From NCBI GenBank assembly GCA_017506865.1, contig JAFCMP010000518.1:62001-126000 (forward strand): 64,000 nt of DNA, in the 5' to 3' direction. This DNA comes from Tribonema minus (Eukaryota > Sar > Xanthophyceae > Tribonematales > Tribonemataceae). The position numbers were made by a program, and so were the translations under genes. Positions 1 through 64,000 of this stretch are shown piece by piece; within the stretch, counting starts at the first letter, position 1, and each line of letters opens with the position of its first letter. The notes under the pieces were generated by a model, which was not told the origin of the DNA, did not search any database, and worked only from the letters and a program-made list of their open reading frames with translations.

Positions 1-2402
1 CCTCGACCACTATGACTGGAACCTCACTCCAGATGACGAGCGGCTCAGATATTTCCTGGACCGTGATTTTTCAATTGAGGGGGACTCTGCCGATGCAGGT
101 GGCACCTCTACCCAGTCTATTAGAGGTGTGGCCAGCACGATTGTTAGGTCGCTTTGGACGGCCTCTATAGTGCTCGGGCGCGAGCCCCACCCACTGAGTG
201 CCATACGCCCCCTCATGGCAAAGGTCCTGGAGTGGATGGTGCTCGTCAAGGGCCACGGTGTGCCGGAGGACCTGCTGTCGGGGACCCGCATCGTCCCCCC
301 CCTCAACTATGCTGACCTGGCGATGGACGCTGACGCATTCAAGCCATGCAAGAAGTACACATTCCTGGCGTCCATCACAGAAGATGCCTTCTTCTCCGAT
401 ATAGTCATCCCTAAAGCATTTATTGTGATGCGGGCACTTCGTGTGGCTGTGGAACAAGCCATAGAGGGTATGAACAGGAATGACATGTGCCGGCAGATAT
501 TTGAGGCAACGAGCGAAAACACCACTGCAGGTTTCAACAGCAACCTCGCATCGGTATTTGGCGCCATCAAGAGGAGCGGAGCGGAGCGGTACAGGCCAGA
601 TGCGATGGACATCGCAGCAATACGTGCGTACCTACCATCCGCAGACCTGGCTTGGCTCGATACATCAGGGCAAGCGCTGACATACTCAGTGAACAAGTTC
701 ATAGACACGTTCAGGGAAGCGTTTCTCACCACACGAAGGCGGCTGAGGGCGGTTGTCACTGTCAGCCGTGCGCTGGACAGGGGAGGCCTGAAGGCTAAGA
801 AGGCCTGAGGATGACGGTCTTCGTGACATGATGCGGGCCCTCCGCAAGCAGATATGGAGCCGCGTGTGGCAGTCAATCATCGCCCCCTGGCTGCGCGCTC
901 ACGATAGACCGCAGGAGCGACAGTCCTTCCTGAACACCAACGCATCTGACATCCGCTCCGCTCATCCGCGACCCTGAACCCAAAAAGCAACCGAGCACTT
1001 ATGCTAAAGTGAGGTAAGTCAAGACACTCAAACTGTTGAAGTTTGATAATACTACTAGTAGGTTGTTGGCCTCACTCAGACGCACCAGAAGAGCTGTTGG
1101 TTGTTGAAGTTGAGACGGGTGGAGCCGTGCTATTGCACGTTGAGCAGTGATATGACAGTTGAAGTTAGCATGAAGTTGAAGTATGAATATCACCGTTGAA
1201 GTACAATATCACATCAGGATCAACATCAACTTCAACAAGTGAGTAGTCAGCAGATGCCCCTGACATAGGGCTACAGCATGCCATAACCCAACTTCAACAC
1301 CAGTTCTGCCCTGGAGACTTCACTACAGCATAAGTGCTCGGTTGCTTTTTGGGTTTCAGGGTCGCGGATGAGCGGAGCGGATCCTGTCACTGACTCAGCA
1401 GCAGGCGAGGGGAATATCGTCAAGTTTGCAGACAGCAAGGGTTTCACCAGGTACGATGCAGAGAGAGTTCAGCTCCTGCTGATGCTTCACTTATCATGCC
1501 TCAGGTCGCAGGTGTGGCGTGACTCTGTCATAGAGGAGTATGAGCTCGGCGACCGCAAAGGCAAGCTGTTCTACACGGTCCACATGACTCGAGCTTTCAG
1601 GACGGCTTCATGCCAGGACGAAGGGATGCCAAGCTTGCGAGATGGGATTTGTCCGGGACGGAGAGGGCATTTGTGCACTGCGTGCTGCTGTTGTGCAGTC
1701 CGATGCTCGCCACAGGCGCCAAGAGTACAGCACGCATGTTTGTAGACGCTGCCGGCGCTCCCGTCACACAGCACTGGATTGAGACCAAGGTTGGAGAGGT
1801 GGGAAAGGAATGGCTCGGTGCGCCAAGGCTCGGACCTCATTCACTTCGCACCATGTGGCTCTCGTGGATGATCAACGGCGGTCTCATAACAGAGGCAGAC
1901 TTCGACAGCCTCGCCTCCTACGTCCACGTGTCGAGGGCAACAATGCTTGAGTCATACATCACTCCCAGTCACTACGGCCCTGCACAGCGCATTGGGCAGC
2001 TGATGAGGGATGAAGGGCTCAACTCTCACGTGCCCCCGCCTACAGCACCTGCAAGAGGGCGCGGACAATTGCTCGGAACAAGGTGAGGAGTGTGACACAT
2101 CTGTTGCAGACACGGCGTCCACAGCTGCTGCGTCCGACATGCCGGAGGAGGAGATGGAAGGAGGGGGTGGGGAGCGGCAAAGCCATACGGCAAGGCTCTG
2201 CACACGAAACGCAATGCATACGTTGACAACATCACGCTTGCGGTTGGGGCGTACAATAGCGACGCGAAGCAAGCGTTTAATGCCTTGGTCTCAAAGCGCA
2301 AGCGTGGCGAGCTGAGCGCCCATGAGAAATGGTTCAGGGAGGACGCGACTTTCTTCAAAGACTTAGACCTCCCTGCGTTCGAGAAGATGTGCTCGAAGTT
2401 AA
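1..2402 (+). pseudogene. Tyrosine recombinase pseudogene, copy 1 (5' end outside window)
   Basis: A broken copy of the intact recombinase gene at 45,533-48,046. Position 2 aligns with codon 183 of that gene, so the first 182 codons lie outside the window. The frame is open from 2 to 808; a loss of about 20 bases relative to the intact copy then shifts the frame to a stop. A 0.43-kb inverted-repeat element interrupts it at 951-1386. Further frameshifts lie near 1,625 and 2,060, and the last homologous codons (2,285-2,402) match the end of the intact protein. The recombinase box survives: a PHSLR segment near 1,840 and the candidate nucleophile in LESYITP near 1,955. The catalytic residues therefore persist while the frame does not. 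It is a decayed transposon gene and cannot encode the full protein as read. Confidence 0.85.
951..1386. mobile_element. MITE-like element with ~67-bp terminal inverted repeats, copy 1
   Basis: The ends are inverted copies of each other: one starts ATCCGCTCCGCTCATCCGCG and the other ends in its reverse complement at 1,363-1,382. The interior carries many TTGAAGTT/AACTTCAA motifs and no convincing gene; the small minus-strand frame at 999-1,193 recurs in the second copy only because the sequences are homologous. It lies inside the recombinase pseudogene between stretches that are contiguous in the intact copy, which proves insertion. The target duplication is not clear: TGAC flanks the left end and recurs shortly after the right end. 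CAG...CTG termini could suggest hAT, but without a clean 8-bp duplication I leave the superfamily open. Confidence 0.85.
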
Positions 2403-4362
2403 TGTGCCACCACACGATTGTGTGTGTTCCTCATACGTCTTCGATCACTGTTCATGACTTGCAAAGCATCATTGTAAATGCGAGTTTTCGTGCGTGATGT
2501 GGCATTGATGTTGCTAAGCTTCGATTGTGCAACGTTGCCGAGCTAACCACTCACCTTCATGGTGTGGAACGATCTGTGCGTATGCAGCTCCAACACCAAT
2601 AACATCATTGTTCAAGACATTGTCAAGATCTTTGTCGACAGCAAAGAGATCCTCAACGACTACTATCACCGTCTCGTTGTACAAGTGCAGGCAGTTGACT
2701 ACGGCACCATCCCGTGGCTTTTGATTGCCGGCAAGACATGTCAGGTCTCACTTCGAGCGGCTATCCATTTTGGGCTGCTGTCGCGCGTCCAGAGATTCAC
2801 CACTTGGGGTCACCGTGCGCGACATCGGCGGAAGCCATATAGGCTTTGAGGGCTGTCCATTCTCATCATGGCACCTTATGACCGGGATGCTACAAATGCC
2901 AAGAGCAGTTTCACGGAGATAATTGCGATGCTGAACGGCATGGTCCGGTGCTGCCCCAGCGCGAGCACAAAGGCACTGCATCCCCCGACGGCAATTGGTT
3001 CCATAGCAGGCATGTATCGCAGTACGCACGCAAGCCTTGTTGCCTTGCCGTTGCCAATGATGTCGATGTCCCTGATACCCATGGCATGCATTGCAGCACG
3101 CGAGGGAGCAAACCCAACCTCAAGCACGCTATACAGCTCAGGGAGGTGTGGCTGTGATTTCCAACGCCTGATGCCGTACTGGGGTTACTATCCACGAGTG
3201 CCAGCGCGAGCCACTGAGGCACATGGGTTAAGGAGCGGCCGATGTTGGAAGCTGCTGTTTGTGGGCTGTCAACGGCTGCCTGATTGCTGCACAAGCGTTA
3301 CTGCCGAACAACCTGGGACCCATAGCCAGCTTTGTACTGCAAGAGTCTTGGACAACATCGAAGAAGACGCCTTATATCTTGGACAGAAGATGAAGACGCC
3401 GTATACTTCCGCTCGCATATATTAAATTTGTGCAGAGCAAGATCTCAGAGCTCGCGTTTGATGGTAAGATCTTCAATGACATGGCAAACCTCCTGAACTA
3501 TAAGTTTCCTTAATGCTTGATGAATCGAAGATTCGCAACAAGAGACATTACTGCCTTCACTGGCTGCCACTGCTCAAGCTGGCGCTGCCCCATGTCCTCC
3601 GTGTGGCACACATGTTGTAATTGGCGTCATTGTAACAAGTGTTGGCACATATGCAGTAAATGCGGCCTGCGCTTCTGTTGGAGCAGGATTATAACGTGCA
3701 ATCCTGGCACAGGACTTGCCAGCAAACAGCACCTGAGTAAACAGCACCCAGCAACAAGTGTCAGTCTTGCGATTGAAAGCTTGTCACGGATCAGGAGGCA
3801 GCTTTGTCATGAGAGCAGTGCTTCTCTCACCATCTCAGGGCACTCGATGTCTTCGTTCTGATACGCAGCGGTGTTGATAACCCACCGAGGCGCGTTCGGC
3901 GGTGCAGGTCCGGCGGCAGACCCCGTACCACCTGGGATGAAGTATGTGCCACAAACCGTCCACATCACTGAGGCAACCACGCGCACATATCGCGGAAGCA
4001 CGAAACATCGATCAGACGACTGCAACTGCGTCAGTGAAATGACTGCGCCGTGCCCGTACAGCACGGCAGCGCATGCTTGAGGCTGAAACGGATCTCAACC
4101 TCTATAATGAGCAAGGAAGCCATAGCAAAACGGGGCGCGAAGGCAGCGACATACTGCGCATAGGCAGCAATTGAGTTCTGTGAGCTGCGCTGCCGGCAGT
4201 GCGCTGCCGTCTGAATGCGTCACCAGTGCTAACTGACCTGGGCGCCCAGGTTTCAATGATCATCCCACAGTGTCCGCTATGCGTCCTGCACGCATCTCAC
4301 TTGCTCAGCGTATTCCGGGACAAGTGCCTATGCTTTTGCAGGTGAACCAGCACCTCTTCGGT
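2403..4362. other. Intergenic stretch with unassigned degenerate reading frames
   Basis: No gene is recognised. The plus frame at 2,559-2,849 stays open for about 96 codons and has protein-like composition. Further frames follow at 2,725-2,922 and 2,948-3,157, as if one coding region had decayed by frameshifts. No family motif is visible. The intact recombinase gene shows no related sequence downstream of its stop, so this is probably flanking DNA and not part of that element. Confidence 0.35.
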
Positions 4363-4796
4363 CAGGATCCGCTCCGCTCATCCGCGACCCTGAAACTCAA
4401 AAAGCAACCGAGCACTTATGCTATAGTAAAGTCTCCAGGGCAGAACAGGTGTTGAAGTTGGGTAATGGCATGCTGTAGCCCTATGTCAGGGGCATCTGCT
4501 GACTACTCACTTGTTGAAGTGATGTTGTTCCTGATGTGATATTGTACTTCAACGGTGATATTCATACTTCAACTTCATGCCAACTTCAACTGTCATATCA
4601 CTGCTCAGCGTGCAATAGCACGGCTCCACCCGTCTCAACTTCAACAACCAACAGCTCTTCTGGTGCGTCTAAGTGAGGCCAAGAATCTACCATTGTCAAA
4701 CTTCAACAGTTTGAGTGTCTTGACTAACTTCACTATAGCATAAGTGCTCGGTTGCTTTTTGGGTTTCAGGGTCGCGGATGAGCGGAGCGGATCCTG
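4363..4796. mobile_element. MITE-like element, copy 2 (inverted relative to copy 1)
   Basis: Bounded by CAGGATCCGCTCCGC at 4,363 and its reverse complement ending at 4,796. The terminal inverted repeats run about 67 bases with a single mismatch (ACTC versus ACCC). The interior is the reverse complement of the element at 951-1,386 with small indels, so the two are copies in opposite orientation. No coding capacity is apparent, so it would need a transposase supplied elsewhere. Immediate flanks do not form an obvious duplication. Confidence 0.88.
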
Positions 4797-5740
4797 GACC
4801 GTCGCTGCCTGCAGGCAGCCGTGGAGTTTTCTGGTCAAGCTTCAGCCTCCTATTATGCGTTCTGCTAGTACATGTCACTGTACTGATGTGTGCTGCTGCT
4901 GCTGCTGCTGTCGCCTGTTGCTTTCTGCTGTGCTGCTGCTCTGCTGCTGCTGCTGCGCTGCCTCCTGTTGCTTGCCCGTTGCCAGCTGCTGCGACCTCCT
5001 GTTGCTTGCCCGTTGCCAGCTGCTGCTGCTGCTTCCGTGTGCTGCGTGTGCTCTGCTGCTGCTACTGTACGCCGTGCTCGCTGCGTATGCTGCTGCATAT
5101 AATGCGGTTTGTGCTGCTATAATCTACAGCTGATGTTACTGTCTACACACTGCGCTTTCAGTGCTGCTAGCTGCACTGTGTTTCTGCCCCTGTGCGTCTA
5201 CACCGTGTCCTCTGCTACTGCTGCTGCTGGCTGCGCCAGACAGCCAGGCCCAGGTCTTGGCTCACCATGCTGCTGCTGCTTGCTGCGCCAGACGACTCTC
5301 ATATGCACCTTGACGCCCAGGACAGGACATCCACGCCTGCGGCGGCGGCAGCAGCAGCAGCAGCGCAACAGCCAAGCTGAGCACGGCAATCCCCCACCCG
5401 CGTGAGCTACCTTGCGCTGCTGCTGCTGGTGCTAAGCAGGTGCGTGCTGCTGCCCGTATGCTGCTGTGAGTCACTACCTGCCTTTATTTACACTGCACTT
5501 TCTGCCGCTAGCTGCACTTGTGTTTCGACTGCTGCTCGCTACTGTCCAACCTTCTGCACTGCGCTGCTGCTGCTGCTGCTGCTGCTGCCGGAAGATGCAA
5601 CACTTAGACTAGGATCTGATACCCAAGAGCATGACGTCCACGACCCAACGCAGCACACTTAAGACTTGTGTGCTGCTGCTGCTGCTGCTGCTATTGCTAC
5701 TGCTGCCTGTTGGTGCTACAGTACGCTGCTCCTGCTACTT
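4797..5740. repeat. CTG/GCT triplet-rich region
   Basis: Dense imperfect CTG runs, longest around 4,890-5,050, 5,565-5,590 and 5,670-5,710. They are mixed with duplicated segments: the stretch containing GCTAGCTGCACT occurs near 5,165 and 5,505, and GCTGCGCCAGAC near 5,230 and 5,283. Reading frames here encode Leu/Cys or Ala/Gln runs on either strand, as expected from triplet repeats, and are not taken as genes. Confidence 0.7.
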
Positions 5741-7993
5741 GAACTCGGCGCCCAGACAACCACCCTGAAAACGAAAGCCGAGCTCGGAAAACTGGAACAC
5801 ACCACACACGCAGGCCGGACGCGGGACAACCGGACCTGCGCTGCTGTGTTACCGCTTGCACCTGGAGCTAAGATACCCTACCCAACCCAGACTTTCAAAC
5901 TCAAGGGCTGATACCCAGCACTTAGTCCCTCACGCCGAACACCCGGACAGCCCGACGTAAGCAAGCTGCCGCTGCTGCGGGTCCACCCTGTGGATTTTCT
6001 ACCTGGGTTACAAAGAGCCCTGAATATGGCGGCAGCTGTGCATATAGCATCCATGTGTTTTCAGAGCTGGACTGATGCGACTGTTACATTACATGTTACT
6101 ATCACTGAAATTCGGTGTGCCAACGCCATCATCACGTCACAGGAAGGCGACGTTCTAGAAATCATTACCCTCTGCGGTGCCAGACACCTGCCTCCACGAG
6201 CATGCAACACTGCAAGTTGCAGTTCTCCTTTGCTGCAGTTGCACACACTGGTCACACGGCACTTAGCATTACTCTCACACTTGTTCTTACACACGCGCGT
6301 GCGCTCAGTTGGTGGTACTCATATTCTCGTATCAAAAAAGGCCATGGTACACAATTCATGGGTTCGGGTGCATGCAGCGCGCAGTGCAACTATGCATATC
6401 GTATCGAACGAGTGACTTCATAACTCACATAGAATCGCATGCGGCACCATATGCAAATGTAAAGTCTATGCGGTGCAGACAATAAACAACATTGCAAAAT
6501 GCAGTCGCCACTGTGCATACATTGCACCTGGAGAGGTCTTTCCATTTGAAGAGACGACCACAATGTGATGAGTGTATGTATGTGTTTATGGGTTGTTGAT
6601 CATGGATCTGATCATGGAGCTGTCATAAAAGATGCTGTGCGAGCAGAGCAACGTCGCAACCGGGGATGGCAAGCCATGGCAACGGCGCGAAACACTCTGC
6701 AAAATCAACGAGGCGTATCCTTCAGTGAGTCCTGCAGCAGCAACCTCTTTTCTGCCAGCGCCACCGCCTGCGCCATGTATGCCCTTACTGTCTCACAGCT
6801 ACTGTCGTAGCTTTTGAGCTCCTGAACACGCCTTGTAACTATCGCAGGTTCGAGAAGCCTGCTGTGGATGGAGGCACCAACGGCCAAAGTTTGCAATCGC
6901 GTGTGCGCAGAGCCTCTGCAAATCAACGTCGCGAGCATGCCCGCCATGAGCGCTTCGCACGCCCCGTCGGCGCCCAGCCATGTGCACAAGGGCCACCACG
7001 CAGGCGCACCGCATGTCACAGCTGAAGCCATCGCATAAGTGTGTCTTTGTGCAAAGTGCTGCTGCTGCATGCATGTGTGGAGTTTGTACTGATGCCAGCG
7101 CACACAATTGATACTCTGGCTTTGTAAGTTGTTAGATGCAAGCGCTCACAATTGATGCTTGACTTGTAAGTTTAACAAGACTTTTTTAGCTTCTGCTTTT
7201 GTAAAACACTAAACCCATCAGCTAAAACAGCCCTGAGCGCAAACAAATGCTTCATCGCTTCACAGCACGTGTTGACGCCGCTGGCGCAGGCCAAGCAATG
7301 GCATTGAGTGCGTCAACTTGCGCAGCTGCATGCCTGTGTGTTTGTACTGAGAAAAACACACGCAATTGATGCTTTTGCTTCGTAAATTGTAAGCACAACC
7401 ACTGCTTCAATTGCTCAAACGCACCCTTGCCGCCAAATGTTACAGTCAGAGCACAGAGTAAAGTGTGTCGGTTGGAGCTGCGCTGCATGCATGTATCAAA
7501 CGTTCACCAATTTACTGGAGGAGTATGCACAGCACAAACAGTGCATGTGGTGTCAATCAACAGCCACAACATGCCTCAATTGTGTGAAACAATTTCAATT
7601 GTATTTTGGGCGCTTGTCTATAGTGCATGACTTGGACAATAACAAAATCCGTATGCGTGTTTCTGACCGCGCATGTCGCGCAACGGGGTCATGCGCGAGC
7701 CTCACGCGACAGGTATTTAACGTAATCTTATCGCCAGCCTTGAAGTACACAGTCTTGCACGAGTGCTTCAGGACGACCTCCTTGTGATTGCGCTCCATCA
7801 GCTTAATCCCCCCGCTTGGAACTGCTAGTCGGCGCCGCTGGGCAGGCGCCGCTGGGCATGCGCCAGCTGAGCTCTGCAGCCGCCTCTAGTGCAGCTTGGC
7901 CCACGACAGCGCCGCTGGAACGAGTGCTGATGGCTGCCGTGTCTTGAGTCGTGTCGAGTGGCGCAGCAGTAGGAGACGCTGTGTCAGACGCTG
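5741..7993. other. No recognisable gene; small dispersed repeats
   Basis: Mostly unassigned. A short sequence containing CACAATTGATGCT recurs with variants near 7,105, 7,150 and 7,360. The plus frame at 7,437-7,787 (116 codons) carries paired cysteines (CMWC then CLNC six residues later) that could bind zinc, but it lacks a supported start and any family match. I treat it as a weak candidate exon only. Confidence 0.3.
6312..6350 (-). mobile_element. LINE 3' tail fragment (second family)
   Basis: The minus strand reads GGCCTTTTTTGATACGAGAATATGAGTACC. This is nearly the same as the end of the LINE fragment at 13,935-14,330 (GCCCTTTTTAATACGAGAATATGAGTAC). Only the tail is recognisable here, consistent with an extreme 5' truncation or a shared target sequence. 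Confidence 0.5.
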
Positions 7994-8777
7994 CTATGTC
8001 AGATGCCGCGTCCGTGGTAAGGGTGCTGCGCCCTGAGTCCACGTCGGACGGCGGCACATTCTTGAAAGTGAAGCTGTTGCGCTTTTGTCAGCTTCATTGA
8101 GCAAGGCGACGGGACCAATCATGATGCCAATGAAGCCACCGCTAGCGAGCAGGCTGGGGTAGTCAATGTTGCGTGCGAAAGCCAAGTTGGCGGGGTCCTA
8201 GATTCTCGATGAAACCCTGCAGACCAGGCACGCGCAGCTCCTCAAAACTCATGCTGCAGTCCGCCTTCATGAAGAACCCAGCACCCTTGTGAGAAAAGTC
8301 CAGGTAGTATGGCAGGCCGGGGTATCATAGTGACTGCGCCCAGTGAAGCAGGAGCGGCAAAGCCATGCTCTTGCAAGCCCTGCCTGTGGAAGTGGACCAC
8401 TTGTCCTTGACTAGGGAACACAGCCAGGGGCGTAAGGTCTCAAAAATCTGAGCCTTCTGCACCTCCTCGCTCAAGCCGCTCGTGATTGCAGTACAGATGA
8501 TACTCTCACGAGCTTTGCCTTCGCCGACTTCGATGACACGATGCACCTCCTGAATCGCTGCAAAAGAATACAGGCAAACCAGTTTTGTGACGAACTACAT
8601 CATGCGCTCGTCCCTAGGCAAGGCGTCATCTTGCTGCTGCTGCTCTAGCTGCTGCTGGTGTTGCTGCTGCTGCTGCTGTTGCTGGTGTTGCTGCTGCTGC
8701 TGCTGCCTACTCGGCTGCCTGCGCCTGCTGCTTAGCACCAATCTTCCTCCAGAATGACTCGACTTGCGCTTGCCCAT
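7994..8777 (-). pseudogene. Degenerate minus-strand coding remnant with poly-Gln start
   Basis: A minus-strand frame begins at an ATG at 8,777 with a basic stretch (MGKRKSSHSGG) and enters a Gln run coded by CAG repeats. A good acceptor (TTCTTTTGCAG) precedes a protein-like stretch from about 8,562 to 8,330 containing VHRVIEVGEGKARESI and FETLRPWL. After a stop the strand continues with GAGFFMKADCSMSFEEL and, one frame over, DPANLAFARNIDYPSLL. Phases of the first two segments do not join cleanly and at least one frameshift is needed, so it is probably decayed. I do not recognise the family. Confidence 0.35.
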
Positions 8778-8875
8778 TGCTGTGTCTCTGTCCGTGAAGT
8801 GAAATCACTGAACTGGCTGTAGTCAAACCTCAACTAGCCACGTGCTTGAACTGCGCAAAGTGGGTTTTCAGCCTG

Positions 8876-8898
8876 GCAGCAGCAGCAGCAGCAGCAGC

Positions 8899-8953
<55 letters not shown>
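8876..8953. repeat. (CAG)n microsatellite
   Basis: Two uninterrupted CAG blocks, the second about 17 units long, separated by one CCACC interruption. A matching CTG-type run lies 0.2 kb away at about 8,630-8,705 on the same strand. No open gene continues into it from either side. Confidence 0.95.
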
Positions 8954-8955
<2 letters not shown>

Positions 8956-9419
8956 GATTGATGGTGTTTCCTTTAGTAGAATACGCTGAGACTTGGTGTA
9001 GGAATGCCTACGACGTTCGTCTTGGCATGCTATTAGTTTGCCTGTTGCTGCCTCAAAGCAGATGCTATCTCCTTATAGTGAGCACGGCAGCTGCGGTTTG
9101 TCATGTTGATGTTCACCGATGCAGATGGCCCAGGCACAACGGCCTTGGTGGAGGGATTACCAGCTCCGCTGCTGTTGGTACATTGCTAATGTACTCCAGC
9201 CGGTAAGCGCTGCACTTGAACGGATCCTTGCTGGAAGACATGTAGCCTACGGTGCTGTCAGCAGCTGCAGTAGAGCCGGTGATGGTGTACCAGCAAGCGC
9301 TACCGCGACCCCGCCCACCGCGCTCTCAAGCTATCAGAAAAACCGTCACTTCAAACTTGAACGTTGTTTCTCCACTTCAAACTTCAAAGTTGGCTGCTAA
9401 GGGCTGGGGGTCTGCAGAA

Positions 9420-10035
9420 AGAACTCGCGGTCTTTCTAAAGCATGACCTTTGTTGTTGTTGGCCTCGTTAAGGCGATCAGCATTGGTGATGCCATACCAT
9501 CTTTAAGCGTTGCAAGGGAGCGGGCCCGCGAGCGCCACCCGCTCGGTCTAGCCGCGAGCTCTCACAACACAAACTTCTTTTCCTAGGCCTCTGACGCATT
9601 CCTTTAAACTGTCACAAAGGGTGTGTCTACAAAAAAGTTGTCTGGACCCGAGAGCTGAAAATGAGCTCGCGGGTCTCGGGTGTCGGCTGGCGCTGCCGGA
9701 TTTTTGGAGCAAGGCCTTTGTTGTCGTTGGCCTTGTTAAGTCACCCAGCATCGGTGATGCCATACCATCTTCAAGCGTCACAAGGAGGCCCGCGAGAGCT
9801 GCCCGCGAGCGCGGTGAAGCTGCGAGCGCTCACAACACCAACTTCTTTTCCCAGGCCTCTTAGGCATTTTTTGAAACTGTCATGGAGGGTGTATCCACAA
9901 AAAAGTTCTTCTCTACCGCGAGCTCTACGCGAGCTGTCGGGTCTAGGGTGTCGGCTGGTGCTGGCGCAATCTTAGAGCAAGACCTTTGTTGTTGTTGGCC
10001 TCGTTAAGTCCCCAGCATCGGTGATGTTTTGTGAC
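9420..10035. repeat. 268-bp tandem repeat, about 2.3 units
   Basis: GGTGATG followed by related sequence recurs at 9,485, 9,753 and 10,020, and the CCTTTGTTGT segment near 9,447, 9,715 and 9,983, giving a period of 267-268 bases. Units contain alternating GCGAG/CTCGCGG words and diverge by scattered substitutions and small indels. Open frames within it (for example 9,661-9,975) are by-products of the repeat. Confidence 0.85.
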
Positions 10036-11278
10036 TTCAATCCACCGCCACCTTGCAACCGCTGTTAGGTTCTACTTCAAGTTCTTTTCTCCAACCTCCA
10101 ACTTTGCTGCGCTGCCTGCTGCACCGCGTGTTGTAGGTTGGATGTAAATATTGCATTTGATGATGCGAAGCGCGAGATGCAGATGATACTGCAGGAGCGG
10201 GCGTGCAGGATTGGCAAGCATGGCTCACTGCCTTACTTGCAGCAACGAAGGTGTCGCAGAACTGCCGGTGGTGGCATGCTATGGCCTGCCTTAGAATTGA
10301 CGAAGGAGGCGCAACAATACAAGCAAGGGCAAGAGGTGTGCGCACCACCATCTTCGATGAAATTCAGTAAGCCAGCATGCAGAGCATGTGCAGGAGAAGC
10401 CTAACACCACTGTCTCTGCTGCTTTTGCTAAAAAACATGGTGGCCCACTCTTTGCCTGGAGGCCGAAACATGCTGAGCCCTCTTATAGGGATATTGCTTG
10501 GACCTCCATCAAACTGATCTACCTGGATGATATCTTAAAGCTGCAATTCCTTCAGCTTACACTGGTGCACTACTCTCCTACACCCTCAAGATTTGGTGCA
10601 GGCTCACACAATCATCCGATTTAGGGTAGTACGTTGTACTTTCAACTTACCCAGTATACGACCTATCGCACTCTGCATTAGTTTTACATACAATCGTTTG
10701 CAAACTTCAAGAGTCGAACTCCCCCAAAGTTCGATTGTGTACAGTGCGGCTGAACATGGTGGCTTCCGCTGCTTGTGCAGTTTGAGCTTGAACCCCTGTC
10801 AGGCCGCATAAGCATACTTACTACACTGTGACCTGAGGCTGCACATGGTGCAAGCTCGCCTTAATCAAGCATTGTGCGACATGGAGCAGCCAGTTGTACA
10901 CACATCATTCCTAGCTGGGCCAAAGAGGAAGGCAGTGGAGAAGCAATGAGGCTGTTGTGCATGCAATTGGCAAACAGAAGATAGCCTCACACTGATGTCG
11001 AGCAACAGTGTCCATTTCCCCGCCCCCATCACACACAAAGCATGTAAGTCTCCGTTTTGGAGAGCACATCATCATGCTGCTCATGAAGCTCACCCCCTCA
11101 CCATCACTGCCGTCATCCTCAAATTCCAATCACGTTGTCACCATTGGCTGAGATGTCTGTGATCTGGGCAGTCAGCACCACTGCTGCTTCTGCTACAGCT
11201 GCGGGTGCTGTGGCCGCATCCAGATCCATCGGCACGAACTCTGGTTCTGCCCTGGTGAGTGCTAGAAGCAAAACACCA
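10036..11278. other. Unassigned stretch between repeat and HNH-like remnant
   Basis: Contains no clear gene. The minus strand at about 11,275-10,911 continues downstream of the HNH-like remnant with plausible protein composition. One segment has paired cysteines and histidines (CFVCDGGGEMDTVARHQC near 11,030), so it may be the decayed 3' part of the same gene. The plus strand at 10,138-10,404 is open but lacks features that support coding. Confidence 0.3.
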
Positions 11279-12271
11279 CTACTCAGTCATGGCTATGATC
11301 TTTTTGCGCATCTCCTTCTTCAACACCGCCTTGTCCTTGTCAGTACCACCACCTGCTTCAATCTCAATCAGACCTTTAATGTAGGCAATGCACCGGATCC
11401 TGTAGTCCGACAGCATGATGTCAGCGACTTTGTCGACCGTGTCCTGTCGTCGTGAGTCCTTGAGTAGTCTTTCTCCGACAAATTGCACGACGCGCAAACA
11501 AGCTGCGTATTGCCGAGGTAGGCAAGGTTGTTGCAAAGGCGGTCCAGCGACGCCCGAGTTGGCACGTGTGCCATGGTCATCCAGGCATCGTCGCCGTCAT
11601 CGCCGTAGCTCCTTGCCACATTTCTCCCTAGAACAGTGTGTCGTGCAGTTGCGAAGGACGGTGAGCATCCTCAGGATGCTCGCTTTAGAGTAGTATCTTT
11701 CATTGCTGTCGAAGGCAGCGATCTGTGCAACCTCGTCACCTCGCGCCTCCAGCTTACGTGCCTTGCACGCTGCCCTCAACTGCTCCATCATCGTCTCATG
11801 CTCATATCGCTTCAGTTCCGCCAAGTCCACCTCGTTCTTTTTCTTCTTGTTGAGAAGTCGCTCTGAGCGGTCCCTGTAATGTCCATGAACGCTGAATGTT
11901 TTTGCAGCCATCCAGCTCCTGGGCTCAGCGCGCACCGTGGGCACCGCGTCTCTTTTGATGTACGTGTTGTGCCGCTTATCAAGCAGCTGCAGCACCTGCA
12001 GCATGTCGCCGTATCCGACATTGTCCTCCTTGCGGTCCGCTGAAATGCCACGAGTGTCAATATGGAGTCGCAGATCTGCACATGTGCAATCTGTGGCATG
12101 GAATGCCGCAAGCAGCTTATGCAGGACATCTTTGGTTACAAAGGCGCGGCCATGTTGCATGTTAGAACTTTTCATGTTTTCCATAATGTTGTCCAGGCCG
12201 TGTACGACAACATGCTGGCTTCGCCACCTGCCTACACTCAAGAAGATGAAGTTCATGTTACCACCTCCCAT
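11279..12271 (-). pseudogene. HNH endonuclease-like remnant
   Basis: The minus frame from 12,271 to 11,597 encodes a Lys/Arg-rich protein ending in a cysteine pair (CSREKCGKEL). One frame over, at 11,619-11,480, it continues with ASLDRLCNNLAYLGNTQLVC and ASCN. The order CxxxxC, then A-S-L-D-R, then N...G-N-x-Q-L-V-C-x-x-C is the signature of the HNH/endonuclease VII-like family, in which the LDR segment and second cysteine pair form the zinc-supported nuclease core. A second shift near 11,465 is needed to reach the Lys-rich C-terminal frame ending at 11,279. Two shifts without splice sites indicate a pseudogene. Such nucleases occur in mobile elements and algal viruses; its origin here cannot be decided. 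Confidence 0.55.
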
Positions 12272-12549
12272 GCTATGTCATCGACCAGCGCCTTAATCCA
12301 CTCTGCTAGGGTGCAGTGGCGACTACGCCAAGGGAGCTGAAGGTCTGCTTGCAGGCATCGACACTCTGGGAGTGGCTATATCTTACGAGGATGTAGGTGC
12401 CATATTTGCCTACAAAGTGTATGGTGTTGTCCAACTCAAACATGTCCTGGGCCAGCATTTCGGCACGGGGGAAAGCAGGAAAGACCGGGCCTTGTCGCCC
12501 TTGACCTCCTCGAGGTGTTTGCACCGCTCAATATGGCTACGCTGCGAAG

Positions 12550-12955
12550 GGGTGGGGAAAGGAGAAGATTTCATACCACGACGGTACGCTGAGCACCTCC
12601 TGGGTGTTTGTACCATTCGTGCAGGAGTCCTATGGGCGGTTGGGGACGCACGCATGGCGCTTCGTCAAGGACCTGGCCTGCCACTCAGTGGCGTGCTCAG
12701 GTGGGCGGGGACGACAGATAGTATGGAAAGCTGTAGCGGCTCTGAGCAGGTCACTCGCACTTGAGCTCGCGGAGCGCATTGTGGCTTGCGCATGGGGAGC
12801 GAGGATGTTTCGCGACGAAGCGCGCCCGATGTCGGTGCTGCTTAGACACGGCACGTGAGCAGCGCCCCCCGCAGATTTTGCCTGGCACACACAAAGACAA
12901 CTCGGCCTCCCTCGCGGCCCTTTTTATTACTTTTTAGGAGGCACAACACCATGGC
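12550..12955 (+). mobile_element. LINE 3' fragment, second family (plus copy)
   Basis: The plus frame at 12,604-12,858 contains WVFVPFVQESYGRLG followed by a helical Ala/Arg-rich stretch. The same protein segment occurs on the minus strand at 14,310-14,018. An ESYGRLG-type segment is familiar from the extreme C-terminus of reverse-transcriptase proteins in algal LINEs. The 3' flank ends in CGGCCCTTTTTATTAC, like the other copy. Upstream homology is lost within about 50 bases, as expected for a 5'-truncated insertion. Confidence 0.6.
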
Positions 12956-13934
12956 ACGCTCTTAACAGCTGTGTGGTACATCTAGAAGAGGCCGTCTTCA
13001 CTCCTGGCTGCTTGAGGGCTCCTCATCATGGTGACGATTCAAGCAAGCGCTGGCAACATGCAAGCTTTTCAATACTTTAATTATTGTGAGCGTTAGGAGC
13101 ACAACTCCATGCATGTATGTGTCTCAGGCTGCATGCGGTGATGCTTACGCTCTACGTGTGATGCGAGAAAATGAGTACACTGAGACAGCGGTAAGCTGTG
13201 TAAGACCCCCCCCCGCCCTGATCATTTTTATGAGGGTTGTGCTGCTGCTGCTGCTGCTGCAGCTGGTTGCAGCCCTTGCATCGGTAAATGTTGAAAAGCA
13301 CGGCTCGCCTTGACGTGCGGCGTTGGTGACGTGCACAATGGCGGCCGCTGCAGGAACAGGCAGCTGTGACACAGCGCGAAAGGTGGGAGATCGGAAGAGC
13401 GCGCGCAGTCCCTCCCAAAGTGGGGAGTGGCGGTCGGCTGGATGAGGCTTTCTTGCAAGGATGGGTGTGCACGTAGATTAGAATTAGGCATTCACATGTC
13501 GGTGTAACGCTCTACTGCCCGCGCACATTGGTGCATCATGCTGGAGTACAAGCGTGGCCGCGTTCTGCTGCTGGTGACTGTAACCTGCTTGCGATCAAGA
13601 TGCGCAAGAACTCAACAGGCATCATTTTGGAGTAAAAGCTTGGCCGTGTCGTGCTGCTGGGGACTGTAGATGCTAACCTGGTGGCCACTTTTGTGCAAAC
13701 TCCATATAGGCCAGCGTTTCCAAAGTAACATCGTGTCAGGCTGTCAGCTAAGTATGGACCCCCAGCGATGGTGCTGTGTGCAGCTGATTCAAGAGTTGAA
13801 CCGCCAGTTCAATCCCAGCATTCTCACATTTCTCTCCCGCGTAGGGCTCTACTCTTGCCAAGTACTCTCGTATGCTGCACATGTTACCACTACCATGACT
13901 CAGCTTGCCACAGCCGCGCTGCTATGCACGTACT
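12956..13934. other. No gene seen
   Basis: A short CTG run (13,236-13,262), a C homopolymer near 13,207 and no supported gene. The sequence near 13,540-13,570 recurs with changes near 13,640-13,670 (GCTTGGCCGTGT/GCGTGGCCGCGT followed by GCTGCTGG), indicating a short duplication of about 100 bases. Confidence 0.4.
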
Positions 13935-14330
13935 CATATTCTCGTATTAAAAAGGGCTGCGAGGGAGGCCGGTTGCTTGTGTGGACAAAATGACAGGTCT
14001 GTGTGTGGCTCTGTTTAGACAGAGCCGTGTCCGAGCAGCTGCGACACCGGGCGCGCGGCGCAGCCAAGCATCGCTGCACCGCGCACGTACGCGATGACGC
14101 GCTCTGCGAGCTCCTGCGCTAGCGACCTGCTCAGCACCGCCACTATCTGCTTCTTGTTGGCCGCAGCCCCGCGCTTCACTTGCGCCTCCCTACCCCCTGT
14201 GCACAGTGCCGAGTGCATCGCTAGGTCCTTGATGAAACGGCTCGCCTGAGCCCCCAACCGCCCATACGACTCCTGTACGAAGGGGACAAACACCCACAAT
14301 GAGCTCAGCGCGCCATCGTGGTGATCCACC
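13935..14330 (-). mobile_element. LINE 3' fragment, second family (minus copy)
   Basis: The minus frame from about 14,330 to 14,018 encodes VDHHDGALSSLWVFVPFVQE and continues to a stop at 14,015-14,017, closely related to the plus copy at 12.6 kb. It carries a roughly 15-residue insertion relative to that copy. The 3' flank reads CGGCCTCCCTCGCAGCCC followed by TTTTTAATACGAGAATATGA, and this tail recurs at 6.3 kb. Both copies keep only the C-terminal end of the protein. Confidence 0.6.
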
Positions 14331-14878
14331 TTTTCCTTTTCCCCCACTTCCGCTGTGTGCCCGTCCTTGTTGGCCGCGTTGGACTTGCCCGCTACATCAT
14401 TTATCGCACAAAAAATATACAAGGAAAAGGACACTCACAACCACTGGCGTGCATTTGTAACATCTGTCAATGCACTTATGTGTGCGCCTTGCTTCCAGTG
14501 CTAGCATGTGTGCAGGGGCAGCAGATAGGTTTGAGACTATGGTGCTGGCGAACCATGCCTTTCGCAGATGACGCCTGTGTCACAACGCACAGTGTTCCAC
14601 CATGCAATGGACCATGATGTTACCAGGACGGCTTCAAACAAAGCACCAAACATTGCACATGTCACCAAATGCCATGCGTTGCGTATTTGTCATGTGTGAA
14701 AATCTGTGACAAAGGATCAGCCTTCTGCGCTGCTGCCGATACGGCGAACACTATCACCAGAACTGCGGCCCCATCAGGAAAACACTGCGGCCACTGCCGC
14801 CACCATCCCTTGTGTCGCTGGCATTGCTGCTGACAGTGCCCATAGCTTTTCGAGCACAAAGGAGAGGGTACCCCCTAC
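14331..14878. other. No gene seen
   Basis: Nothing recognisable on the plus strand. On the minus strand this segment is the intron side of the candidate exon at 14,879-15,218; a minus frame at 14,754-14,948 has no independent support. Confidence 0.4.
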
Positions 14879-15218
14879 CTGCTTTTGAGGGCAGGGGACT
14901 CAATGAGGTGATCGGAAAGAGCCTCATATTCTGCTTGTGTTTGAGCAATGTGGGCGTCGTCTACCAGCAACTGCCATGGGCCCAGCGTGAGATTGTCGCG
15001 CCAGAAGGCCTCTGCAATTTCCGCCTTCTGCTGAGGACTTCTCGTTTCTTGAATTCTGCACTGGGCGTCCAACACCGCATTCTCCATCATCTCATCACCC
15101 AACACAGCAGCCGTTTTGACCAGCGCAACAAGATCGTGGTGCGGCTGTGTCGCCAGTGACTCGTTGGAGCCAGATGCCATGTGAGCCAGCACATCATTTG
15201 CGGCAAAGAGCACGGTCC
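14879..15218 (-). CDS. Candidate internal exon of an unidentified gene
   Basis: On the minus strand a good acceptor (GTGCTGCACAG) precedes 340 bases of open, protein-like sequence. It includes NDVLAHMASGSNESLA and AEIAEAFWRDNLTLGPW, and ends in a good donor (AAAGCAG then GTAGGG). The exon enters at phase 1 and leaves at phase 2. I cannot assign the family, and neighbouring exons were not identified with confidence. The segment could belong to a gene or to a cut-and-paste transposon remnant. Confidence 0.4.
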
Positions 15219-15597
15219 CTGTGCAGCACATTCCGTTCACAAACGAAGAGAGGGTTTTTGGAGAGGTCAGGCCTGCCCTGCTATGGCAACTTGAATTCCA
15301 GCTTGAAAAGATTGGTTAAGCACACAGCATACGCGCTCTTTCAAGATTACAACTTATCTCTGCCCAAGTCAACACCTCAACACCAATCATCTGGCCCAAC
15401 ATAACCAGCTTTACATCATTGCTGGCCCAACGTAACCAGCATTACATAATTGAACGGCAACAATGGATTTAATCATTTGTGCTCTTGCTCGCGACGCAGC
15501 TGATGGGTTGTGGAGGCTGCAGCACATGGACGGGGGCAGGGGGGGTTCAGCTCAAGCTGAATTGTGTATAAATGTAGCTGTCAATTAATAATGTGAA

Positions 15598-15925
15598 GCA
15601 GTGGTCCGCAAGGGAGGCGGCGCCAGGCTCAGCGAGGCCACGTGCGCTGAAGGGAATTGCGATGTCGCGCATTCGCGCAGCGCTCTCAGCATCGTTGCAG
15701 ATGGCGCTGTCTGCACGCGTGATGGGGCATATGGCTGCAACACGGCAGGCGGGGGGCTATGGGGATTATGTCGGCGAGGGCCCTGAAGGAGGGGAGGAGT
15801 TAGATTGGGATGGACTGTAGATGTGGTGTTGCTTTACATGTTGCACATATTGCATTCGTAGTTAGCTGAACAGGCCAAGAGGTTGTGGACCTACACATAA
15901 TAATAAAAGTACAAAAGGATATGTA
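15598..15925 (+). mobile_element. LINE 3' end, severely 5'-truncated (RLE family)
   Basis: The frame ending at 15,820 encodes ARPRALKGIAMSRIRAALSA and then QMALSARVMGHMAATR. This is the same segment as the C-terminus of the full-length LINE at 55.8-61.1 kb (ARPKALKGIALARLRSALSA). It is closest to the copy at 30.2-30.9 kb, with which it also shares the 3' untranslated end (AGGTTGTGGACCTACACATA versus a one- to two-base variant) and the terminal AATAAAAGTAC motif near 15,902. Only about 75 C-terminal codons remain. Confidence 0.8.
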
Positions 15926-16567
15926 AGCGCCTCTCAGATCAAGTCGAAGTCATTGCCTGGACCTGATAAGCTAGCGCTGGGAGGCACATCTCGGCAAACT
16001 ACATGGGCAAAACTGTAACAAAATACATTTGAGTGGCTGTAGCACCACACAACGCGCGTTATTACAGCACCTGTGCACTTGCACTGCGGACAATGATAGG
16101 AAGGCCAGGAGGCCGAACACGTGAGGAGCAGTGCAGCAGCAGTTTCTGACACAATGTTCACATGATGACGCCGAGCAAGCCAAGGCATGCGCTTCGGTGG
16201 CATTTCATGATGTGCCCAGCTACAGCAGCAGCATCAGTAGGTGCAACTTGTGTGTTGGTGGTGCGCGCAAATCTGGCAGCTTCCAGGAATCAAAGTAGGA
16301 ATTTCCTATCTCTCAAAAAGAGCGAAACCGTTAAAACTGTTTGTGCAACTGCACTGCGTCATGAGCCACTTGCTAAATGCGGTGCCATACGGTCATCGGT
16401 ACCGGCTATGACTTCAAGAACGTGTGCCGAAGGCTGAAACACCCTGAATTACAGGGTGAGGGCATGGGAGAGCAGCATTCGGCATCTAGCAACTGTGCCA
16501 ACAGCTTGAAACATGCATCTGTACATTGGTTTCAGTTGCTTCCTTGCAAAGTGGCCATCAAGCTCAC
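15926..16567. other. Possible terminal exon of the kinase gene, otherwise empty
   Basis: On the minus strand, just downstream of the last well-supported kinase exon, an acceptor (GGTGTTTCAG) at about 16,435 is followed by PSAHVLEVIAGTDDRMAPHL and a stop near 16,368. That resembles the segment after the activation loop in the same kinase family, but its phase does not fit the preceding donor, so I leave it as tentative. Nothing else is recognised. Confidence 0.35.
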
Positions 16568-19500
16568 CACCGTATATGATGCCAGGTATTGTGCGTCCTA
16601 CAGGACGGCTGACACTGAAGTCGATCAGCAGGGCATCCGAATTACCCAGCAGCAGAATGTGCTTCGGCTCCACGTCCGCATGAACGTACTGCACTGTTGC
16701 GTGCAGGAACCACAATCCATGCACAAGCTGCTGCAGCATTCGCGCCGAAAGCTTGGCTGACATGACAAGCAGAAGTGCAAGGTGCGCGCGCATACAAGTT
16801 GGTGAGCGCTTGTAGTCTAGAATCGAAATGCTAATGCAATACTGCCTGCACGACTGACAAGGGCAGCTGTGGTGTGCGGTGGCAGGCACGAGGCAACGCG
16901 TTGCCTGCAACCCCTCAAAGGAGGTGTGAACGCGTCACTGGCTGCATGTGAGAATGGCATTGCCTTTCACAAAGCTGTGGCCGCGCTGTGGAAGCCTGAC
17001 AAATCTCTGTGCTTGCTGTTGTCACGATGGTGATGATAGCAAATGCGTTTGTGGTGTTCCCAAACCTCTCAGCAGGCATCCCACTTGAGCAGCATGCAGT
17101 TGTCATGCAGTGCGGCTGCTGGAAAAACAATTTGATTGCCACATGATCCAGCTATCATTGATCGTGCTTGTGCTATGTGATACTCCTGCTACACACACCT
17201 ACTTCAAGGGCGACTTCAAGAACATTCTGCCACCAGTCGGCTCTCGCCATGTACTGCACAGCATGCTGGACGCAGCTTACCTACAGCCTCAATGTGCAGT
17301 CTTCTTACTATTCCTACAGCAAGGCACTGTGTCTGAGTGCATCTGTGTGCCAAGAGTGTAATTTACCAACTCAACTCTGGTGGTTGTCACATATCTGGGC
17401 TGGTCTACCTCTTTGCAAATGTCGATTTCTGCGCATGACGTCGTCGCGGATCACATGGCCGCGAGCGGCAAGCTGGTGGTGACGACGGCTGTTGCGGGAA
17501 GGGCCATGAAGGGAGAGAGGCACACTGGCTTGGCATAGTATGACTTTCAGCAATTTCCTGGTATAAAACGATCTGTGTGCACCTGCATGTCTGCTGGTGT
17601 GGCTGAAAAAGAGTTGCAGATTGAAGCGCTTGCTGATAAATCTTCATGATTAGCATATTGCCATGCAGCCGTGCATACGACTTTGGGTCGACTGAGTGAT
17701 GGTAAACATTATGATCAGACGTAGACTTTTACGTACCTGCAGGCTTTCCAATAGGATGCATGATGATTGGCCCCTGTGGTTCCGCACTCGTCACCCACTC
17801 TGGGAACAGAGTGATGCCTGCATTGCGCGAACCTGCGGCAGCAATCGCCTTCAGTGCAGCCACCTCCCGAGCCACCGCGTGGGTACAGAGCTCTTCATCT
17901 CCTGGGACAGCTGCTGTGTACACCTTGCACACCTTAAAACAGCAACAACCATGTGGAGAAAACGACAAGGATGAGATCGGCAGATGAAGTGCCAACTTGA
18001 AGAAAGAGACATGTTGACAGCTTTATGTGATCACGGGCAGTAGCTCAGTGCAAAATGAGTCTTGTAGGACAGGACAGTTACCTGCTCCTTGACAACCTCT
18101 GCATCTACAGCAGGCTGCCAGTCGCCTGAGAAAACACGAGCAAGCTTGCTGGAGCCCAGGAACCCAGTTGGACAGAAGCGGCCCTGCCCGACTACCTCCA
18201 TTGGCACATGGCAGCCAGCTTTCGAATCGTCCATGGCAAGGAACCACAGCAGGTGGCGCCAGCCTGACAGAGGATGCAAATACAACAGACAGCAGCAGCA
18301 GCAGCGGCACATTGTGTGAAAGGGCTTGTAATGATATTTGTTGTGAGGTATCACACACGTGGACACAACCCCCAACTACAAGCAAAACTTGCTGATGCTG
18401 CCAATCAGAACCGTAGGTCAACCGCAAGGTTTGCCCTCACCTTGCTGCAACACTTCAGGTGTGCCATGACTCATCGTAAGGCTGCCCGCTTCCCTGGTGG
18501 CTGCAAAGAGCTCCATTGTGACAGTGTCAATCAGGAGCCCGAAGACATGCGACCTGCTAGGATTTGCTTCCATAAGAAGCCGTAGGTAATGAATGATCTT
18601 GCCACGGTGCGCATCGTCCAGAACCTGGGCCTGGGCAGCAGACACAATGCAGCAAGCACAACATTTGTGTCACCAGTTGTGGTGTTCACAAGACAAAGTG
18701 CCCACATTAGGCATGTACAATCGTATGATTTTCACAACACGCATACAACCAGATGCAATGCAGTAGTACTTGCTGCATCGAATGATGACCATAAATGAAC
18801 AAATGATAGCAGCCCATTCAAGTAAAGTGCTCTTGCACATGTGCACAAATCCATAAAGCGAATCAATCATCTCAACATGGGGGACTGGTAGTAATGAAAT
18901 CACAGATCCAGTAAAGACGTGCAGAATGGGTATGCTTACCAGCTCAATTATGCTCTTCACGCTGAACGGGTGCAGGTCTTTGCCATCTGGCAGTAGAGTC
19001 ATGTCAGGCGACAGACCACTCAAGAAACGCGAGCAGTGCGTGTCCAAGACGACCACCCCAGGGAGCCCGGTCGTGGGTGTAAGCGTCAGCTTTTCTACGC
19101 TGCCATCCCCAGGCGCCCACTGCCCCCTGTAGCCGAGCTGCGAGGCAGCGCCTTGTAGAATAGCTTTGAGGTGAGGCAGGAGCGCCTCATTTTCAGTGCC
19201 ACTGGGCTTCACTGTGACCCGCAGGCGTCGGGGAGGGGTAAGGTTGTTGGCACCACTACCATGCGGTAGCATTGCGGAGAAAGTGGACGTCCGCAGCGAC
19301 TCCTGCTCAGCCTGGTAGATCCGGGTATAAGTGGTGTAACCTGCAATGGATTCACAATTCAGCAGCATGTCATGAGCAAACCCAGAATGGGATACAATGA
19401 CAACTGCAGCAGTTGCAGCATCTCTTCTGGATGTCAGCCAACGTTGTAGCATGCATGGCACTGATGGTGTAAGTGCGCACAATATACAGGATGACGCACT

Positions 19501-19690
19501 GTGCACATTGATAGAATACGTACAAAAGCACTTCCTCACCTGGGTTTGCCTCGCTCCTGAACCTTTTGAATGCCTGCAGGATGATGCCCTCAACCGCACG
19601 CACTGTCAAAGCGTCTGCGCGCACAAGCACAAGGCCATGTGCCAGGCTTCGAATCAGCATTATCCTGGTTTCGCTCATGAACAGCGACAA
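16568..19690 (-). CDS. Crinkler-type protein: REase-like domain fused to kinase-like domain (core exons)
   Basis: Minus-strand exons with GT-AG borders and matching phases: about 19,690-19,541 (ends NPG at donor GTGAGG, last exon base 19,540); 19,340-18,940; 18,630-18,441; 18,263-18,082; 17,932-17,737; 16,756-16,568. Spliced in order they stay open. The first two give a segment with SPDMTLLPDGKDLHPFSVK then IIEL, like a PD-(D/E)xK restriction-endonuclease-like fold. Next come a linker (HYLRLLMEANPSRSHVFGLL), a glycine-loop-like stretch (GFLGSSKLARVFSGDWQ), a helix-C region (AREVAALKAI) and a catalytic loop (YVHADVEPKHILLL) with a metal-binding motif (LIDFSVSRPVG). This domain order is known for Crinkler/CR-type proteins of oomycetes, fungi and algae, whose roles are only partly known. 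The kinase loop reads HAD for HRD, E for the usual Lys, and DFS for DFG, so activity is doubtful. The 5' end lies further upstream. Confidence 0.72.
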
Positions 19691-21097
19691 TCAGTTGCCA
19701 TCAAAGGGTGGCTGAGACATGATGAGCATGAGGAGATGCCAGGGTACACGGCCAGGTCAAAACACAAAACATCGCTCACGCTGGAAATGCCATGCGTGAA
19801 GCATACTGTACCAACAGCTTGAGCATGAACTGTACCAGATTGCAACAGGTTGAGCATGAAGCACTCTGTACCAGACTGCAATAGGTTGAGCAGGAGCAGC
19901 GGCGACCACATGCTCGAAATCTGCTTTAGATCTGACCCACTGATCAAAAACCAAAACGCTCAAGAGCCATTGATTTGCAAAAGAATCACAACACGATCCA
20001 GCAAATGAGAGAGGTTGGACAGGCATAGAGCAAGCGTAGTATGCTTCCACTGCGAAAGCAGAGAAAACAATGCTATGGTGCTGCCAAAGTGGCGCACATA
20101 GGCCAGTTGCACCGAGACGCTGGTCTTCACCAGCGTCGCATAAACTTCGTTGTCACTCCAGCTGCATTCCAGAGGGCCGGTTCAATCACCTTGATTGGTG
20201 CACAGAGGCTCAGTAATACAATTGCAGCCATCAATTGTGTCGAGCTATTTCATTGACCATCGCGATTATTTTTGAATGTGTATTTGTTGTCAGACAATGG
20301 CACCTTTGGTCGCTGGACATGGCACAAAAACTGACAAAGCCTTCTCAGGCAAGTGAGGAACAACACTTCCCAGAGTTTCCGCCAGCACTTCATTGGCATG
20401 TTTGCAAGCCATATTCTATAAAACTTCGATGTCGAAATGAGGCTGAGGCTGACTGTTATGTAATGTCAATCGTTGTGACTTGATGTGGTATGGGACCAAC
20501 ACGGCAACTACACTAAGCCTCCCTAATCCTTTGCTGGCAGTTTGTCAACATTTCCGCTTTTCATTTCACGAAGTCAACTACTGAACCCACATTCTGCTCT
20601 ACATTTCACAAACTGAACAACTGGACACACAAATCGTTGCACAACTTCAGTTTACAGCGGCAAAAGAGTTCTGGGCTAAAGACAACAATCCTCAGATACT
20701 CACAACTGAAAGATATGAAAGTTGACCACAAACGTGTAACCAAACCATCCAACAGTCCACAAACTGCTACGATGCATCCATGCAACGTTCGCCAAGTTTA
20801 ATAAACATTAGTAGGGGTGCTTTGTACAAGAGATGACGCTTCTCCACTACTCGCGACTGAAGGAGTGACTCAACGTTGTGCGCCCTCAGCAGATGTGCAC
20901 TGCAAGCATTCACCCAGGACACAGTACTGGCGAGAGAGCGCATGCAACACATCTTTGTGAACGTGCACTACGCTGTGCCCCTGTGAAATTATGCTGCCCA
21001 CAAAGACGACCTCCAGGGTACAGGTGATGGTCACTGGGCCATATCCAATCTCCGCAAGGAAATACTACATGTGCGAAGCATACAACAACCATCTCAC
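19691..21097. other. Probable intronic or 5' part of the kinase gene
   Basis: Lies between the core kinase exons and the upstream minus-strand exons. A short duplication at about 19,803-19,880 repeats AACAGCTTGAGCATGAACTG-like units three times with small changes. At least one more exon is required here to link phases, because the exon ending at 19,540 appears to enter at phase 2 while the exon at 21,098-21,154 leaves at phase 1. I could not identify it. Confidence 0.4.
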
Positions 21098-23021
21098 CTC
21101 CGGCCGCGGCACCACCAGCGCCACTACCAGCGCCAGCTCCGGCTTGCGCAGCACCTGAGGGTAAAGACAGACAAGGCAAGAGGCAGAACGAGACGGCAGG
21201 GAATGGATAAGCAATTTATGTGCATGGTGAATATGTGGAACAAGAGCTTGCAAGCAACAGCACAACAAACCTTGATGACGCTGCTTAAAACAGCACACAA
21301 ACACCAGCATTCTCAGAGGAGAGCTGTAATGGAAGGGGCAAGCCAGCAGCAGCTGGGAAAGCGGGCCCCAGTGCGCAGCAGCCACATGATGCTACGCAAC
21401 ACACCAGCTCAGAAACAAGGTTCAGGCGCGCTCACACGACAGCAGCAAAATGATGCAACATTGTGGTGACCAGGTGCACACGAGGTAGGGACCTCAACAG
21501 TTGACGACAACTTGGCAGCATGCAGCAAATCAAGCCAGTGACCAGCACTAGCTTATGCACGCCGAAATCTAGTGCACAGCAATGACCAAATCGCACGAGC
21601 CACCCAAGAGTTATGACATCATGTTAGCAATTGTGTCACTTACAGCTAGGGTTGTGCCATGATAATGACGTGTACATATATGCGTTTTGATACGTCATAC
21701 ATTATATATATACGCTTGTAGGTACAAAACTTATGAACTCTATGCATTTTGATTCATGCTGCACTCAGGTTTTTGACGCGTTCTCCACCTCATAGTGTAG
21801 CTGTATACTACCCAGTCTGGTGGCCTTTAGGTTCACGTTCTCTTTCGCAAACGATATCGGCAGACCAGCTGATGGTGACAAGTGACTGATACATACATGT
21901 AGCCGCTGCTGCTACTGCTGAGCAGCTGCCATGTGGCAGGCCCCCATCCTGCAACCTAAACAGCGCATTTGTGTTTCATTCCGTTGTCTGTGTTGTTGCC
22001 TGTTCTGCAACGCTTGCACTTTATGCTACCATGACGATCCTCTCATACTTGCAGCTAAAGAAAATGACACCTGACCCAATCATCTCATGTGAACATTATA
22101 TTATGTGGAATTTAATGTGAACAAAGTTGATGTGAGCAGGCCTGTAGTGCCATTGCCTCAACATGCGAGACAAGCTGACATGTATGGGTTACACAAAGCG
22201 CCCTTTGACTTCAGACCAAAAACGATGGTCGGCATGGGCAGCCCAAATATGCAGTTTCTCATATGATAATAATGGTCAGCCGACGGCACAGCACTGAGTC
22301 AACAACGTACACAAATTCCGCAAAGCCCCTGAGAGCGTGATCACACGTGGTGTTTACGTCAAATGCGCAGACAGCGCACCACAAAAGGTGAGCCATTACC
22401 ATCGAATTAAGGTGTGCGCCGCCTGCATATGTGACAAGCATGCAGGTACGTCGTGAACAGCATAAGCAGCCTTGGTACACACACTATCGGGCAGCAGGCC
22501 ACACGCGGCAGGCAACGTGGTACACGCACTAATACTATACACCAATTTCTGGTCTCTGCTTTTGCTGGCCGAATCTGGTGGGTTCTAACTTTGGTGTTCC
22601 TTGGCCCTAGGAACGGCAGCAGCGCCTGGCTTCTCCTGCCCGTACTCGCTCATGTAGACTGACACCTTGGTGACGGACGGATGCATGGCCCGGGCAAAAG
22701 GATGTGCACAGCGATGATCATTAGGACATAAATGCAGAACAGGTTTCAATGGATTGGACTGAACCTGACGTTCATGATGTTTCATGTACCTGCATCAGGA
22801 AAGGCGGTCTTGAGAGCGCCCGCCACACCCTCCGTGAAGCCCGCATTGACCACCTGCTCAAACGTCAAGCGCTGAATGGCCTTAAAGCGATATAGGTCTC
22901 TGGCCGCCAGGGCATTGCGCACGGTCGCACTGGACAGCAGCTCGGAATCTTCCGGGTCCAAGCGCGTACTGGCTGCATCCAATAGCTCATCGACCTTTCT
23001 TCGCTTGCTCTCATGATCCAT
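21098..23021 (-). CDS. Candidate 5' exons of the Crinkler-type gene
   Basis: A minus-strand ATG at 23,021 starts MDHESKRRKVDELLDAAS and runs to FPDAG at a strong donor (GATGCAG then GTACAT, last exon base 22,790), leaving at phase 1. A Gly/Ala-rich exon of 57 bases at 21,154-21,098 has both a good acceptor (TTTACCCTCAG) and donor (GTGAGA) and is phase 1 on both sides. A further possible piece, VYMSEYGQEKPGAAAVP, lies near 22,670-22,615. Same strand, position and compatible phases suggest these are the N-terminal exons of the gene whose core lies at 16.6-19.7 kb, but the connection is inferred. The start has a basic patch (KRRK) that could act as a nuclear signal. Confidence 0.5.
21160..22780. 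other. Mostly intronic; short AT-rich tract
   Basis: Includes an AT-rich stretch near 21,660-21,730 with alternating TATA and a repeated TACGTCATAC-like word. No coding frame apart from the possible small exon near 22,615-22,670 on the minus strand is supported. Confidence 0.4.
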
Positions 23022-23486
23022 GACTGCAGCAGCAAACAGAAACATGACGCTCAACTCAGCAGAAGCAGCACCGCTAATCACCGATTTGCACAACAGTGCA
23101 ACCATCACGCATGCTCTGCATGGCTCAGGCAAGAGAGAGTGGCAACAAAGTTTCCGCAGGTCAGGGCATCACATTGACCTCAGCTCCTCGTTTTTAAGTT
23201 TGTGATGAAAGCCCTCAGTTCAGAAAATGAGTCTCTTGGTGTCAGACCAACGTGCTCTCAACCCCGCTACACAAGCTGTACCCTCAACCAGATGTGCCGC
23301 ACTGGCTCTGCCGCCTTCTAGTACTAGGACCGGAGCGGAAGTAAAAGCGTATTGGGAGCATGCCTGACCCGGGCGCTGCTGCAATTGTCGTTGCAGCGGT
23401 GCAGCTTCATACGCACAGCAACACAACTCATTTCGCTGTCACGGTCTAGGGCGCTGCACAGCTCTGGTGGTTCTGAAGCAACTCAC

Positions 23487-23707
23487 CTACCGTCGTCTAA
23501 GTCGGCCAGCTCTTTCAGCCAAGCAGCTTCGACCAGGTCTGACCTGAAGCCGCTGGGACGTGCGCTGCTGCTGCCAACCTGGCAAGAGCGCGGGAGGTTG
23601 CGGGCGGTGAGGTGATTATGAGCAGCAACAGTGGCTGCACTCTGACGCCGGAACAAATGGCATCCGACAGTGAGGGAGCAGCCACTATTATCAGTCTCAC
23701 CTGCCAC
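23487..23707 (-). CDS. Candidate exon of unknown gene
   Basis: The minus strand encodes FRSDLVEAAWLKELADLDDG and ends at a consensus donor (GTGAGT, last exon base 23,487). A possible acceptor (CGCTCTTGCCAG) lies at about 23,582, which would make a roughly 95-base exon. It sits upstream of the ATG at 23,021 on the same strand, so it could be part of a different gene or a longer version of the Crinkler-type gene. No family is recognised. Confidence 0.35.
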
Positions 23708-23889
23708 CTGCCGCTGAGCGTGTCAATGCTCCAGAGTTCGGCTTCCTATATGCTGGACCGCGACCAGCGCAGCACCAGCTATGCGGATAGATTATGCGCT
23801 CGTGCGTTGGTCCAAGCCCTGCTCTTGATGCTACGATACCTGTGCCGCGCCCTGTCTCTGAGGCACACCCTTGCGCCTGTTACTGCTGC

Positions 23890-25244
23890 TGCTGGGAGTT
23901 CTTCCACCCTGGCTGCCAGTGTGTGAAGTTTGAGTTGAACATCTTGAACAGCAGCAGCAGGCCAGGCAGCAGGCAGCAGCAGCAGCAGCAGCATAGGCCC
24001 GGGCTGCCGTCCGGTCGCCCTACCTTGAGGATGATCTCCCTGTGGTTCAACGCATCAAGTGCCAGAAGCTGCCTGGCAGCAGCACTTCATCGGCACGAAC
24101 GGCACGAAGGGGGACCCTTCTTCAAGGACCGTCGACCGCACTCACGACGCTATAGACTCTTATCGGCGCGATGTGATTTGCCAGCAGCTGTTGGCGAGAC
24201 GGAACCGCCACGACAGGCCTGAGGGAGGCCGCCGCTTCGATGACGTGCTGCTACAAGCCACTTTCTTGCAAGGCAGCCAGCTTCCCACGCTACGGAGCAG
24301 CGCGACACCGCCGCTGGCAGCTATTGTGATCTCTATGGTTCACATTGGCGGGTGCCAGGTAAGAAAACATGGCCTTGCAGCTTCACCTGGCAAGTGCCCC
24401 GTCTCCGTACCAGCAAGTTGATCTCTGCGATGCCATCACTGTCACTATTATCAGTCTTGACTTGCGGTGCGTTGCTGTGTCTGGCGTTTATCGCTTCGCA
24501 TTGCTTGCCACAGTACCATCGCCAGTACGTATGCATCTGCGTTGACACAACTATTGCCTGGCTTTTTGGTGCAGGTGCCACGGGAAGCAATGCAAGCTGC
24601 CTCGCCGACGACGACTGGCGTGCCGAACTGGGCTTGCAAGTGGCAGAGCTGGTCGAGACGGCAGTCAGCGTGCTTGGCAATGTCACTGGAACAATGCCAA
24701 TGCTGAAGGCGGGGAATGACTCAGAGCTTGGATGGCACGTGCTTGTGACAGTGATGGCCGCTGTGTTGGAGGATGCGGGGGAGGCGAGCAAGTTGCAGGT
24801 GCCCAATACGTGGTGCGCGCGCCACATTGGCAACAACAGCACGGCTGTCGCAGATGCGCAGCAGCGGCGTACAGCTGCCCTAGCTGCGCGTGCAGATGGC
24901 ATCTCGGCGAAGGGTGCACTAGAAGCTGACCAGTTCCTCTTTTTGCAGCGGCAGACTAGATGCAACAAGCTAAGCGAGGCAATGATTGCGGTCATCATAG
25001 AGGTTTGGCACAGCGAGGAGGTCAGCCGCAGGAACGGAAACACCAGCGACGTCAAGAAGGCCAGCAAGCACCGGGATGCAGCCCAGCATCCTGCACAGGT
25101 GCAGATCCGCACCGCTGCAGAGGCGTACGGCTTATTCCTGAAGTCATCAGACTATCAGGCTGCTAGGAAGGCGGAGGGGTGGAGAGGCGGGAGGGAAGTG
25201 TCTTACATTGTGTTTCAGCTACACATGTGCTGGTGCATTAGCCA
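23890..25244 (+). pseudogene. Two-copy coding family, copy 1 (probably transposon-related)
   Basis: After a CAG-rich leader (23,950-23,995) this plus-strand region is homologous over at least 0.7 kb to 41,031-41,790: both contain GGTTCAACGCATCAAGT and GACCGTCGACCGCAC-type segments in the same order and spacing. The shared protein frame includes VDRTHDAIDSY and VICQ. From 24,352 the frame stays open to 25,302, with a long stretch near 24,830-25,240 containing IIEVWHSEEVSRRNGNTSDV and EAYGLFLKSSDYQAARKAEG, ending at a consensus donor (GCCAG then GTGAGT at 25,245). Frames change between 23.9 and 24.35 kb, so either introns or decay are present. The repeat nature and composition suggest a transposon protein; I cannot name the superfamily. 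Confidence 0.45.
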
Positions 25245-28200
25245 GGTGAGTACTAGAGATTGTAGTGTCAGCAGTAGATGTGATGCCGCTATCACGGGCT
25301 GAACGGCGCAGAGTACTTGAAGTCAGCAAGTACACAAATGCATATGAAATACTACGCATCAATAAGGCATCTTTGTTACAGTGCTTATTTGGTGTGGAGA
25401 CTCTCACTCAACCTGCTCTGGTTTATAAGTGTGCATGCTTGCTTTGTGCCGTCTAGCTGGTATGAGAACGATGTGCGCAATACGTGTAATGCTGGCGGCG
25501 ACGCGTTGTGTAACTAATGCTGATGTTTTTACAAAAATGTGCAACTTCAAATTTGCAGTTTTGTCGGTTTTTTGCGCTTGCCGAAACGGCAACCGGCGGC
25601 TTTGAACCGCAATAACTTTTTGAAATGTAGACCGTCTTCAAATCTGGTCGATGCATGTGAAAGCCCTTGAAGTTGTCTACAACATGCATACAGAGACCAT
25701 ATGGCAACAACACTGTTATCCATTTTGTTTCTCCTGCGCAAAGTGAACTGCCTAATAAATTGATACGGAGGAAGTATACTATTGGTCGAGCCTAATAAAT
25801 GTGAATCTGTAAGGCTCAACCATGCAAACCATGCGAACGTACTCACACAATGGCTTCGTTCTGTGCAGAACAGGCGGTGCTCGTCCCCAGCCAGTGTCAC
25901 TGGGAATATTGAGCTCAGGCAGTTCGACGCCGTGCCCACTCATCATCCCTGTCAACCACATGCAACTCTAATCCTTTGATAATCCTGCAACCCCCCCCCC
26001 CTACTTGCACATGCAGATGGTCCTCGTCCCCAGCCACAAGTACTTTGAGCTCACCCCAGTCCGACATCGCGCCCACCAACGTCAACCGCATGACGTTTAA
26101 ACTAAATCCTTAATGCAACTGCAACTCCTAGTAGCACACCATGATCACCCTCCAGCTCCGCTCACCCCGTTCAAGCGCCCTGGCAAGGCTGCTGCAGTCC
26201 TCGTTGAGCTCAAGCATTTTGGCGCTGGGCGCATCACTGTGAACTACTTCCTCCGTCCCATAAGTATTGTTATATCCGCAGCAGCGTGCGCAAAGACTCC
26301 AGAGAAGGCCTTGAACATTGTTGCTGGCTTAAGATAAAGCATGACACATGTCTAGGACTATCTTGTGTCAAATTCTCAGCGCGTAACTCCGTGATGAACT
26401 TACAAACGACCTGTTACCGTGTACTCGACTTTTACACAGCGCAGCAGGCATGCATACACCACTCCCAAACAATTAGGAGGCTGTGCTGGCTGCCAATTTG
26501 AGGGGTAAACCAGTTTTCGTGTGTACGCCCTACCAACATGTCATGGTCAGAACCTAAGGCAACCTTCGGCAACAGCTCACAACGTCACAAGACTGTGTAT
26601 GCACCACATACGCTGCTCAAGGCCGGCTGGCGTGCTGGGCTGCCTTGCGTCGTTTTGGCACAACGGAGTCTTGACCAGCGCAGCAGCCTTGCGTGTCCAT
26701 CGCATGGGCAGCAATTTCACCACACCATAGTATCGCAGTAGTGAGACATCTCGGAACATTTGGGCGCCCCCACCACATAGGCGTGGTGCTGTAACGCCAT
26801 GCCCTATCCAGGCCTGGTGACACGCCACCTCAGCAACGACGTCCACCAAACGAGGCCTACCAGGCACCTTGTGCGAACAGGCTGGTGCTTAGATTGCTGC
26901 TATAGCTTGAGTAGCACCAACAGAACGGCAGGATTGGTGGACAGCTCACCTGGGCTCACGGTACAGGAGCTGCAGCCTGCACCCCCTTCGCAGAGTTGCA
27001 GTCGCCTGCTGCTGCTCTCGCCCACGCAGACATTGGTGCACCACTCACACAGCACACCACCAAGTGCACCAGCCACAGGATGTCATCTTTGCTGCTCTGT
27101 AAAGGGATACCGAGTGCCTGCCGCATGCCAAGTGGTGCCGGCAGCAAGTTGTAGCCACCTGACTGTCACACAGCTCAATTTTAGACCTCCAGGCAAAAAT
27201 CCGGCTTGTCGGCCACAAGCACCCCCTGGCCATGTGGTGCGCTAAGTAAGTATGGAACTGATGCCATCGTTGGCAGCTGTGAGCAACCACTCCTCCTCGA
27301 GTGTCGTGTAGGACGTATGCTGCGTGTGCTTCTGCCACAGTGATTGTTGCGCGCCACGGCGGATTTGACTTTTGGCGAAATTTCGGCCTAAATTTGACCC
27401 TGAAATTGGGGAAAGTTGCACGCACGCTCTACTTCAAAGGTGAACATCGAGTCTCTGAAATTTTTTGAGCACATCGCCGAAAAGCTTGCAATCTCATCTT
27501 TCATTTTCATATACTGACTTCAGGCCTGCGATTCAGTCTGAAAAAGTTAGCTTTGAGGTCAAAATGGTATTAAAATACTTATGGGACGGAGGAAGTACTA
27601 AACAAAACATTACGCTAAAACTGAGCCTCTCACCCAGTGCATCATGAGCTAATGTCCTCAGACTCAATGTATGCATGCTTGCGGGATGTGCTGGCATCTA
27701 CATGCTCACCACGCATGCTTGACATTGATGGCGTCGCCACACATTTTTGCATATGACGCCACACTAGCGAACAACGCTACGCTCGCAGCTGATGACAAGC
27801 TTGCTTGAGAGGATGCGTCCTTCAGCGCGACTATGGAGGCTGCACTGCAGGACAAGCTGCGGAAAGACAGGGGGCATCGGGCGTGCACAGTTCGACGTGT
27901 CAGTTAGCGACGCTGTACTTACCCCCGCTGGGCCAGCCGCTGTGTAGCAAGTGTTAGTCGGTGTAGCACACTACAGTACTGGTGGCTGTTGACTGGAGCG
28001 ATATGCAGTTGCAGTCACATAATGCGCAGTGTCAGCGCGAACGACGTTTTGCTGGTTCGAGTGGGTTGAATTCAATACACACTGATCGGGTTTCACAACT
28101 AGAAGAGCAGTGGCGGTATTTTCTTCTTTGACTGGTGCTGGTGCACGTGATTTCAATTCGGCATGCAATCAGTTTGTTTGTGCTGCAATGGCATGCACTG

Positions 28201-28339
28201 CATCACACACAACCATGGCACACTTTATTTGATTGCGTGGCATACTGCAGCGCAGAAGGTGCACCTAGCATGCAGTCACCCAATATCTGCATGGAAGCAG
28301 ACGGCAGCTGTCATCACAGACATAACCTGACACAGCTGA
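25245..28339. other. No recognised gene
   Basis: Unassigned DNA. A C homopolymer lies at 25,990-26,000. The minus strand at 27,150-26,956 contains a protein-like stretch (GMRQALGIPLQSSKDDILWL) with frames shifting around it, possibly a decayed exon. Duplicated wording about CCCGTCCCC/AGCCA near 25,880 and 26,025 and CATGCAACTCTAATCC/ATGACGTTTAAACTAAATCC marks a short diverged duplication of about 130 bases. Nothing else stands out. Confidence 0.3.
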
Positions 28340-28760
28340 AAAGTAATAGCCCACTTTGCTGTTTGCAGTTTGGTGTTTGTGAAAATGAGAGTATTTACAC
28401 TGAAGACTATTGTCGACAGCTAAACTATCACAGACATTGCTGTATGCAGCTGTACAGCAATAACCCATTTGCTGTTCGGAGTTTTCAGTTTGTTGATATG
28501 AAATTTATATACACTTTGGTCCTCTCTATTAATGAACAAGTAGTTGAGCTGTATAGTGTACTTGGCAAACAACAGGAACAGTAAACTCCAAACAGCAAAC
28601 AGCAAGTGCACAATCATCGCGACAGCCTGTACAACAATTTAATGTCTGTATGAAAGTAACTGACAGCTGTCACTATTACATGTAGCACATGATGTAGACA
28701 AACAGCGATAATCCCTTTGCTGTGTGCAGTTTGCGGTTTGTGATCATGAATCTGGAGAGC
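28340..28760. repeat. Diverged ~112-bp direct repeats
   Basis: Three related blocks, near 28,347, 28,459 and 28,703, each read AATAGCCCACTTTGCTGTTTG or a close variant followed by CAGTTTG and TTTGTGA/TTGATATGA. The first two are about 112 bases apart; the third is further away after an insertion or a lost unit. Confidence 0.65.
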
Positions 28761-30204
28761 CCTGATGTAGAGCAAGCTCAATCCTTGTTAGACATGGCGT
28801 CTTACTCTCTTTGATTCCTTGACCTTACATTGGTAATTTTGCGTGTTTGAGGCTGAAAATGTTGATCTCTCAGGCAGTGGAAGTTACGAATACTGTTCTT
28901 GACAGGCCCAGCCTCAGGAACTTCAAGTTTACACCAAAGCTCAGGTTTGTGTTGTAAGGCCAGTATAGTGACTGCAGTGCTAATTGGCGTTGTGAAGGAA
29001 AGCAGTGCAGTATCTTGACCTCAATGTTTTGACCTGCCGTCGCAAGCCCGCAAGCCACCCGTGTTGTAAGAACGTGTCAATGAGAGTAGTGCAGCAAGTT
29101 GTGCCCTCGATGCCTGACCTGCAGCCAAAAGCGCGCCAGCCACCCGTGTTGGATGGACGTGTTGCAGAAGAGCAATGCAAGCAAGTTGTGCCTCAGTCCC
29201 TGACCTGCAAGCTGTGTGAAAAATACTTTCCAGTCAGAAACTCAGCTGTCATTTGTATCAATTGGAAGTCACCGTGAAGTGTTGGGCCTGCAGCAACCTG
29301 CACTAGCCCTACTGTCAGTGACTGTCCCTTGCGCCACTTTCATCTTTCTCAGTAGGGCAGGATACTTCCGACCATCAAGTGGAGCAAGTCTGCTGATGTA
29401 AGGGAAGCTTGGAACGTGCTTCAACCTGTCATACCCCTGATGACTCAGGCTTGGTACTAACATCAACAGCAGCAGCAACTCACACAGCAGCACAGCAGCA
29501 GCAGCACAGCACACAATCCACAGACACACTGCACAGGCATGTACGGCAGACACGCACCCCAGCCTGGTGGCCGCTGATAATTGCCATGGCAAGAGTTTTC
29601 AATGCAGTTCTGCACAGACCACCAGCGAAACTTAAAGCAGGGCTTAATTAGGCTTAACAGGCTTCAGGTACAATCCTGCCCCAAGGATACCCCAGGAGCT
29701 TATAGCTCAAACCCAACTCGGTCACCTCAAGGCTCTAACAATTGGGTGTGTTGACCCATCGTCCTTGTAATGAAAAATGTGTCGACCCTTACCCTGACCC
29801 CACCCTTTTTTAATATGGTCTACTTCATATCGAAACTGCAAATGTGCCTACATTAATCAATCGCCGCGCAATGCGTGAACATCCCATACGTACTGCCCAT
29901 CACTTCATTCAAAAAGTCACCAAGCTTGGCGAAGCACTCTTGATGTGCAGGGTAATGGGTTCTGTGCATAATTTGGTGTTTTGCCACCTGTGCATGTTTC
30001 AGTCGTTTATGACGATATGTAACGTTTCTAGAGCAGCGCATTGAGGGTCCACGTCGCAACTGCAACATTCATGGACGGTAACATGCCTGTACAAACATGT
30101 GCTCTTGAATACGTGCTCTGACAGCTCAAATACAGGTTCTTGCATCTGAAGAGACAAATATCTAAGACTAGGCATTTGACGTCAGACGCGGTGCTCACAG
30201 TTGA
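28761..30204. other. No recognised gene; one short duplication
   Basis: At 29,085-29,220 the segment AGCAAGTTGTGCC...CTGACCTGCA occurs twice about 95 bases apart. A small CAG run is at 29,465-29,510. The 29,005-29,277 frame (90 codons) spans this duplication and includes a cysteine pair (LTCKLCEKYF), but there is no further support for a gene. Confidence 0.35.
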
Positions 30205-30890
30205 AGCTGAAGTACTTTTATTAACATGTGTAAGTCCACAACCCCTCGGTCTGAGCAGCCAACAATGAATTGCGAACTTTCACAGTCAGCACCAAAAATC
30301 ACATGTAAATCTGGCTAAAGCATCCACATCCCATCCCAATCTCGCTCCTCCAAAGCCGTCCCCCGCATAGTCCCCAAAGCCTCCTGTGGCCCGTGTGGCA
30401 GCCATGTGGCCCATCACAAGTGCGGAAAGCGCCATCTGCAATGAGGCTGACAAGGCCGCTCTTATGCGTGACATTACGATGCTCTTCAGTGCCCTTGACC
30501 GTGCTGAGACTGGCGCCGCCTCCCTAGCGGACCATTCTGCCATAGCCCCCAGCAGCTGCTGTCCCAGGTTTCCGAAGGACCCAATTGCCAAAGTGGCAAG
30601 TTTGTAGCAATTCTGGTCATAATGACCAGAATAGTTGGTGCGCTTCGTCTCCTCCCGGTCCTTGCAGCATTGCTCCGGATTGCGTATGGTCTTCCGCGCA
30701 TTGGACATGCATTGCGCTTCGAAGCATGTAACGTCCACCATAAGTGGAGCTGGCGTGCAGGCCCGTTGTAGCCTGTGAGTGGGAAGGCATGAGCAGGCAG
30801 CACTATGTCCATCCGCAGGTCTGGTTGCGTCGACGCGATGAAGGGCGTGCGGCACGCTCTGCGTTGTGCGTTTGATCCGAACATGGACCA
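30205..30890 (-). mobile_element. LINE 3' end, 5'-truncated (RLE family)
   Basis: The minus strand encodes QPDLRMDIVLPAHAFPLTGY, then after a frameshift near 30,770 PLMVDVTCFEAQ and NYSGHYDQNCYKLATLAIGS, ending in ARSRALKSIVMSRIRAALSA. This follows the C-terminus of the full-length LINE at 55.8-61.1 kb from about residue 1,600. Both aspartates of the restriction-like endonuclease core (RMDIV and VDVT) are kept. The 3' end has the family motif TTAATAAAAGTAC near 30,220. It belongs with the 15.6-kb copy in one subfamily. Confidence 0.85.
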
Positions 30891-32334
30891 GTGTATCGTA
30901 CTATCAATGGTATATTGCCGTACATATCTTGTGAATGGTGCTGTTGCCACCTGTAGTTTGCATCCTGCTACCACATTTTCAAGAATGGTTGGTCACCACG
31001 TATAGTGTGCAGGTTTTGAGCTATGTAGCTGTTATGACTGATCAGTGTTTGTGCACTTGCTGACGCGATCCTCGCTGACAGGGTACCTGCAGCGTGCGCT
31101 CAACAAGTGATCGAAAGCAGCGCACCCGGTGTACAGGCAGTGCTGTAACACGAGCCAAATTGGATATGGGGCACAGCAAGCACGAAGGGAGTGGGAGGAT
31201 TGAGCGGGACACTGTTTCCTATGCTGGTCGAGCAGCCAATCGGGGACTGCTTCAGGACCGACATGTTGATGTCTGATGTGAGGACACTGGGATAGGGGGG
31301 TGCAGAGGCCAGGACTCTTGGGGTGTGCAGATAGTACCTCTTGAGGTGTCATACAACTGACGTGCATAAATGTCATATACGCAGATGCAGGACATATATG
31401 TAGATGCACCAGATGTAGATGCACGTGAAGCGCAAGCAGCATAGATTTAGTGTGCGAGCAGTCAAGAGAGCAGCGCGGGCATCACAGCAATACACCCAAA
31501 TATGTTCATGGCATTCATGGCGTACGCGAGTCTTTGCATGCGTGCGCGCATCCTCATGTGCTTGTCATTGCCCAGGTGCATACACTGCGCGCTCTGCGGC
31601 CTTCACGTAGTACATGGTCTCCACTGCCTTGCCTGTGTGCACACATAGGCCCTGTGCAGCGTGCCACAAGGTGTCATGCTGTAGGCCTTGTATGCTTGTA
31701 TGCCTTGCTCAGTGTGCTTCATGATCAACCCTGCACAGCGTTTACACCTTCCGGAGGCTCCCCCGTGCTGGGCCCTGTGCGAACTCAGACTTTACAACCC
31801 CTCGAAGTATGCAAGTGTACATTGTGCAAGTGCCCCCTCTAACCCTTTGAAACCCCCTACAACTCCCCCCTGTCGCCCGCCTGTGCGGTCAACTCGTTGT
31901 GTGCTGCACATTGTCCTAAGATGCACCTCCATCCGGACCAGTAGGGACCAAGCATCATGAGTGTTACTTGTACATGGATACTCGTTTTGACGTTGAGTAC
32001 ACAACCAAATCAGTAGGGCCAAAGCAACTTGAGTGAGGTTCAACCTTCGCCTACCCGAGCACTAATCATATGCAGCCCTGCTGAAACGAGGTTGAACTCT
32101 CTCTATACTTGAAGTTTCTGACGCTGTCAAACGAGACCTCGCCAACTTTACATTGTCTAGTATTGTTACTTTATACAATTAAGATGTTGTGTTTCGATAG
32201 TTCAAGTGCCGGAACCTGTTTCTGCCGATAGCACAAGCTGTGCAGATGCTACAAATCTGTAGGATCAAAGCGGCCTGATATTGTTCCAACATGAGAGCTC
32301 CCTATGTGCTGCCTTACGTTGCACAGCCTGACTG
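30891..32334. other. No recognised gene
   Basis: No supported coding sequence. From about 32,010 the DNA contains faint, decayed versions of the array words seen further right (GAGTGAGGTTCAACCTTC, ACTTGAAGTTTCTGACGCTG). This suggests the left flank of the second recombinase copy once carried an array too. Confidence 0.4.
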
Positions 32335-34984
32335 AATACAGTTGAAGTTGTGCTTATTCGATGTTCTTGAAGTTCATTCAGGTGTTTTGGCCAGACTAAA
32401 TGGAGATTCAGCCCCGGAGATTGGTGGAAAAATATAGGTTCGCGCAACTAAAGCAGTTCAATACATAATCTCGAACTTCAGCATGCTCATTGCCAGTGAT
32501 CACAGTCACGACGAAATCTGCAAGAGTATAAGAGCAAGCAGGCAAGCGCCTAGCATGTCCAAGAGCTCAGGAATGACATTTGTGTTCAATGACTCACCGT
32601 CAGGCCAAGTGAGGGCCAATGCTGAAGCCACCATGAAGAAAAGTAGCCGCTTCAGCCCCAGCTCTGTCAATGAGCTGGCGTCTTGGGTTCCAAGTGGCAC
32701 AACCTACGCCTAAAATGATCAAGACGAGCATCACAAAAGCATGGTCAAGGAGGCAAACGTCTGCGATATCATAAGAGAGGCGGTGGCTGCGGATACGCCA
32801 CCTCCAACAACGGCACAGCGCAGCGACATGTTCACAACTCTAGGTGAGGAGGCGAAGCATTTGTGGTGTATTTGGGTTGCTTCCCTTCATGCAGCTGTGG
32901 CATATGCGCTTTGGACGGTCCTTGTACCATACTTTAGGCCAGAACGGTCGAAAGTGGGCAACAGATTGCAAGGTACGCATACTTAGCCATTACGGCAGCT
33001 ATGGCGTCAGACTATGTCAGCAGAGCACCCAAGGATATCCTGCCTCTCGATCACTACGACTGGAACCTCACCTCAGCTGATGTGAGGCTCTGTTACTCAA
33101 CTATTTCTTGGTTGAGGGGCGACCATGCTAGAGCAGGTGGCATGTCTACGCAGTCCATCCGGGGTGTAGCAAGCACTGTCAGTGTATCAATGTGGACGGC
33201 CACAAAAGTGCTCAGGCGCGAACGTCATCCGCTCGGTGCCATTCGCTTTCTCACTGCTAAGGAGCGGATGGGGCTTGTCCTTGGACATGTCGTGCTGGAG
33301 GATATGCTGTCGGGACCCGCATCGCCCCCCCGCTCAACTACGCTGAGTTGGCGTCGGACGCCGACACGTTCAAGCTATGCAAGGAGTACATTTTCCTTGC
33401 TCCATTACAGAAGACGCCTCCTTCTCCGACCTATTCATTGTCAGAGCACTCTTTTTGATGCGCGCGCGCCGGGTGGCCGAGGAGTGCACTACGGAGGGGT
33501 GAACTGAGAAGGACTTTACCGGCAGGTATTCGAGGCAACAAAAACACGACCGCCGGCTTCAACATTGACCTCGTATCAGGGTTTGGCGCCGTCAAGAGGA
33601 GCGGAGCGGAGCGGCACATGCCGATGTGATGGACATAGCAGCAACACATGCCCACATGCGCTCTGCAGACCAGGTGTGGCAAATCAGGGCAATCACATAC
33701 ATACTCGGTCCAAAAGTTTATTTGACACTTTCAGGGACGCAATTCTCACCATCGGAGGCGGCTGAGGGCGGACGTCGCTGTCAGCCGTGCCCTGGACAGC
33801 GGAGTCCTGAAATCGATGAAAGCTGCAGGTCGCCTCTGTGACATCGAGGATGACGGCCTGCGCGACATGATGCAAGCTCTCCTGCAGCAGATATGGAGCC
33901 GCGAGTGGAAATTAGTCATCGACCCTAGGCTGAGTATGCATGGCATACCGCAGCAGGCACAGTCGTTTCTGATGCGACAGCAGCGGACGAGGGGGGAATC
34001 GTCATGTTTGCAGACAGCAAGTCATGCACAAGGTACAATGCAGAGAAAATTCAGCTCCTCTGATGTTTCACTTCTCATGGATCGGGTCACAGGTGTGGCG
34101 TCATAGAGGAGTACAAACTTAGCAAACGTGAAGACAAGGTGTTTGACACGCTTTACATAACGCGAGCTTTCAATACGGCCTCATGCCAAGACGACAGACT
34201 TCCACATCTCGCAACATGGGAGCTGTCCGAGACGGAGAGCACAATAGTGCACTGCGTGTTGCTGTTGTGCAGGCCGAAGCTCGGCACAGGCGCCAAGAGC
34301 ACAACACTCACGTTTATCGATGCTTCTGGAGCTCCTATCACACAGCGCTGGATTGAAACCAAGATGGCACAGCTCGATGAGGAATGGTTAGGATTTTCAA
34401 GACAAGGGCCGCACGCTCTGTGCCTGTGGCTCTCGTGGATGGCGAACAGCGGATTGGAACAGCATTCGGGTGACAAGAGGCAGGGTTTGACAGTGTGGCG
34501 GCATATTCAGGTTTCAAGGTGCTCGTTGTGGGAGCGTTACATAACACATAGCCACAATGGGCCGGCAAAGCGCGTCGGTAAGATGTTGCGAGACGGATGG
34601 GTTAACACTCACGTCCCTTCGCCTCCAGCACCTGCAACGGGTGCTGATAGTTTATCATGTTTTGCACGAAGCAGAGGACGGCGAGTGCAATACTTCTAGC
34701 GCAGCTACAGCATCAACAGCTGCTGCATCCGGCACGACAGACAACCTAGAACCTGAATGCGCCAAGATGCCGTACAAAAAAGGCATCGGGCCTTAAGCGC
34801 AAGGCTTACAGAGACAACATCGTGGTCGCGGTGCAAGCACATGGCGGCGGCGATGTGAAGTGCGCATTTGACACGCTTGCCACCAAACGCCACCTTGGCC
34901 AGCTCAGCGCTCAAAAGCAGCGGTTTCGATATGATGTCACGTTCTTCAAGGCACTGACCTCAAGGAAAAGCTGCATAAAATGAT
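32335..34984 (+). pseudogene. Tyrosine recombinase pseudogene, copy 2
   Basis: Homologous to the intact gene at 45,533-48,046 including at least 150 bases of 5' flank (GGAGATTC...CTCAGCATG/CTTCAGCATG). The equivalent start is at 32,555 (MSKSSGMTFVFND). A stop follows at 32,711, and many frameshifts break the rest; readable pieces lie at 32,741-32,986, 33,001-33,280, 33,565-33,680 and 34,139-34,699. In the catalytic box the intact PHSLRTMW has become PHALCLW: one codon is lost and the catalytic Arg position is no longer Arg, while the candidate nucleophile in WERYITHSHNG remains. This is the oldest-looking of the three copies. Confidence 0.85.
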
Positions 34985-35935
34985 AGTGCCCTTGTAAATG
35001 GCATTTTTTTGTGACGTTCCCAGGGCTCTTCCTTCCATTACTGCTTATTGATGTAAAGTAGCCTACCTGTGCAAGGTGCAAGCACTTTCGCGCGTCCTGT
35101 TCAGTGTTATTGTATAAGGGTCAACTTTGATGTGTACTTTAAGTTCCTGACACTGTGTCTGTGAAAAAAAAGCAAACTTCAGAGGGTGACCCGAAATGCG
35201 GCTGGTACGGCGCTCGCTGGGTTTCGTAACTTGCAATCAATTGTTATAGAAGATCAAATCAGTAGGTTGAGATCAGACCGAGAGAGGTTCAAGCTTTCCT
35301 TACATGAGTACTTACCATGCTCAGCCTTACTGTCTAAAGTAGCCCACCTGAGTAAGCTGCCAGCATTTTGGGTTTGAAGTCATGTGACCGCTCAAATTAG
35401 TTGGACTGATGCAGCCTGAGAAAGGTTCAAACTTCCCCTACATCAGTACTCAAATGTTCAGCCTAACAGTGTAATCTACCAGTGTAAGGTGCAAGCACTT
35501 TCACGCATCCTGTACAGCCTTACTGTATGAAGTTGAACTATTTTGTGTACTGGAAGTTCCTGAGTCTGTGTCTGTAAAAAAAAAGGAGTAGTATGTTTCA
35601 GAGGCCGACCCTAAATGGGGCAGGAACTGCGCTTGCTATGTCGATTTCCGTAACTTGCATATAATCATTTCAGAGATCGAACAACGAGGCCGAGATCAGA
35701 CCAAGAGAGGCTCAAGCTTCCCCTACATGAGCACTCACCATGCTCAGCCTTTCTGTGTAAAGTAGCCTACTTGTGTAAGGTGCAAGTGTCTTGGGTTTGA
35801 AGCCATGTGCTCACTCAAGTTGGTGGGACTCATGCAGCGAGAGAAAGGTTCAAGCTTCCCCTACATGAGTATTCACCATCAGCCTCACTGTGTAAAAGTA
35901 GCCTACCTGCATAAGGAGCACTTTCACGCATCCTA
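34985..35935 (+). repeat. Array adjoining recombinase copy 2, plus-type orientation
   Basis: Diverged repeats with the same words as the arm at 42.9-45.3 kb: GAGGTTCAAGCTTCCCCTAC, ATGAGTACTCACCATGCTCA and GACCCTAAATGGGGCAGGAA recur with a spacing near 420 bases (about 35,183 and 35,602). Units include TGCAAGCACTTTCACGCATC. The orientation of the shared core flips immediately to the right of this block. Confidence 0.75.
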
Positions 35936-38900
35936 TTCAGTTTCAAACATTTTCACCCACTTGCTTGTAAATCAAGATACAAAGCCAGTACATAGTGGGT
36001 ACTCACATAGGGGAAGCCCCACTCTCAGCTGTTCTCGATCTTGTAGTCTCTGCAGTAATGAATTGCAAGTTTGCACAGTTCACATGAAACCTCGATTGAG
36101 CAAAAAATATTGAGATCGAATCATGTAGGGGAAGCTTTCACCTCTCGTACTCTGATCTCGCCCTCCTGATGTAATTGTCTGCGATGATAAATTACAATTA
36201 CAATTGTTTTTCAAAAATCAATGAAGTACAAGCTAAGAAAAGTTAGCGAGCGTCGTACCTGCCTCATTCAGGGTCAGCCTTGGATAAACACTTGTTCACA
36301 GAGGCTGAGAAAGTCGCGCCTGCTTCAATAGGCTCGAGAGTTTAACTGATTGGCCTACCGCGCCAAATGACTACGCGCAAGTATAGTGCGCACTTGCCAC
36401 CATGCATCTGAACCCGGGTAGGAACACCACTTTCAGCTGCCAACACCATCACTATCACAACTCACCTGGCACCTACTGCGCCTAACGACCAGGCGAAAGT
36501 TTAGTGCACACTCGCCCCCTTACATCTGAACCTGGCTAGGTCTAACACTCTTAGCAGCCAAACACCGTCACTGTTACATATCACCTACAATCAACTGCGC
36601 CGACTAGGCGCCAGTTTAGTGCACCATCACCCCCTTACATCCTGACCTGGCTAGGCCTAACGCTTTCAGCTGCCATCACATGTCACCCAACACCTTCTGC
36701 GCTTGACGACCCCTTTTACATCTTCAACCGGCTATGGCCTAACACTCCCACCTGCCGACATCATCACTGTTGCATATCACCCAACGCCTACTGCGCCTAA
36801 CGACTAGGCGCAAGTTTCGCACACACTCGCCCCCTTGAATATGAATGAAGATAGTAAGCCAGTACGTAATGAGTACTCACATAGGGGAAACTTGACTCCC
36901 AGCTGGTCTCGATCTGGTGATTCTGCAGTAGCTGATTGCAAGTTTGCACAGATCACATGAAACCTCAATTTGAAAAACAACAAAGATTGACATCGAATCA
37001 TATAGAGGAGGCTTCTACCTCTCTTGGTCTGATCTCGCCTTCCTCATGTAGTTTTCTGCAATAATTGATCACAAGTTACGAAAATCTAGCGAGCGTCGTA
37101 CCTGCCCCATTTAGGGTCAGCCTCTGAGAAATGATGTTCTGGCAGACACACAGGCTGAGAAAGTCGTACCTACTTCAATAGGCACAAAAGTTCAACTTCT
37201 ACGCCTGCCTAGCCACGCGGCGCAAGATTAGTGCGCATTGCCACCATACATCTGAACCTGGCTAGGAATACCACTTTCAGCTGCCAACACCAACACTATC
37301 ACAATTCACCTAGCAGCTACTGCGCCTAACAACTAGGCGCAAGTTTAGTGCATACTCGCCCTCTTACATTTGCACCTGGCTAGGTCTGACACTCCCGACT
37401 CTCAGCTGTTCTCGGTCTTGTGATCTCTGCAATTATTGATTGCAAGTTTGCACAGTTCACATGAAACCTCGATTTGCACAACAACAAAAATTGAGATCAA
37501 ATCATGTAGGGGAAGCTGTCATCTCTCGCACTCTGATCTCGCCCTCCTGATGTAGTTGTCTGCAATGATTAATTACAAGTTACAAAAATCAAATAATTAC
37601 AAGTTATAAAAATCTAGCGAGCGTCGTACCTGCCCCATTTAGGGTCAGCCTCTGACAAATACTTGTTTACATAGGCTGAGAAAGTCGCGCCTGCTTCAAT
37701 AGGCACAAAAGTTCAACTTATAGGCCTACCGCCCCAGACGACAACGCGCAAGTATAGTGCGCACTTGGCACCGTACACCTGAACCCAGCTAGGAATGCCA
37801 CTTTCAGCTGCCAACACCATCACCATCACAACTCACCTGGCACCTACTGCGCCTGACGACTAGGCGCAAGTTTAGTGCACACTCGCCCCCTTACATCTGA
37901 ATCTGGCTAGGTCTAACACTGCAGTTAGCAGCCAAACACCATCACTGTCACATACTAGTATCACCTACAACCCACTGCGCCTAACGACTAGGCGCAAGTG
38001 TAGTGCACAATTACCCCCTTGCATCTTAACCTGGCTAGGCCTGACACTTTCAGCTGCCATCAAATATGACCTAACACCTACTGCGTTTAACGGCCCCGTT
38101 TACATCTTAGAGCGGCTATGGCCTAACACTTCCACCTGCCAACATCATCACTGTTGCATAGTATCACCCAATGCCTACTGCGCCTAACAACTAGGCGCAA
38201 GTTTCACACACACTTGCCCCTTTGAATATATGAATAAAATTAGAAAGCCAGTACGTAATGAGTACTCACATAGGGGAAGCTTGACTCCCAACTGGTCTCG
38301 ATCTTGTGTTTCTGCAGAAATTGATTGCAAGTTTGCACAGATCAAATGAAACCTCAATTTGAAAAAAACAACAAACATTGAGATCGAATCATGTAGGGGA
38401 AGCTTCTGCCTCTCTTAGTCTGATCTCGCCTTCCTTAAGTAGTTTTCTGCAATAATTAATTACAAGTTACGAAAATCTAGCGAGCGTCGTACCTGCCCCA
38501 TTTTGGGTCAGCCTCTGAGAAATGATGTTCTGGCAGACACGCAGGCTGAGAAAGCCGCACTTACTTCAATAGGCACGGAAGTTCAATAGCCACTAGGCGC
38601 AAGATTAGTGCGCAATTGCCACCATACATCTGAACCCGGGTAGGAATACCACTTTCAGCTGCCAACACCATCACTATCACAACTCACCTGGCACCTACTG
38701 CGCCTAACGACTAGGCGCAAGTTTAGTGCACACTCGCCCCCTTACATCTGAACCCGGCTAGGTCTAACACTCTTAGCAGCCAACACCATCACTATCACAT
38801 ATTGCCTGCAACCCACTGCGCCTAACGACTAGGCGCAAGTTTAGTGCACATTCACCCCCTTACATCTCAACCTGGCTAGGCCTAACACTTTCAGCTGCCG

Positions 38901-40480
38901 TCACATATCACCTAACACCTACTGCACTTAACGACCCCTTTTACATCTTCAAGCGGCTATGGCCTAACACTTCCACCTGCCAACATCATCACTGCTGCAT
39001 ATCCCCCAACGCCCACTGCGCCTAACGACTAGGCGCAAGTTTCACACACACTCGCCCCCTTGAATATGAACAAAGATAGAAAGCCAGTGCGTAATGAGTA
39101 ATCACATAGAATAAGCTTGACTCTCAGCTGGTCTCAATCTTGTGATTCTGCAATAACTGATTGAAAATTTGCACAGATCACATGAAACCTCAATTTGAAA
39201 AAAAACATTGAGATCGAATCATGTAGGGGAAGCTTCTACCTCTCTTAGTCTGATCTCGCCTTCCTTAAGTAGTTTTCTGCAATAATTAATTACAAGTTAC
39301 AAAAATCTAGCGAGCGTCGTACCTGCCCCATTTAGGGTAGGGTCAGCCTCTGAGAAATGATGTTCAGGCAGACACACAGGCTGAGAAAGCCGCACCTACT
39401 TCAATAGGCACAAAAGTTTAATCGCCACTAGGCACAAGATTAGTGCGCACTTGCCACCATACATCTGAACCCGGCCAGGAATACCACTTTCAGCTGCCAA
39501 CACCATCACTATCACAATTCACCTGGCACCTACTGCGCCTAACAACTTGGCGCAAGTTTAGTGCACACTCGCCCCCTTACGCCTGAACCTGGCTAGGTCT
39601 AACACTGCTAGTAGCCAAACACTATCACTGTCACATATCACTTACAACCCACTGCGCCTAACGACTAGGCGGAAGTGAAGTGCACAATCACCCCCTTACA
39701 TCTTAACCTGGCTAGGCCTAACACTTTCAGCTGCCATCACATATCACCTAACACTCAGCCTCTGATAAATACTTGTTTACATAGGCTGAGAAAGTTGCGC
39801 CTGCTTCAATAGGCACAAAATTCACCTGATAGGCCTACCGCGCCAAACGACTACGCGCAAGTACAGTGTGCACTTGGCACCATACTTCCAAGTACATCTG
39901 AACCCGGCTAGGAATACCACTTTCAGCTGCCAACATCATCACCATCACAATTCACCTGGCACCTACTGCGCCTAACGACTAGGCGCAAGTTTAGTGCACA
40001 CTCGCCCCCTTACATCTGAACCTGGCTAGGTCTAACACTAGCAGCCAAACACCATCACTGTCACATATCACCTACAACCCACTGCGCCTGATGACTAGGC
40101 TCGAGTTCATTGCACAATCACCCGCTTACCTCATAACCTGGCTAGGCCTAACACTTTCAGCTGCCATCATATATCACCTTGCACCTACTGCGCTTATCAA
40201 CCCCTTTTACATCTTCAAGCAGCTATGGCCTAACACTTCCACCTGCCAACATCATCACTGTTGCATATCCCCCAACGCCTACTGCGCCTGACGACTAGGT
40301 GCAAGTTTCGCACACACTCGCCCCCTTGAATATGAATGAAGATAGAAAGCCAGTACGTAATGAGTACTCACATAGGGGAAGCTTGACTCTCAGCCGGTCT
40401 CGATCTCGTGATTCTGCAGTAATTGATTGCATTAAAATTGCACAGATCACATGAAACCTCAATTTGAAAAACAACAAATA
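35936..40480 (-). repeat. Higher-order satellite array with hairpin motif
   Basis: A complex array of about 4.5 kb. The segment GAGATCGAATCATGTAGG or a variant lies near 36,112, 36,990, 37,492, 38,380 and 39,209, giving higher-order periods of about 0.83-0.89 kb with one shorter unit. Within each unit are 4-5 sub-units of about 90-120 bases. Most contain an inverted repeat, TGCGCCTA-ACGAC-TAGGCGCA, perfect at 36,792, 37,976, 38,699, 38,817, 39,017 and 39,967, with at least seven near copies. Each unit also has the shared core GCGAGCGTCGTACCTGCCCC (near 36,245, 37,088, 37,614, 38,480, 39,311), reversed relative to the block on its left. It ends abruptly in CTG-rich DNA at 40,480. Confidence 0.9.
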
Positions 40481-41030
40481 TTGAGATACTCGGCGGCGCT
40501 TTCACTGCTGTTGCTGCTGCTACTGCTTCTGGCGCTGCTGCTGCTGTTGCTTCTGCTGCTATATCCTGTGCAGGCTGTCTGCTGCTGCTGGCGATCGTCG
40601 TCCATGACTTGGTTCCCCTCTGCCACGACGCTGATGAGCGCTGCTGCTGCTGCAGGTTCTCTGTGTTGCAGCGCGCTGCTGCTGAGCACTAGTAAGTTTT
40701 ACCAAAATTCGGGTCGCGCTGCCAGGATGTGAGGTTTCAGTTGAGCTTGTGGCACAGGGCTAAGCCAAGCCTCTGTTAGAGCAGTACTGCGCAATCCGCC
40801 GACGGCGGAGCGTCAGGCGTCTGATATATTAGGCCAGAGGTGGTTTTTAGGTACTTGGACGCCCGGATTCATATTTTGCGCCTTCTTGTTTGGGGGGGTT
40901 CATAGCAAGCTCTTGACCTTCACAAGCTAATCTGAGTCGCCATCTCCCACGGCAGGCAAGGCATTTTTCCTTCCGTTTATGTCGTACAGGTAGCAATGTC
41001 ATGGTGTAGCTGGGCGCACAATTTTAATCA
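40481..41030. repeat. CTG-rich segment and unassigned DNA
   Basis: The first 200 bases are rich in CTG/TGCTGCTG words; the remainder has no gene. The CTG part replaces the expected continuation of the satellite unit, so the array was cut here by an insertion or rearrangement. The CAG/CTG-plus-coding order that follows resembles the start of the 23.9-kb copy of the two-copy family. Confidence 0.5.
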
Positions 41031-41790
41031 GCATAACAGCAGCAGCACAGGCATGGGCCGCCGGCAACGTGCCCTGCTTCGAGGATGATGTCCCTGTGGT
41101 TCAACGCATCAAGTTCCTGAGCTGCAAGCTGCCTGGCAGCAGCGCTGAGTACCAGGGTGTGCGTCAAATGGTACTTCATTGCCATGAATGGCACGACAGC
41201 GAAACAGTCTTCAATGGTCGTCGACCGCACACACGACGCGATAGACTCGTACCAGCGCGAAGTTATTTGCCAGCACATGTCGCTGAGCCGCAGACGCCGC
41301 GACAGGCCAGATGCAGGTTGCCGCGGCTACTGTGACGTGCTGCCCCATGCGACCGAAGTGGACAGAAGCCAGCTGCCAACACTACGGAGCGGAACGGCAC
41401 AGCACTTGGAGTCGCACCGGCAGCTGTTCCGGTTCCCACGGTCGAAATCAGCGGGCAGCAGGTGAGAGCTTTGTGGCCTTCAGCTTCACTGGACAACTGC
41501 CCCGTCCGTAGCTATGTTGACCGAACACTGCCGTCACCCATGCTTGCATGAGCATGAACTTGCTGGAGTACGTTACTGTTGCTGGCGTGCATCACTTTGT
41601 ACTGCGGAGCTGCTGCAGCACCATTCAGAGAGCATCTAACATATAAAATTAAAAAGCTTTTGCCCTGACACTTGATGCAGATGCCACGGGACACAATTTT
41701 CGCCACTCTAGTCGATGACGCTTGACGGGCCAGTATCGGCACCTCACTAAAACAATGATACACCACCAATTTCGAATAGCGTGCAAGTGC
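41031..41790 (+). pseudogene. Two-copy coding family, copy 2
   Basis: Homologous to 23,960-24,630. Starts after a short CAG run with a frame reading FEDDVPVVQRIKFLSCKLPG and MVLHCHEWHDSETVFN. It then shifts to VDRTHDAIDSYQREVICQHM, which matches the 24.1-kb copy. The shared ATGCCACGGGA segment at 41,689 corresponds to 24,576. At least one frameshift separates the first two pieces and stops follow near 41,730, so this copy is decayed. Comparison of the two copies supports that the VDRTHDAIDSY frame is coding. Confidence 0.5.
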
Positions 41791-41919
41791 AAGGTGCCAG
41801 TGCAATGCTCTGTGGTATTGATGTTGTTTGCATGTATGCAAAGACCACCACATGTCAGACTACAGTAACCTTACGGATGATGAAGTTGCTACAATTATGG
41901 CCTTCTTCAATGCAGTCAT

Positions 41920-42130
41920 TTGATAGCACTTGCAGACCTTGGTGCCATTGAAGGCGTACGATAAGAACTTGGATGGCACTGTAGATGCCTCGGAGAACGC
42001 AGAGTGTAGCGCACTATGGAATGCGGTTTCCCCTTCTCAGGATAGTGATGGCAGTGGTGCATTGAAGCTCATGAGTTGCTGGTGTACAATGCGCGTGTCA
42101 AAAGCGGAGAGTTGTGACATACTGAGCCTG
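41920..42130 (+). pseudogene. EF-hand exon fragment
   Basis: After an acceptor (GATAGCACTTGCAG, exon from about 41,936) the frame encodes LKAYDKNLDGTVDASENAE, whose DKNLDGTVDASE matches a complete calcium-binding EF-hand loop with acidic or polar ligands at 1, 3, 5, 9 and 12. A second loop begins DSDGSGALKLM, but position 12 falls on Ser, and a Glu followed by LLVYN appears only one frame over, so a small indel has damaged it. The pairing and spacing of two loops is typical of calmodulin-like proteins. No other exons were found, so this is probably a captured or broken exon. Confidence 0.55.
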
Positions 42131-42879
42131 CCGCCAAGCAGCAAACGATCCAGTCAATTGACACAGTGCCTCCACAGCAGCAGCAGTAGCAATCACCAGA
42201 CATGTGAACAGCAGGCGGAGCAGGGTAACAGTAGCACCAGCTCAGCTGGGGCGGAGACAGGACAAAGGCTGAGTGCTATTCTTGTGAAGGTGCACATCAT
42301 GCTGCGAGTGAGAGGACATGAAGCTGCTGGTGACAAACCACTCATCTCAAGTGTTGCACACTGCCCTTGACACGCATCTGGAACCCTCTGCGACGCCTTC
42401 AAACTTGTGTCTGCCTCTCGCCTTGCTCAGTCATTCTTGATGGCATCTGCACGCGGAGCAGCATAGGTTTGGTGATAAAGTGTTGGGTCAACAGTCGTTT
42501 TAGCATGAGGCGTTGCAGTGTGCTCCTACTTGCATTGTGTCATTGTGCTCGTGCGTGTCCGAGAGGCACCAAATGCTGATGTCCTGTGTGCCCGCCCCCA
42601 AATGTGTGCCCGCCTCACATAGCATGCCCGCCACAAAATGTTTGTCCCTCCCCACCTCATGCATGCTTTCAAGTTGTTAATGCAGCGCTCGGTGCATCTG
42701 ACCGGCGAGCACCAGTAGCAGGTGCCGCGTGTGAGCACTGGCCGACTGGGGGCAACAATACTAAAACAGCAGTGTAACAGTTCTGCAAGAAACTGTTCAT
42801 AGCAGCGTGGGCACTTGGTGTGCCTCTATCACTGCAAGCTTTGCCTGGAATGTGCGTTGGCTCCAGACTGGTGGAGTCT
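42131..42879. other. No recognised gene; small CCCGCC-type repeat
   Basis: A short run at 42,585-42,660 repeats TGTGCCCGCC, CATGCCCGCC and TTTGTCCCTCC-like words at about 24-base spacing. The rest is unassigned. Confidence 0.4.
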
Positions 42880-45300
42880 AAGGATGACGTTGTATTGTTT
42901 CTTATAAGTCAGCATGACATTCTGGCTAAGAGAGGTTCAAGCTTTGACAGCATCAGTAGTCACCATGCTGAGTCTTGTGCACCCCAGACTCTGCAGGCGC
43001 AAGTAGGTGATCAGAAGTGTAGGTGAGATCAGCGTTAGAGAGGTTCAAGCATCCAGCACTAGCAGAGACCATACTAAGCCTGAGAGCACAAAGTTGAACT
43101 CATGCTGAAACTTGAAGTTCCTAAGGCTGGACCTGTCTAGAAAAGAGTTCATGAAGTGTAAACTGATCAGAAGTTTAGGTGAGGTCAGGCTAAGAGATAT
43201 TCAATCTATCCCTACATGAGCAGTCGCCATACTCAGCCTTACAGCACAAACTTGAACTTTGGCACACACTTGAAGTTCCTGAGGCTGGGCCTGTCGAAAA
43301 AAAGTATTTCTCAGAGGCTGACCCTAAATGGGGTTGGTACGACGCTCGCTAGATTTTCGTAACCTGCCAATAAATAGGGCTGCTGATCAGAAGTGTAGGT
43401 GAGATCAGTGTAAGAGAGCTTCAAGCGTCCCCAGCGCTAGCAGAGGCCATACTAAGGCTTAAAGCACAAATGGGGTTGGTACGACGCTCGCTAGATTTTC
43501 GTAACCTGCCAACAAATAGGGCTGCTGATCAGAAGTGTAGGTGAGATCAGTGTAAGAGAGCTTCAAGCGTCCCCAGCATTAGCAGAGGCCATACTAAGGC
43601 TTAAAGCACAAAGTTGAACTTGTGTTGAAATTGAAGTTCTTGAGGCTGGGCCTGTCGAGAAAAGAGTTCATAAAGCGTAAACAATTGTGGCTCATGATCG
43701 AAAGTGAGGGGGAGGTCAGGCTAAGAGAGATTCAATCTATCCCTACATGAGCAGTCACCATACTCAGCCTTACAGCACAAACTTGAGCTTTGGCACACAC
43801 TTGAAGTTCCTGAGGCTGGGCCTGTAAGAAACAAGTATTTCTCAGAGGCTGACCCTAAATGGGGTTGGTATGACGCTCACTAGATTTTCGTAACCTGCCA
43901 ATAAATAGGGCTCCTGATCAGAAGTGTAGGTGAGATCAGGGTGAGAGAGCTTCAAGCATCCCCAGCATTAGCAGAGGCCATACTAAGCCTGAGATCACAC
44001 ACTTGAAATTATGCTAAAGTTGAAGTTTCAGAGGCTGGGCCTGTCGAGAAAAGATGTCACAGAGTGTAAATAATTATGGCACATGATGATCGAAGATGAG
44101 GAGGAGGTCAGGCTAAGAGAGGTTCAATCTATCCCTACATCAGCAGTCACCATACTCAGCTTTACAGCAAACACTTCAACTTTGGCAGAGGCCATACTAA
44201 GGCTTAGAGCACAAAGTTGACCTTGCGTTGAAATTGAAGTTCTTGAGGCTGGGCCTGTCGAGAAAAGGGTTCATGACGTGTAAACAATTGTGGCTCATGA
44301 TCGAAAGTGAGGGGGAGGTCAGGCTAAGAGAGGTTCAATCTATCTCTACAGCAGCAGCAGCAGTCACCATACTCAGCCTTACAGCACAAACTTAGACTTT
44401 AGCACACACTTGAACTTCCTAAGGCTGGGCCTGTCAAGAAGAGGGTTCATAAAGTGTAAATAATTGTGGCTCATGATCGAAAGTGAGGGGGAGGTCAGGC
44501 TAAGAGAGGTCCAACATATCCCTACACGAGCAGTCACCACACTCAGCCTTACAGCACACACTTGAACTTTTGAGCACACTTGAAGTTCCAGAGGGTGGGC
44601 CTGTCGAAAAAAGTATTCTTCAGAGGCTGACCCTGAATGACGTTGGTACGACGCTCGCTAGATTTTCGTAACCTGCAAATAAATAGGGCTCCTGATCAGA
44701 AGTGTAGGTGATAGCAGTGTAAGAGAGCTTCAAGCGTTCCCAGCATTAGCAGAGGCCATACTTAGCCTTAGATCACACACTTGAGCTTATGCTGAAGTTT
44801 CAGAGGCTGGGCCTGTCGAGAAAAGAGTTCGCAAAGTGTAAATAATTATGGCTCATGATCGAAAGTGAGGGGGAGGTCAGGCTAAGAGAGGTTCAATCTA
44901 TCCCCACATCAGTAGTCACCGTACTGAAATCAGTGTTAAGAGGCGGTTCAAGCCGTCCCTGCATGAGTGCTTGCCATGCTAACTAAGCCTTAAATCACAC
45001 ACTTGAACTATGCTAAAGTTGACCTTCCCAAGGCTGGGCATGTCGAGAAACATGTTAATGAAGGGTCAATAATCATGGCTCAGGATTGAAAGTGTGGTGA
45101 CTATGGCCCCCACACCAGTGCCCCCGTACTAAGCCTCACTGTGTGCAGGTAATACTTCAGGGACGCTTGAAGTACCCAAGCCTGGTTGCGTCGAAGGAGG
45201 CTGACCCTATATGAGGCAGGTTCGATGCTCATCATTTGAAACTTCCAATAACTATTACACCACATCGTATGTGAAATGAGGCTGAGAGAGGTTCCAACTT
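42880..45300 (+). repeat. Left arm array of the recombinase element
   Basis: Tandem units of about 388 bases, or multiples, beginning CTGATCAGAAGTGTAGGTGA near 43,383, 43,526, 43,915 and 44,692. Each unit has AAGTGAGGGGGAGGTCAGGC, AGTCACCATACTCAGCCTTA, CTTGAAGTTCCTGAGGCTGG and the shared core GACCCTAAATGGGGTTGGTA followed by CGACGCTCGCT (near 43,319, 43,852, 44,630, decayed at 45,202). The same words run in reverse complement at 48,791-50,210 on the other side of the intact recombinase gene. Similarity fades towards the gene. Confidence 0.9.
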
Positions 45301-45532
45301 CTCCTGCATTTGCGTACCCACCATGTGCATGTTGAAGTTGTACTTTTTGGATGCTCTTCAAGTTCATGAGGTGTTATTATGGAGATTCGGCACCAAGATT
45401 CAGCAATAAATGCTGAATTGCGCAATTAAAACAGACTGGCAAATAATCCCCGAATCTCAGCATGTTCATTCCCTGTGATCACAATCACAACCAAACCCGC
45501 AAGCACACTGACAACAGCAGTCCAAGCACACC

Positions 45533-48046
45533 ATGTCCAAGAACTCTGGGATCACCTGTTTGGCCAATGACTCCGCTTCCGGCCAAGTGCTCAGGTCAGC
45601 TGCCGCCGCTGCCGAAGCCTCCGTAACAAAAAGCAACCGCTTCAGCCCCTGCTCCGTCACCGAGTTGACTTCTTGGGTGGGGAGCGGCACCTACGCATAC
45701 AGCGATCAAGACGAGCGTCACAAGGGCATGGTCCGGGAGGCGTACTGGTGCAATGTGATACGAGAGGTAATTGCTGCAGAAACACCACCCCCAACATCTG
45801 CACAGGGCAGCGAGATATTCAACAACCTAGGTGAGGACGCGAAGGACAAATGGTGCACACACCTTGGCACAATGCATGCAGTAATGGCATATGCACTGTG
45901 GACGATACTCGTGCCTTTCTATATTGCAGAGAGGTCGAAAATGGGCAACAGATCCCACCACTGGCGCCCTCTTGAACCTGATGCGACGTTGCGCAAGGAA
46001 CGCATGCAGGCATACACGGTCCTCAAGGCAGCAATGGCGTCAGACTATGTGAAGCGAGCACCCGCAGACGTCCTCCTCCTCGATCACTATGACTGGAACC
46101 TCACACAAGATGACGAGCGGCTCAGGTATTTCCTCGACAGAGATTTCTCAGTGGAGGGGGACTCTGCCGAAGCAGGTGGCACATTTACCCAGTCTATCAG
46201 AGGTGTGGCCAGCACCTTTGTTAGGTCCTTGTGGACGGCATGTGTAGTGCTCGGGCGCGAGCCCCACCCTCTCAGTGCGATCCGCCCGCTCACTGCAAAG
46301 GAGTGGATGGTGCTTGTCAAGGGCCACGGCGTGCCCGAGGACCTGCTGTCGGGGACACGCATCATCCCCCCCATCAACTATGCAGACCTGGCCACTGACG
46401 CTGACACATTCAAGCCATGCAAGGAGTACACATTCCTTTGTTCAATAACAGAAGATGCCTTCTTCTCCGACATATTCATCCCGAGAGCATTCTTCCTGAT
46501 GCGCGCACTGCGGGTTGCAGAGGAGTGCACTACGGATGGGGTGAACAGAGATGAGCTTCTCAGGAAAGTGTTCGACTCGACGAGCGAGAACACAACAGCA
46601 GGATTTTCTAATAATGTCGCATCGGTATTTGGCGCCATCAAGAGGAGCGGAGCGGAGCGGTACAAGCCAGATGCGATGGACATTGCAGCGATCCGCGCCT
46701 ACATGCCGTCGGCAGACCTGGACTGGCTCGACACATCAGGACAAGCGCTGACTTACTCGGTGAACAAGTTCATCGATGCCTTCAGGGATACTTTTCTCAC
46801 CACGCGGAGGCAGATGAGGGCGGATGTCACAGTCAGCCGCGCACTGGACAGGGGAGGACTGAAATCGAAGAAGGCTGCAGGTCGCATCCCTGACGCTGAA
46901 GACGACAGCCTTCGCGACATGATGCGGGCGCTCCGCAAGCAGACATGGAGCCGCGTGTGGTGGTCAATCATCGCCCCCTGGCTGCGCGCTCACGATGTAC
47001 CGCAGGAGCTGCAGTCCTTCCTGAACACCAGTGCATCGGCAGCAGAGGAGGGGGATATCGTCAAATTTGCAGACAGCAAGGGGTTCACCAGGTATGACGC
47101 GGAGAGAGTGCAGCTCCTGCTGATGCTTCACTTGTCATGCCTCAGATCGCAGGTGTGGCGCGACTCTGTCATCGAGGAATATGAACTCAGCAAGCGCGAC
47201 GGCAAGGTGTTCTACACGCTCCATATGACGCGAGCTTTCAAGACGGCTTCATGCAAGGACAAAGGGCTGCCACAGCTCGCAAAGTGGGAGCTATCCGAGG
47301 TGGAGAGCGTACTGGTTCACTGTGTTTTGCTATTGTGCAGGCCAATGCTCGCCACAGGGGCCAAGACCACAGCCCACATGTTCCTGAACGCTGCTGGCGC
47401 TCCCGTCACACAACGCTGGATCAAAACCAAGGTGGGAGAGGTGGGAAAGGAATGGCTGGGAGTGCCAAGGCTCGGACCTCACTCACTTCGGACCATGTGG
47501 CTCTCGTGGATGATCAACGGCGGTCACATAACAGAGGCAGACTTCGAAAGCCTCGCTTCCTACGTCCAAGTGTCGCGCTGCACAATGTTGGAGAGTTATG
47601 TGACTCCTAGTCACAACGGCCCTGCACAGCGCGTCGGGCAGCTGATGAGGGATGGTGGGCTCAATGCTCACGTGCCCCCGCCTACAGCACCTGCAAAGGG
47701 TGAGGATGAGTGCTCGGAGCAGGACATTGAGTGTGACACCTCCATCGCAGACACAGCGTCTACAGCTGCTGCATCGGACACAACAGACGAGATGGACGGA
47801 GAGGGTGGGGAGGAGAGCGGGGGACGCCCATACGGGAAAGCTCTCGGCTTAAAGCGCAAGGCTTACAAGGATAACATCATGCAAGCGGTGCAAGCATATG
47901 GCGGAGATGCTAAGAATGCATTTGACGCCTTGGTCAGAAAGCGCAAGCATGGCTCGTTGAGCGCCAAGGAGCAGTGGTTTAGGGAGGATGTAACGTTCTT
48001 CAGAGACGTAGACCTCCCTACCTTCAAGAAATTGTGCACAAAGTGA
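45533..48046 (+). CDS. Intact tyrosine recombinase of a Crypton-like or related DNA transposon
   Basis: One uninterrupted frame of 837 codons from the ATG at 45,533; the same start context is kept in the copy at 32,555. The C-terminal half holds a tyrosine recombinase domain: an Arg in LSCLRSQVWRDSV (R538, or R543), PHSLRTMWLSW with H650 and R653, and the presumed nucleophile Y689 in LESYVTP. Such enzymes break and rejoin DNA through a covalent phosphotyrosine and move Cryptons, DIRS and similar elements. No reverse transcriptase accompanies it, which argues against DIRS. The N-terminal about 500 residues show no recognised domain. After the catalytic domain come an acidic Ser/Thr/Glu-rich linker (about 725-765) and a Lys-rich tail with KRKHGSLSAKEQWFREDVTF. 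The gene sits between inverted arrays. TGTAA lies about 75 bases after the stop. Fungal Starship captains are a distant analogy only. Confidence 0.85.
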   Translation: MSKNSGITCLANDSASGQVLRSAAAAAEASVTKSNRFSPCSVTELTSWVGSGTYAYSDQDERHKGMVREAYWCNVIREVIAAETPPPTSAQGSEIFNNLGEDAKDKWCTHLGTMHAVMAYALWTILVPFYIAERSKMGNRSHHWRPLEPDATLRKERMQAYTVLKAAMASDYVKRAPADVLLLDHYDWNLTQDDERLRYFLDRDFSVEGDSAEAGGTFTQSIRGVASTFVRSLWTACVVLGREPHPLSAIRPLTAKEWMVLVKGHGVPEDLLSGTRIIPPINYADLATDADTFKPCKEYTFLCSITEDAFFSDIFIPRAFFLMRALRVAEECTTDGVNRDELLRKVFDSTSENTTAGFSNNVASVFGAIKRSGAERYKPDAMDIAAIRAYMPSADLDWLDTSGQALTYSVNKFIDAFRDTFLTTRRQMRADVTVSRALDRGGLKSKKAAGRIPDAEDDSLRDMMRALRKQTWSRVWWSIIAPWLRAHDVPQELQSFLNTSASAAEEGDIVKFADSKGFTRYDAERVQLLLMLHLSCLRSQVWRDSVIEEYELSKRDGKVFYTLHMTRAFKTASCKDKGLPQLAKWELSEVESVLVHCVLLLCRPMLATGAKTTAHMFLNAAGAPVTQRWIKTKVGEVGKEWLGVPRLGPHSLRTMWLSWMINGGHITEADFESLASYVQVSRCTMLESYVTPSHNGPAQRVGQLMRDGGLNAHVPPPTAPAKGEDECSEQDIECDTSIADTASTAAASDTTDEMDGEGGEESGGRPYGKALGLKRKAYKDNIMQAVQAYGGDAKNAFDALVRKRKHGSLSAKEQWFREDVTFFRDVDLPTFKKLCTK

Positions 48047-48119
48047 GAGTGTTCTACATTCAATGTCCAAATTCTGGTGTGTGTGCCCAAGTCTCTTCTT
48101 TCTACTTGTTTTTGTTGAT

Positions 48120-48124
48120 TGTAA
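48120..48124 (+). terminator. TGTAA polyadenylation signal of the recombinase gene
   Basis: TGTAA in TTGATTGTAATGC, about 75 bases after the stop. This pentamer is the usual 3'-end signal of chlorophyte nuclear genes; its placement is consistent but a single pentamer is weak evidence. Confidence 0.45.
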
Positions 48125-48354
48125 TGCACAATGGTTTGCAAGGTGTAGTCAATCGCATGCTACATATATGTTTGGCAATTGCACTTTCATGACCAGGCCA
48201 CACTGCCATGATGTTTTAGTAATGCCTTGCTGCTCTGAGATTATGTCTCATGGCATACCTTGCACTCTTTGCATCCTTCACACTTGATGTGACTGAGCTG
48301 CGCATCGCTCATAACCCTGCACCAACAAATGTAACACACAGGGAGTTGTCAAAA

Positions 48355-48790
48355 ACGCGAAGAATGCATATAAAAGTCGAAGAGGTGGGTGCAACACCAG
48401 CAGCAGATATGTGTTGCATGTGTTATGTCAGCAGATCATATGTATCACGAATGCACATAAAGTCATGGAGGCAGATGCTTAAGCCGGCAGCAAGGATGCT
48501 TTCAATGTGCCATGTCAGGAGGCCGCAGGTTTGAGGAGGGTGAGGCATCAAATGCATCTATGATGTCAACACAGGGTGGGTTATCAACCGTATCAAGAAT
48601 GTACATAAATTGAAGGTGCAATGTCAGTGCTCTCTATGTGCTGTGTCAGGATGTCAAAAGTTTGAGGAGGATGAGTCACACAAGCATCCATTAGGTCAAT
48701 ACAGCGTATATGATCAATCTCAAGAAGAATGTGATAACAGGCAAGGAGGTGGGTGCAAAGCCAGCAGCAGAGGGATAAGTGCAAGTTTAC
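48355..48790 (+). repeat. Diverged ~120-bp repeats 3' of the recombinase gene
   Basis: AAGAATGCATATAAA or variants recur near 48,360, 48,447, 48,594 and 48,725. GTTTGAGGAGGGTGAG recurs near 48,530 and 48,660, and GGAGGTGGGTGCAA with CCAGCAGCAGA near 48,380 and 48,745. The block lies between the gene and the right arm array. Confidence 0.6.
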
Positions 48791-50210
48791 GCTAAAGGCC
48801 GAGTATGGTGAGTACTCATGTAGGGATAGATTGAAACTGCTCATGCAGGGATAGATTGAACCTCTCTTAACCTGCCCTCCCCCTCACTTTCGATCATGAG
48901 CCAAAATTATCAACACTTGATGAACTCTTTCCTCGACAGGTCCAGCCTCAAGAAGTAAGTTCAACTTTGTGCTCTTAGCATTAGTATGGCCTCTGCTAAT
49001 GCTGGAGACGCTTGAACTCTCTTACACTGATCTCACCTACACTTCTGATCAGCAGCACTATTTATTTGCAGGTTACGAAAATCTAGCGAGCGTCGTACCG
49101 ACCCCATTTAGGGTCAGCCTCTGAGAAATACTTTTTTCGACAGGCCCAGCCTTAGGAACTTCAAGTGTGCTCGGAAGTTCAAGTGTGTGCTTGAAGGCTG
49201 AGTATGGAGACTGCTCATGTCGGGATAGATTGAACCTCACTTAGCCTGACCTCCCCCTCACTTTCGATCATGAGCCACAATTATTTACACTTTATGAACC
49301 CTTTTCTCGACAGGCCCAGCCTCAAGAACTTCAAGTCTTCAAAGTACAAGTTTGAGCACAAAGGCTGAGTATGGCAACTGCTCATGTAGGGATAGATTGA
49401 ACCTCTCTTTGCCTGACCGCACCTCACTTTCGATCATGAGGCATAATTTATTTGCATTCTTCTTTCGACAGGCCCAGCCTCAGGAACTTCAAGTCCAAAA
49501 AGCTCAAGTTTGAGCACAAAGGCCTGGGATGGCGACTGCTCATGTATGGATAGATTGAACCTCACTTAGCCTGACCTCCCCCTCACTTTCGATCATGAGC
49601 CACAATTATTAACACTTTATGAACCCTTTTCTCGACAGGCCCAGCCTCAAGAACTTCAATTCTCAATTAAGTTCAACTGTGCGCTCCAAGGCTTAGTATG
49701 GCCTCTGCTGATGCTGGGGATGATTGAACATCCCTTACACTGATTTCACCTACACTTCTGATCAGGAGCCATATTTATTTGCAGGTTACGAAAATCTAGC
49801 GAGCGTCGTACTGACCCCATTTAGGGTCAGCCTCTTGAAAATACTTTTTTCAACACGCCCAGCCTCAGGAACTTCAAGTCTTCAAAGTTCAAGTTTGAGC
49901 TGTAAGGCTGAGCATGGTGACTGCTCATGTAGGGATAGATTGAACCCCGCTTAGCCTGACCGCACCTCACTTTCGATCATGAGGCACAATTATTTACACT
50001 TTATGAACTCTTCTTTCGACAGGCCCAGCCTCAGGAACTTCAAGTCCACAAAGTTTAAATTTGAGCACAAAGGCCTGGTATGGTGAGTACTCATGTAGGC
50101 ACAGCCTGAACCTCTAAGAGCCTGACATCACCTACACTTTCGATGCTGGACCATAATTATTTGCACTTAACAAAAACCTAGTGAGCATCGGACCGCGTCA
50201 GCAACTTTTA
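48791..50210 (-). repeat. Right arm array of the recombinase element (inverted)
   Basis: Reverse-complement counterparts of the left arm: TCACTTTCGATCATGAGCC, GGGATAGATTGAACCTC, GACAGGCCCAGCCTCAGGAA and the core GCGAGCGTCGTACCGACCCC followed by ATTTAGGGTCAGCCT (near 49,088 and 49,800). Core spacing is about 0.71 kb. The arm ends close to 50,210, about 430 bases before the probable start of the helicase gene. With the left arm it forms a long, imperfect inverted repeat around the recombinase gene. Confidence 0.9.
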
Positions 50211-50638
50211 AGTTTCAGCATAAGTTCGAATTCATGCCACAGGGCCGCAAATGGCGACTGAGTGACAGGTGCTAGACTCTCACCATATTGCCGTACCTTA
50301 GATGTCCATTCTTCAACACTTCAAACTGCTGCAATTTTCAGCTAAAACTTCCGTAGTGCTGCTGCTGCATCGGCGCAGTGTCATCGCTGTCTGCCACTGT
50401 ACGAGCTTGGCGCCAGTCCATGCCCTGTGTGGCACACATGTTGCGGTTATGCAGTTGTTACAATAGGTCAGATGTTGGCTGCATGTATTCGAAATCATGT
50501 TCAGATTTATATTTTTTTACAAGCCAATCGAGCATGATTTTAAATACATGTGGATATCAGATACTGAACAAAATATTGAGCCTCACACAACTGGCAACTG
50601 GCGACTGTACCTCACAACCTCGCACGGCCATTATCAGT

Positions 50639-53164
50639 ATGAAGGCAGTCAAGAAATCAACGCAACGAATCGCTGAGAGGACGCGGATGCTTACACAGCC
50701 GCTGAGGCCCATCATGCCAAAGAGTGAGCCTCTGAACGTTGGTGCCATGATGGCACAAATGACGGTGTACAACCACCTCCTTCTGAATATGAAGCTGAAT
50801 GCACATTGCAGCCTTGCAAACGGTGTCAGCATGAAAAGAATCGCGCCGATGCAGACAGAGCATGCAGTGAAGGAGAGGAGTCAGATGATTGACCAGGCCA
50901 CGAAGACTGTCAGCTCGCTGCCACAAGGTGAGCATGTCTGGATGACACAGCACGCGGAAACCGCATCCAGAGCAAGAACCTTGTGCGAGGACAGTACCCC
51001 CAAGTCAATCAGCCAGCTCATACCAATTGAGCCAGACAGGTACGATATGCAAACTAAGCAGGACTGGCTGCTAGTGGAAGAAGCAGCGTTCAAAGACAAG
51101 AGTCTGTATGGAAGCAATGTCACCAGAGTGGTACACTGGAGTGATTTGAGCTTTGATGAGTTCATGGACGCAGGTTTCATTACACTGTACTCGGAAGCTC
51201 GTCAACTGCGCATCCGACAACTGGCAAAAACGCCTGACCAGCAGTTTGGATTTGACGGAGCTGTTCAGTCTGGACAAGTGTGGTCATCAAGTCAAGTGAA
51301 ACATTTCGGAAAGCCCGTTGGTACCGATTCACTGGGGTCGTTCTACTCAGCTCTGTTGCGCATGCGCCGCACACGACCCCACTTCCACGCATACCTCGTA
51401 TCAACATCTGGTTTCACAGAAGGAGTGATACAAGACTCGCAGATGTGGAATTTCACATGTGTCAACATGAGCACCATTAATCTGCTTCTATCTCCCGAGC
51501 AATTAGCAGTTCCCCTTGTCAGAGAGTCTGAAGATACATTACATGTGCATAATTTGCGAAAGTGTCAAATCGAGGCTCTGGGGGCGATGGCAAGGGCATT
51601 TGTAGACAACGGGACATTCATTCTTGGTCTGCCACCTGGCGCCGGTAAGACCTTGACATGTATCCTGTTCTGTGCGCACGAAGCAGCGCGGCGTTTCACA
51701 ATAGTAGTGGTGGTGTCTCCTCAAAAGGCACAGGTGGCTCAAAAAAAGGGTAGGTTTGACACTCTTCTGACCAAACTGAGACATGCATACACATCCACGC
51801 TGGTGGATACTGATGGCAGCACAAACATGGACCATGTATGCTCACGGAGTAGCCTGGCAGGCAACGTGCATTATGTGCACACTACATATATGTCTGCCAA
51901 AAAGGTGGCAGCGGCACTGCAGACACACCGCAACAACGTCTTGATCATAATTGATGAAGCGCACAGGTACACGAACACATTGCTGGGAGACCTGATGGCA
52001 GCAGCCGACAGCCACATACTCCTCTCAGGTACCTGGTGTGGCATATCGCCATCTGTTATAGGTGATGGTGATGTTGCTGCGTGGCGCTACACGATGACCA
52101 TCGCAGATGCTGAGAGAGCAGGCATCATTGTGCCTCAGCGGTTTGTGTTGCCGTGCAAAGTCGCCTTGGATGACAACAGACTTGAGATGCGGGCGGAGTT
52201 CATCGCTACCACAACTATGCGTTTGACCGTCGGCCCTCGCCGCCATATCTTGTACTCATTGAATGTTCGGCAAGCTCAGCAGCTGGCGCAACTGGTCGTC
52301 ACCGAGTTTAAGAGAAATGGTATGGTGGCAGAGGCGGAAGTGGTGACAGGTGACACATCGAACAAAGAGAGAGAACGCATATTCAAGTGGATGAGTGAGG
52401 GCACAAAGAAGGAAATTCGCATCATCAGCAGCGTACAGGTCCTTGATGAGGGCATCGACATCCCTGCTGTGGATTGTGTGTACATAGGGGGGACAGGAGG
52501 CGACAATTGTCGTTATGTCCAGAGGGTGTGCCGCAGCGTACGGCAGTGTGAGGGGAAGGAATGCGCAACAGTGCTGGTGTGGTTATCTATGGAAAATATG
52601 AAAGACCTGCAGGCAGCACTTGAGGAAAGACCTGGGTGGGAGAAGTCCGTGACATGCATGGCACCACGATTGGAGGACGCAGACAGAGATTTTGAGGCGA
52701 GAGAGGTAGGGCAGGTGGTGAAAACCATTCAGCAAAACATTGATGTCAAAGAAGGTGTCAGACTTTGGGATTGGAACTGGCAGCAGAACTTCGAGGCATG
52801 TAAGCTGGCACTTGCAGCAGGGAGGGTCAAGTTTGACACAGTATATGTCCTGCATGGAAAGCCCTACAACGTGGGCACATGGCATCGATGCCAACGTGTG
52901 GCATTTCAGGCAGGAACTCTGTCAGCTGAGCGTCTACAACAGTTACAGAGTGCCAACTTTGACCTAACTGTACGACCTACGATTTCTTGGCATGACTCAT
53001 TTGCAGCATGGGTAGCAGAGCATGGCAGCGGCAGCAAGTTGTCAAAGAGAGTAGCGACGTGGGTAAAGACTCAACATACGGCATATCAGAACAGGTTCAT
53101 GTCGAAGGAGCGTATTGCCATGCTGCAGGAAGCTGGCTTTGTGTTCAAACGCCGTACGTGCTAG
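50639..53164 (+). CDS. Superfamily 2 DEAH helicase with two helicase-associated (HA) domains
   Basis: 841 codons from the ATG at 50,639 (the frame is open from 50,378 but without convincing sequence). SF2 motifs in order: I, GLPPGAGKT with K337; Ia, VVVVSPQKAQ; II, IIDEAH at 439-442; III, LLSGTW; V, EGIDIPAVD; VI, QRVCRSVR at 628-635, where the usual glycine of QRxGR is Cys631. About 300 residues precede motif I, with no recognised domain. After the helicase core come two units of about 60 residues with the HA-domain pattern: a Trp at the start, a Trp in the middle before an Arg/Gln (GTWHRCQR; ATWVKTQH), then LS/MS-x-ER and a final aromatic. HA helicases occur in bacteria, algae and large DNA viruses and are presumed to act on nucleic acid; substrate unknown. 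It begins 0.43 kb beyond the right arm of the recombinase element and may be its cargo or a neighbour. Confidence 0.88.
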   Translation: MKAVKKSTQRIAERTRMLTQPLRPIMPKSEPLNVGAMMAQMTVYNHLLLNMKLNAHCSLANGVSMKRIAPMQTEHAVKERSQMIDQATKTVSSLPQGEHVWMTQHAETASRARTLCEDSTPKSISQLIPIEPDRYDMQTKQDWLLVEEAAFKDKSLYGSNVTRVVHWSDLSFDEFMDAGFITLYSEARQLRIRQLAKTPDQQFGFDGAVQSGQVWSSSQVKHFGKPVGTDSLGSFYSALLRMRRTRPHFHAYLVSTSGFTEGVIQDSQMWNFTCVNMSTINLLLSPEQLAVPLVRESEDTLHVHNLRKCQIEALGAMARAFVDNGTFILGLPPGAGKTLTCILFCAHEAARRFTIVVVVSPQKAQVAQKKGRFDTLLTKLRHAYTSTLVDTDGSTNMDHVCSRSSLAGNVHYVHTTYMSAKKVAAALQTHRNNVLIIIDEAHRYTNTLLGDLMAAADSHILLSGTWCGISPSVIGDGDVAAWRYTMTIADAERAGIIVPQRFVLPCKVALDDNRLEMRAEFIATTTMRLTVGPRRHILYSLNVRQAQQLAQLVVTEFKRNGMVAEAEVVTGDTSNKERERIFKWMSEGTKKEIRIISSVQVLDEGIDIPAVDCVYIGGTGGDNCRYVQRVCRSVRQCEGKECATVLVWLSMENMKDLQAALEERPGWEKSVTCMAPRLEDADRDFEAREVGQVVKTIQQNIDVKEGVRLWDWNWQQNFEACKLALAAGRVKFDTVYVLHGKPYNVGTWHRCQRVAFQAGTLSAERLQQLQSANFDLTVRPTISWHDSFAAWVAEHGSGSKLSKRVATWVKTQHTAYQNRFMSKERIAMLQEAGFVFKRRTC

Positions 53165-53225
53165 TGTCGCTCTGCCCATCGCACACAAGACCACCTGCTT
53201 GCGTTCAAGCTTGCCAAGTGCAGTG

Positions 53226-53234
53226 TGTAATGTA
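53226..53234 (+). terminator. TGTAA polyadenylation signal of the helicase gene
   Basis: Two overlapping TGTAA pentamers (TGTAATGTAA) about 62 bases after the helicase stop, again the signal used by chlorophyte nuclear genes. Confidence 0.55.
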
Positions 53235-53350
53235 ATTGCAATACATTGGACCTGTGGTGTATTGTTTGTTATCGCTTTTTACCATGCAAGACTGTGAACA
53301 TACACATTGTGGGGGCCTCGTTGCCGCCAGTAGCGTCTACGCTCAGTAGC

Positions 53351-54435
53351 ACGCAGCAGCAGCAGAAGCTTCAGGAGGCGAAGTATTGAAATTTTTCTCT
53401 CACAGGCAGGTTAGTGGAGGCGAGAGTGTAGCTCACCTGCAGCGTTATTGCTGTCGTTACCGCCCTCAGAGTCTCCACGAATGGCACGCAGCAGCAGCAG
53501 AAGCTTCAGGAGGCGAAGTATTGACATTTTTCTCTCACAGGCAGGATAGTGGAGGCGACATTATAGCTCGCCAGTAGCGTTATTGGTGTCGTTACCGCCC
53601 GCAAAGTCTCCATGAGTGGCACGCAGCAGCATCAGAAGCTTCAGGAGGCGAAGTATTGACATTTATCTCTCACAGGCAGGATAGTGGACGCGAGATTATC
53701 GCTCACCTGCAGCGTTATTGGTGTCGTTACCACTCGCAGCGTCTACATGAGTAGCACGCAGCAGCAGCAGAAGCTTCAAGAGGCGACTTATTCACGTTTT
53801 TCCACTTCGCCAGATCGCAGAGGAGGTGAAATACTAGCTCACCTGCAGCGTTATTGGTGTCGTTACCGCCCGCAGCGTCTCCAGAAGTAGCACGCAGCAG
53901 CAGCAGAAGCTTCAGGAGGCAACTTATTCACGTTTTTCCACTTCGCCAGACCGCAGAGGAGGCGAAATACTAGCTCACCTGCAGCGTTATTGGTGTCGTT
54001 ACCGCCCTCAGAGTCTCCATGAGTGGCACGCAGCACCAGCAGAAGCTGCAGGAGGCGACTTATTCACATTTTTCCACTTCGCAAAATCGCAGAGGAGGCG
54101 AAGTACTAGCTCACCTGCAGCGTTATTGGTGTCGTTACCGCCCTCAGAGTCTCCATGAGTGGCACGCAGCACCAGCAGAAGCTGCAGGAGGCGACTTATT
54201 CACATTTTTCCACTTCGCAAAATCGCAGAGGAGGCGAAGTACTAGCTCACCTGCAGCGTTATTGGTGTCGTTACCGCCCTCAGAGTCTCCATGAGTGACA
54301 CGCAGCACCAGCAGAAGCTGCAGGGGGCGACCTATTCACATTTATCCACTTCGCAAAATCGCAGAGGAGGCGATTTTATCGGCTCACCTGCAGCGTTCTT
54401 CACCTCCTTAACGCCCCCAGCAACTAGGTCCGATC
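53351..54435 (+). repeat. 135-bp minisatellite, eight units
   Basis: ACGCAGCAG or ACGCAGCACC starts units at 53,351, 53,486, 53,621, 53,756, 53,892, 54,028, 54,163 and 54,300, a period of 135-137 bases. Each unit has GAAGCTTCAGGAGGCGA or a variant, a T-rich TTTTTCCACTTC stretch, CTCACCTGCAGCGTTATTGG and TGTCGTTACCGCCC. Units at 54,028 and 54,163 are nearly identical, showing recent duplication. Because 135 is a multiple of three, open frames run through several units, but there is no start or terminator context that supports a gene. Confidence 0.95.
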
Positions 54436-54696
54436 CCTCGCAAGTTCATAAGTTTTATTGCAAAAGCAATCAATAACTTATTGCAGCCTCCCTGCAGTCC
54501 CAGCTCTGGCTAGGCTCCGGCACAAAACCTGTTTTTTTTCCACCCAGTTCCTTTTTTTTTTCCTGCTCAAAAGTGACCCAAATCCTGAAAAAAATCCTGT
54601 TTTTCCTGCTACTGAAAACTGCCCTACCAGCCCCCCAACAGCCCCCCAGGTGCTTGTAAAAAATATGCAAAGTGACCGGTTCAGATCTAGCATATA
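54436..54696. other. Short spacer between minisatellite and LINE
   Basis: Contains T and A homopolymers (54,532-54,560, 54,588-54,605) and GTTTTATTGCAAAAGCAATC, an inverted repeat of TTGC/GCAA type resembling the 3' end of a transcript in reverse. The junction to the truncated LINE is at about 54,696, where AGGGCACGC is the first base match with the full-length copy. Confidence 0.45.
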
Positions 54697-55722
54697 GGGC
54701 ACGCAACGCACGCAAGCACTTGCTCGATTCCGGTCGCAGCGCCACATGCACTCGATCGGCATGGCATTCCTCAACGAGCCCATGTACTCCACAACGGCTT
54801 CGTTCGATGGCCTATACTGGCAGCTGGCCGTCAAACGCGCCATCGGAGTAGAGGAGCAGACGGCAGGCTGCAAGCTGTGCGGGAAGTCGCCGGGCGGCAC
54901 CCTGCATGCACGGCTGTGTCAAGCGCCACGCGTCAAGGCGCACGACACCATTGTCCACAATAGCGTCAAGAGGGCCACGCAGCGCCTCCTGCGGCAATAC
55001 CTCACAACGGGACTGGTGGACGAGGACTACACGCCGTTTCTGGGGTCCGCCGGGCCGCCGGGGAGTCGCAGGATGGACATCGTGCTGCCTGCCGACGCCT
55101 TCCCGGTGACTGGCTACGACGACCCGACACGCCACCTACCGCTCATGGTGGACGTTACCTGCTTCGAGGCACAGGTGGCGTCGCGGGCGGCGAAGACTGC
55201 AGCAGACCCCGAGCGATGCTGCCGCGACCAAGAGGCCGCCAAGACTACCCACTATTCTGGTCATTATGATCAGAATTGCTACAAACTTGCCACATTGGCA
55301 ATAGGGTCATTTGGCAGCATCGGGGAGCAGGGGCGGAAGCTGCTGGAGGCTGTGGCGACGGAGTATGCCAGCAGGATGTCAGTGCCCGGAGGAGCGCGCC
55401 CTAAAGCTCTCAAGGGCATCGCCCTGGCGCGCTTACGCTCGGCACTGTCGGCAGCGCTCCACATGGCGTACTCTGGCCGTGTCATGACACACATGGCAGA
55501 ATCCAGGGGGGGGGGGCACATGGAGGAGGACGTAGGGGAGGACCCCGAGATGCCATTTGGCGGCGGCGGCGTTTGAGTGGTTGTCATTGCGACACTTTCA
55601 GACTGTCATACGACATGTAGATTCCTTACAGCTAGATGCCAATCATCTGGGCTTTTTCGCGCCCTGAGCGAGAATTAATGAAAAGTACAAGCACAACATA
55701 TAATACAAGTATAATACTAGTA
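54697..55722 (+). mobile_element. LINE, 5'-truncated copy (RLE class)
   Basis: Collinear with 60,247-61,240 of the full-length element and nearly identical: two amino acid changes were seen in the reading frame (GLYWQ versus GLSWQ, YLTTG versus YLKTG), as well as a G-run difference. It encodes the last about 290 residues: CCHC knuckle, RRMDIVL and VDVTCFEAQ endonuclease core, and here an intact C-terminus ending at 55,576 (MPFGGGGV). The 3' untranslated part ends in GAATTAATGAAAAGTACAAG followed by a degenerate ACAAG tail. Truncation at the 5' end is the usual product of incomplete reverse transcription. Confidence 0.92.
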
Positions 55723-55786
55723 GGCCTCCACGAGATGCGGATAGGTATGTAGCTGTAGCATGTAGCACCATGGCGTAGCAGAGATC

Positions 55787-58700
55787 ATGAAAAGAATATC
55801 ATGGCGGCGGCGGGAGGCCCGTATTGCCAACTCTGAATCAGCGCAGAAATGCAAGGAATCCGATCTAGCGTGCGCACAAGCGCAGGATATTAGCACCAGT
55901 GCTGCAGATGGCAATGGCGCTTGTCAACAGGACGATGGCACGAGTGGCAGCAGCAGAGCAACTGGAGACGGACGCGCAGCGCACAAACGCAAGAGGGTAC
56001 AGAATGACGGTTGGTCAATTTCCGATCAAACAGGCGAAGGGGAGCACACGGGCGGGCAAAGTGCAGTCAAGCGCTCTAGAACAGGTCATAACAGTCTGGA
56101 ACAGCAACGTCTGATGCTAGACGACGAAGCTGGAGGTGGAGGCAGTGCGGACCCGGAGTACAAGTGCAACTTATGCGACCTCGTGGTGAAGAAGGGCATG
56201 TCGCTGCTCTCGTTACAGCAGAGGTTAAACGCCCACATCGCGGCGAAGCACCAGCGCAAACACCACAGTGGGACAGCAACAACGTTCCTGGAGCGCTCCG
56301 ACCTCAGCACGTCGCACTTGCAAACCATCTACACCGAGTGTGCCTTGTGCAAAAACCTGTTTCATGCCAACAAGACATTCAGAGTGGACAGCAGCGATGC
56401 CAGCGCGGGCAAGCACTGCCGCAAATGCAGGCCTATCACTTCACCCGCTGCAGTGGCGGCAACATTGTCAACAACAGCATCAGCAGCACCGCTAGCACCT
56501 GATGCATCGACGGCAACAGCTACCACGTCGCTGCCACAGCAGCAACCGGCGTGCACACCCATCGGCAACCCCTACGCAAAGGGACCAGCGCACGCGCAGC
56601 AGGCACCTGCTGCTCAGGCTGGTGGCAGCAGCTCCTCCGGCAGCTCAAAGAGGCCGGAACGCGGGGGCAGCAGTGCTACACGAGGGGGTCGGGGTCGCAG
56701 TGGAGGGCGCGGACGTGGCAATGGAGGACGCGTTCGCAGCGGCAGCAATGATGCAGACATCAGCAGTAGCAGAGCGACTAGCGGCAGCAGAACCGGAGGC
56801 GGCAGCAGCAGCGGTGCCGGCGGCGGCAGTGCAGCCGGTACCAAGGACAGCGGCGCTGGCAACGGCCGCAGCAGTGATGCCAGCAGCCGCAGCGGCGGTG
56901 CTAGCAACAGCGGCAGTGGCGCGCGAACTCAAAACGGCCGCGGTGGCCGTGGCAGCGGTCGCAGCAGCAACAGCGGCGGACGAGGCTGTGGTCGTGGCGG
57001 CCGCGGCGGCGGCGGAGGGGGCCCCAGAGCGGCAGGTGCGGCGACAGCAGCGGCAGCGCCAGGCCCTGCAGGCGCAGCAGGTGGGGCAGGTGGGCTTTTC
57101 ACGTGGACCATCTCAACCCCCGCAGTCGCAGCAGTGCTTGACAGCATCAGCCTCGATGAGCTGTGCAAGCTGCAGTTCGCGACAACTAGAAGCCTTGCTA
57201 GACCACGCAATCGTCGCTATGTGGGAGCTGCACTGGAGAACGCAGCAACACATCTGTTGGCACACACAATGACGATGTTCGTCAATGCGGCGCGGGAGCC
57301 AGATTCCGCAGGGCGGGTGCAGCGACTGCAAAGATCCACGATTCTACACCACCTCATGCCATCACTCATCACCTCCACCGATGGCGCACCTGGCATCACT
57401 CGCTCCGACAGAATCAGAATGTTGGCACGCGGTGAGCTTGACCGGTTGGTGCCAGCGCTCCTCGCACACGCACGTGCGCACCGGCGCTGGCGCGCGCGCC
57501 AGCAAACGGAGGCAGCGATCAACGCCTACGTCCTACAGTGCATGGGCACACGGGGGGGGCTACAGCAGGCAGCGCGTTTCCTTCAGCCCAAAACGGTGGC
57601 GATACCTGATGATGACTGCTTTGCCGCAATGCAGTCCAAACACCCCCCCGCTGCGCCAGGGGAACAACTCCATGAGCTATCCGGCATGGTTGATCAGCTT
57701 GTGGCGAAAGCAGCCGACATGCCAGCAGAACTCAGCCTGTTACAGGAGGAGGGAATTGAGCCAGAGACGGTTGCCAAGCTCATCCAGCGAGCAAGCCCTT
57801 ACAGTGGAGCAGGCCCATCGGGGCTGCGCTACAGCCACCTGCAGGATGCGCTACGCACAAGCTGGGGACGGCATGAGTTTGCTGCTGTCCTCACACGGTG
57901 GCTTCAGACCGTTATGCGGGAGGCTGCGCGGCTGCCGGATGCCTTCTGGCAGTTGCATGGCGCGGGGCGCCTGACGCCACTTGCAGAACAACAGGAAGAT
58001 GGTACAGCTAAGCAGCGGCCCATCGTTTGCGGCGAGGTGCTGCAGCGACTATGCACTTCGGTGTACGTGGCAGACCGCAAAGACTTCCTGGCGGAGCTCC
58101 TTGAGCCAGACGGGCAGTATGGGGTAGCCGTCTCAGCAGGAGCGGAGAAAGCGGCCATGGCCGGCAAACTCGCGTATGAGCTCGGTCACTGGCAGTTCAT
58201 GCTGGACCTCAAGAATGCCTTCAACATGGTGTTCGTCCTGGCGGCAGCGGAATGGGTAGCAGCACAGCTGCCGGACTTCCTCGACTACTTCATCGGCACA
58301 TACGTTCGCACTCGGCCACGCCTGCTGTTCCAGCACGTTGACGGCTCCACGCGCATCATCATGTCTCAGCGCGGGTTTAAGCAGGGGGACCCCGCGGCAC
58401 CGATGCTCTTCTGCGGCGCCATTGCTCAGTGCTTGAAACGGTTCAATGAGGCGGCGGCTGCGCAGCGCGCGCGGAGGCGGATGGGCGCCTACATGGACGA
58501 TGCCAACGTCCGAACAGGCGCTTGCACGCTGACTCAGGATGACATACAGGCGGTGGCGCAGCTCAAACAACACTTTGCGGAGGTGGGGCTGGAGCTAAAC
58601 CTCACCAAGTCACGCGCGCTGCCTGGCAGGGGGCATGTGGTGACAGACCACGAGCGGCAACTGCTGCAGCAGCTGGGCGTTCAGCTAGTGGGGGATACGG

Positions 58701-61084
58701 ATGAAAATCAGAACCGTGGAGCTGTGTTGCTGGGGGTGCCGGTGGGCCACAGCAGCTTTGTGGACGCATGGCTGCGCAGGGAAGCGGGTGCAGGCGGGGC
58801 AGGGGCTCGATTTGCAGAGCGATGCGCGCGCCTGACATCTCCGAGGGCTATGTTCAGGTTACTGCGCTACTGCGTGGTGCCTCGCATGACGTACTGCCTG
58901 CGCACCATTCCCACTACGCAGACAGCGCCAGCCGCCAAGGAGTGGGATCGGGTCACGCAGTGGGTGCTTGAGCACTCAATGGGCCTGCAGCCACCAGGCC
59001 AGACCTGGCGCCAGTTTGAGCAAAGTGGGGCCCACTTCCATCTGGCAGCGCACGGCCCAGCCTTACAGCAAGCGCGACTCCCAACACGGCATGGCGGCCT
59101 TGGCATTACCAGCGCCTGCGACATCGCTGATGCTGCGTATGTGGCGGGCACGTTGCAAGCGCTGCAACCAGCACTCTCTGGATGGGCGGGGGTGCTGCAG
59201 CAGGCGGCTCCTCAAGCGGCTGCAGACAACGCTGCTGAGGATGCGGCAACACAAGCGGCACCGGCAGCAGCGGCAGCAGCACCAGCACCAGCAGCATCAG
59301 CAGCGGCAACTGTTACAGCGGCAGCGGCGGTTGCCAGTGGAGGCGCGACCGCTCCGGCAGCGGCAACTGCATCAGCGGCTGGCCGCGCTTATGGCGCAGC
59401 CATTGCGGCAACACACGACGCAGCTGCCGCTGGATCAGGGGCCGCGGCGGCAGCACAGGCGGCACCAGCGGCAGCAGCAGCAGCGGCGGCGCACGGCGCA
59501 ACTACTCCGGCGGCAGCAGCAGCGGCGGCAGCAGCAGCTGCTCCAGCATCAGAGGCTGCTGCAGCAGCGGCAGCACATGTTGCACCTCAAGTGGCCTTGG
59601 CGGCATCACTAACTGCAGCATCAACAGCAGCGGCTGCGGGCATAGGCAATACAGCTGCTACAGGCCCTACTAGCCTAAGGGCTGCTGCAGCACCTGCAAC
59701 AGGAGCAGCGTCGGCAGGCGGCGCCGCAACCGTGCCGGCTGCGACAGCGGCAATGGCGGTGGCAGCGGCCAATGCGGCAGGTGCTGCACCAACACCTGCG
59801 GCAGCAGCAACACCACTGGCAGCAGCAGCAACGGCAGGCGGCACAGCTGCAGCACCAGCGCACGCAGCAGCGGCAGCCGTCAATGCAGGCGCTGCGCGTT
59901 CCACACCAGCAATGCTACAAGGCGCAGCAGCAGCAGAGGTGGCGCGCCTGCCCCTCATGCGGACGATCGCCACAGCTGCCACATCTCTACGTGCAGCAAC
60001 AGGTGACAAGCTGGAACATATACTGCCACCAGCGCTAACGCCACTGCAGCAGCAACCACCTACGCAGCAGCCGCCGCTGCGGCCGACAGCAGGTGGTGGC
60101 ACTGGTGCGGATGCTGCTTGCGTACTTGACGCCAGTGCTCTGCAGTTGCAGTGTAGCCTGAAGCGCCCCAATCAGAGTGCGCTTGCAGATGCCGTCGCTA
60201 CCGAGCTTGCAGATAAGGTGGAGGCGGACCTGCAACAGCTGCCGCAGGGCACGCAACGCACGCAAGCACTTGCTCGATTCCGGTCGCAGCGCCACATGCA
60301 CTCGATCGGCATGGCATTCCTCAACGAGCCCATGTACTCCACAACGGCTTCGTTCGATGGCCTATCCTGGCAGCTGGCCGTCAAACGCGCCATCGGAGTA
60401 GAGGAGCAGACGGCAGGCTGCAAGCTGTGCGGGAAGTCGCCGGGCGGCACCCTGCATGCACGGCTGTGTCAAGCGCCACGCGTCAAGGCGCACGACACCA
60501 TTGTCCACAATAGCGTCAAGAGGGCCACGCAGCGCCTCCTGCGGCAATACCTCAAAACGGGACTGGTGGACGAGGACTACACGCCGTTTCTGGGGTCCGC
60601 CGGGCCGCCGGGGAGTCGCAGGATGGACATCGTGCTGCCTGCCGACGCCTTCCCGGTGACCGGCTACGACGACCCGACACGCCACCTACCGCTCATGGTG
60701 GACGTTACCTGCTTCGAGGCACAGGTGGCGTCGCGGGCGGCGAAGACTGCAGCAGACCCCGAGCGATGCTGCCGCGACCAAGAGGCCGCCAAGACTACCC
60801 ACTATTCTGGTCATTATGATCAGAATTGCTACAAACTTGCCACATTGGCAATAGGGTCATTTGGCAGCATCGGGGAGCAGGGGCGGAAGCTGCTGGAGGC
60901 TGTGGCGACGGAGTATGCCAGCAGGATGTCAGTGCCCGGAGGAGCGCGCCCTAAAGCTCTCAAGGGCATCGCCCTGGCGCGCTTACGCTCGGCACTGTCG
61001 GCAGCGCTCCACATGGCGTACTCTGGCCGTGTCATGACACACATGGCAGAATCCAGGGGGGGGGGCACATGGAGGAGGACGTAG
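55787..61084 (+). CDS. Non-LTR retrotransposon polyprotein: zinc finger, reverse transcriptase, restriction-like endonuclease
   Basis: 1,765 codons from the ATG at 55,787. In order: a C2H2-type finger (CNLCD with C127, HIAAKH) and a second Cys cluster (CALC...CRKC, about 186-215); a Gly/Ser/Arg-rich stretch with RGG words (about 285-425); reverse transcriptase (about 600-960) with FMLDLKNAF (D807), RGFKQGDPAAPMLF and YMDDA (Y902-A906) in place of the usual YADD; a very Ala-rich stretch (about 1,131-1,391); and a C-terminal CCHC knuckle (C1545, C1548, H1557, C1561) followed by RRMDIVLP (D1614) and VDVTCFEAQ (D1639). Knuckle plus PD..D-type nuclease after the RT is the layout of R2/NeSL-like LINEs that nick the target and prime on it. 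A 10-G run, against 11 in the neighbouring copy, shifts the frame, so the last residues differ and the ORF ends about 14 residues early. Confidence 0.9.
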   Translation: MKRISWRRREARIANSESAQKCKESDLACAQAQDISTSAADGNGACQQDDGTSGSSRATGDGRAAHKRKRVQNDGWSISDQTGEGEHTGGQSAVKRSRTGHNSLEQQRLMLDDEAGGGGSADPEYKCNLCDLVVKKGMSLLSLQQRLNAHIAAKHQRKHHSGTATTFLERSDLSTSHLQTIYTECALCKNLFHANKTFRVDSSDASAGKHCRKCRPITSPAAVAATLSTTASAAPLAPDASTATATTSLPQQQPACTPIGNPYAKGPAHAQQAPAAQAGGSSSSGSSKRPERGGSSATRGGRGRSGGRGRGNGGRVRSGSNDADISSSRATSGSRTGGGSSSGAGGGSAAGTKDSGAGNGRSSDASSRSGGASNSGSGARTQNGRGGRGSGRSSNSGGRGCGRGGRGGGGGGPRAAGAATAAAAPGPAGAAGGAGGLFTWTISTPAVAAVLDSISLDELCKLQFATTRSLARPRNRRYVGAALENAATHLLAHTMTMFVNAAREPDSAGRVQRLQRSTILHHLMPSLITSTDGAPGITRSDRIRMLARGELDRLVPALLAHARAHRRWRARQQTEAAINAYVLQCMGTRGGLQQAARFLQPKTVAIPDDDCFAAMQSKHPPAAPGEQLHELSGMVDQLVAKAADMPAELSLLQEEGIEPETVAKLIQRASPYSGAGPSGLRYSHLQDALRTSWGRHEFAAVLTRWLQTVMREAARLPDAFWQLHGAGRLTPLAEQQEDGTAKQRPIVCGEVLQRLCTSVYVADRKDFLAELLEPDGQYGVAVSAGAEKAAMAGKLAYELGHWQFMLDLKNAFNMVFVLAAAEWVAAQLPDFLDYFIGTYVRTRPRLLFQHVDGSTRIIMSQRGFKQGDPAAPMLFCGAIAQCLKRFNEAAAAQRARRRMGAYMDDANVRTGACTLTQDDIQAVAQLKQHFAEVGLELNLTKSRALPGRGHVVTDHERQLLQQLGVQLVGDTDENQNRGAVLLGVPVGHSSFVDAWLRREAGAGGAGARFAERCARLTSPRAMFRLLRYCVVPRMTYCLRTIPTTQTAPAAKEWDRVTQWVLEHSMGLQPPGQTWRQFEQSGAHFHLAAHGPALQQARLPTRHGGLGITSACDIADAAYVAGTLQALQPALSGWAGVLQQAAPQAAADNAAEDAATQAAPAAAAAAPAPAASAAATVTAAAAVASGGATAPAAATASAAGRAYGAAIAATHDAAAAGSGAAAAAQAAPAAAAAAAAHGATTPAAAAAAAAAAAPASEAAAAAAAHVAPQVALAASLTAASTAAAAGIGNTAATGPTSLRAAAAPATGAASAGGAATVPAATAAMAVAAANAAGAAPTPAAAATPLAAAATAGGTAAAPAHAAAAAVNAGAARSTPAMLQGAAAAEVARLPLMRTIATAATSLRAATGDKLEHILPPALTPLQQQPPTQQPPLRPTAGGGTGADAACVLDASALQLQCSLKRPNQSALADAVATELADKVEADLQQLPQGTQRTQALARFRSQRHMHSIGMAFLNEPMYSTTASFDGLSWQLAVKRAIGVEEQTAGCKLCGKSPGGTLHARLCQAPRVKAHDTIVHNSVKRATQRLLRQYLKTGLVDEDYTPFLGSAGPPGSRRMDIVLPADAFPVTGYDDPTRHLPLMVDVTCFEAQVASRAAKTAADPERCCRDQEAAKTTHYSGHYDQNCYKLATLAIGSFGSIGEQGRKLLEAVATEYASRMSVPGGARPKALKGIALARLRSALSAALHMAYSGRVMTHMAESRGGGTWRRT
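59180..59960 (+). repeat. GCA/GCG-rich Ala-coding region inside the LINE ORF
   Basis: Imperfect GCA/GCG/GCT triplets encode about 260 residues that are mostly Ala with Pro, Thr and Gly. Because of the triplet bias the other five frames also stay open (Gln/Arg-rich on plus, Leu/Pro or Val/Ala-rich on minus); these are shadows. The reading frame is maintained throughout despite many codon changes. Confidence 0.85.
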
Positions 61085-61287
61085 GGGAGGACCCCGAGAT
61101 GCCATTTGGCGGCGGCGGCGTTTGAGTGGTTGTCGTTGCGACACTTTCAGACTGTCATACGACATGTAGATTCCTTACAGCTAGATGCCAATCATCTGGG
61201 CTTTTTCGCGCCCTGAGCGAGAATTAATAAAAAGTACAAGCACATAACACAAGCACATAACACAAGCACATGTACAAGCACATAAAC

Positions 61288-62371
61288 TAGCGTCCCAAGC
61301 TCGTTAACGCCGAAAGGCGTGGCAGCGAATGCGGCTGGTTGGTGGGTGGGCTGGGCTGCAGGGCTTGCAGGAGCTAGCACCAGCGGCCCTCAGGTGATGC
61401 CAGCGTGCGTAGCCCCTTCGAGAGAACTTCAAACGTGTGGTGGTGTCTCGGAAGCGCTGGCTGGCGTGCGGAGGAGGGACAGGCAGCGGCTTGGCGTGCT
61501 TGGAGAGCAAGCGGAGTCGGCTGCACACCACGGCACCAACCACAAGTTACTCGCAGCGGTAAATGGCAATATCTTGTCAGGCTTGCAGCCTGCGGTGAGC
61601 CGTGACCTCGCTCATCAAGGAGGCGATGCTTTACTTAGTTATATAGCCTTTCTCTCTAGCGTCAGCGCCTGGCGCCCAGTGACTCCCTCTGCTTATCTCT
61701 ATGATATCGGGGTTCACGTAGATAGCCACAATCTCCAGTTCAGGGCCCATCATGGTGACCTTGGCCTGCATGAAAACTTTGAGATGGAGTCTGCGTGGAG
61801 CTGGGTGGCCCTTAGAAGGGTCTGTCTGTGGGGGGAGAGTCTTGCAGCTTTGTTTGGTATCCCTGCTAGTGTGTGGGGGACAGTCGCTTGCGGATGCTTT
61901 GTTGGGGGTGATATGGGAGGCCCGGTGAACCACCGTCCCGCTCATCAAGGAGGCGATGCTTTGCTTAGTTATATAGCCTTTCTTTCTAGCGTCAGCGCCT
62001 GGCGCCCAGTGACTCCCTCTGCTTATCTTTATGATATCGGGGTTCACGTAGATAGCCACAATCTCCAGTTCAGGGCCCATTATGGTGACCTTGGCCTGCA
62101 TGAAAACTTTGAGATGGAGTCTGCGTGGAGCTGGGTGGCCCTAAGACGGGTCTGTCTGTGGGGGGAGAGTCTTGTAGCTTTGTTTGGTATCCCTGCTAGT
62201 ATGTGGGGGACAGTCGCTTGCGGGTGCTTTGTTGGGGGTGATGTGGGGGGCGGGGTGTGGCGTGCAAGCTTTGCATGCTACATCCAAGAGTGAGAACAAG
62301 GCGACACACCTACAACATGGCATTTCCACAGCCACAAGTGGAATATAATAAAAGTACAAGCACAACACAAG
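61288..62371 (+). mobile_element. Third unit with LINE-type 3' tail, unassigned open frame
   Basis: Follows the full-length LINE directly and ends in GAATATAATAAAAGTACAAG then CACAACACAAGG, the same terminal motif as the two LINE copies before it. It contains an open plus frame to a stop at 62,291-62,293 (first ATG at about 61,396). The encoded protein has no recognised domain; wording such as RPVTPSAYLYDIGVHVDSHN and ESAWSWVALRRVCLWGESL occurs twice because of the internal duplication. It could be a 3' piece of another LINE family or a non-autonomous element using the same tail. Confidence 0.45.
61611..62270 (+). repeat. 330-bp in-frame tandem duplication
   Basis: CTCATCAAGGAGGCGATGCT starts at 61,611 and again at 61,941, exactly 330 bases (110 codons) apart. 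The two units are nearly identical, with only scattered substitutions (CATCATGGTG versus CATTATGGTG; GAAGGGTC versus GACGGGTC). The frame is preserved through both. Confidence 0.95.
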
Positions 62372-62554
62372 GAGGACCATTGCAGCATGCACCGCTTTGA
62401 CGTACGTGTGGATGTATTAGCACAAGTACGCAAGGGGCAGCATTGCAGCAGACAAAACAAATGCGCATGCCAGCAACAGGTTATGCACACGTGGCTGGAG
62501 TGGTTGGACTGTATGACGGAAAAATATGTACTTTACATGTAGAAGGCACGCACA
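62372..62554. other. Spacer, 3' flank of the hAT gene
   Basis: Short stretch between the LINE-type unit and the hAT stop. On the minus strand TGTAA lies at 62,537-62,533, within about 20 bases of the hAT stop, as expected for its polyadenylation signal. No terminal inverted repeat of the hAT element was recognised. Confidence 0.4.
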
Positions 62555-64000
62555 TCAGCAAGTGCGCGTGTTGTACTGCAGCATGCAGCTGCTGGCCACA
62601 TAGTCCTCAAGGACATTACCCTGCTGGTCTCCAAATGATGCTTTGAGAATGGAAAACGCGCGCTCAGCCGCTGCAGAGGATGGTTGCACTGTGGCAAATG
62701 CCCGGGCAAGCGAACACCAGTTGGGCAGGTCAAGGCGGTGCCTAGCCCAGAAGGGCATTATGTGCTCGGTCTTAAACTCCGGATCACCCCCCCCCAGGTC
62801 CTCCACTGCAGCCTTGTACGCACCTAGCTCAATGACAAGGTCGTCTACTGAGAAAGCACGCAAGAATGGTGCAAACTCGAGTAGACCCTCATCGGAAAGG
62901 AGAGTGCGCACATCCTCCGCGCTGACACGCAGGTCAGCCATGCGCAAGGGGTGACAAAGCCTTGCTGCCTTGTACAGCAGTAGGTGAGGTGCCAGGTGCA
63001 GCATGACTGTTGCGTGGAAGTAGCTGAAGCACCCCGCAATGAGGTACATACCGTACTGCAGCCACTGAAGCTCCAATGGGTTCTGCTGTGCACTTGCGAT
63101 CTGCCTGGCTGCGGTGCTGGCTGCCTGCATCTCTGCACCTTGCAGGGGCGCACGGTTGCACCTCACATTCTGCAGTGCAGCGCATGCAGACAGTGTCAAA
63201 GACAATGTGGTTGAAGATGTGGGCACCAGATAAGCTTTGATGTAAGCAAACATATGTCCACCGTGCATGAGGCACACCGTCTGCAGCCTGAGTGCGGCGC
63301 ACTTATATAAGCTTGTTTCAGTCATGCAAGAGGCACGTTGGGTGCAGCGCATTCAATTCAGAAAGTGCACATCAGGCATGTATGAGGACCACATTGAGTG
63401 CAGCGCGGTCAGGCAGGAAAGTTGAGGGATGCATTCTGCAGTGCATCACCTCCAAATAGCATTCCAGGAGTGTGGTTAGTACCTGGCAGAAGCAAGTACG
63501 CTATGTTGTGTACATAAAAGCGTACATCATCAAGCACGCATGAGGGAGGTGCTTGAAGACAATCAGATGGGTATATACTAGTATTGTACCTGTGCTGCAG
63601 CTTCGGGGGGGGGCTTGCCTGCTCGCCCATACTTTGCCGCAAGCTGCTGGACGGCAGGGAAGAGCATGTTAGGCAGCAGGTCCCGCCTGGCGCTGTCCAG
63701 CCCCTGGATCAAGTCATACGTGATCATCGCGAGCGGCCCATCCCCCTCGAGCAGGTACGTAGCCTGTACGAAAGGCTTGGCTGCAGCCTGAAGACAGACA
63801 AGCTCGAATGTGATGGCACGCTGATTAGCTGTGATGCGCCACTTGGGAATCAAGCTCTTGGTCACGGTGTCGTTCTTGGGCAGCTTGACAGCGGCGCTCT
63901 GAAGGAACGCTGCTATGGCGCTGCCCCTGGAAGCTGCCTCCCACTGCTGCTCCAAAGTCAGCACCTGCATGAGCACCTCGAACTCGGACCACCACCTGTC
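62555..64000 (-). CDS. hAT-family transposase, 3' part (5' end beyond window)
   Basis: Two minus-strand exons. The upstream exon is open from the window edge (RWWSEFEVLMQVL) to 63,590, where AAAQ meets a donor (CACAG then GTACAA). The downstream exon starts after an acceptor (GCACTGCAG, first base 63,169) and ends at 62,555; phases match at 0. The upstream exon has ATYLLEGDGPLAMITYDLI, familiar from the central part of hAT transposases. The last exon has the C-terminal dimerisation region: PFWARHRLDLPNWCSLARAF followed by VQPSSAAAERAFSILK, the sSa.sER.FS signature. The catalytic domain's first acidic residues and the BED-type finger would lie to the right. No frameshift was seen in the visible part, so it may be functional. 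A cut-and-paste transposase of this class could in principle mobilise CAG...CTG-ended small elements like those at 1 and 4.4 kb, but no sequence link was established. Confidence 0.85.

What the first reader, a model, noticed from the sequence alone, without database searches (positions are those of the whole stretch)
42880..50210. Intact tyrosine recombinase gene inside a long inverted repeat made of tandem arrays
The 837-codon recombinase at 45,533-48,046 lies between two arrays that share words and a 35-45-base core but run in opposite directions (42,880-45,300 and 48,791-50,210). Cryptons normally have no terminal inverted repeats, and DIRS-like elements with inverted termini carry a reverse transcriptase, which is absent here. 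Arms built from degenerate tandem units are not a layout I know for any described recombinase transposon. It may be a new type of element, or an element inserted into a palindromic satellite.
Basis: partly seen in the sequence, partly recalled or inferred. Interest (0 to 1): 0.85.

Follow-up and report, generated by a model that had tools for sequence, protein, structure and literature searches.

The report
Recombinase gene bracketed by inverted arrays

Summary
An intact 837-aa gene (45,533-48,046) lies between two tandem arrays in opposite orientation (42,904-45,325 and 48,781-50,230; 1,441 collinear columns at 80%). The protein is a diverged tyrosine recombinase (conserved R-K-HxxR-Y; weak Phage_integrase and XerC matches; Cre tops the fold search). 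The genome, almost certainly Tribonema minus, gives 75 matches. Of the 17 best loci, 16 carry the upstream array and at least 11 an inverted downstream array. So arms and gene travel together, but the arms are not the ends: matching sequence continues 0.3-2.2 kb outside the left arm at 15 other gene-bearing loci. The same arrays (units about 90% identical) bracket a second recombinase family with almost no sequence similarity to the first. Its left end is a fixed sequence outside the arrays, with no terminal inverted repeat seen. Eleven divergent relatives show no such arrays within the 1.5-kb flanks held. Best reading: Crypton-like tyrosine-recombinase DNA elements in which a repeat-array module, probably a set of protein-binding sites, was acquired and exchanged as inverted blocks around the recombinase gene. 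Mechanism untested.

The parts
45533..48046 (+). Intact tyrosine-recombinase-like gene, YR1 (837 aa, P0001)
42904..45325 (+). Left array (armL): degenerate tandem units, core spacing mostly 142-220 bp, + orientation; ends about 200 bp before the ATG
48781..50230 (-). Right array (armR): same units, inverted; starts about 735 bp after the stop codon
43340..43367 (+). Conserved 28-bp box, exact (others + at 43482, 43871, 44649; - at 49068, 49781 and, outside the arms, 37071, 38462, 39292)
   Evidence: 430 genome matches at 3 mismatches or fewer, reversed-pattern control 0
40600..42850 (+). Left region outside armL; 0.3-2.2 kb of it found next to the outer side of the left array at 15 other gene-bearing loci
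41852..42290 (+). Frame-broken remnant of a small upstream gene that is open (91 aa) in the C90 copy; two EF-hand-like loops by eye only, no Pfam match
50231..50638 (+). 5' region of the helicase gene, conserved at about 66% downstream of recombinase relatives on C532 and C190
50639..53164 (+). SF2 helicase with Helicase-associated (HA) domain (likely start at the ATG 50,639); only its 5' part co-occurs with other copies
32341..34948 (+). Broken related recombinase copy (copy B), about 70% nt identity
35063..40487 (.). Arm-type units (35.06-35.79 kb +; 36.2-39.4 kb -) interleaved with 116-119-bp tandem repeats, downstream of copy B
1..2399 (+). Broken recombinase copy (copy A), cut by the window edge and by an insertion of about 440 bp; its left array lies outside the window

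Best explanation
What it is: one copy of a multi-gene DNA element that moves by a tyrosine recombinase (Crypton-like in what it works like, not shown to be a Crypton). SHOWN: the recombinase gene is open in several copies, with third-position-biased differences. It is bracketed by two inverted tandem arrays that sit between it and its neighbours: a small gene on the left, and a helicase 5' region on the right in the window. The same arrays bracket a second recombinase family with almost no sequence similarity, whose left terminus is a fixed sequence outside the arrays. The gene has the same orientation relative to the left region in 16 of 16 copies. INFERRED: the recombinase joins short sequences at the outer ends, excises or integrates the element through a circle, and the arrays are not the crossover sites. 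The arrays are most likely multi-copy binding sites for one DNA-binding factor (element-coded or host). That factor would control the genes on either side and perhaps bridge the two arrays, as multimerised sites are thought to do in Galileo. Array units are homogenised within an array by unequal exchange, and the module has passed between recombinase families by recombination.
For: Recombinase: R538, K570, H650, R653 and Y689 are invariant or nearly so in the 10- and 12-member alignments. Phage_integrase matches 7 of 10 members weakly, best E 0.0022; XerC matches at E 0.0044. The domain model has low confidence (pLDDT 52) but Foldseek ranks 1-16 are all tyrosine recombinases, Cre first at E 3.9e-3. 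Copies and selection: 75 matches in the genome, 6 open over 1-837, two of these identical over 5.5 kb. Against copies L002, L003 and L004, third-position differences exceed first and second (71 v 24/29; 148 v 47/44; 166 v 60/50). Arms travel. Arms are internal. Second recombinase between the same arms; a further diverged one beside them. Units are 94% identical within an array, 90% between the two arms of one element and 88% between elements. YR1-v-YR2 units average 90%, as close as YR1-v-YR1 at 87%, while the proteins share only a short HxxR stretch. No inversion of the cassette: 16 of 16, not all independent.
Against: No transposition, circle or transcript was seen. The outer ends of the YR1 element itself were not found. 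The right end of the YR2 element rests on two loci with 64-78% identity. No flanking direct repeats were recognised. The protein model is poor: no Foldseek match reaches E 0.001 and the TM-scores of ranks 1-16 are 0.23-0.43. The YR1-YR2 profile match is only 7% probability. The H/W residue usual nine positions before the tyrosine (recalled) is not at that place in YR1. The left region also occurs at three places without a YR1 match nearby (C507:678 kb, C466, C112:1,674 kb). The 28-bp box has no significant dyad and no unusual fold, so a classical recombinase or dimer site is not supported. The binding-site role is inference from conservation alone.
Confidence: 0.6

Rival explanations
1. Foldback-type transposon: the arrays are the terminal inverted repeats, and the recombinase is the cargo or transposase between them.
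For: Long inverted arms built of tandem units are the foldback/Galileo/Tetris layout. Arms accompany the gene at many loci.
Against: Matching sequence continues outside armL at 15 other gene-bearing loci in fixed order. YR2-type elements begin at a fixed sequence well outside the arms. No DDE transposase family was found in the intact recombinase and helicase ORFs.
Confidence: 0.1
2. FLP/2-micron-like flip system: the recombinase acts on sites in the inverted arms to invert its own segment and drive amplification.
For: A tyrosine recombinase gene between long inverted repeats with a strongly conserved 28-bp box.
Against: 16 of 16 copies keep the same orientation relative to the left region. 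The box dyad is not significant. Two very different recombinases share the same arrays.
Confidence: 0.12
3. The arrays are a host or subtelomeric satellite that these elements prefer as a landing site.
For: Five of 31 exact-box clusters have no recombinase match within 20 kb, and several copies lie near contig ends. Eleven divergent relatives lack the arrays in the flanks held.
Against: Arrays are inverted about the gene, and the left region precedes the gene in the same orientation in 16 of 16. The nearest unit outside its own array is on the same side for 54 of 65 units (left 44 of 45, right 10 of 20); shuffled array labels reach that in 30 of 2000.
Confidence: 0.13
4. The arrays are ordinary promoter/enhancer repeats of a multi-gene element and have nothing to do with recombination.
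For: One array lies directly upstream of YR1, one directly upstream of the helicase, and another directly upstream of a second helicase copy at C179:623 kb in the same relative orientation. In YR2 the array lies between upstream exons and the main exons.
Against: No transcript data. The YR1 array is in the opposite orientation, relative to its gene, from the helicase arrays, so no single promoter polarity fits.
Confidence: 0.35

Closest known systems
Crypton (CryptonS/F/A/I) tyrosine-recombinase DNA transposons
   Same: Tyrosine recombinase without reverse transcriptase; no terminal inverted repeat seen at the YR2 ends; stramenopile hosts are known (PMC3212892, passages read).
   Different: Internal inverted tandem arrays, neighbouring genes, larger span (C179 YR2 element about 27 kb with an insertion); no match to a Crypton-type Pfam model.
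Foldback, Galileo and Tetris transposons
   Same: Long inverted arms made of tandem units. In Galileo these carry several transposase-domain binding sites; in Tetris about 220-bp units seed satellites (abstracts read).
   Different: There the arms are terminal, and Galileo is a P-element relative; here the arms are internal and the enzyme is a tyrosine recombinase.
Tec1/Tec2/Tec3 elements of Euplotes crassus
   Same: Eukaryotic elements with a tyrosine recombinase (PMC3212892). That Tec elements also have long inverted repeats is recalled; the Tec3 paper is not held.
   Different: PMC3212892 says Tec1/Tec2 also carry a DDE transposase; none was found in the intact recombinase and helicase ORFs here.
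Starships (fungal captains)
   Same: Large elements with other genes and a tyrosine recombinase (search listings only).
   Different: No DUF3435 match; fungal hosts; internal inverted arrays are not mentioned in the listings seen.
Phaeovirus/xanthovirus integrases in Xanthophyceae
   Same: A 2026 paper (PMC13236599, passages read) reports phaeovirus-like tyrosine recombinases in Tribonema.
   Different: No relative of YR1 was found among viral contigs. The viral proteins themselves were not compared here.
DIRS/Ngaro/PAT retrotransposons
   Same: Tyrosine recombinase; DIRS has inverted termini (recalled).
   Different: No reverse transcriptase in the recombinase or helicase ORFs; the RT ORF at 55.8-61.1 kb looks like a separate element.

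Membership tests
Tyrosine recombinase superfamily | Conserved R..K..HxxR..Y residues and YR fold | tested here: met
   R538, K570, H650, R653, Y689 conserved; PF00589 weak in 7 of 10; Foldseek ranks 1-16 all tyrosine recombinases, but on a low-confidence model and none below E 0.001. The usual H/W before the Tyr (recalled) was not found.
Crypton | YR gene, no RT, no terminal inverted repeats | tested here: inconclusive
   No RT in the YR1 or helicase ORFs; no terminal inverted repeat seen at the YR2 ends; YR1 ends not found.
Crypton | Short (4-6 bp) direct repeats at the two ends | tested here: inconclusive
   YR2 left ends at 3 loci and right ends at 2 were read; no convincing repeat by eye; no empty site available.
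Crypton/Starship | Match to Crypton- or captain-type Pfam models (DUF3504, DUF3435) | tested here: not met
   None among the matches to E 10 for 10 members; HMMER's filters drop most matches above about 0.1.
DIRS/Ngaro | Reverse transcriptase and RNase H in the same element | tested here: not met
   Of the 7 ORFs scanned the only RT is at 55,787-61,084, with its own 1-kb 99.4% repeat pair. It was not checked whether it follows other YR1 copies.
Foldback/Galileo | The inverted arrays are the element ends | tested here: not met
   Matching sequence continues outside the left arm; YR2 terminus outside the arms.
Tec | DDE transposase beside the YR (Tec1/Tec2) | tested here: not met
   No DDE match in the intact ORFs 45.5-53.2 kb. 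The DDE protein in the C179 YR2 element lies in a stretch with no match to the C182 element sequence read.
General satellite | Occurs widely without the gene | tested here: not met
   26 of 31 exact-box clusters within 20 kb of a recombinase match; only 100 of 430 places were listed.
Phaeovirus-type provirus | Viral relatives or core viral genes around the recombinase | tested here: inconclusive
   No relative in viral contigs, none with the box core; phaeoviral integrases were not compared.

The most novel reading that the evidence does not exclude
These are a new class of eukaryotic tyrosine-recombinase elements defined by an exchangeable, non-coding array module. At least two recombinase lineages with almost no detectable sequence similarity have converged on, or traded, the same inverted arrays around their recombinase gene, because the arrays do an essential job: assembling a shared replication, expression or synapsis complex on both sides of the recombinase gene. 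The non-coding module, rather than the enzyme, would be the conserved core of the element.
Probability: 0.3. Interest if true: 0.78.

Novelty: new variant of a known kind. Interest (0 to 1): 0.6.

Why it matters
Tyrosine-recombinase DNA elements are among the least understood eukaryotic mobile elements, and their ends and cofactors are mostly unknown. Here non-coding arrays are better conserved between two recombinase families than the enzymes themselves. That points to a shared factor and gives a concrete handle: a 28-bp box with 430 near-matches, an intact gene in several copies, and a candidate terminus. It can be tested in an alga with a sequenced genome, and it bears on how foldback-like arms and satellites arise in elements of quite different enzymology.

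Tried and rejected
Arms as element termini: rejected. Box as a palindromic recombinase site: best dyads are matched in 241-295 of 300 shuffles, rejected as evidence. Box or unit as a DNA hairpin: z -0.16, -1.08, 0.45. RNA family: none at gathering score in 28-54.5 kb. Cassette inversion: none in 16 copies. Helicase as an obligate partner: only its 5' part co-occurs. Structure of the whole protein: pLDDT 45.5, not used. PDB sequence searches: nothing relevant. Small left protein as EF-hand: by eye only, no Pfam match at E 0.1. Fixed YR1 left end at window 41,800 (where the C90 match starts): not accepted, because C90 and C179 share further sequence to the left of it. C33 arm pair: the 4 kb read shows no match to P0001, P0028 or P0031.
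Full report
WHERE WE ARE. The window is C515:62,001-126,000 of a 158-Mb, 554-contig genome. Annotated Tribonema minus proteins sit on contigs of the same lengths (for example P0005 on a 782,867-base contig, the length of C515), and P0005 consists largely of stretches that read the same as the window gene's product by eye. The organism is therefore almost certainly Tribonema minus, a xanthophyte alga.

THE OBSERVATION. The 837-aa ORF is at 45,533-48,046. The flanking arrays are real tandem arrays of degenerate units with core spacings mostly of 142-220 bp. They are inverted relative to each other: 43,478-44,916 matches the complement of 50,194-48,836 at 80% over 1,441 columns, with no match in direct orientation. 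Shuffled arms reach at most 25.6 bits in 20 trials, against 1,287 observed. Because the two arms mostly differ by 10-20%, they are unlikely to be a fold-back assembly artefact (inference).

THE ENZYME. Pfam at E 0.001 finds nothing. Aligned relatives keep R538, K570, H650, R653 and Y689, invariant or nearly so. PF00589 matches 7 of 10 members weakly, best E 0.0022, and XerC matches 602-662 at E 0.0044. AlphaFold models are poor (pLDDT 45.5 and 52.1). Foldseek with the domain model ranks tyrosine recombinases at 1-16 (Cre, phage-type integrases, Tn1549, XerA/D/H); the best is E 3.9e-3, none reaches 0.001, and TM-scores are low. The usual histidine or tryptophan nine residues before the tyrosine (recalled) is not seen. 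I treat it as a diverged tyrosine recombinase (YR1). The relatives found were from Tribonema minus, this genome, and four proteins of other jgi/lgn contigs (P0006, P0008, P0014, P0020). None was found in viral contigs.

COPIES AND SELECTION. A six-frame search gives 75 matches, a lower bound. Six loci are open over residues 1-837 (C515, C90, C179, C109, C282, C522); C109 and C282 are identical over the 5,511 bases held, and L010, L011, L016 and L017 are 98-99.9% alike, so some are allelic or recent duplicates. Differences from L002, L003 and L004 fall mostly at third codon positions (71 v 24/29; 148 v 47/44; 166 v 60/50).

DO THE ARMS TRAVEL? Thirty loci with up to 1.5 kb of flank were held. 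Among the 17 best (L001-L017, the window included), 16 carry armL-type sequence upstream of the gene; L015 does not and its match is 5'-truncated there. Eight carry an inverted array within the held downstream flank. The genome-wide arm search shows inverted arrays further downstream for L003, L012 and L014, making at least 11 of 17. These counts include the duplicates named above. Of 11 divergent loci (L018-L021, L023-L029) none has arm sequence and none has an array-like inverted pair across the match (L020 has an unrelated 474-bp inverted pair). Some of these are truncated, so part of the flank is gene. Five of the 11 have other internal direct repeats over 100 bp upstream. L022 and L030 are two parts of one disrupted close copy on C312 and have an array on one side and a short match on the other. 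Among the 100 exact box matches listed (of 430), 26 of 31 clusters lie within 20 kb of a recombinase match; five do not: C15, two on C33, C65:138 kb and C179:624 kb, the last beside a helicase gene.

THE ARMS ARE INTERNAL. Window 40,600-42,850, outside armL, matches sequence at 15 other loci that also have a YR1 gene, over 0.3 kb (C434) to 2.2 kb (C182, C268, C187). In 16 of 16 (window and duplicates included) it has the gene's orientation and lies upstream. It also occurs at three places without a YR1 match nearby (C507:678 kb, C466, C112:1,674 kb). In C90 this region holds an open 91-aa gene just left of the array; the window copy is frame-broken. It looks like an EF-hand protein by eye only. 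On the right, 50,231-50,638 and the N-terminal part of the helicase gene recur at about 66% identity on C532 and C190, which carry recombinase relatives about 8 and 17 kb away. The helicase body does not follow the recombinase in general. Larger collinearity exists: window 31,086-48,127, including the broken copy B and the 118-bp arrays, matches C268:774,147-792,138 in the same order, mostly at 82-92%, with short gaps and one 71% piece. C90 is a mosaic: its gene is 95% identical at nucleotide level, but its left region is only 72-79%.

A SECOND RECOMBINASE BETWEEN THE SAME ARMS. Arm pairs without a YR1 match on C179 (26.6-46 kb) and C182 (9.3-28 kb) enclose a different protein, YR2 (P0022/P0023; fuller gene models P0027, P0028, P0031). 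Its arginine-box and GPYSIRN sequences resemble the recombinase motifs by eye; Pfam finds no family in P0027, P0028 and P0031. YR1 and YR2 are nearly unrelated by sequence: BLASTP E 0.039-0.13 for P0001 against P0031, P0027 and P0028 over 27-38 residues, 0.002 for the best pair of any members; profile probability 7% over the HxxR stretch. In six YR2 loci the array lies between exons matching residues 71-233 and those matching 232 onward (C64, C507, C179, C182, C109, C516), so it is either intergenic or intronic. C90:661-665 kb encodes a further diverged YR2-like gene beside the same arrays. Yet array units of YR1 and YR2 elements average 90% identity, as close as YR1-YR1 at 87%. The module has therefore been exchanged between recombinase families, or is held by strong common constraint.

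A CANDIDATE TERMINUS. Left flanks of three YR2 loci become similar at the same base, (T)GAYCTTTTGTCAAAGTTGA, with unrelated sequence outside. The motif occurs exactly at 13 places. In 8 of 13 a YR2-family match follows in the same orientation, its first listed match 2.5-5.6 kb away. The other five were not examined. A shared right end on C179 and C182 lies about 1.2 and 2.7 kb beyond the right array; it is supported by two loci and 64-78% identity only. No reverse-complement copy of the left end was seen at the right side in the loci held. Neither terminus was found for YR1.

THE ARRAY MODULE. Units are 94% identical within an array, 90% between the arms of one element and 88% between elements. 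The nearest unit outside its own array is on the same side for 54 of 65 units (53, by the breaking of ties): 44 of 45 left units but only 10 of 20 right units. Shuffling the side labels of the 16 arrays gives a mean of 31 and reaches 54 in 30 of 2000. So left arms keep their identity and right arms do so less clearly. The best conserved piece is the 28-bp box with its near flanks. It has 430 genome matches at 3 mismatches or fewer, against 0 for the reversed pattern. It has no significant dyad or fold. An array also sits directly upstream of another helicase gene at C179:623 kb, oriented relative to that gene as armR is to the window helicase. The 24-bp core of the box was not found in the viral or prokaryotic collections.

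HOW IT PROBABLY WORKS. Shown: gene, arms and left region form one repeated unit, and the cassette is not flipped in 16 of 16. Inferred: the recombinase moves the whole element by recombination at short outer ends, as proposed for Cryptons (PMC3212892, passages read). The arrays are accessory binding-site clusters serving expression, replication or bridging. The best precedent is Galileo, whose long repetitive arms hold several transposase-domain binding sites (abstract). I cannot separate a regulatory from a synaptic role.

KNOWN OR NEW. A search of the open-access library for Tribonema minus with tyrosine recombinase returned two papers: one on Ectocarpus transposable elements (passages read) and one on endogenous giant viruses, which mentions phaeovirus-like recombinases in Tribonema (passages read). 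In the passages shown neither describes this element. The Tec3 paper, the most relevant to check, is not held. I call it a new variant of a known kind.

Noticed in passing
window 54,696-61,244: A 1,765-aa ORF with a reverse-transcriptase domain and a 1-kb direct repeat pair (54,696-55,695 / 60,246-61,244, 99.4%): probably a recent separate retroelement beside a truncated copy of its 3' end.
   Followed up: partly
L040:5305-9150 (C179:35.5-39.3 kb): Inside the C179 YR2 element, on the minus strand, an 864-aa protein with a weak Cas12f1-like TNB match (E 0.036; Fanzor-like by eye) next to a DDE transposase (PF01609, E 2e-14); no match to this stretch in the C182 element sequence read.
   Followed up: partly
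window 951-1,386 and 4,363-4,796: Inverted pair of about 430 bp at 94.5% identity; the first copy interrupts the broken recombinase copy A, so it looks like a MITE-type insertion.
   Followed up: no
window 53,345-54,397: A 136-bp tandem array (7.8 copies, 90% matches) between the helicase and the retroelement; part of it also occurs at L042:7795-8450 (C179:730 kb).
   Followed up: no
window 62,555-63,352: Fragment with a hAT dimerisation domain match (PF05699, E 8e-6).
   Followed up: no
C33:42-70 kb (L055): An arm pair about 26 kb apart with no recombinase match; the 4 kb read inside holds a 594-aa open frame without a significant Pfam family. Possible cargo between the arrays.
   Followed up: partly
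L020 flanks (C536:150-154 kb): A 474-bp inverted pair at 98% identity across a truncated recombinase copy, unrelated to the arms.
   Followed up: no
annotated Tribonema minus models P0005, P0011, P0029: Public gene models appear to cut the intact window gene as if spliced (P0005), to fuse a RING-finger sequence to a recombinase copy (P0011) or CHRD repeats to a YR2 copy (P0029): probable annotation errors.
   Followed up: no
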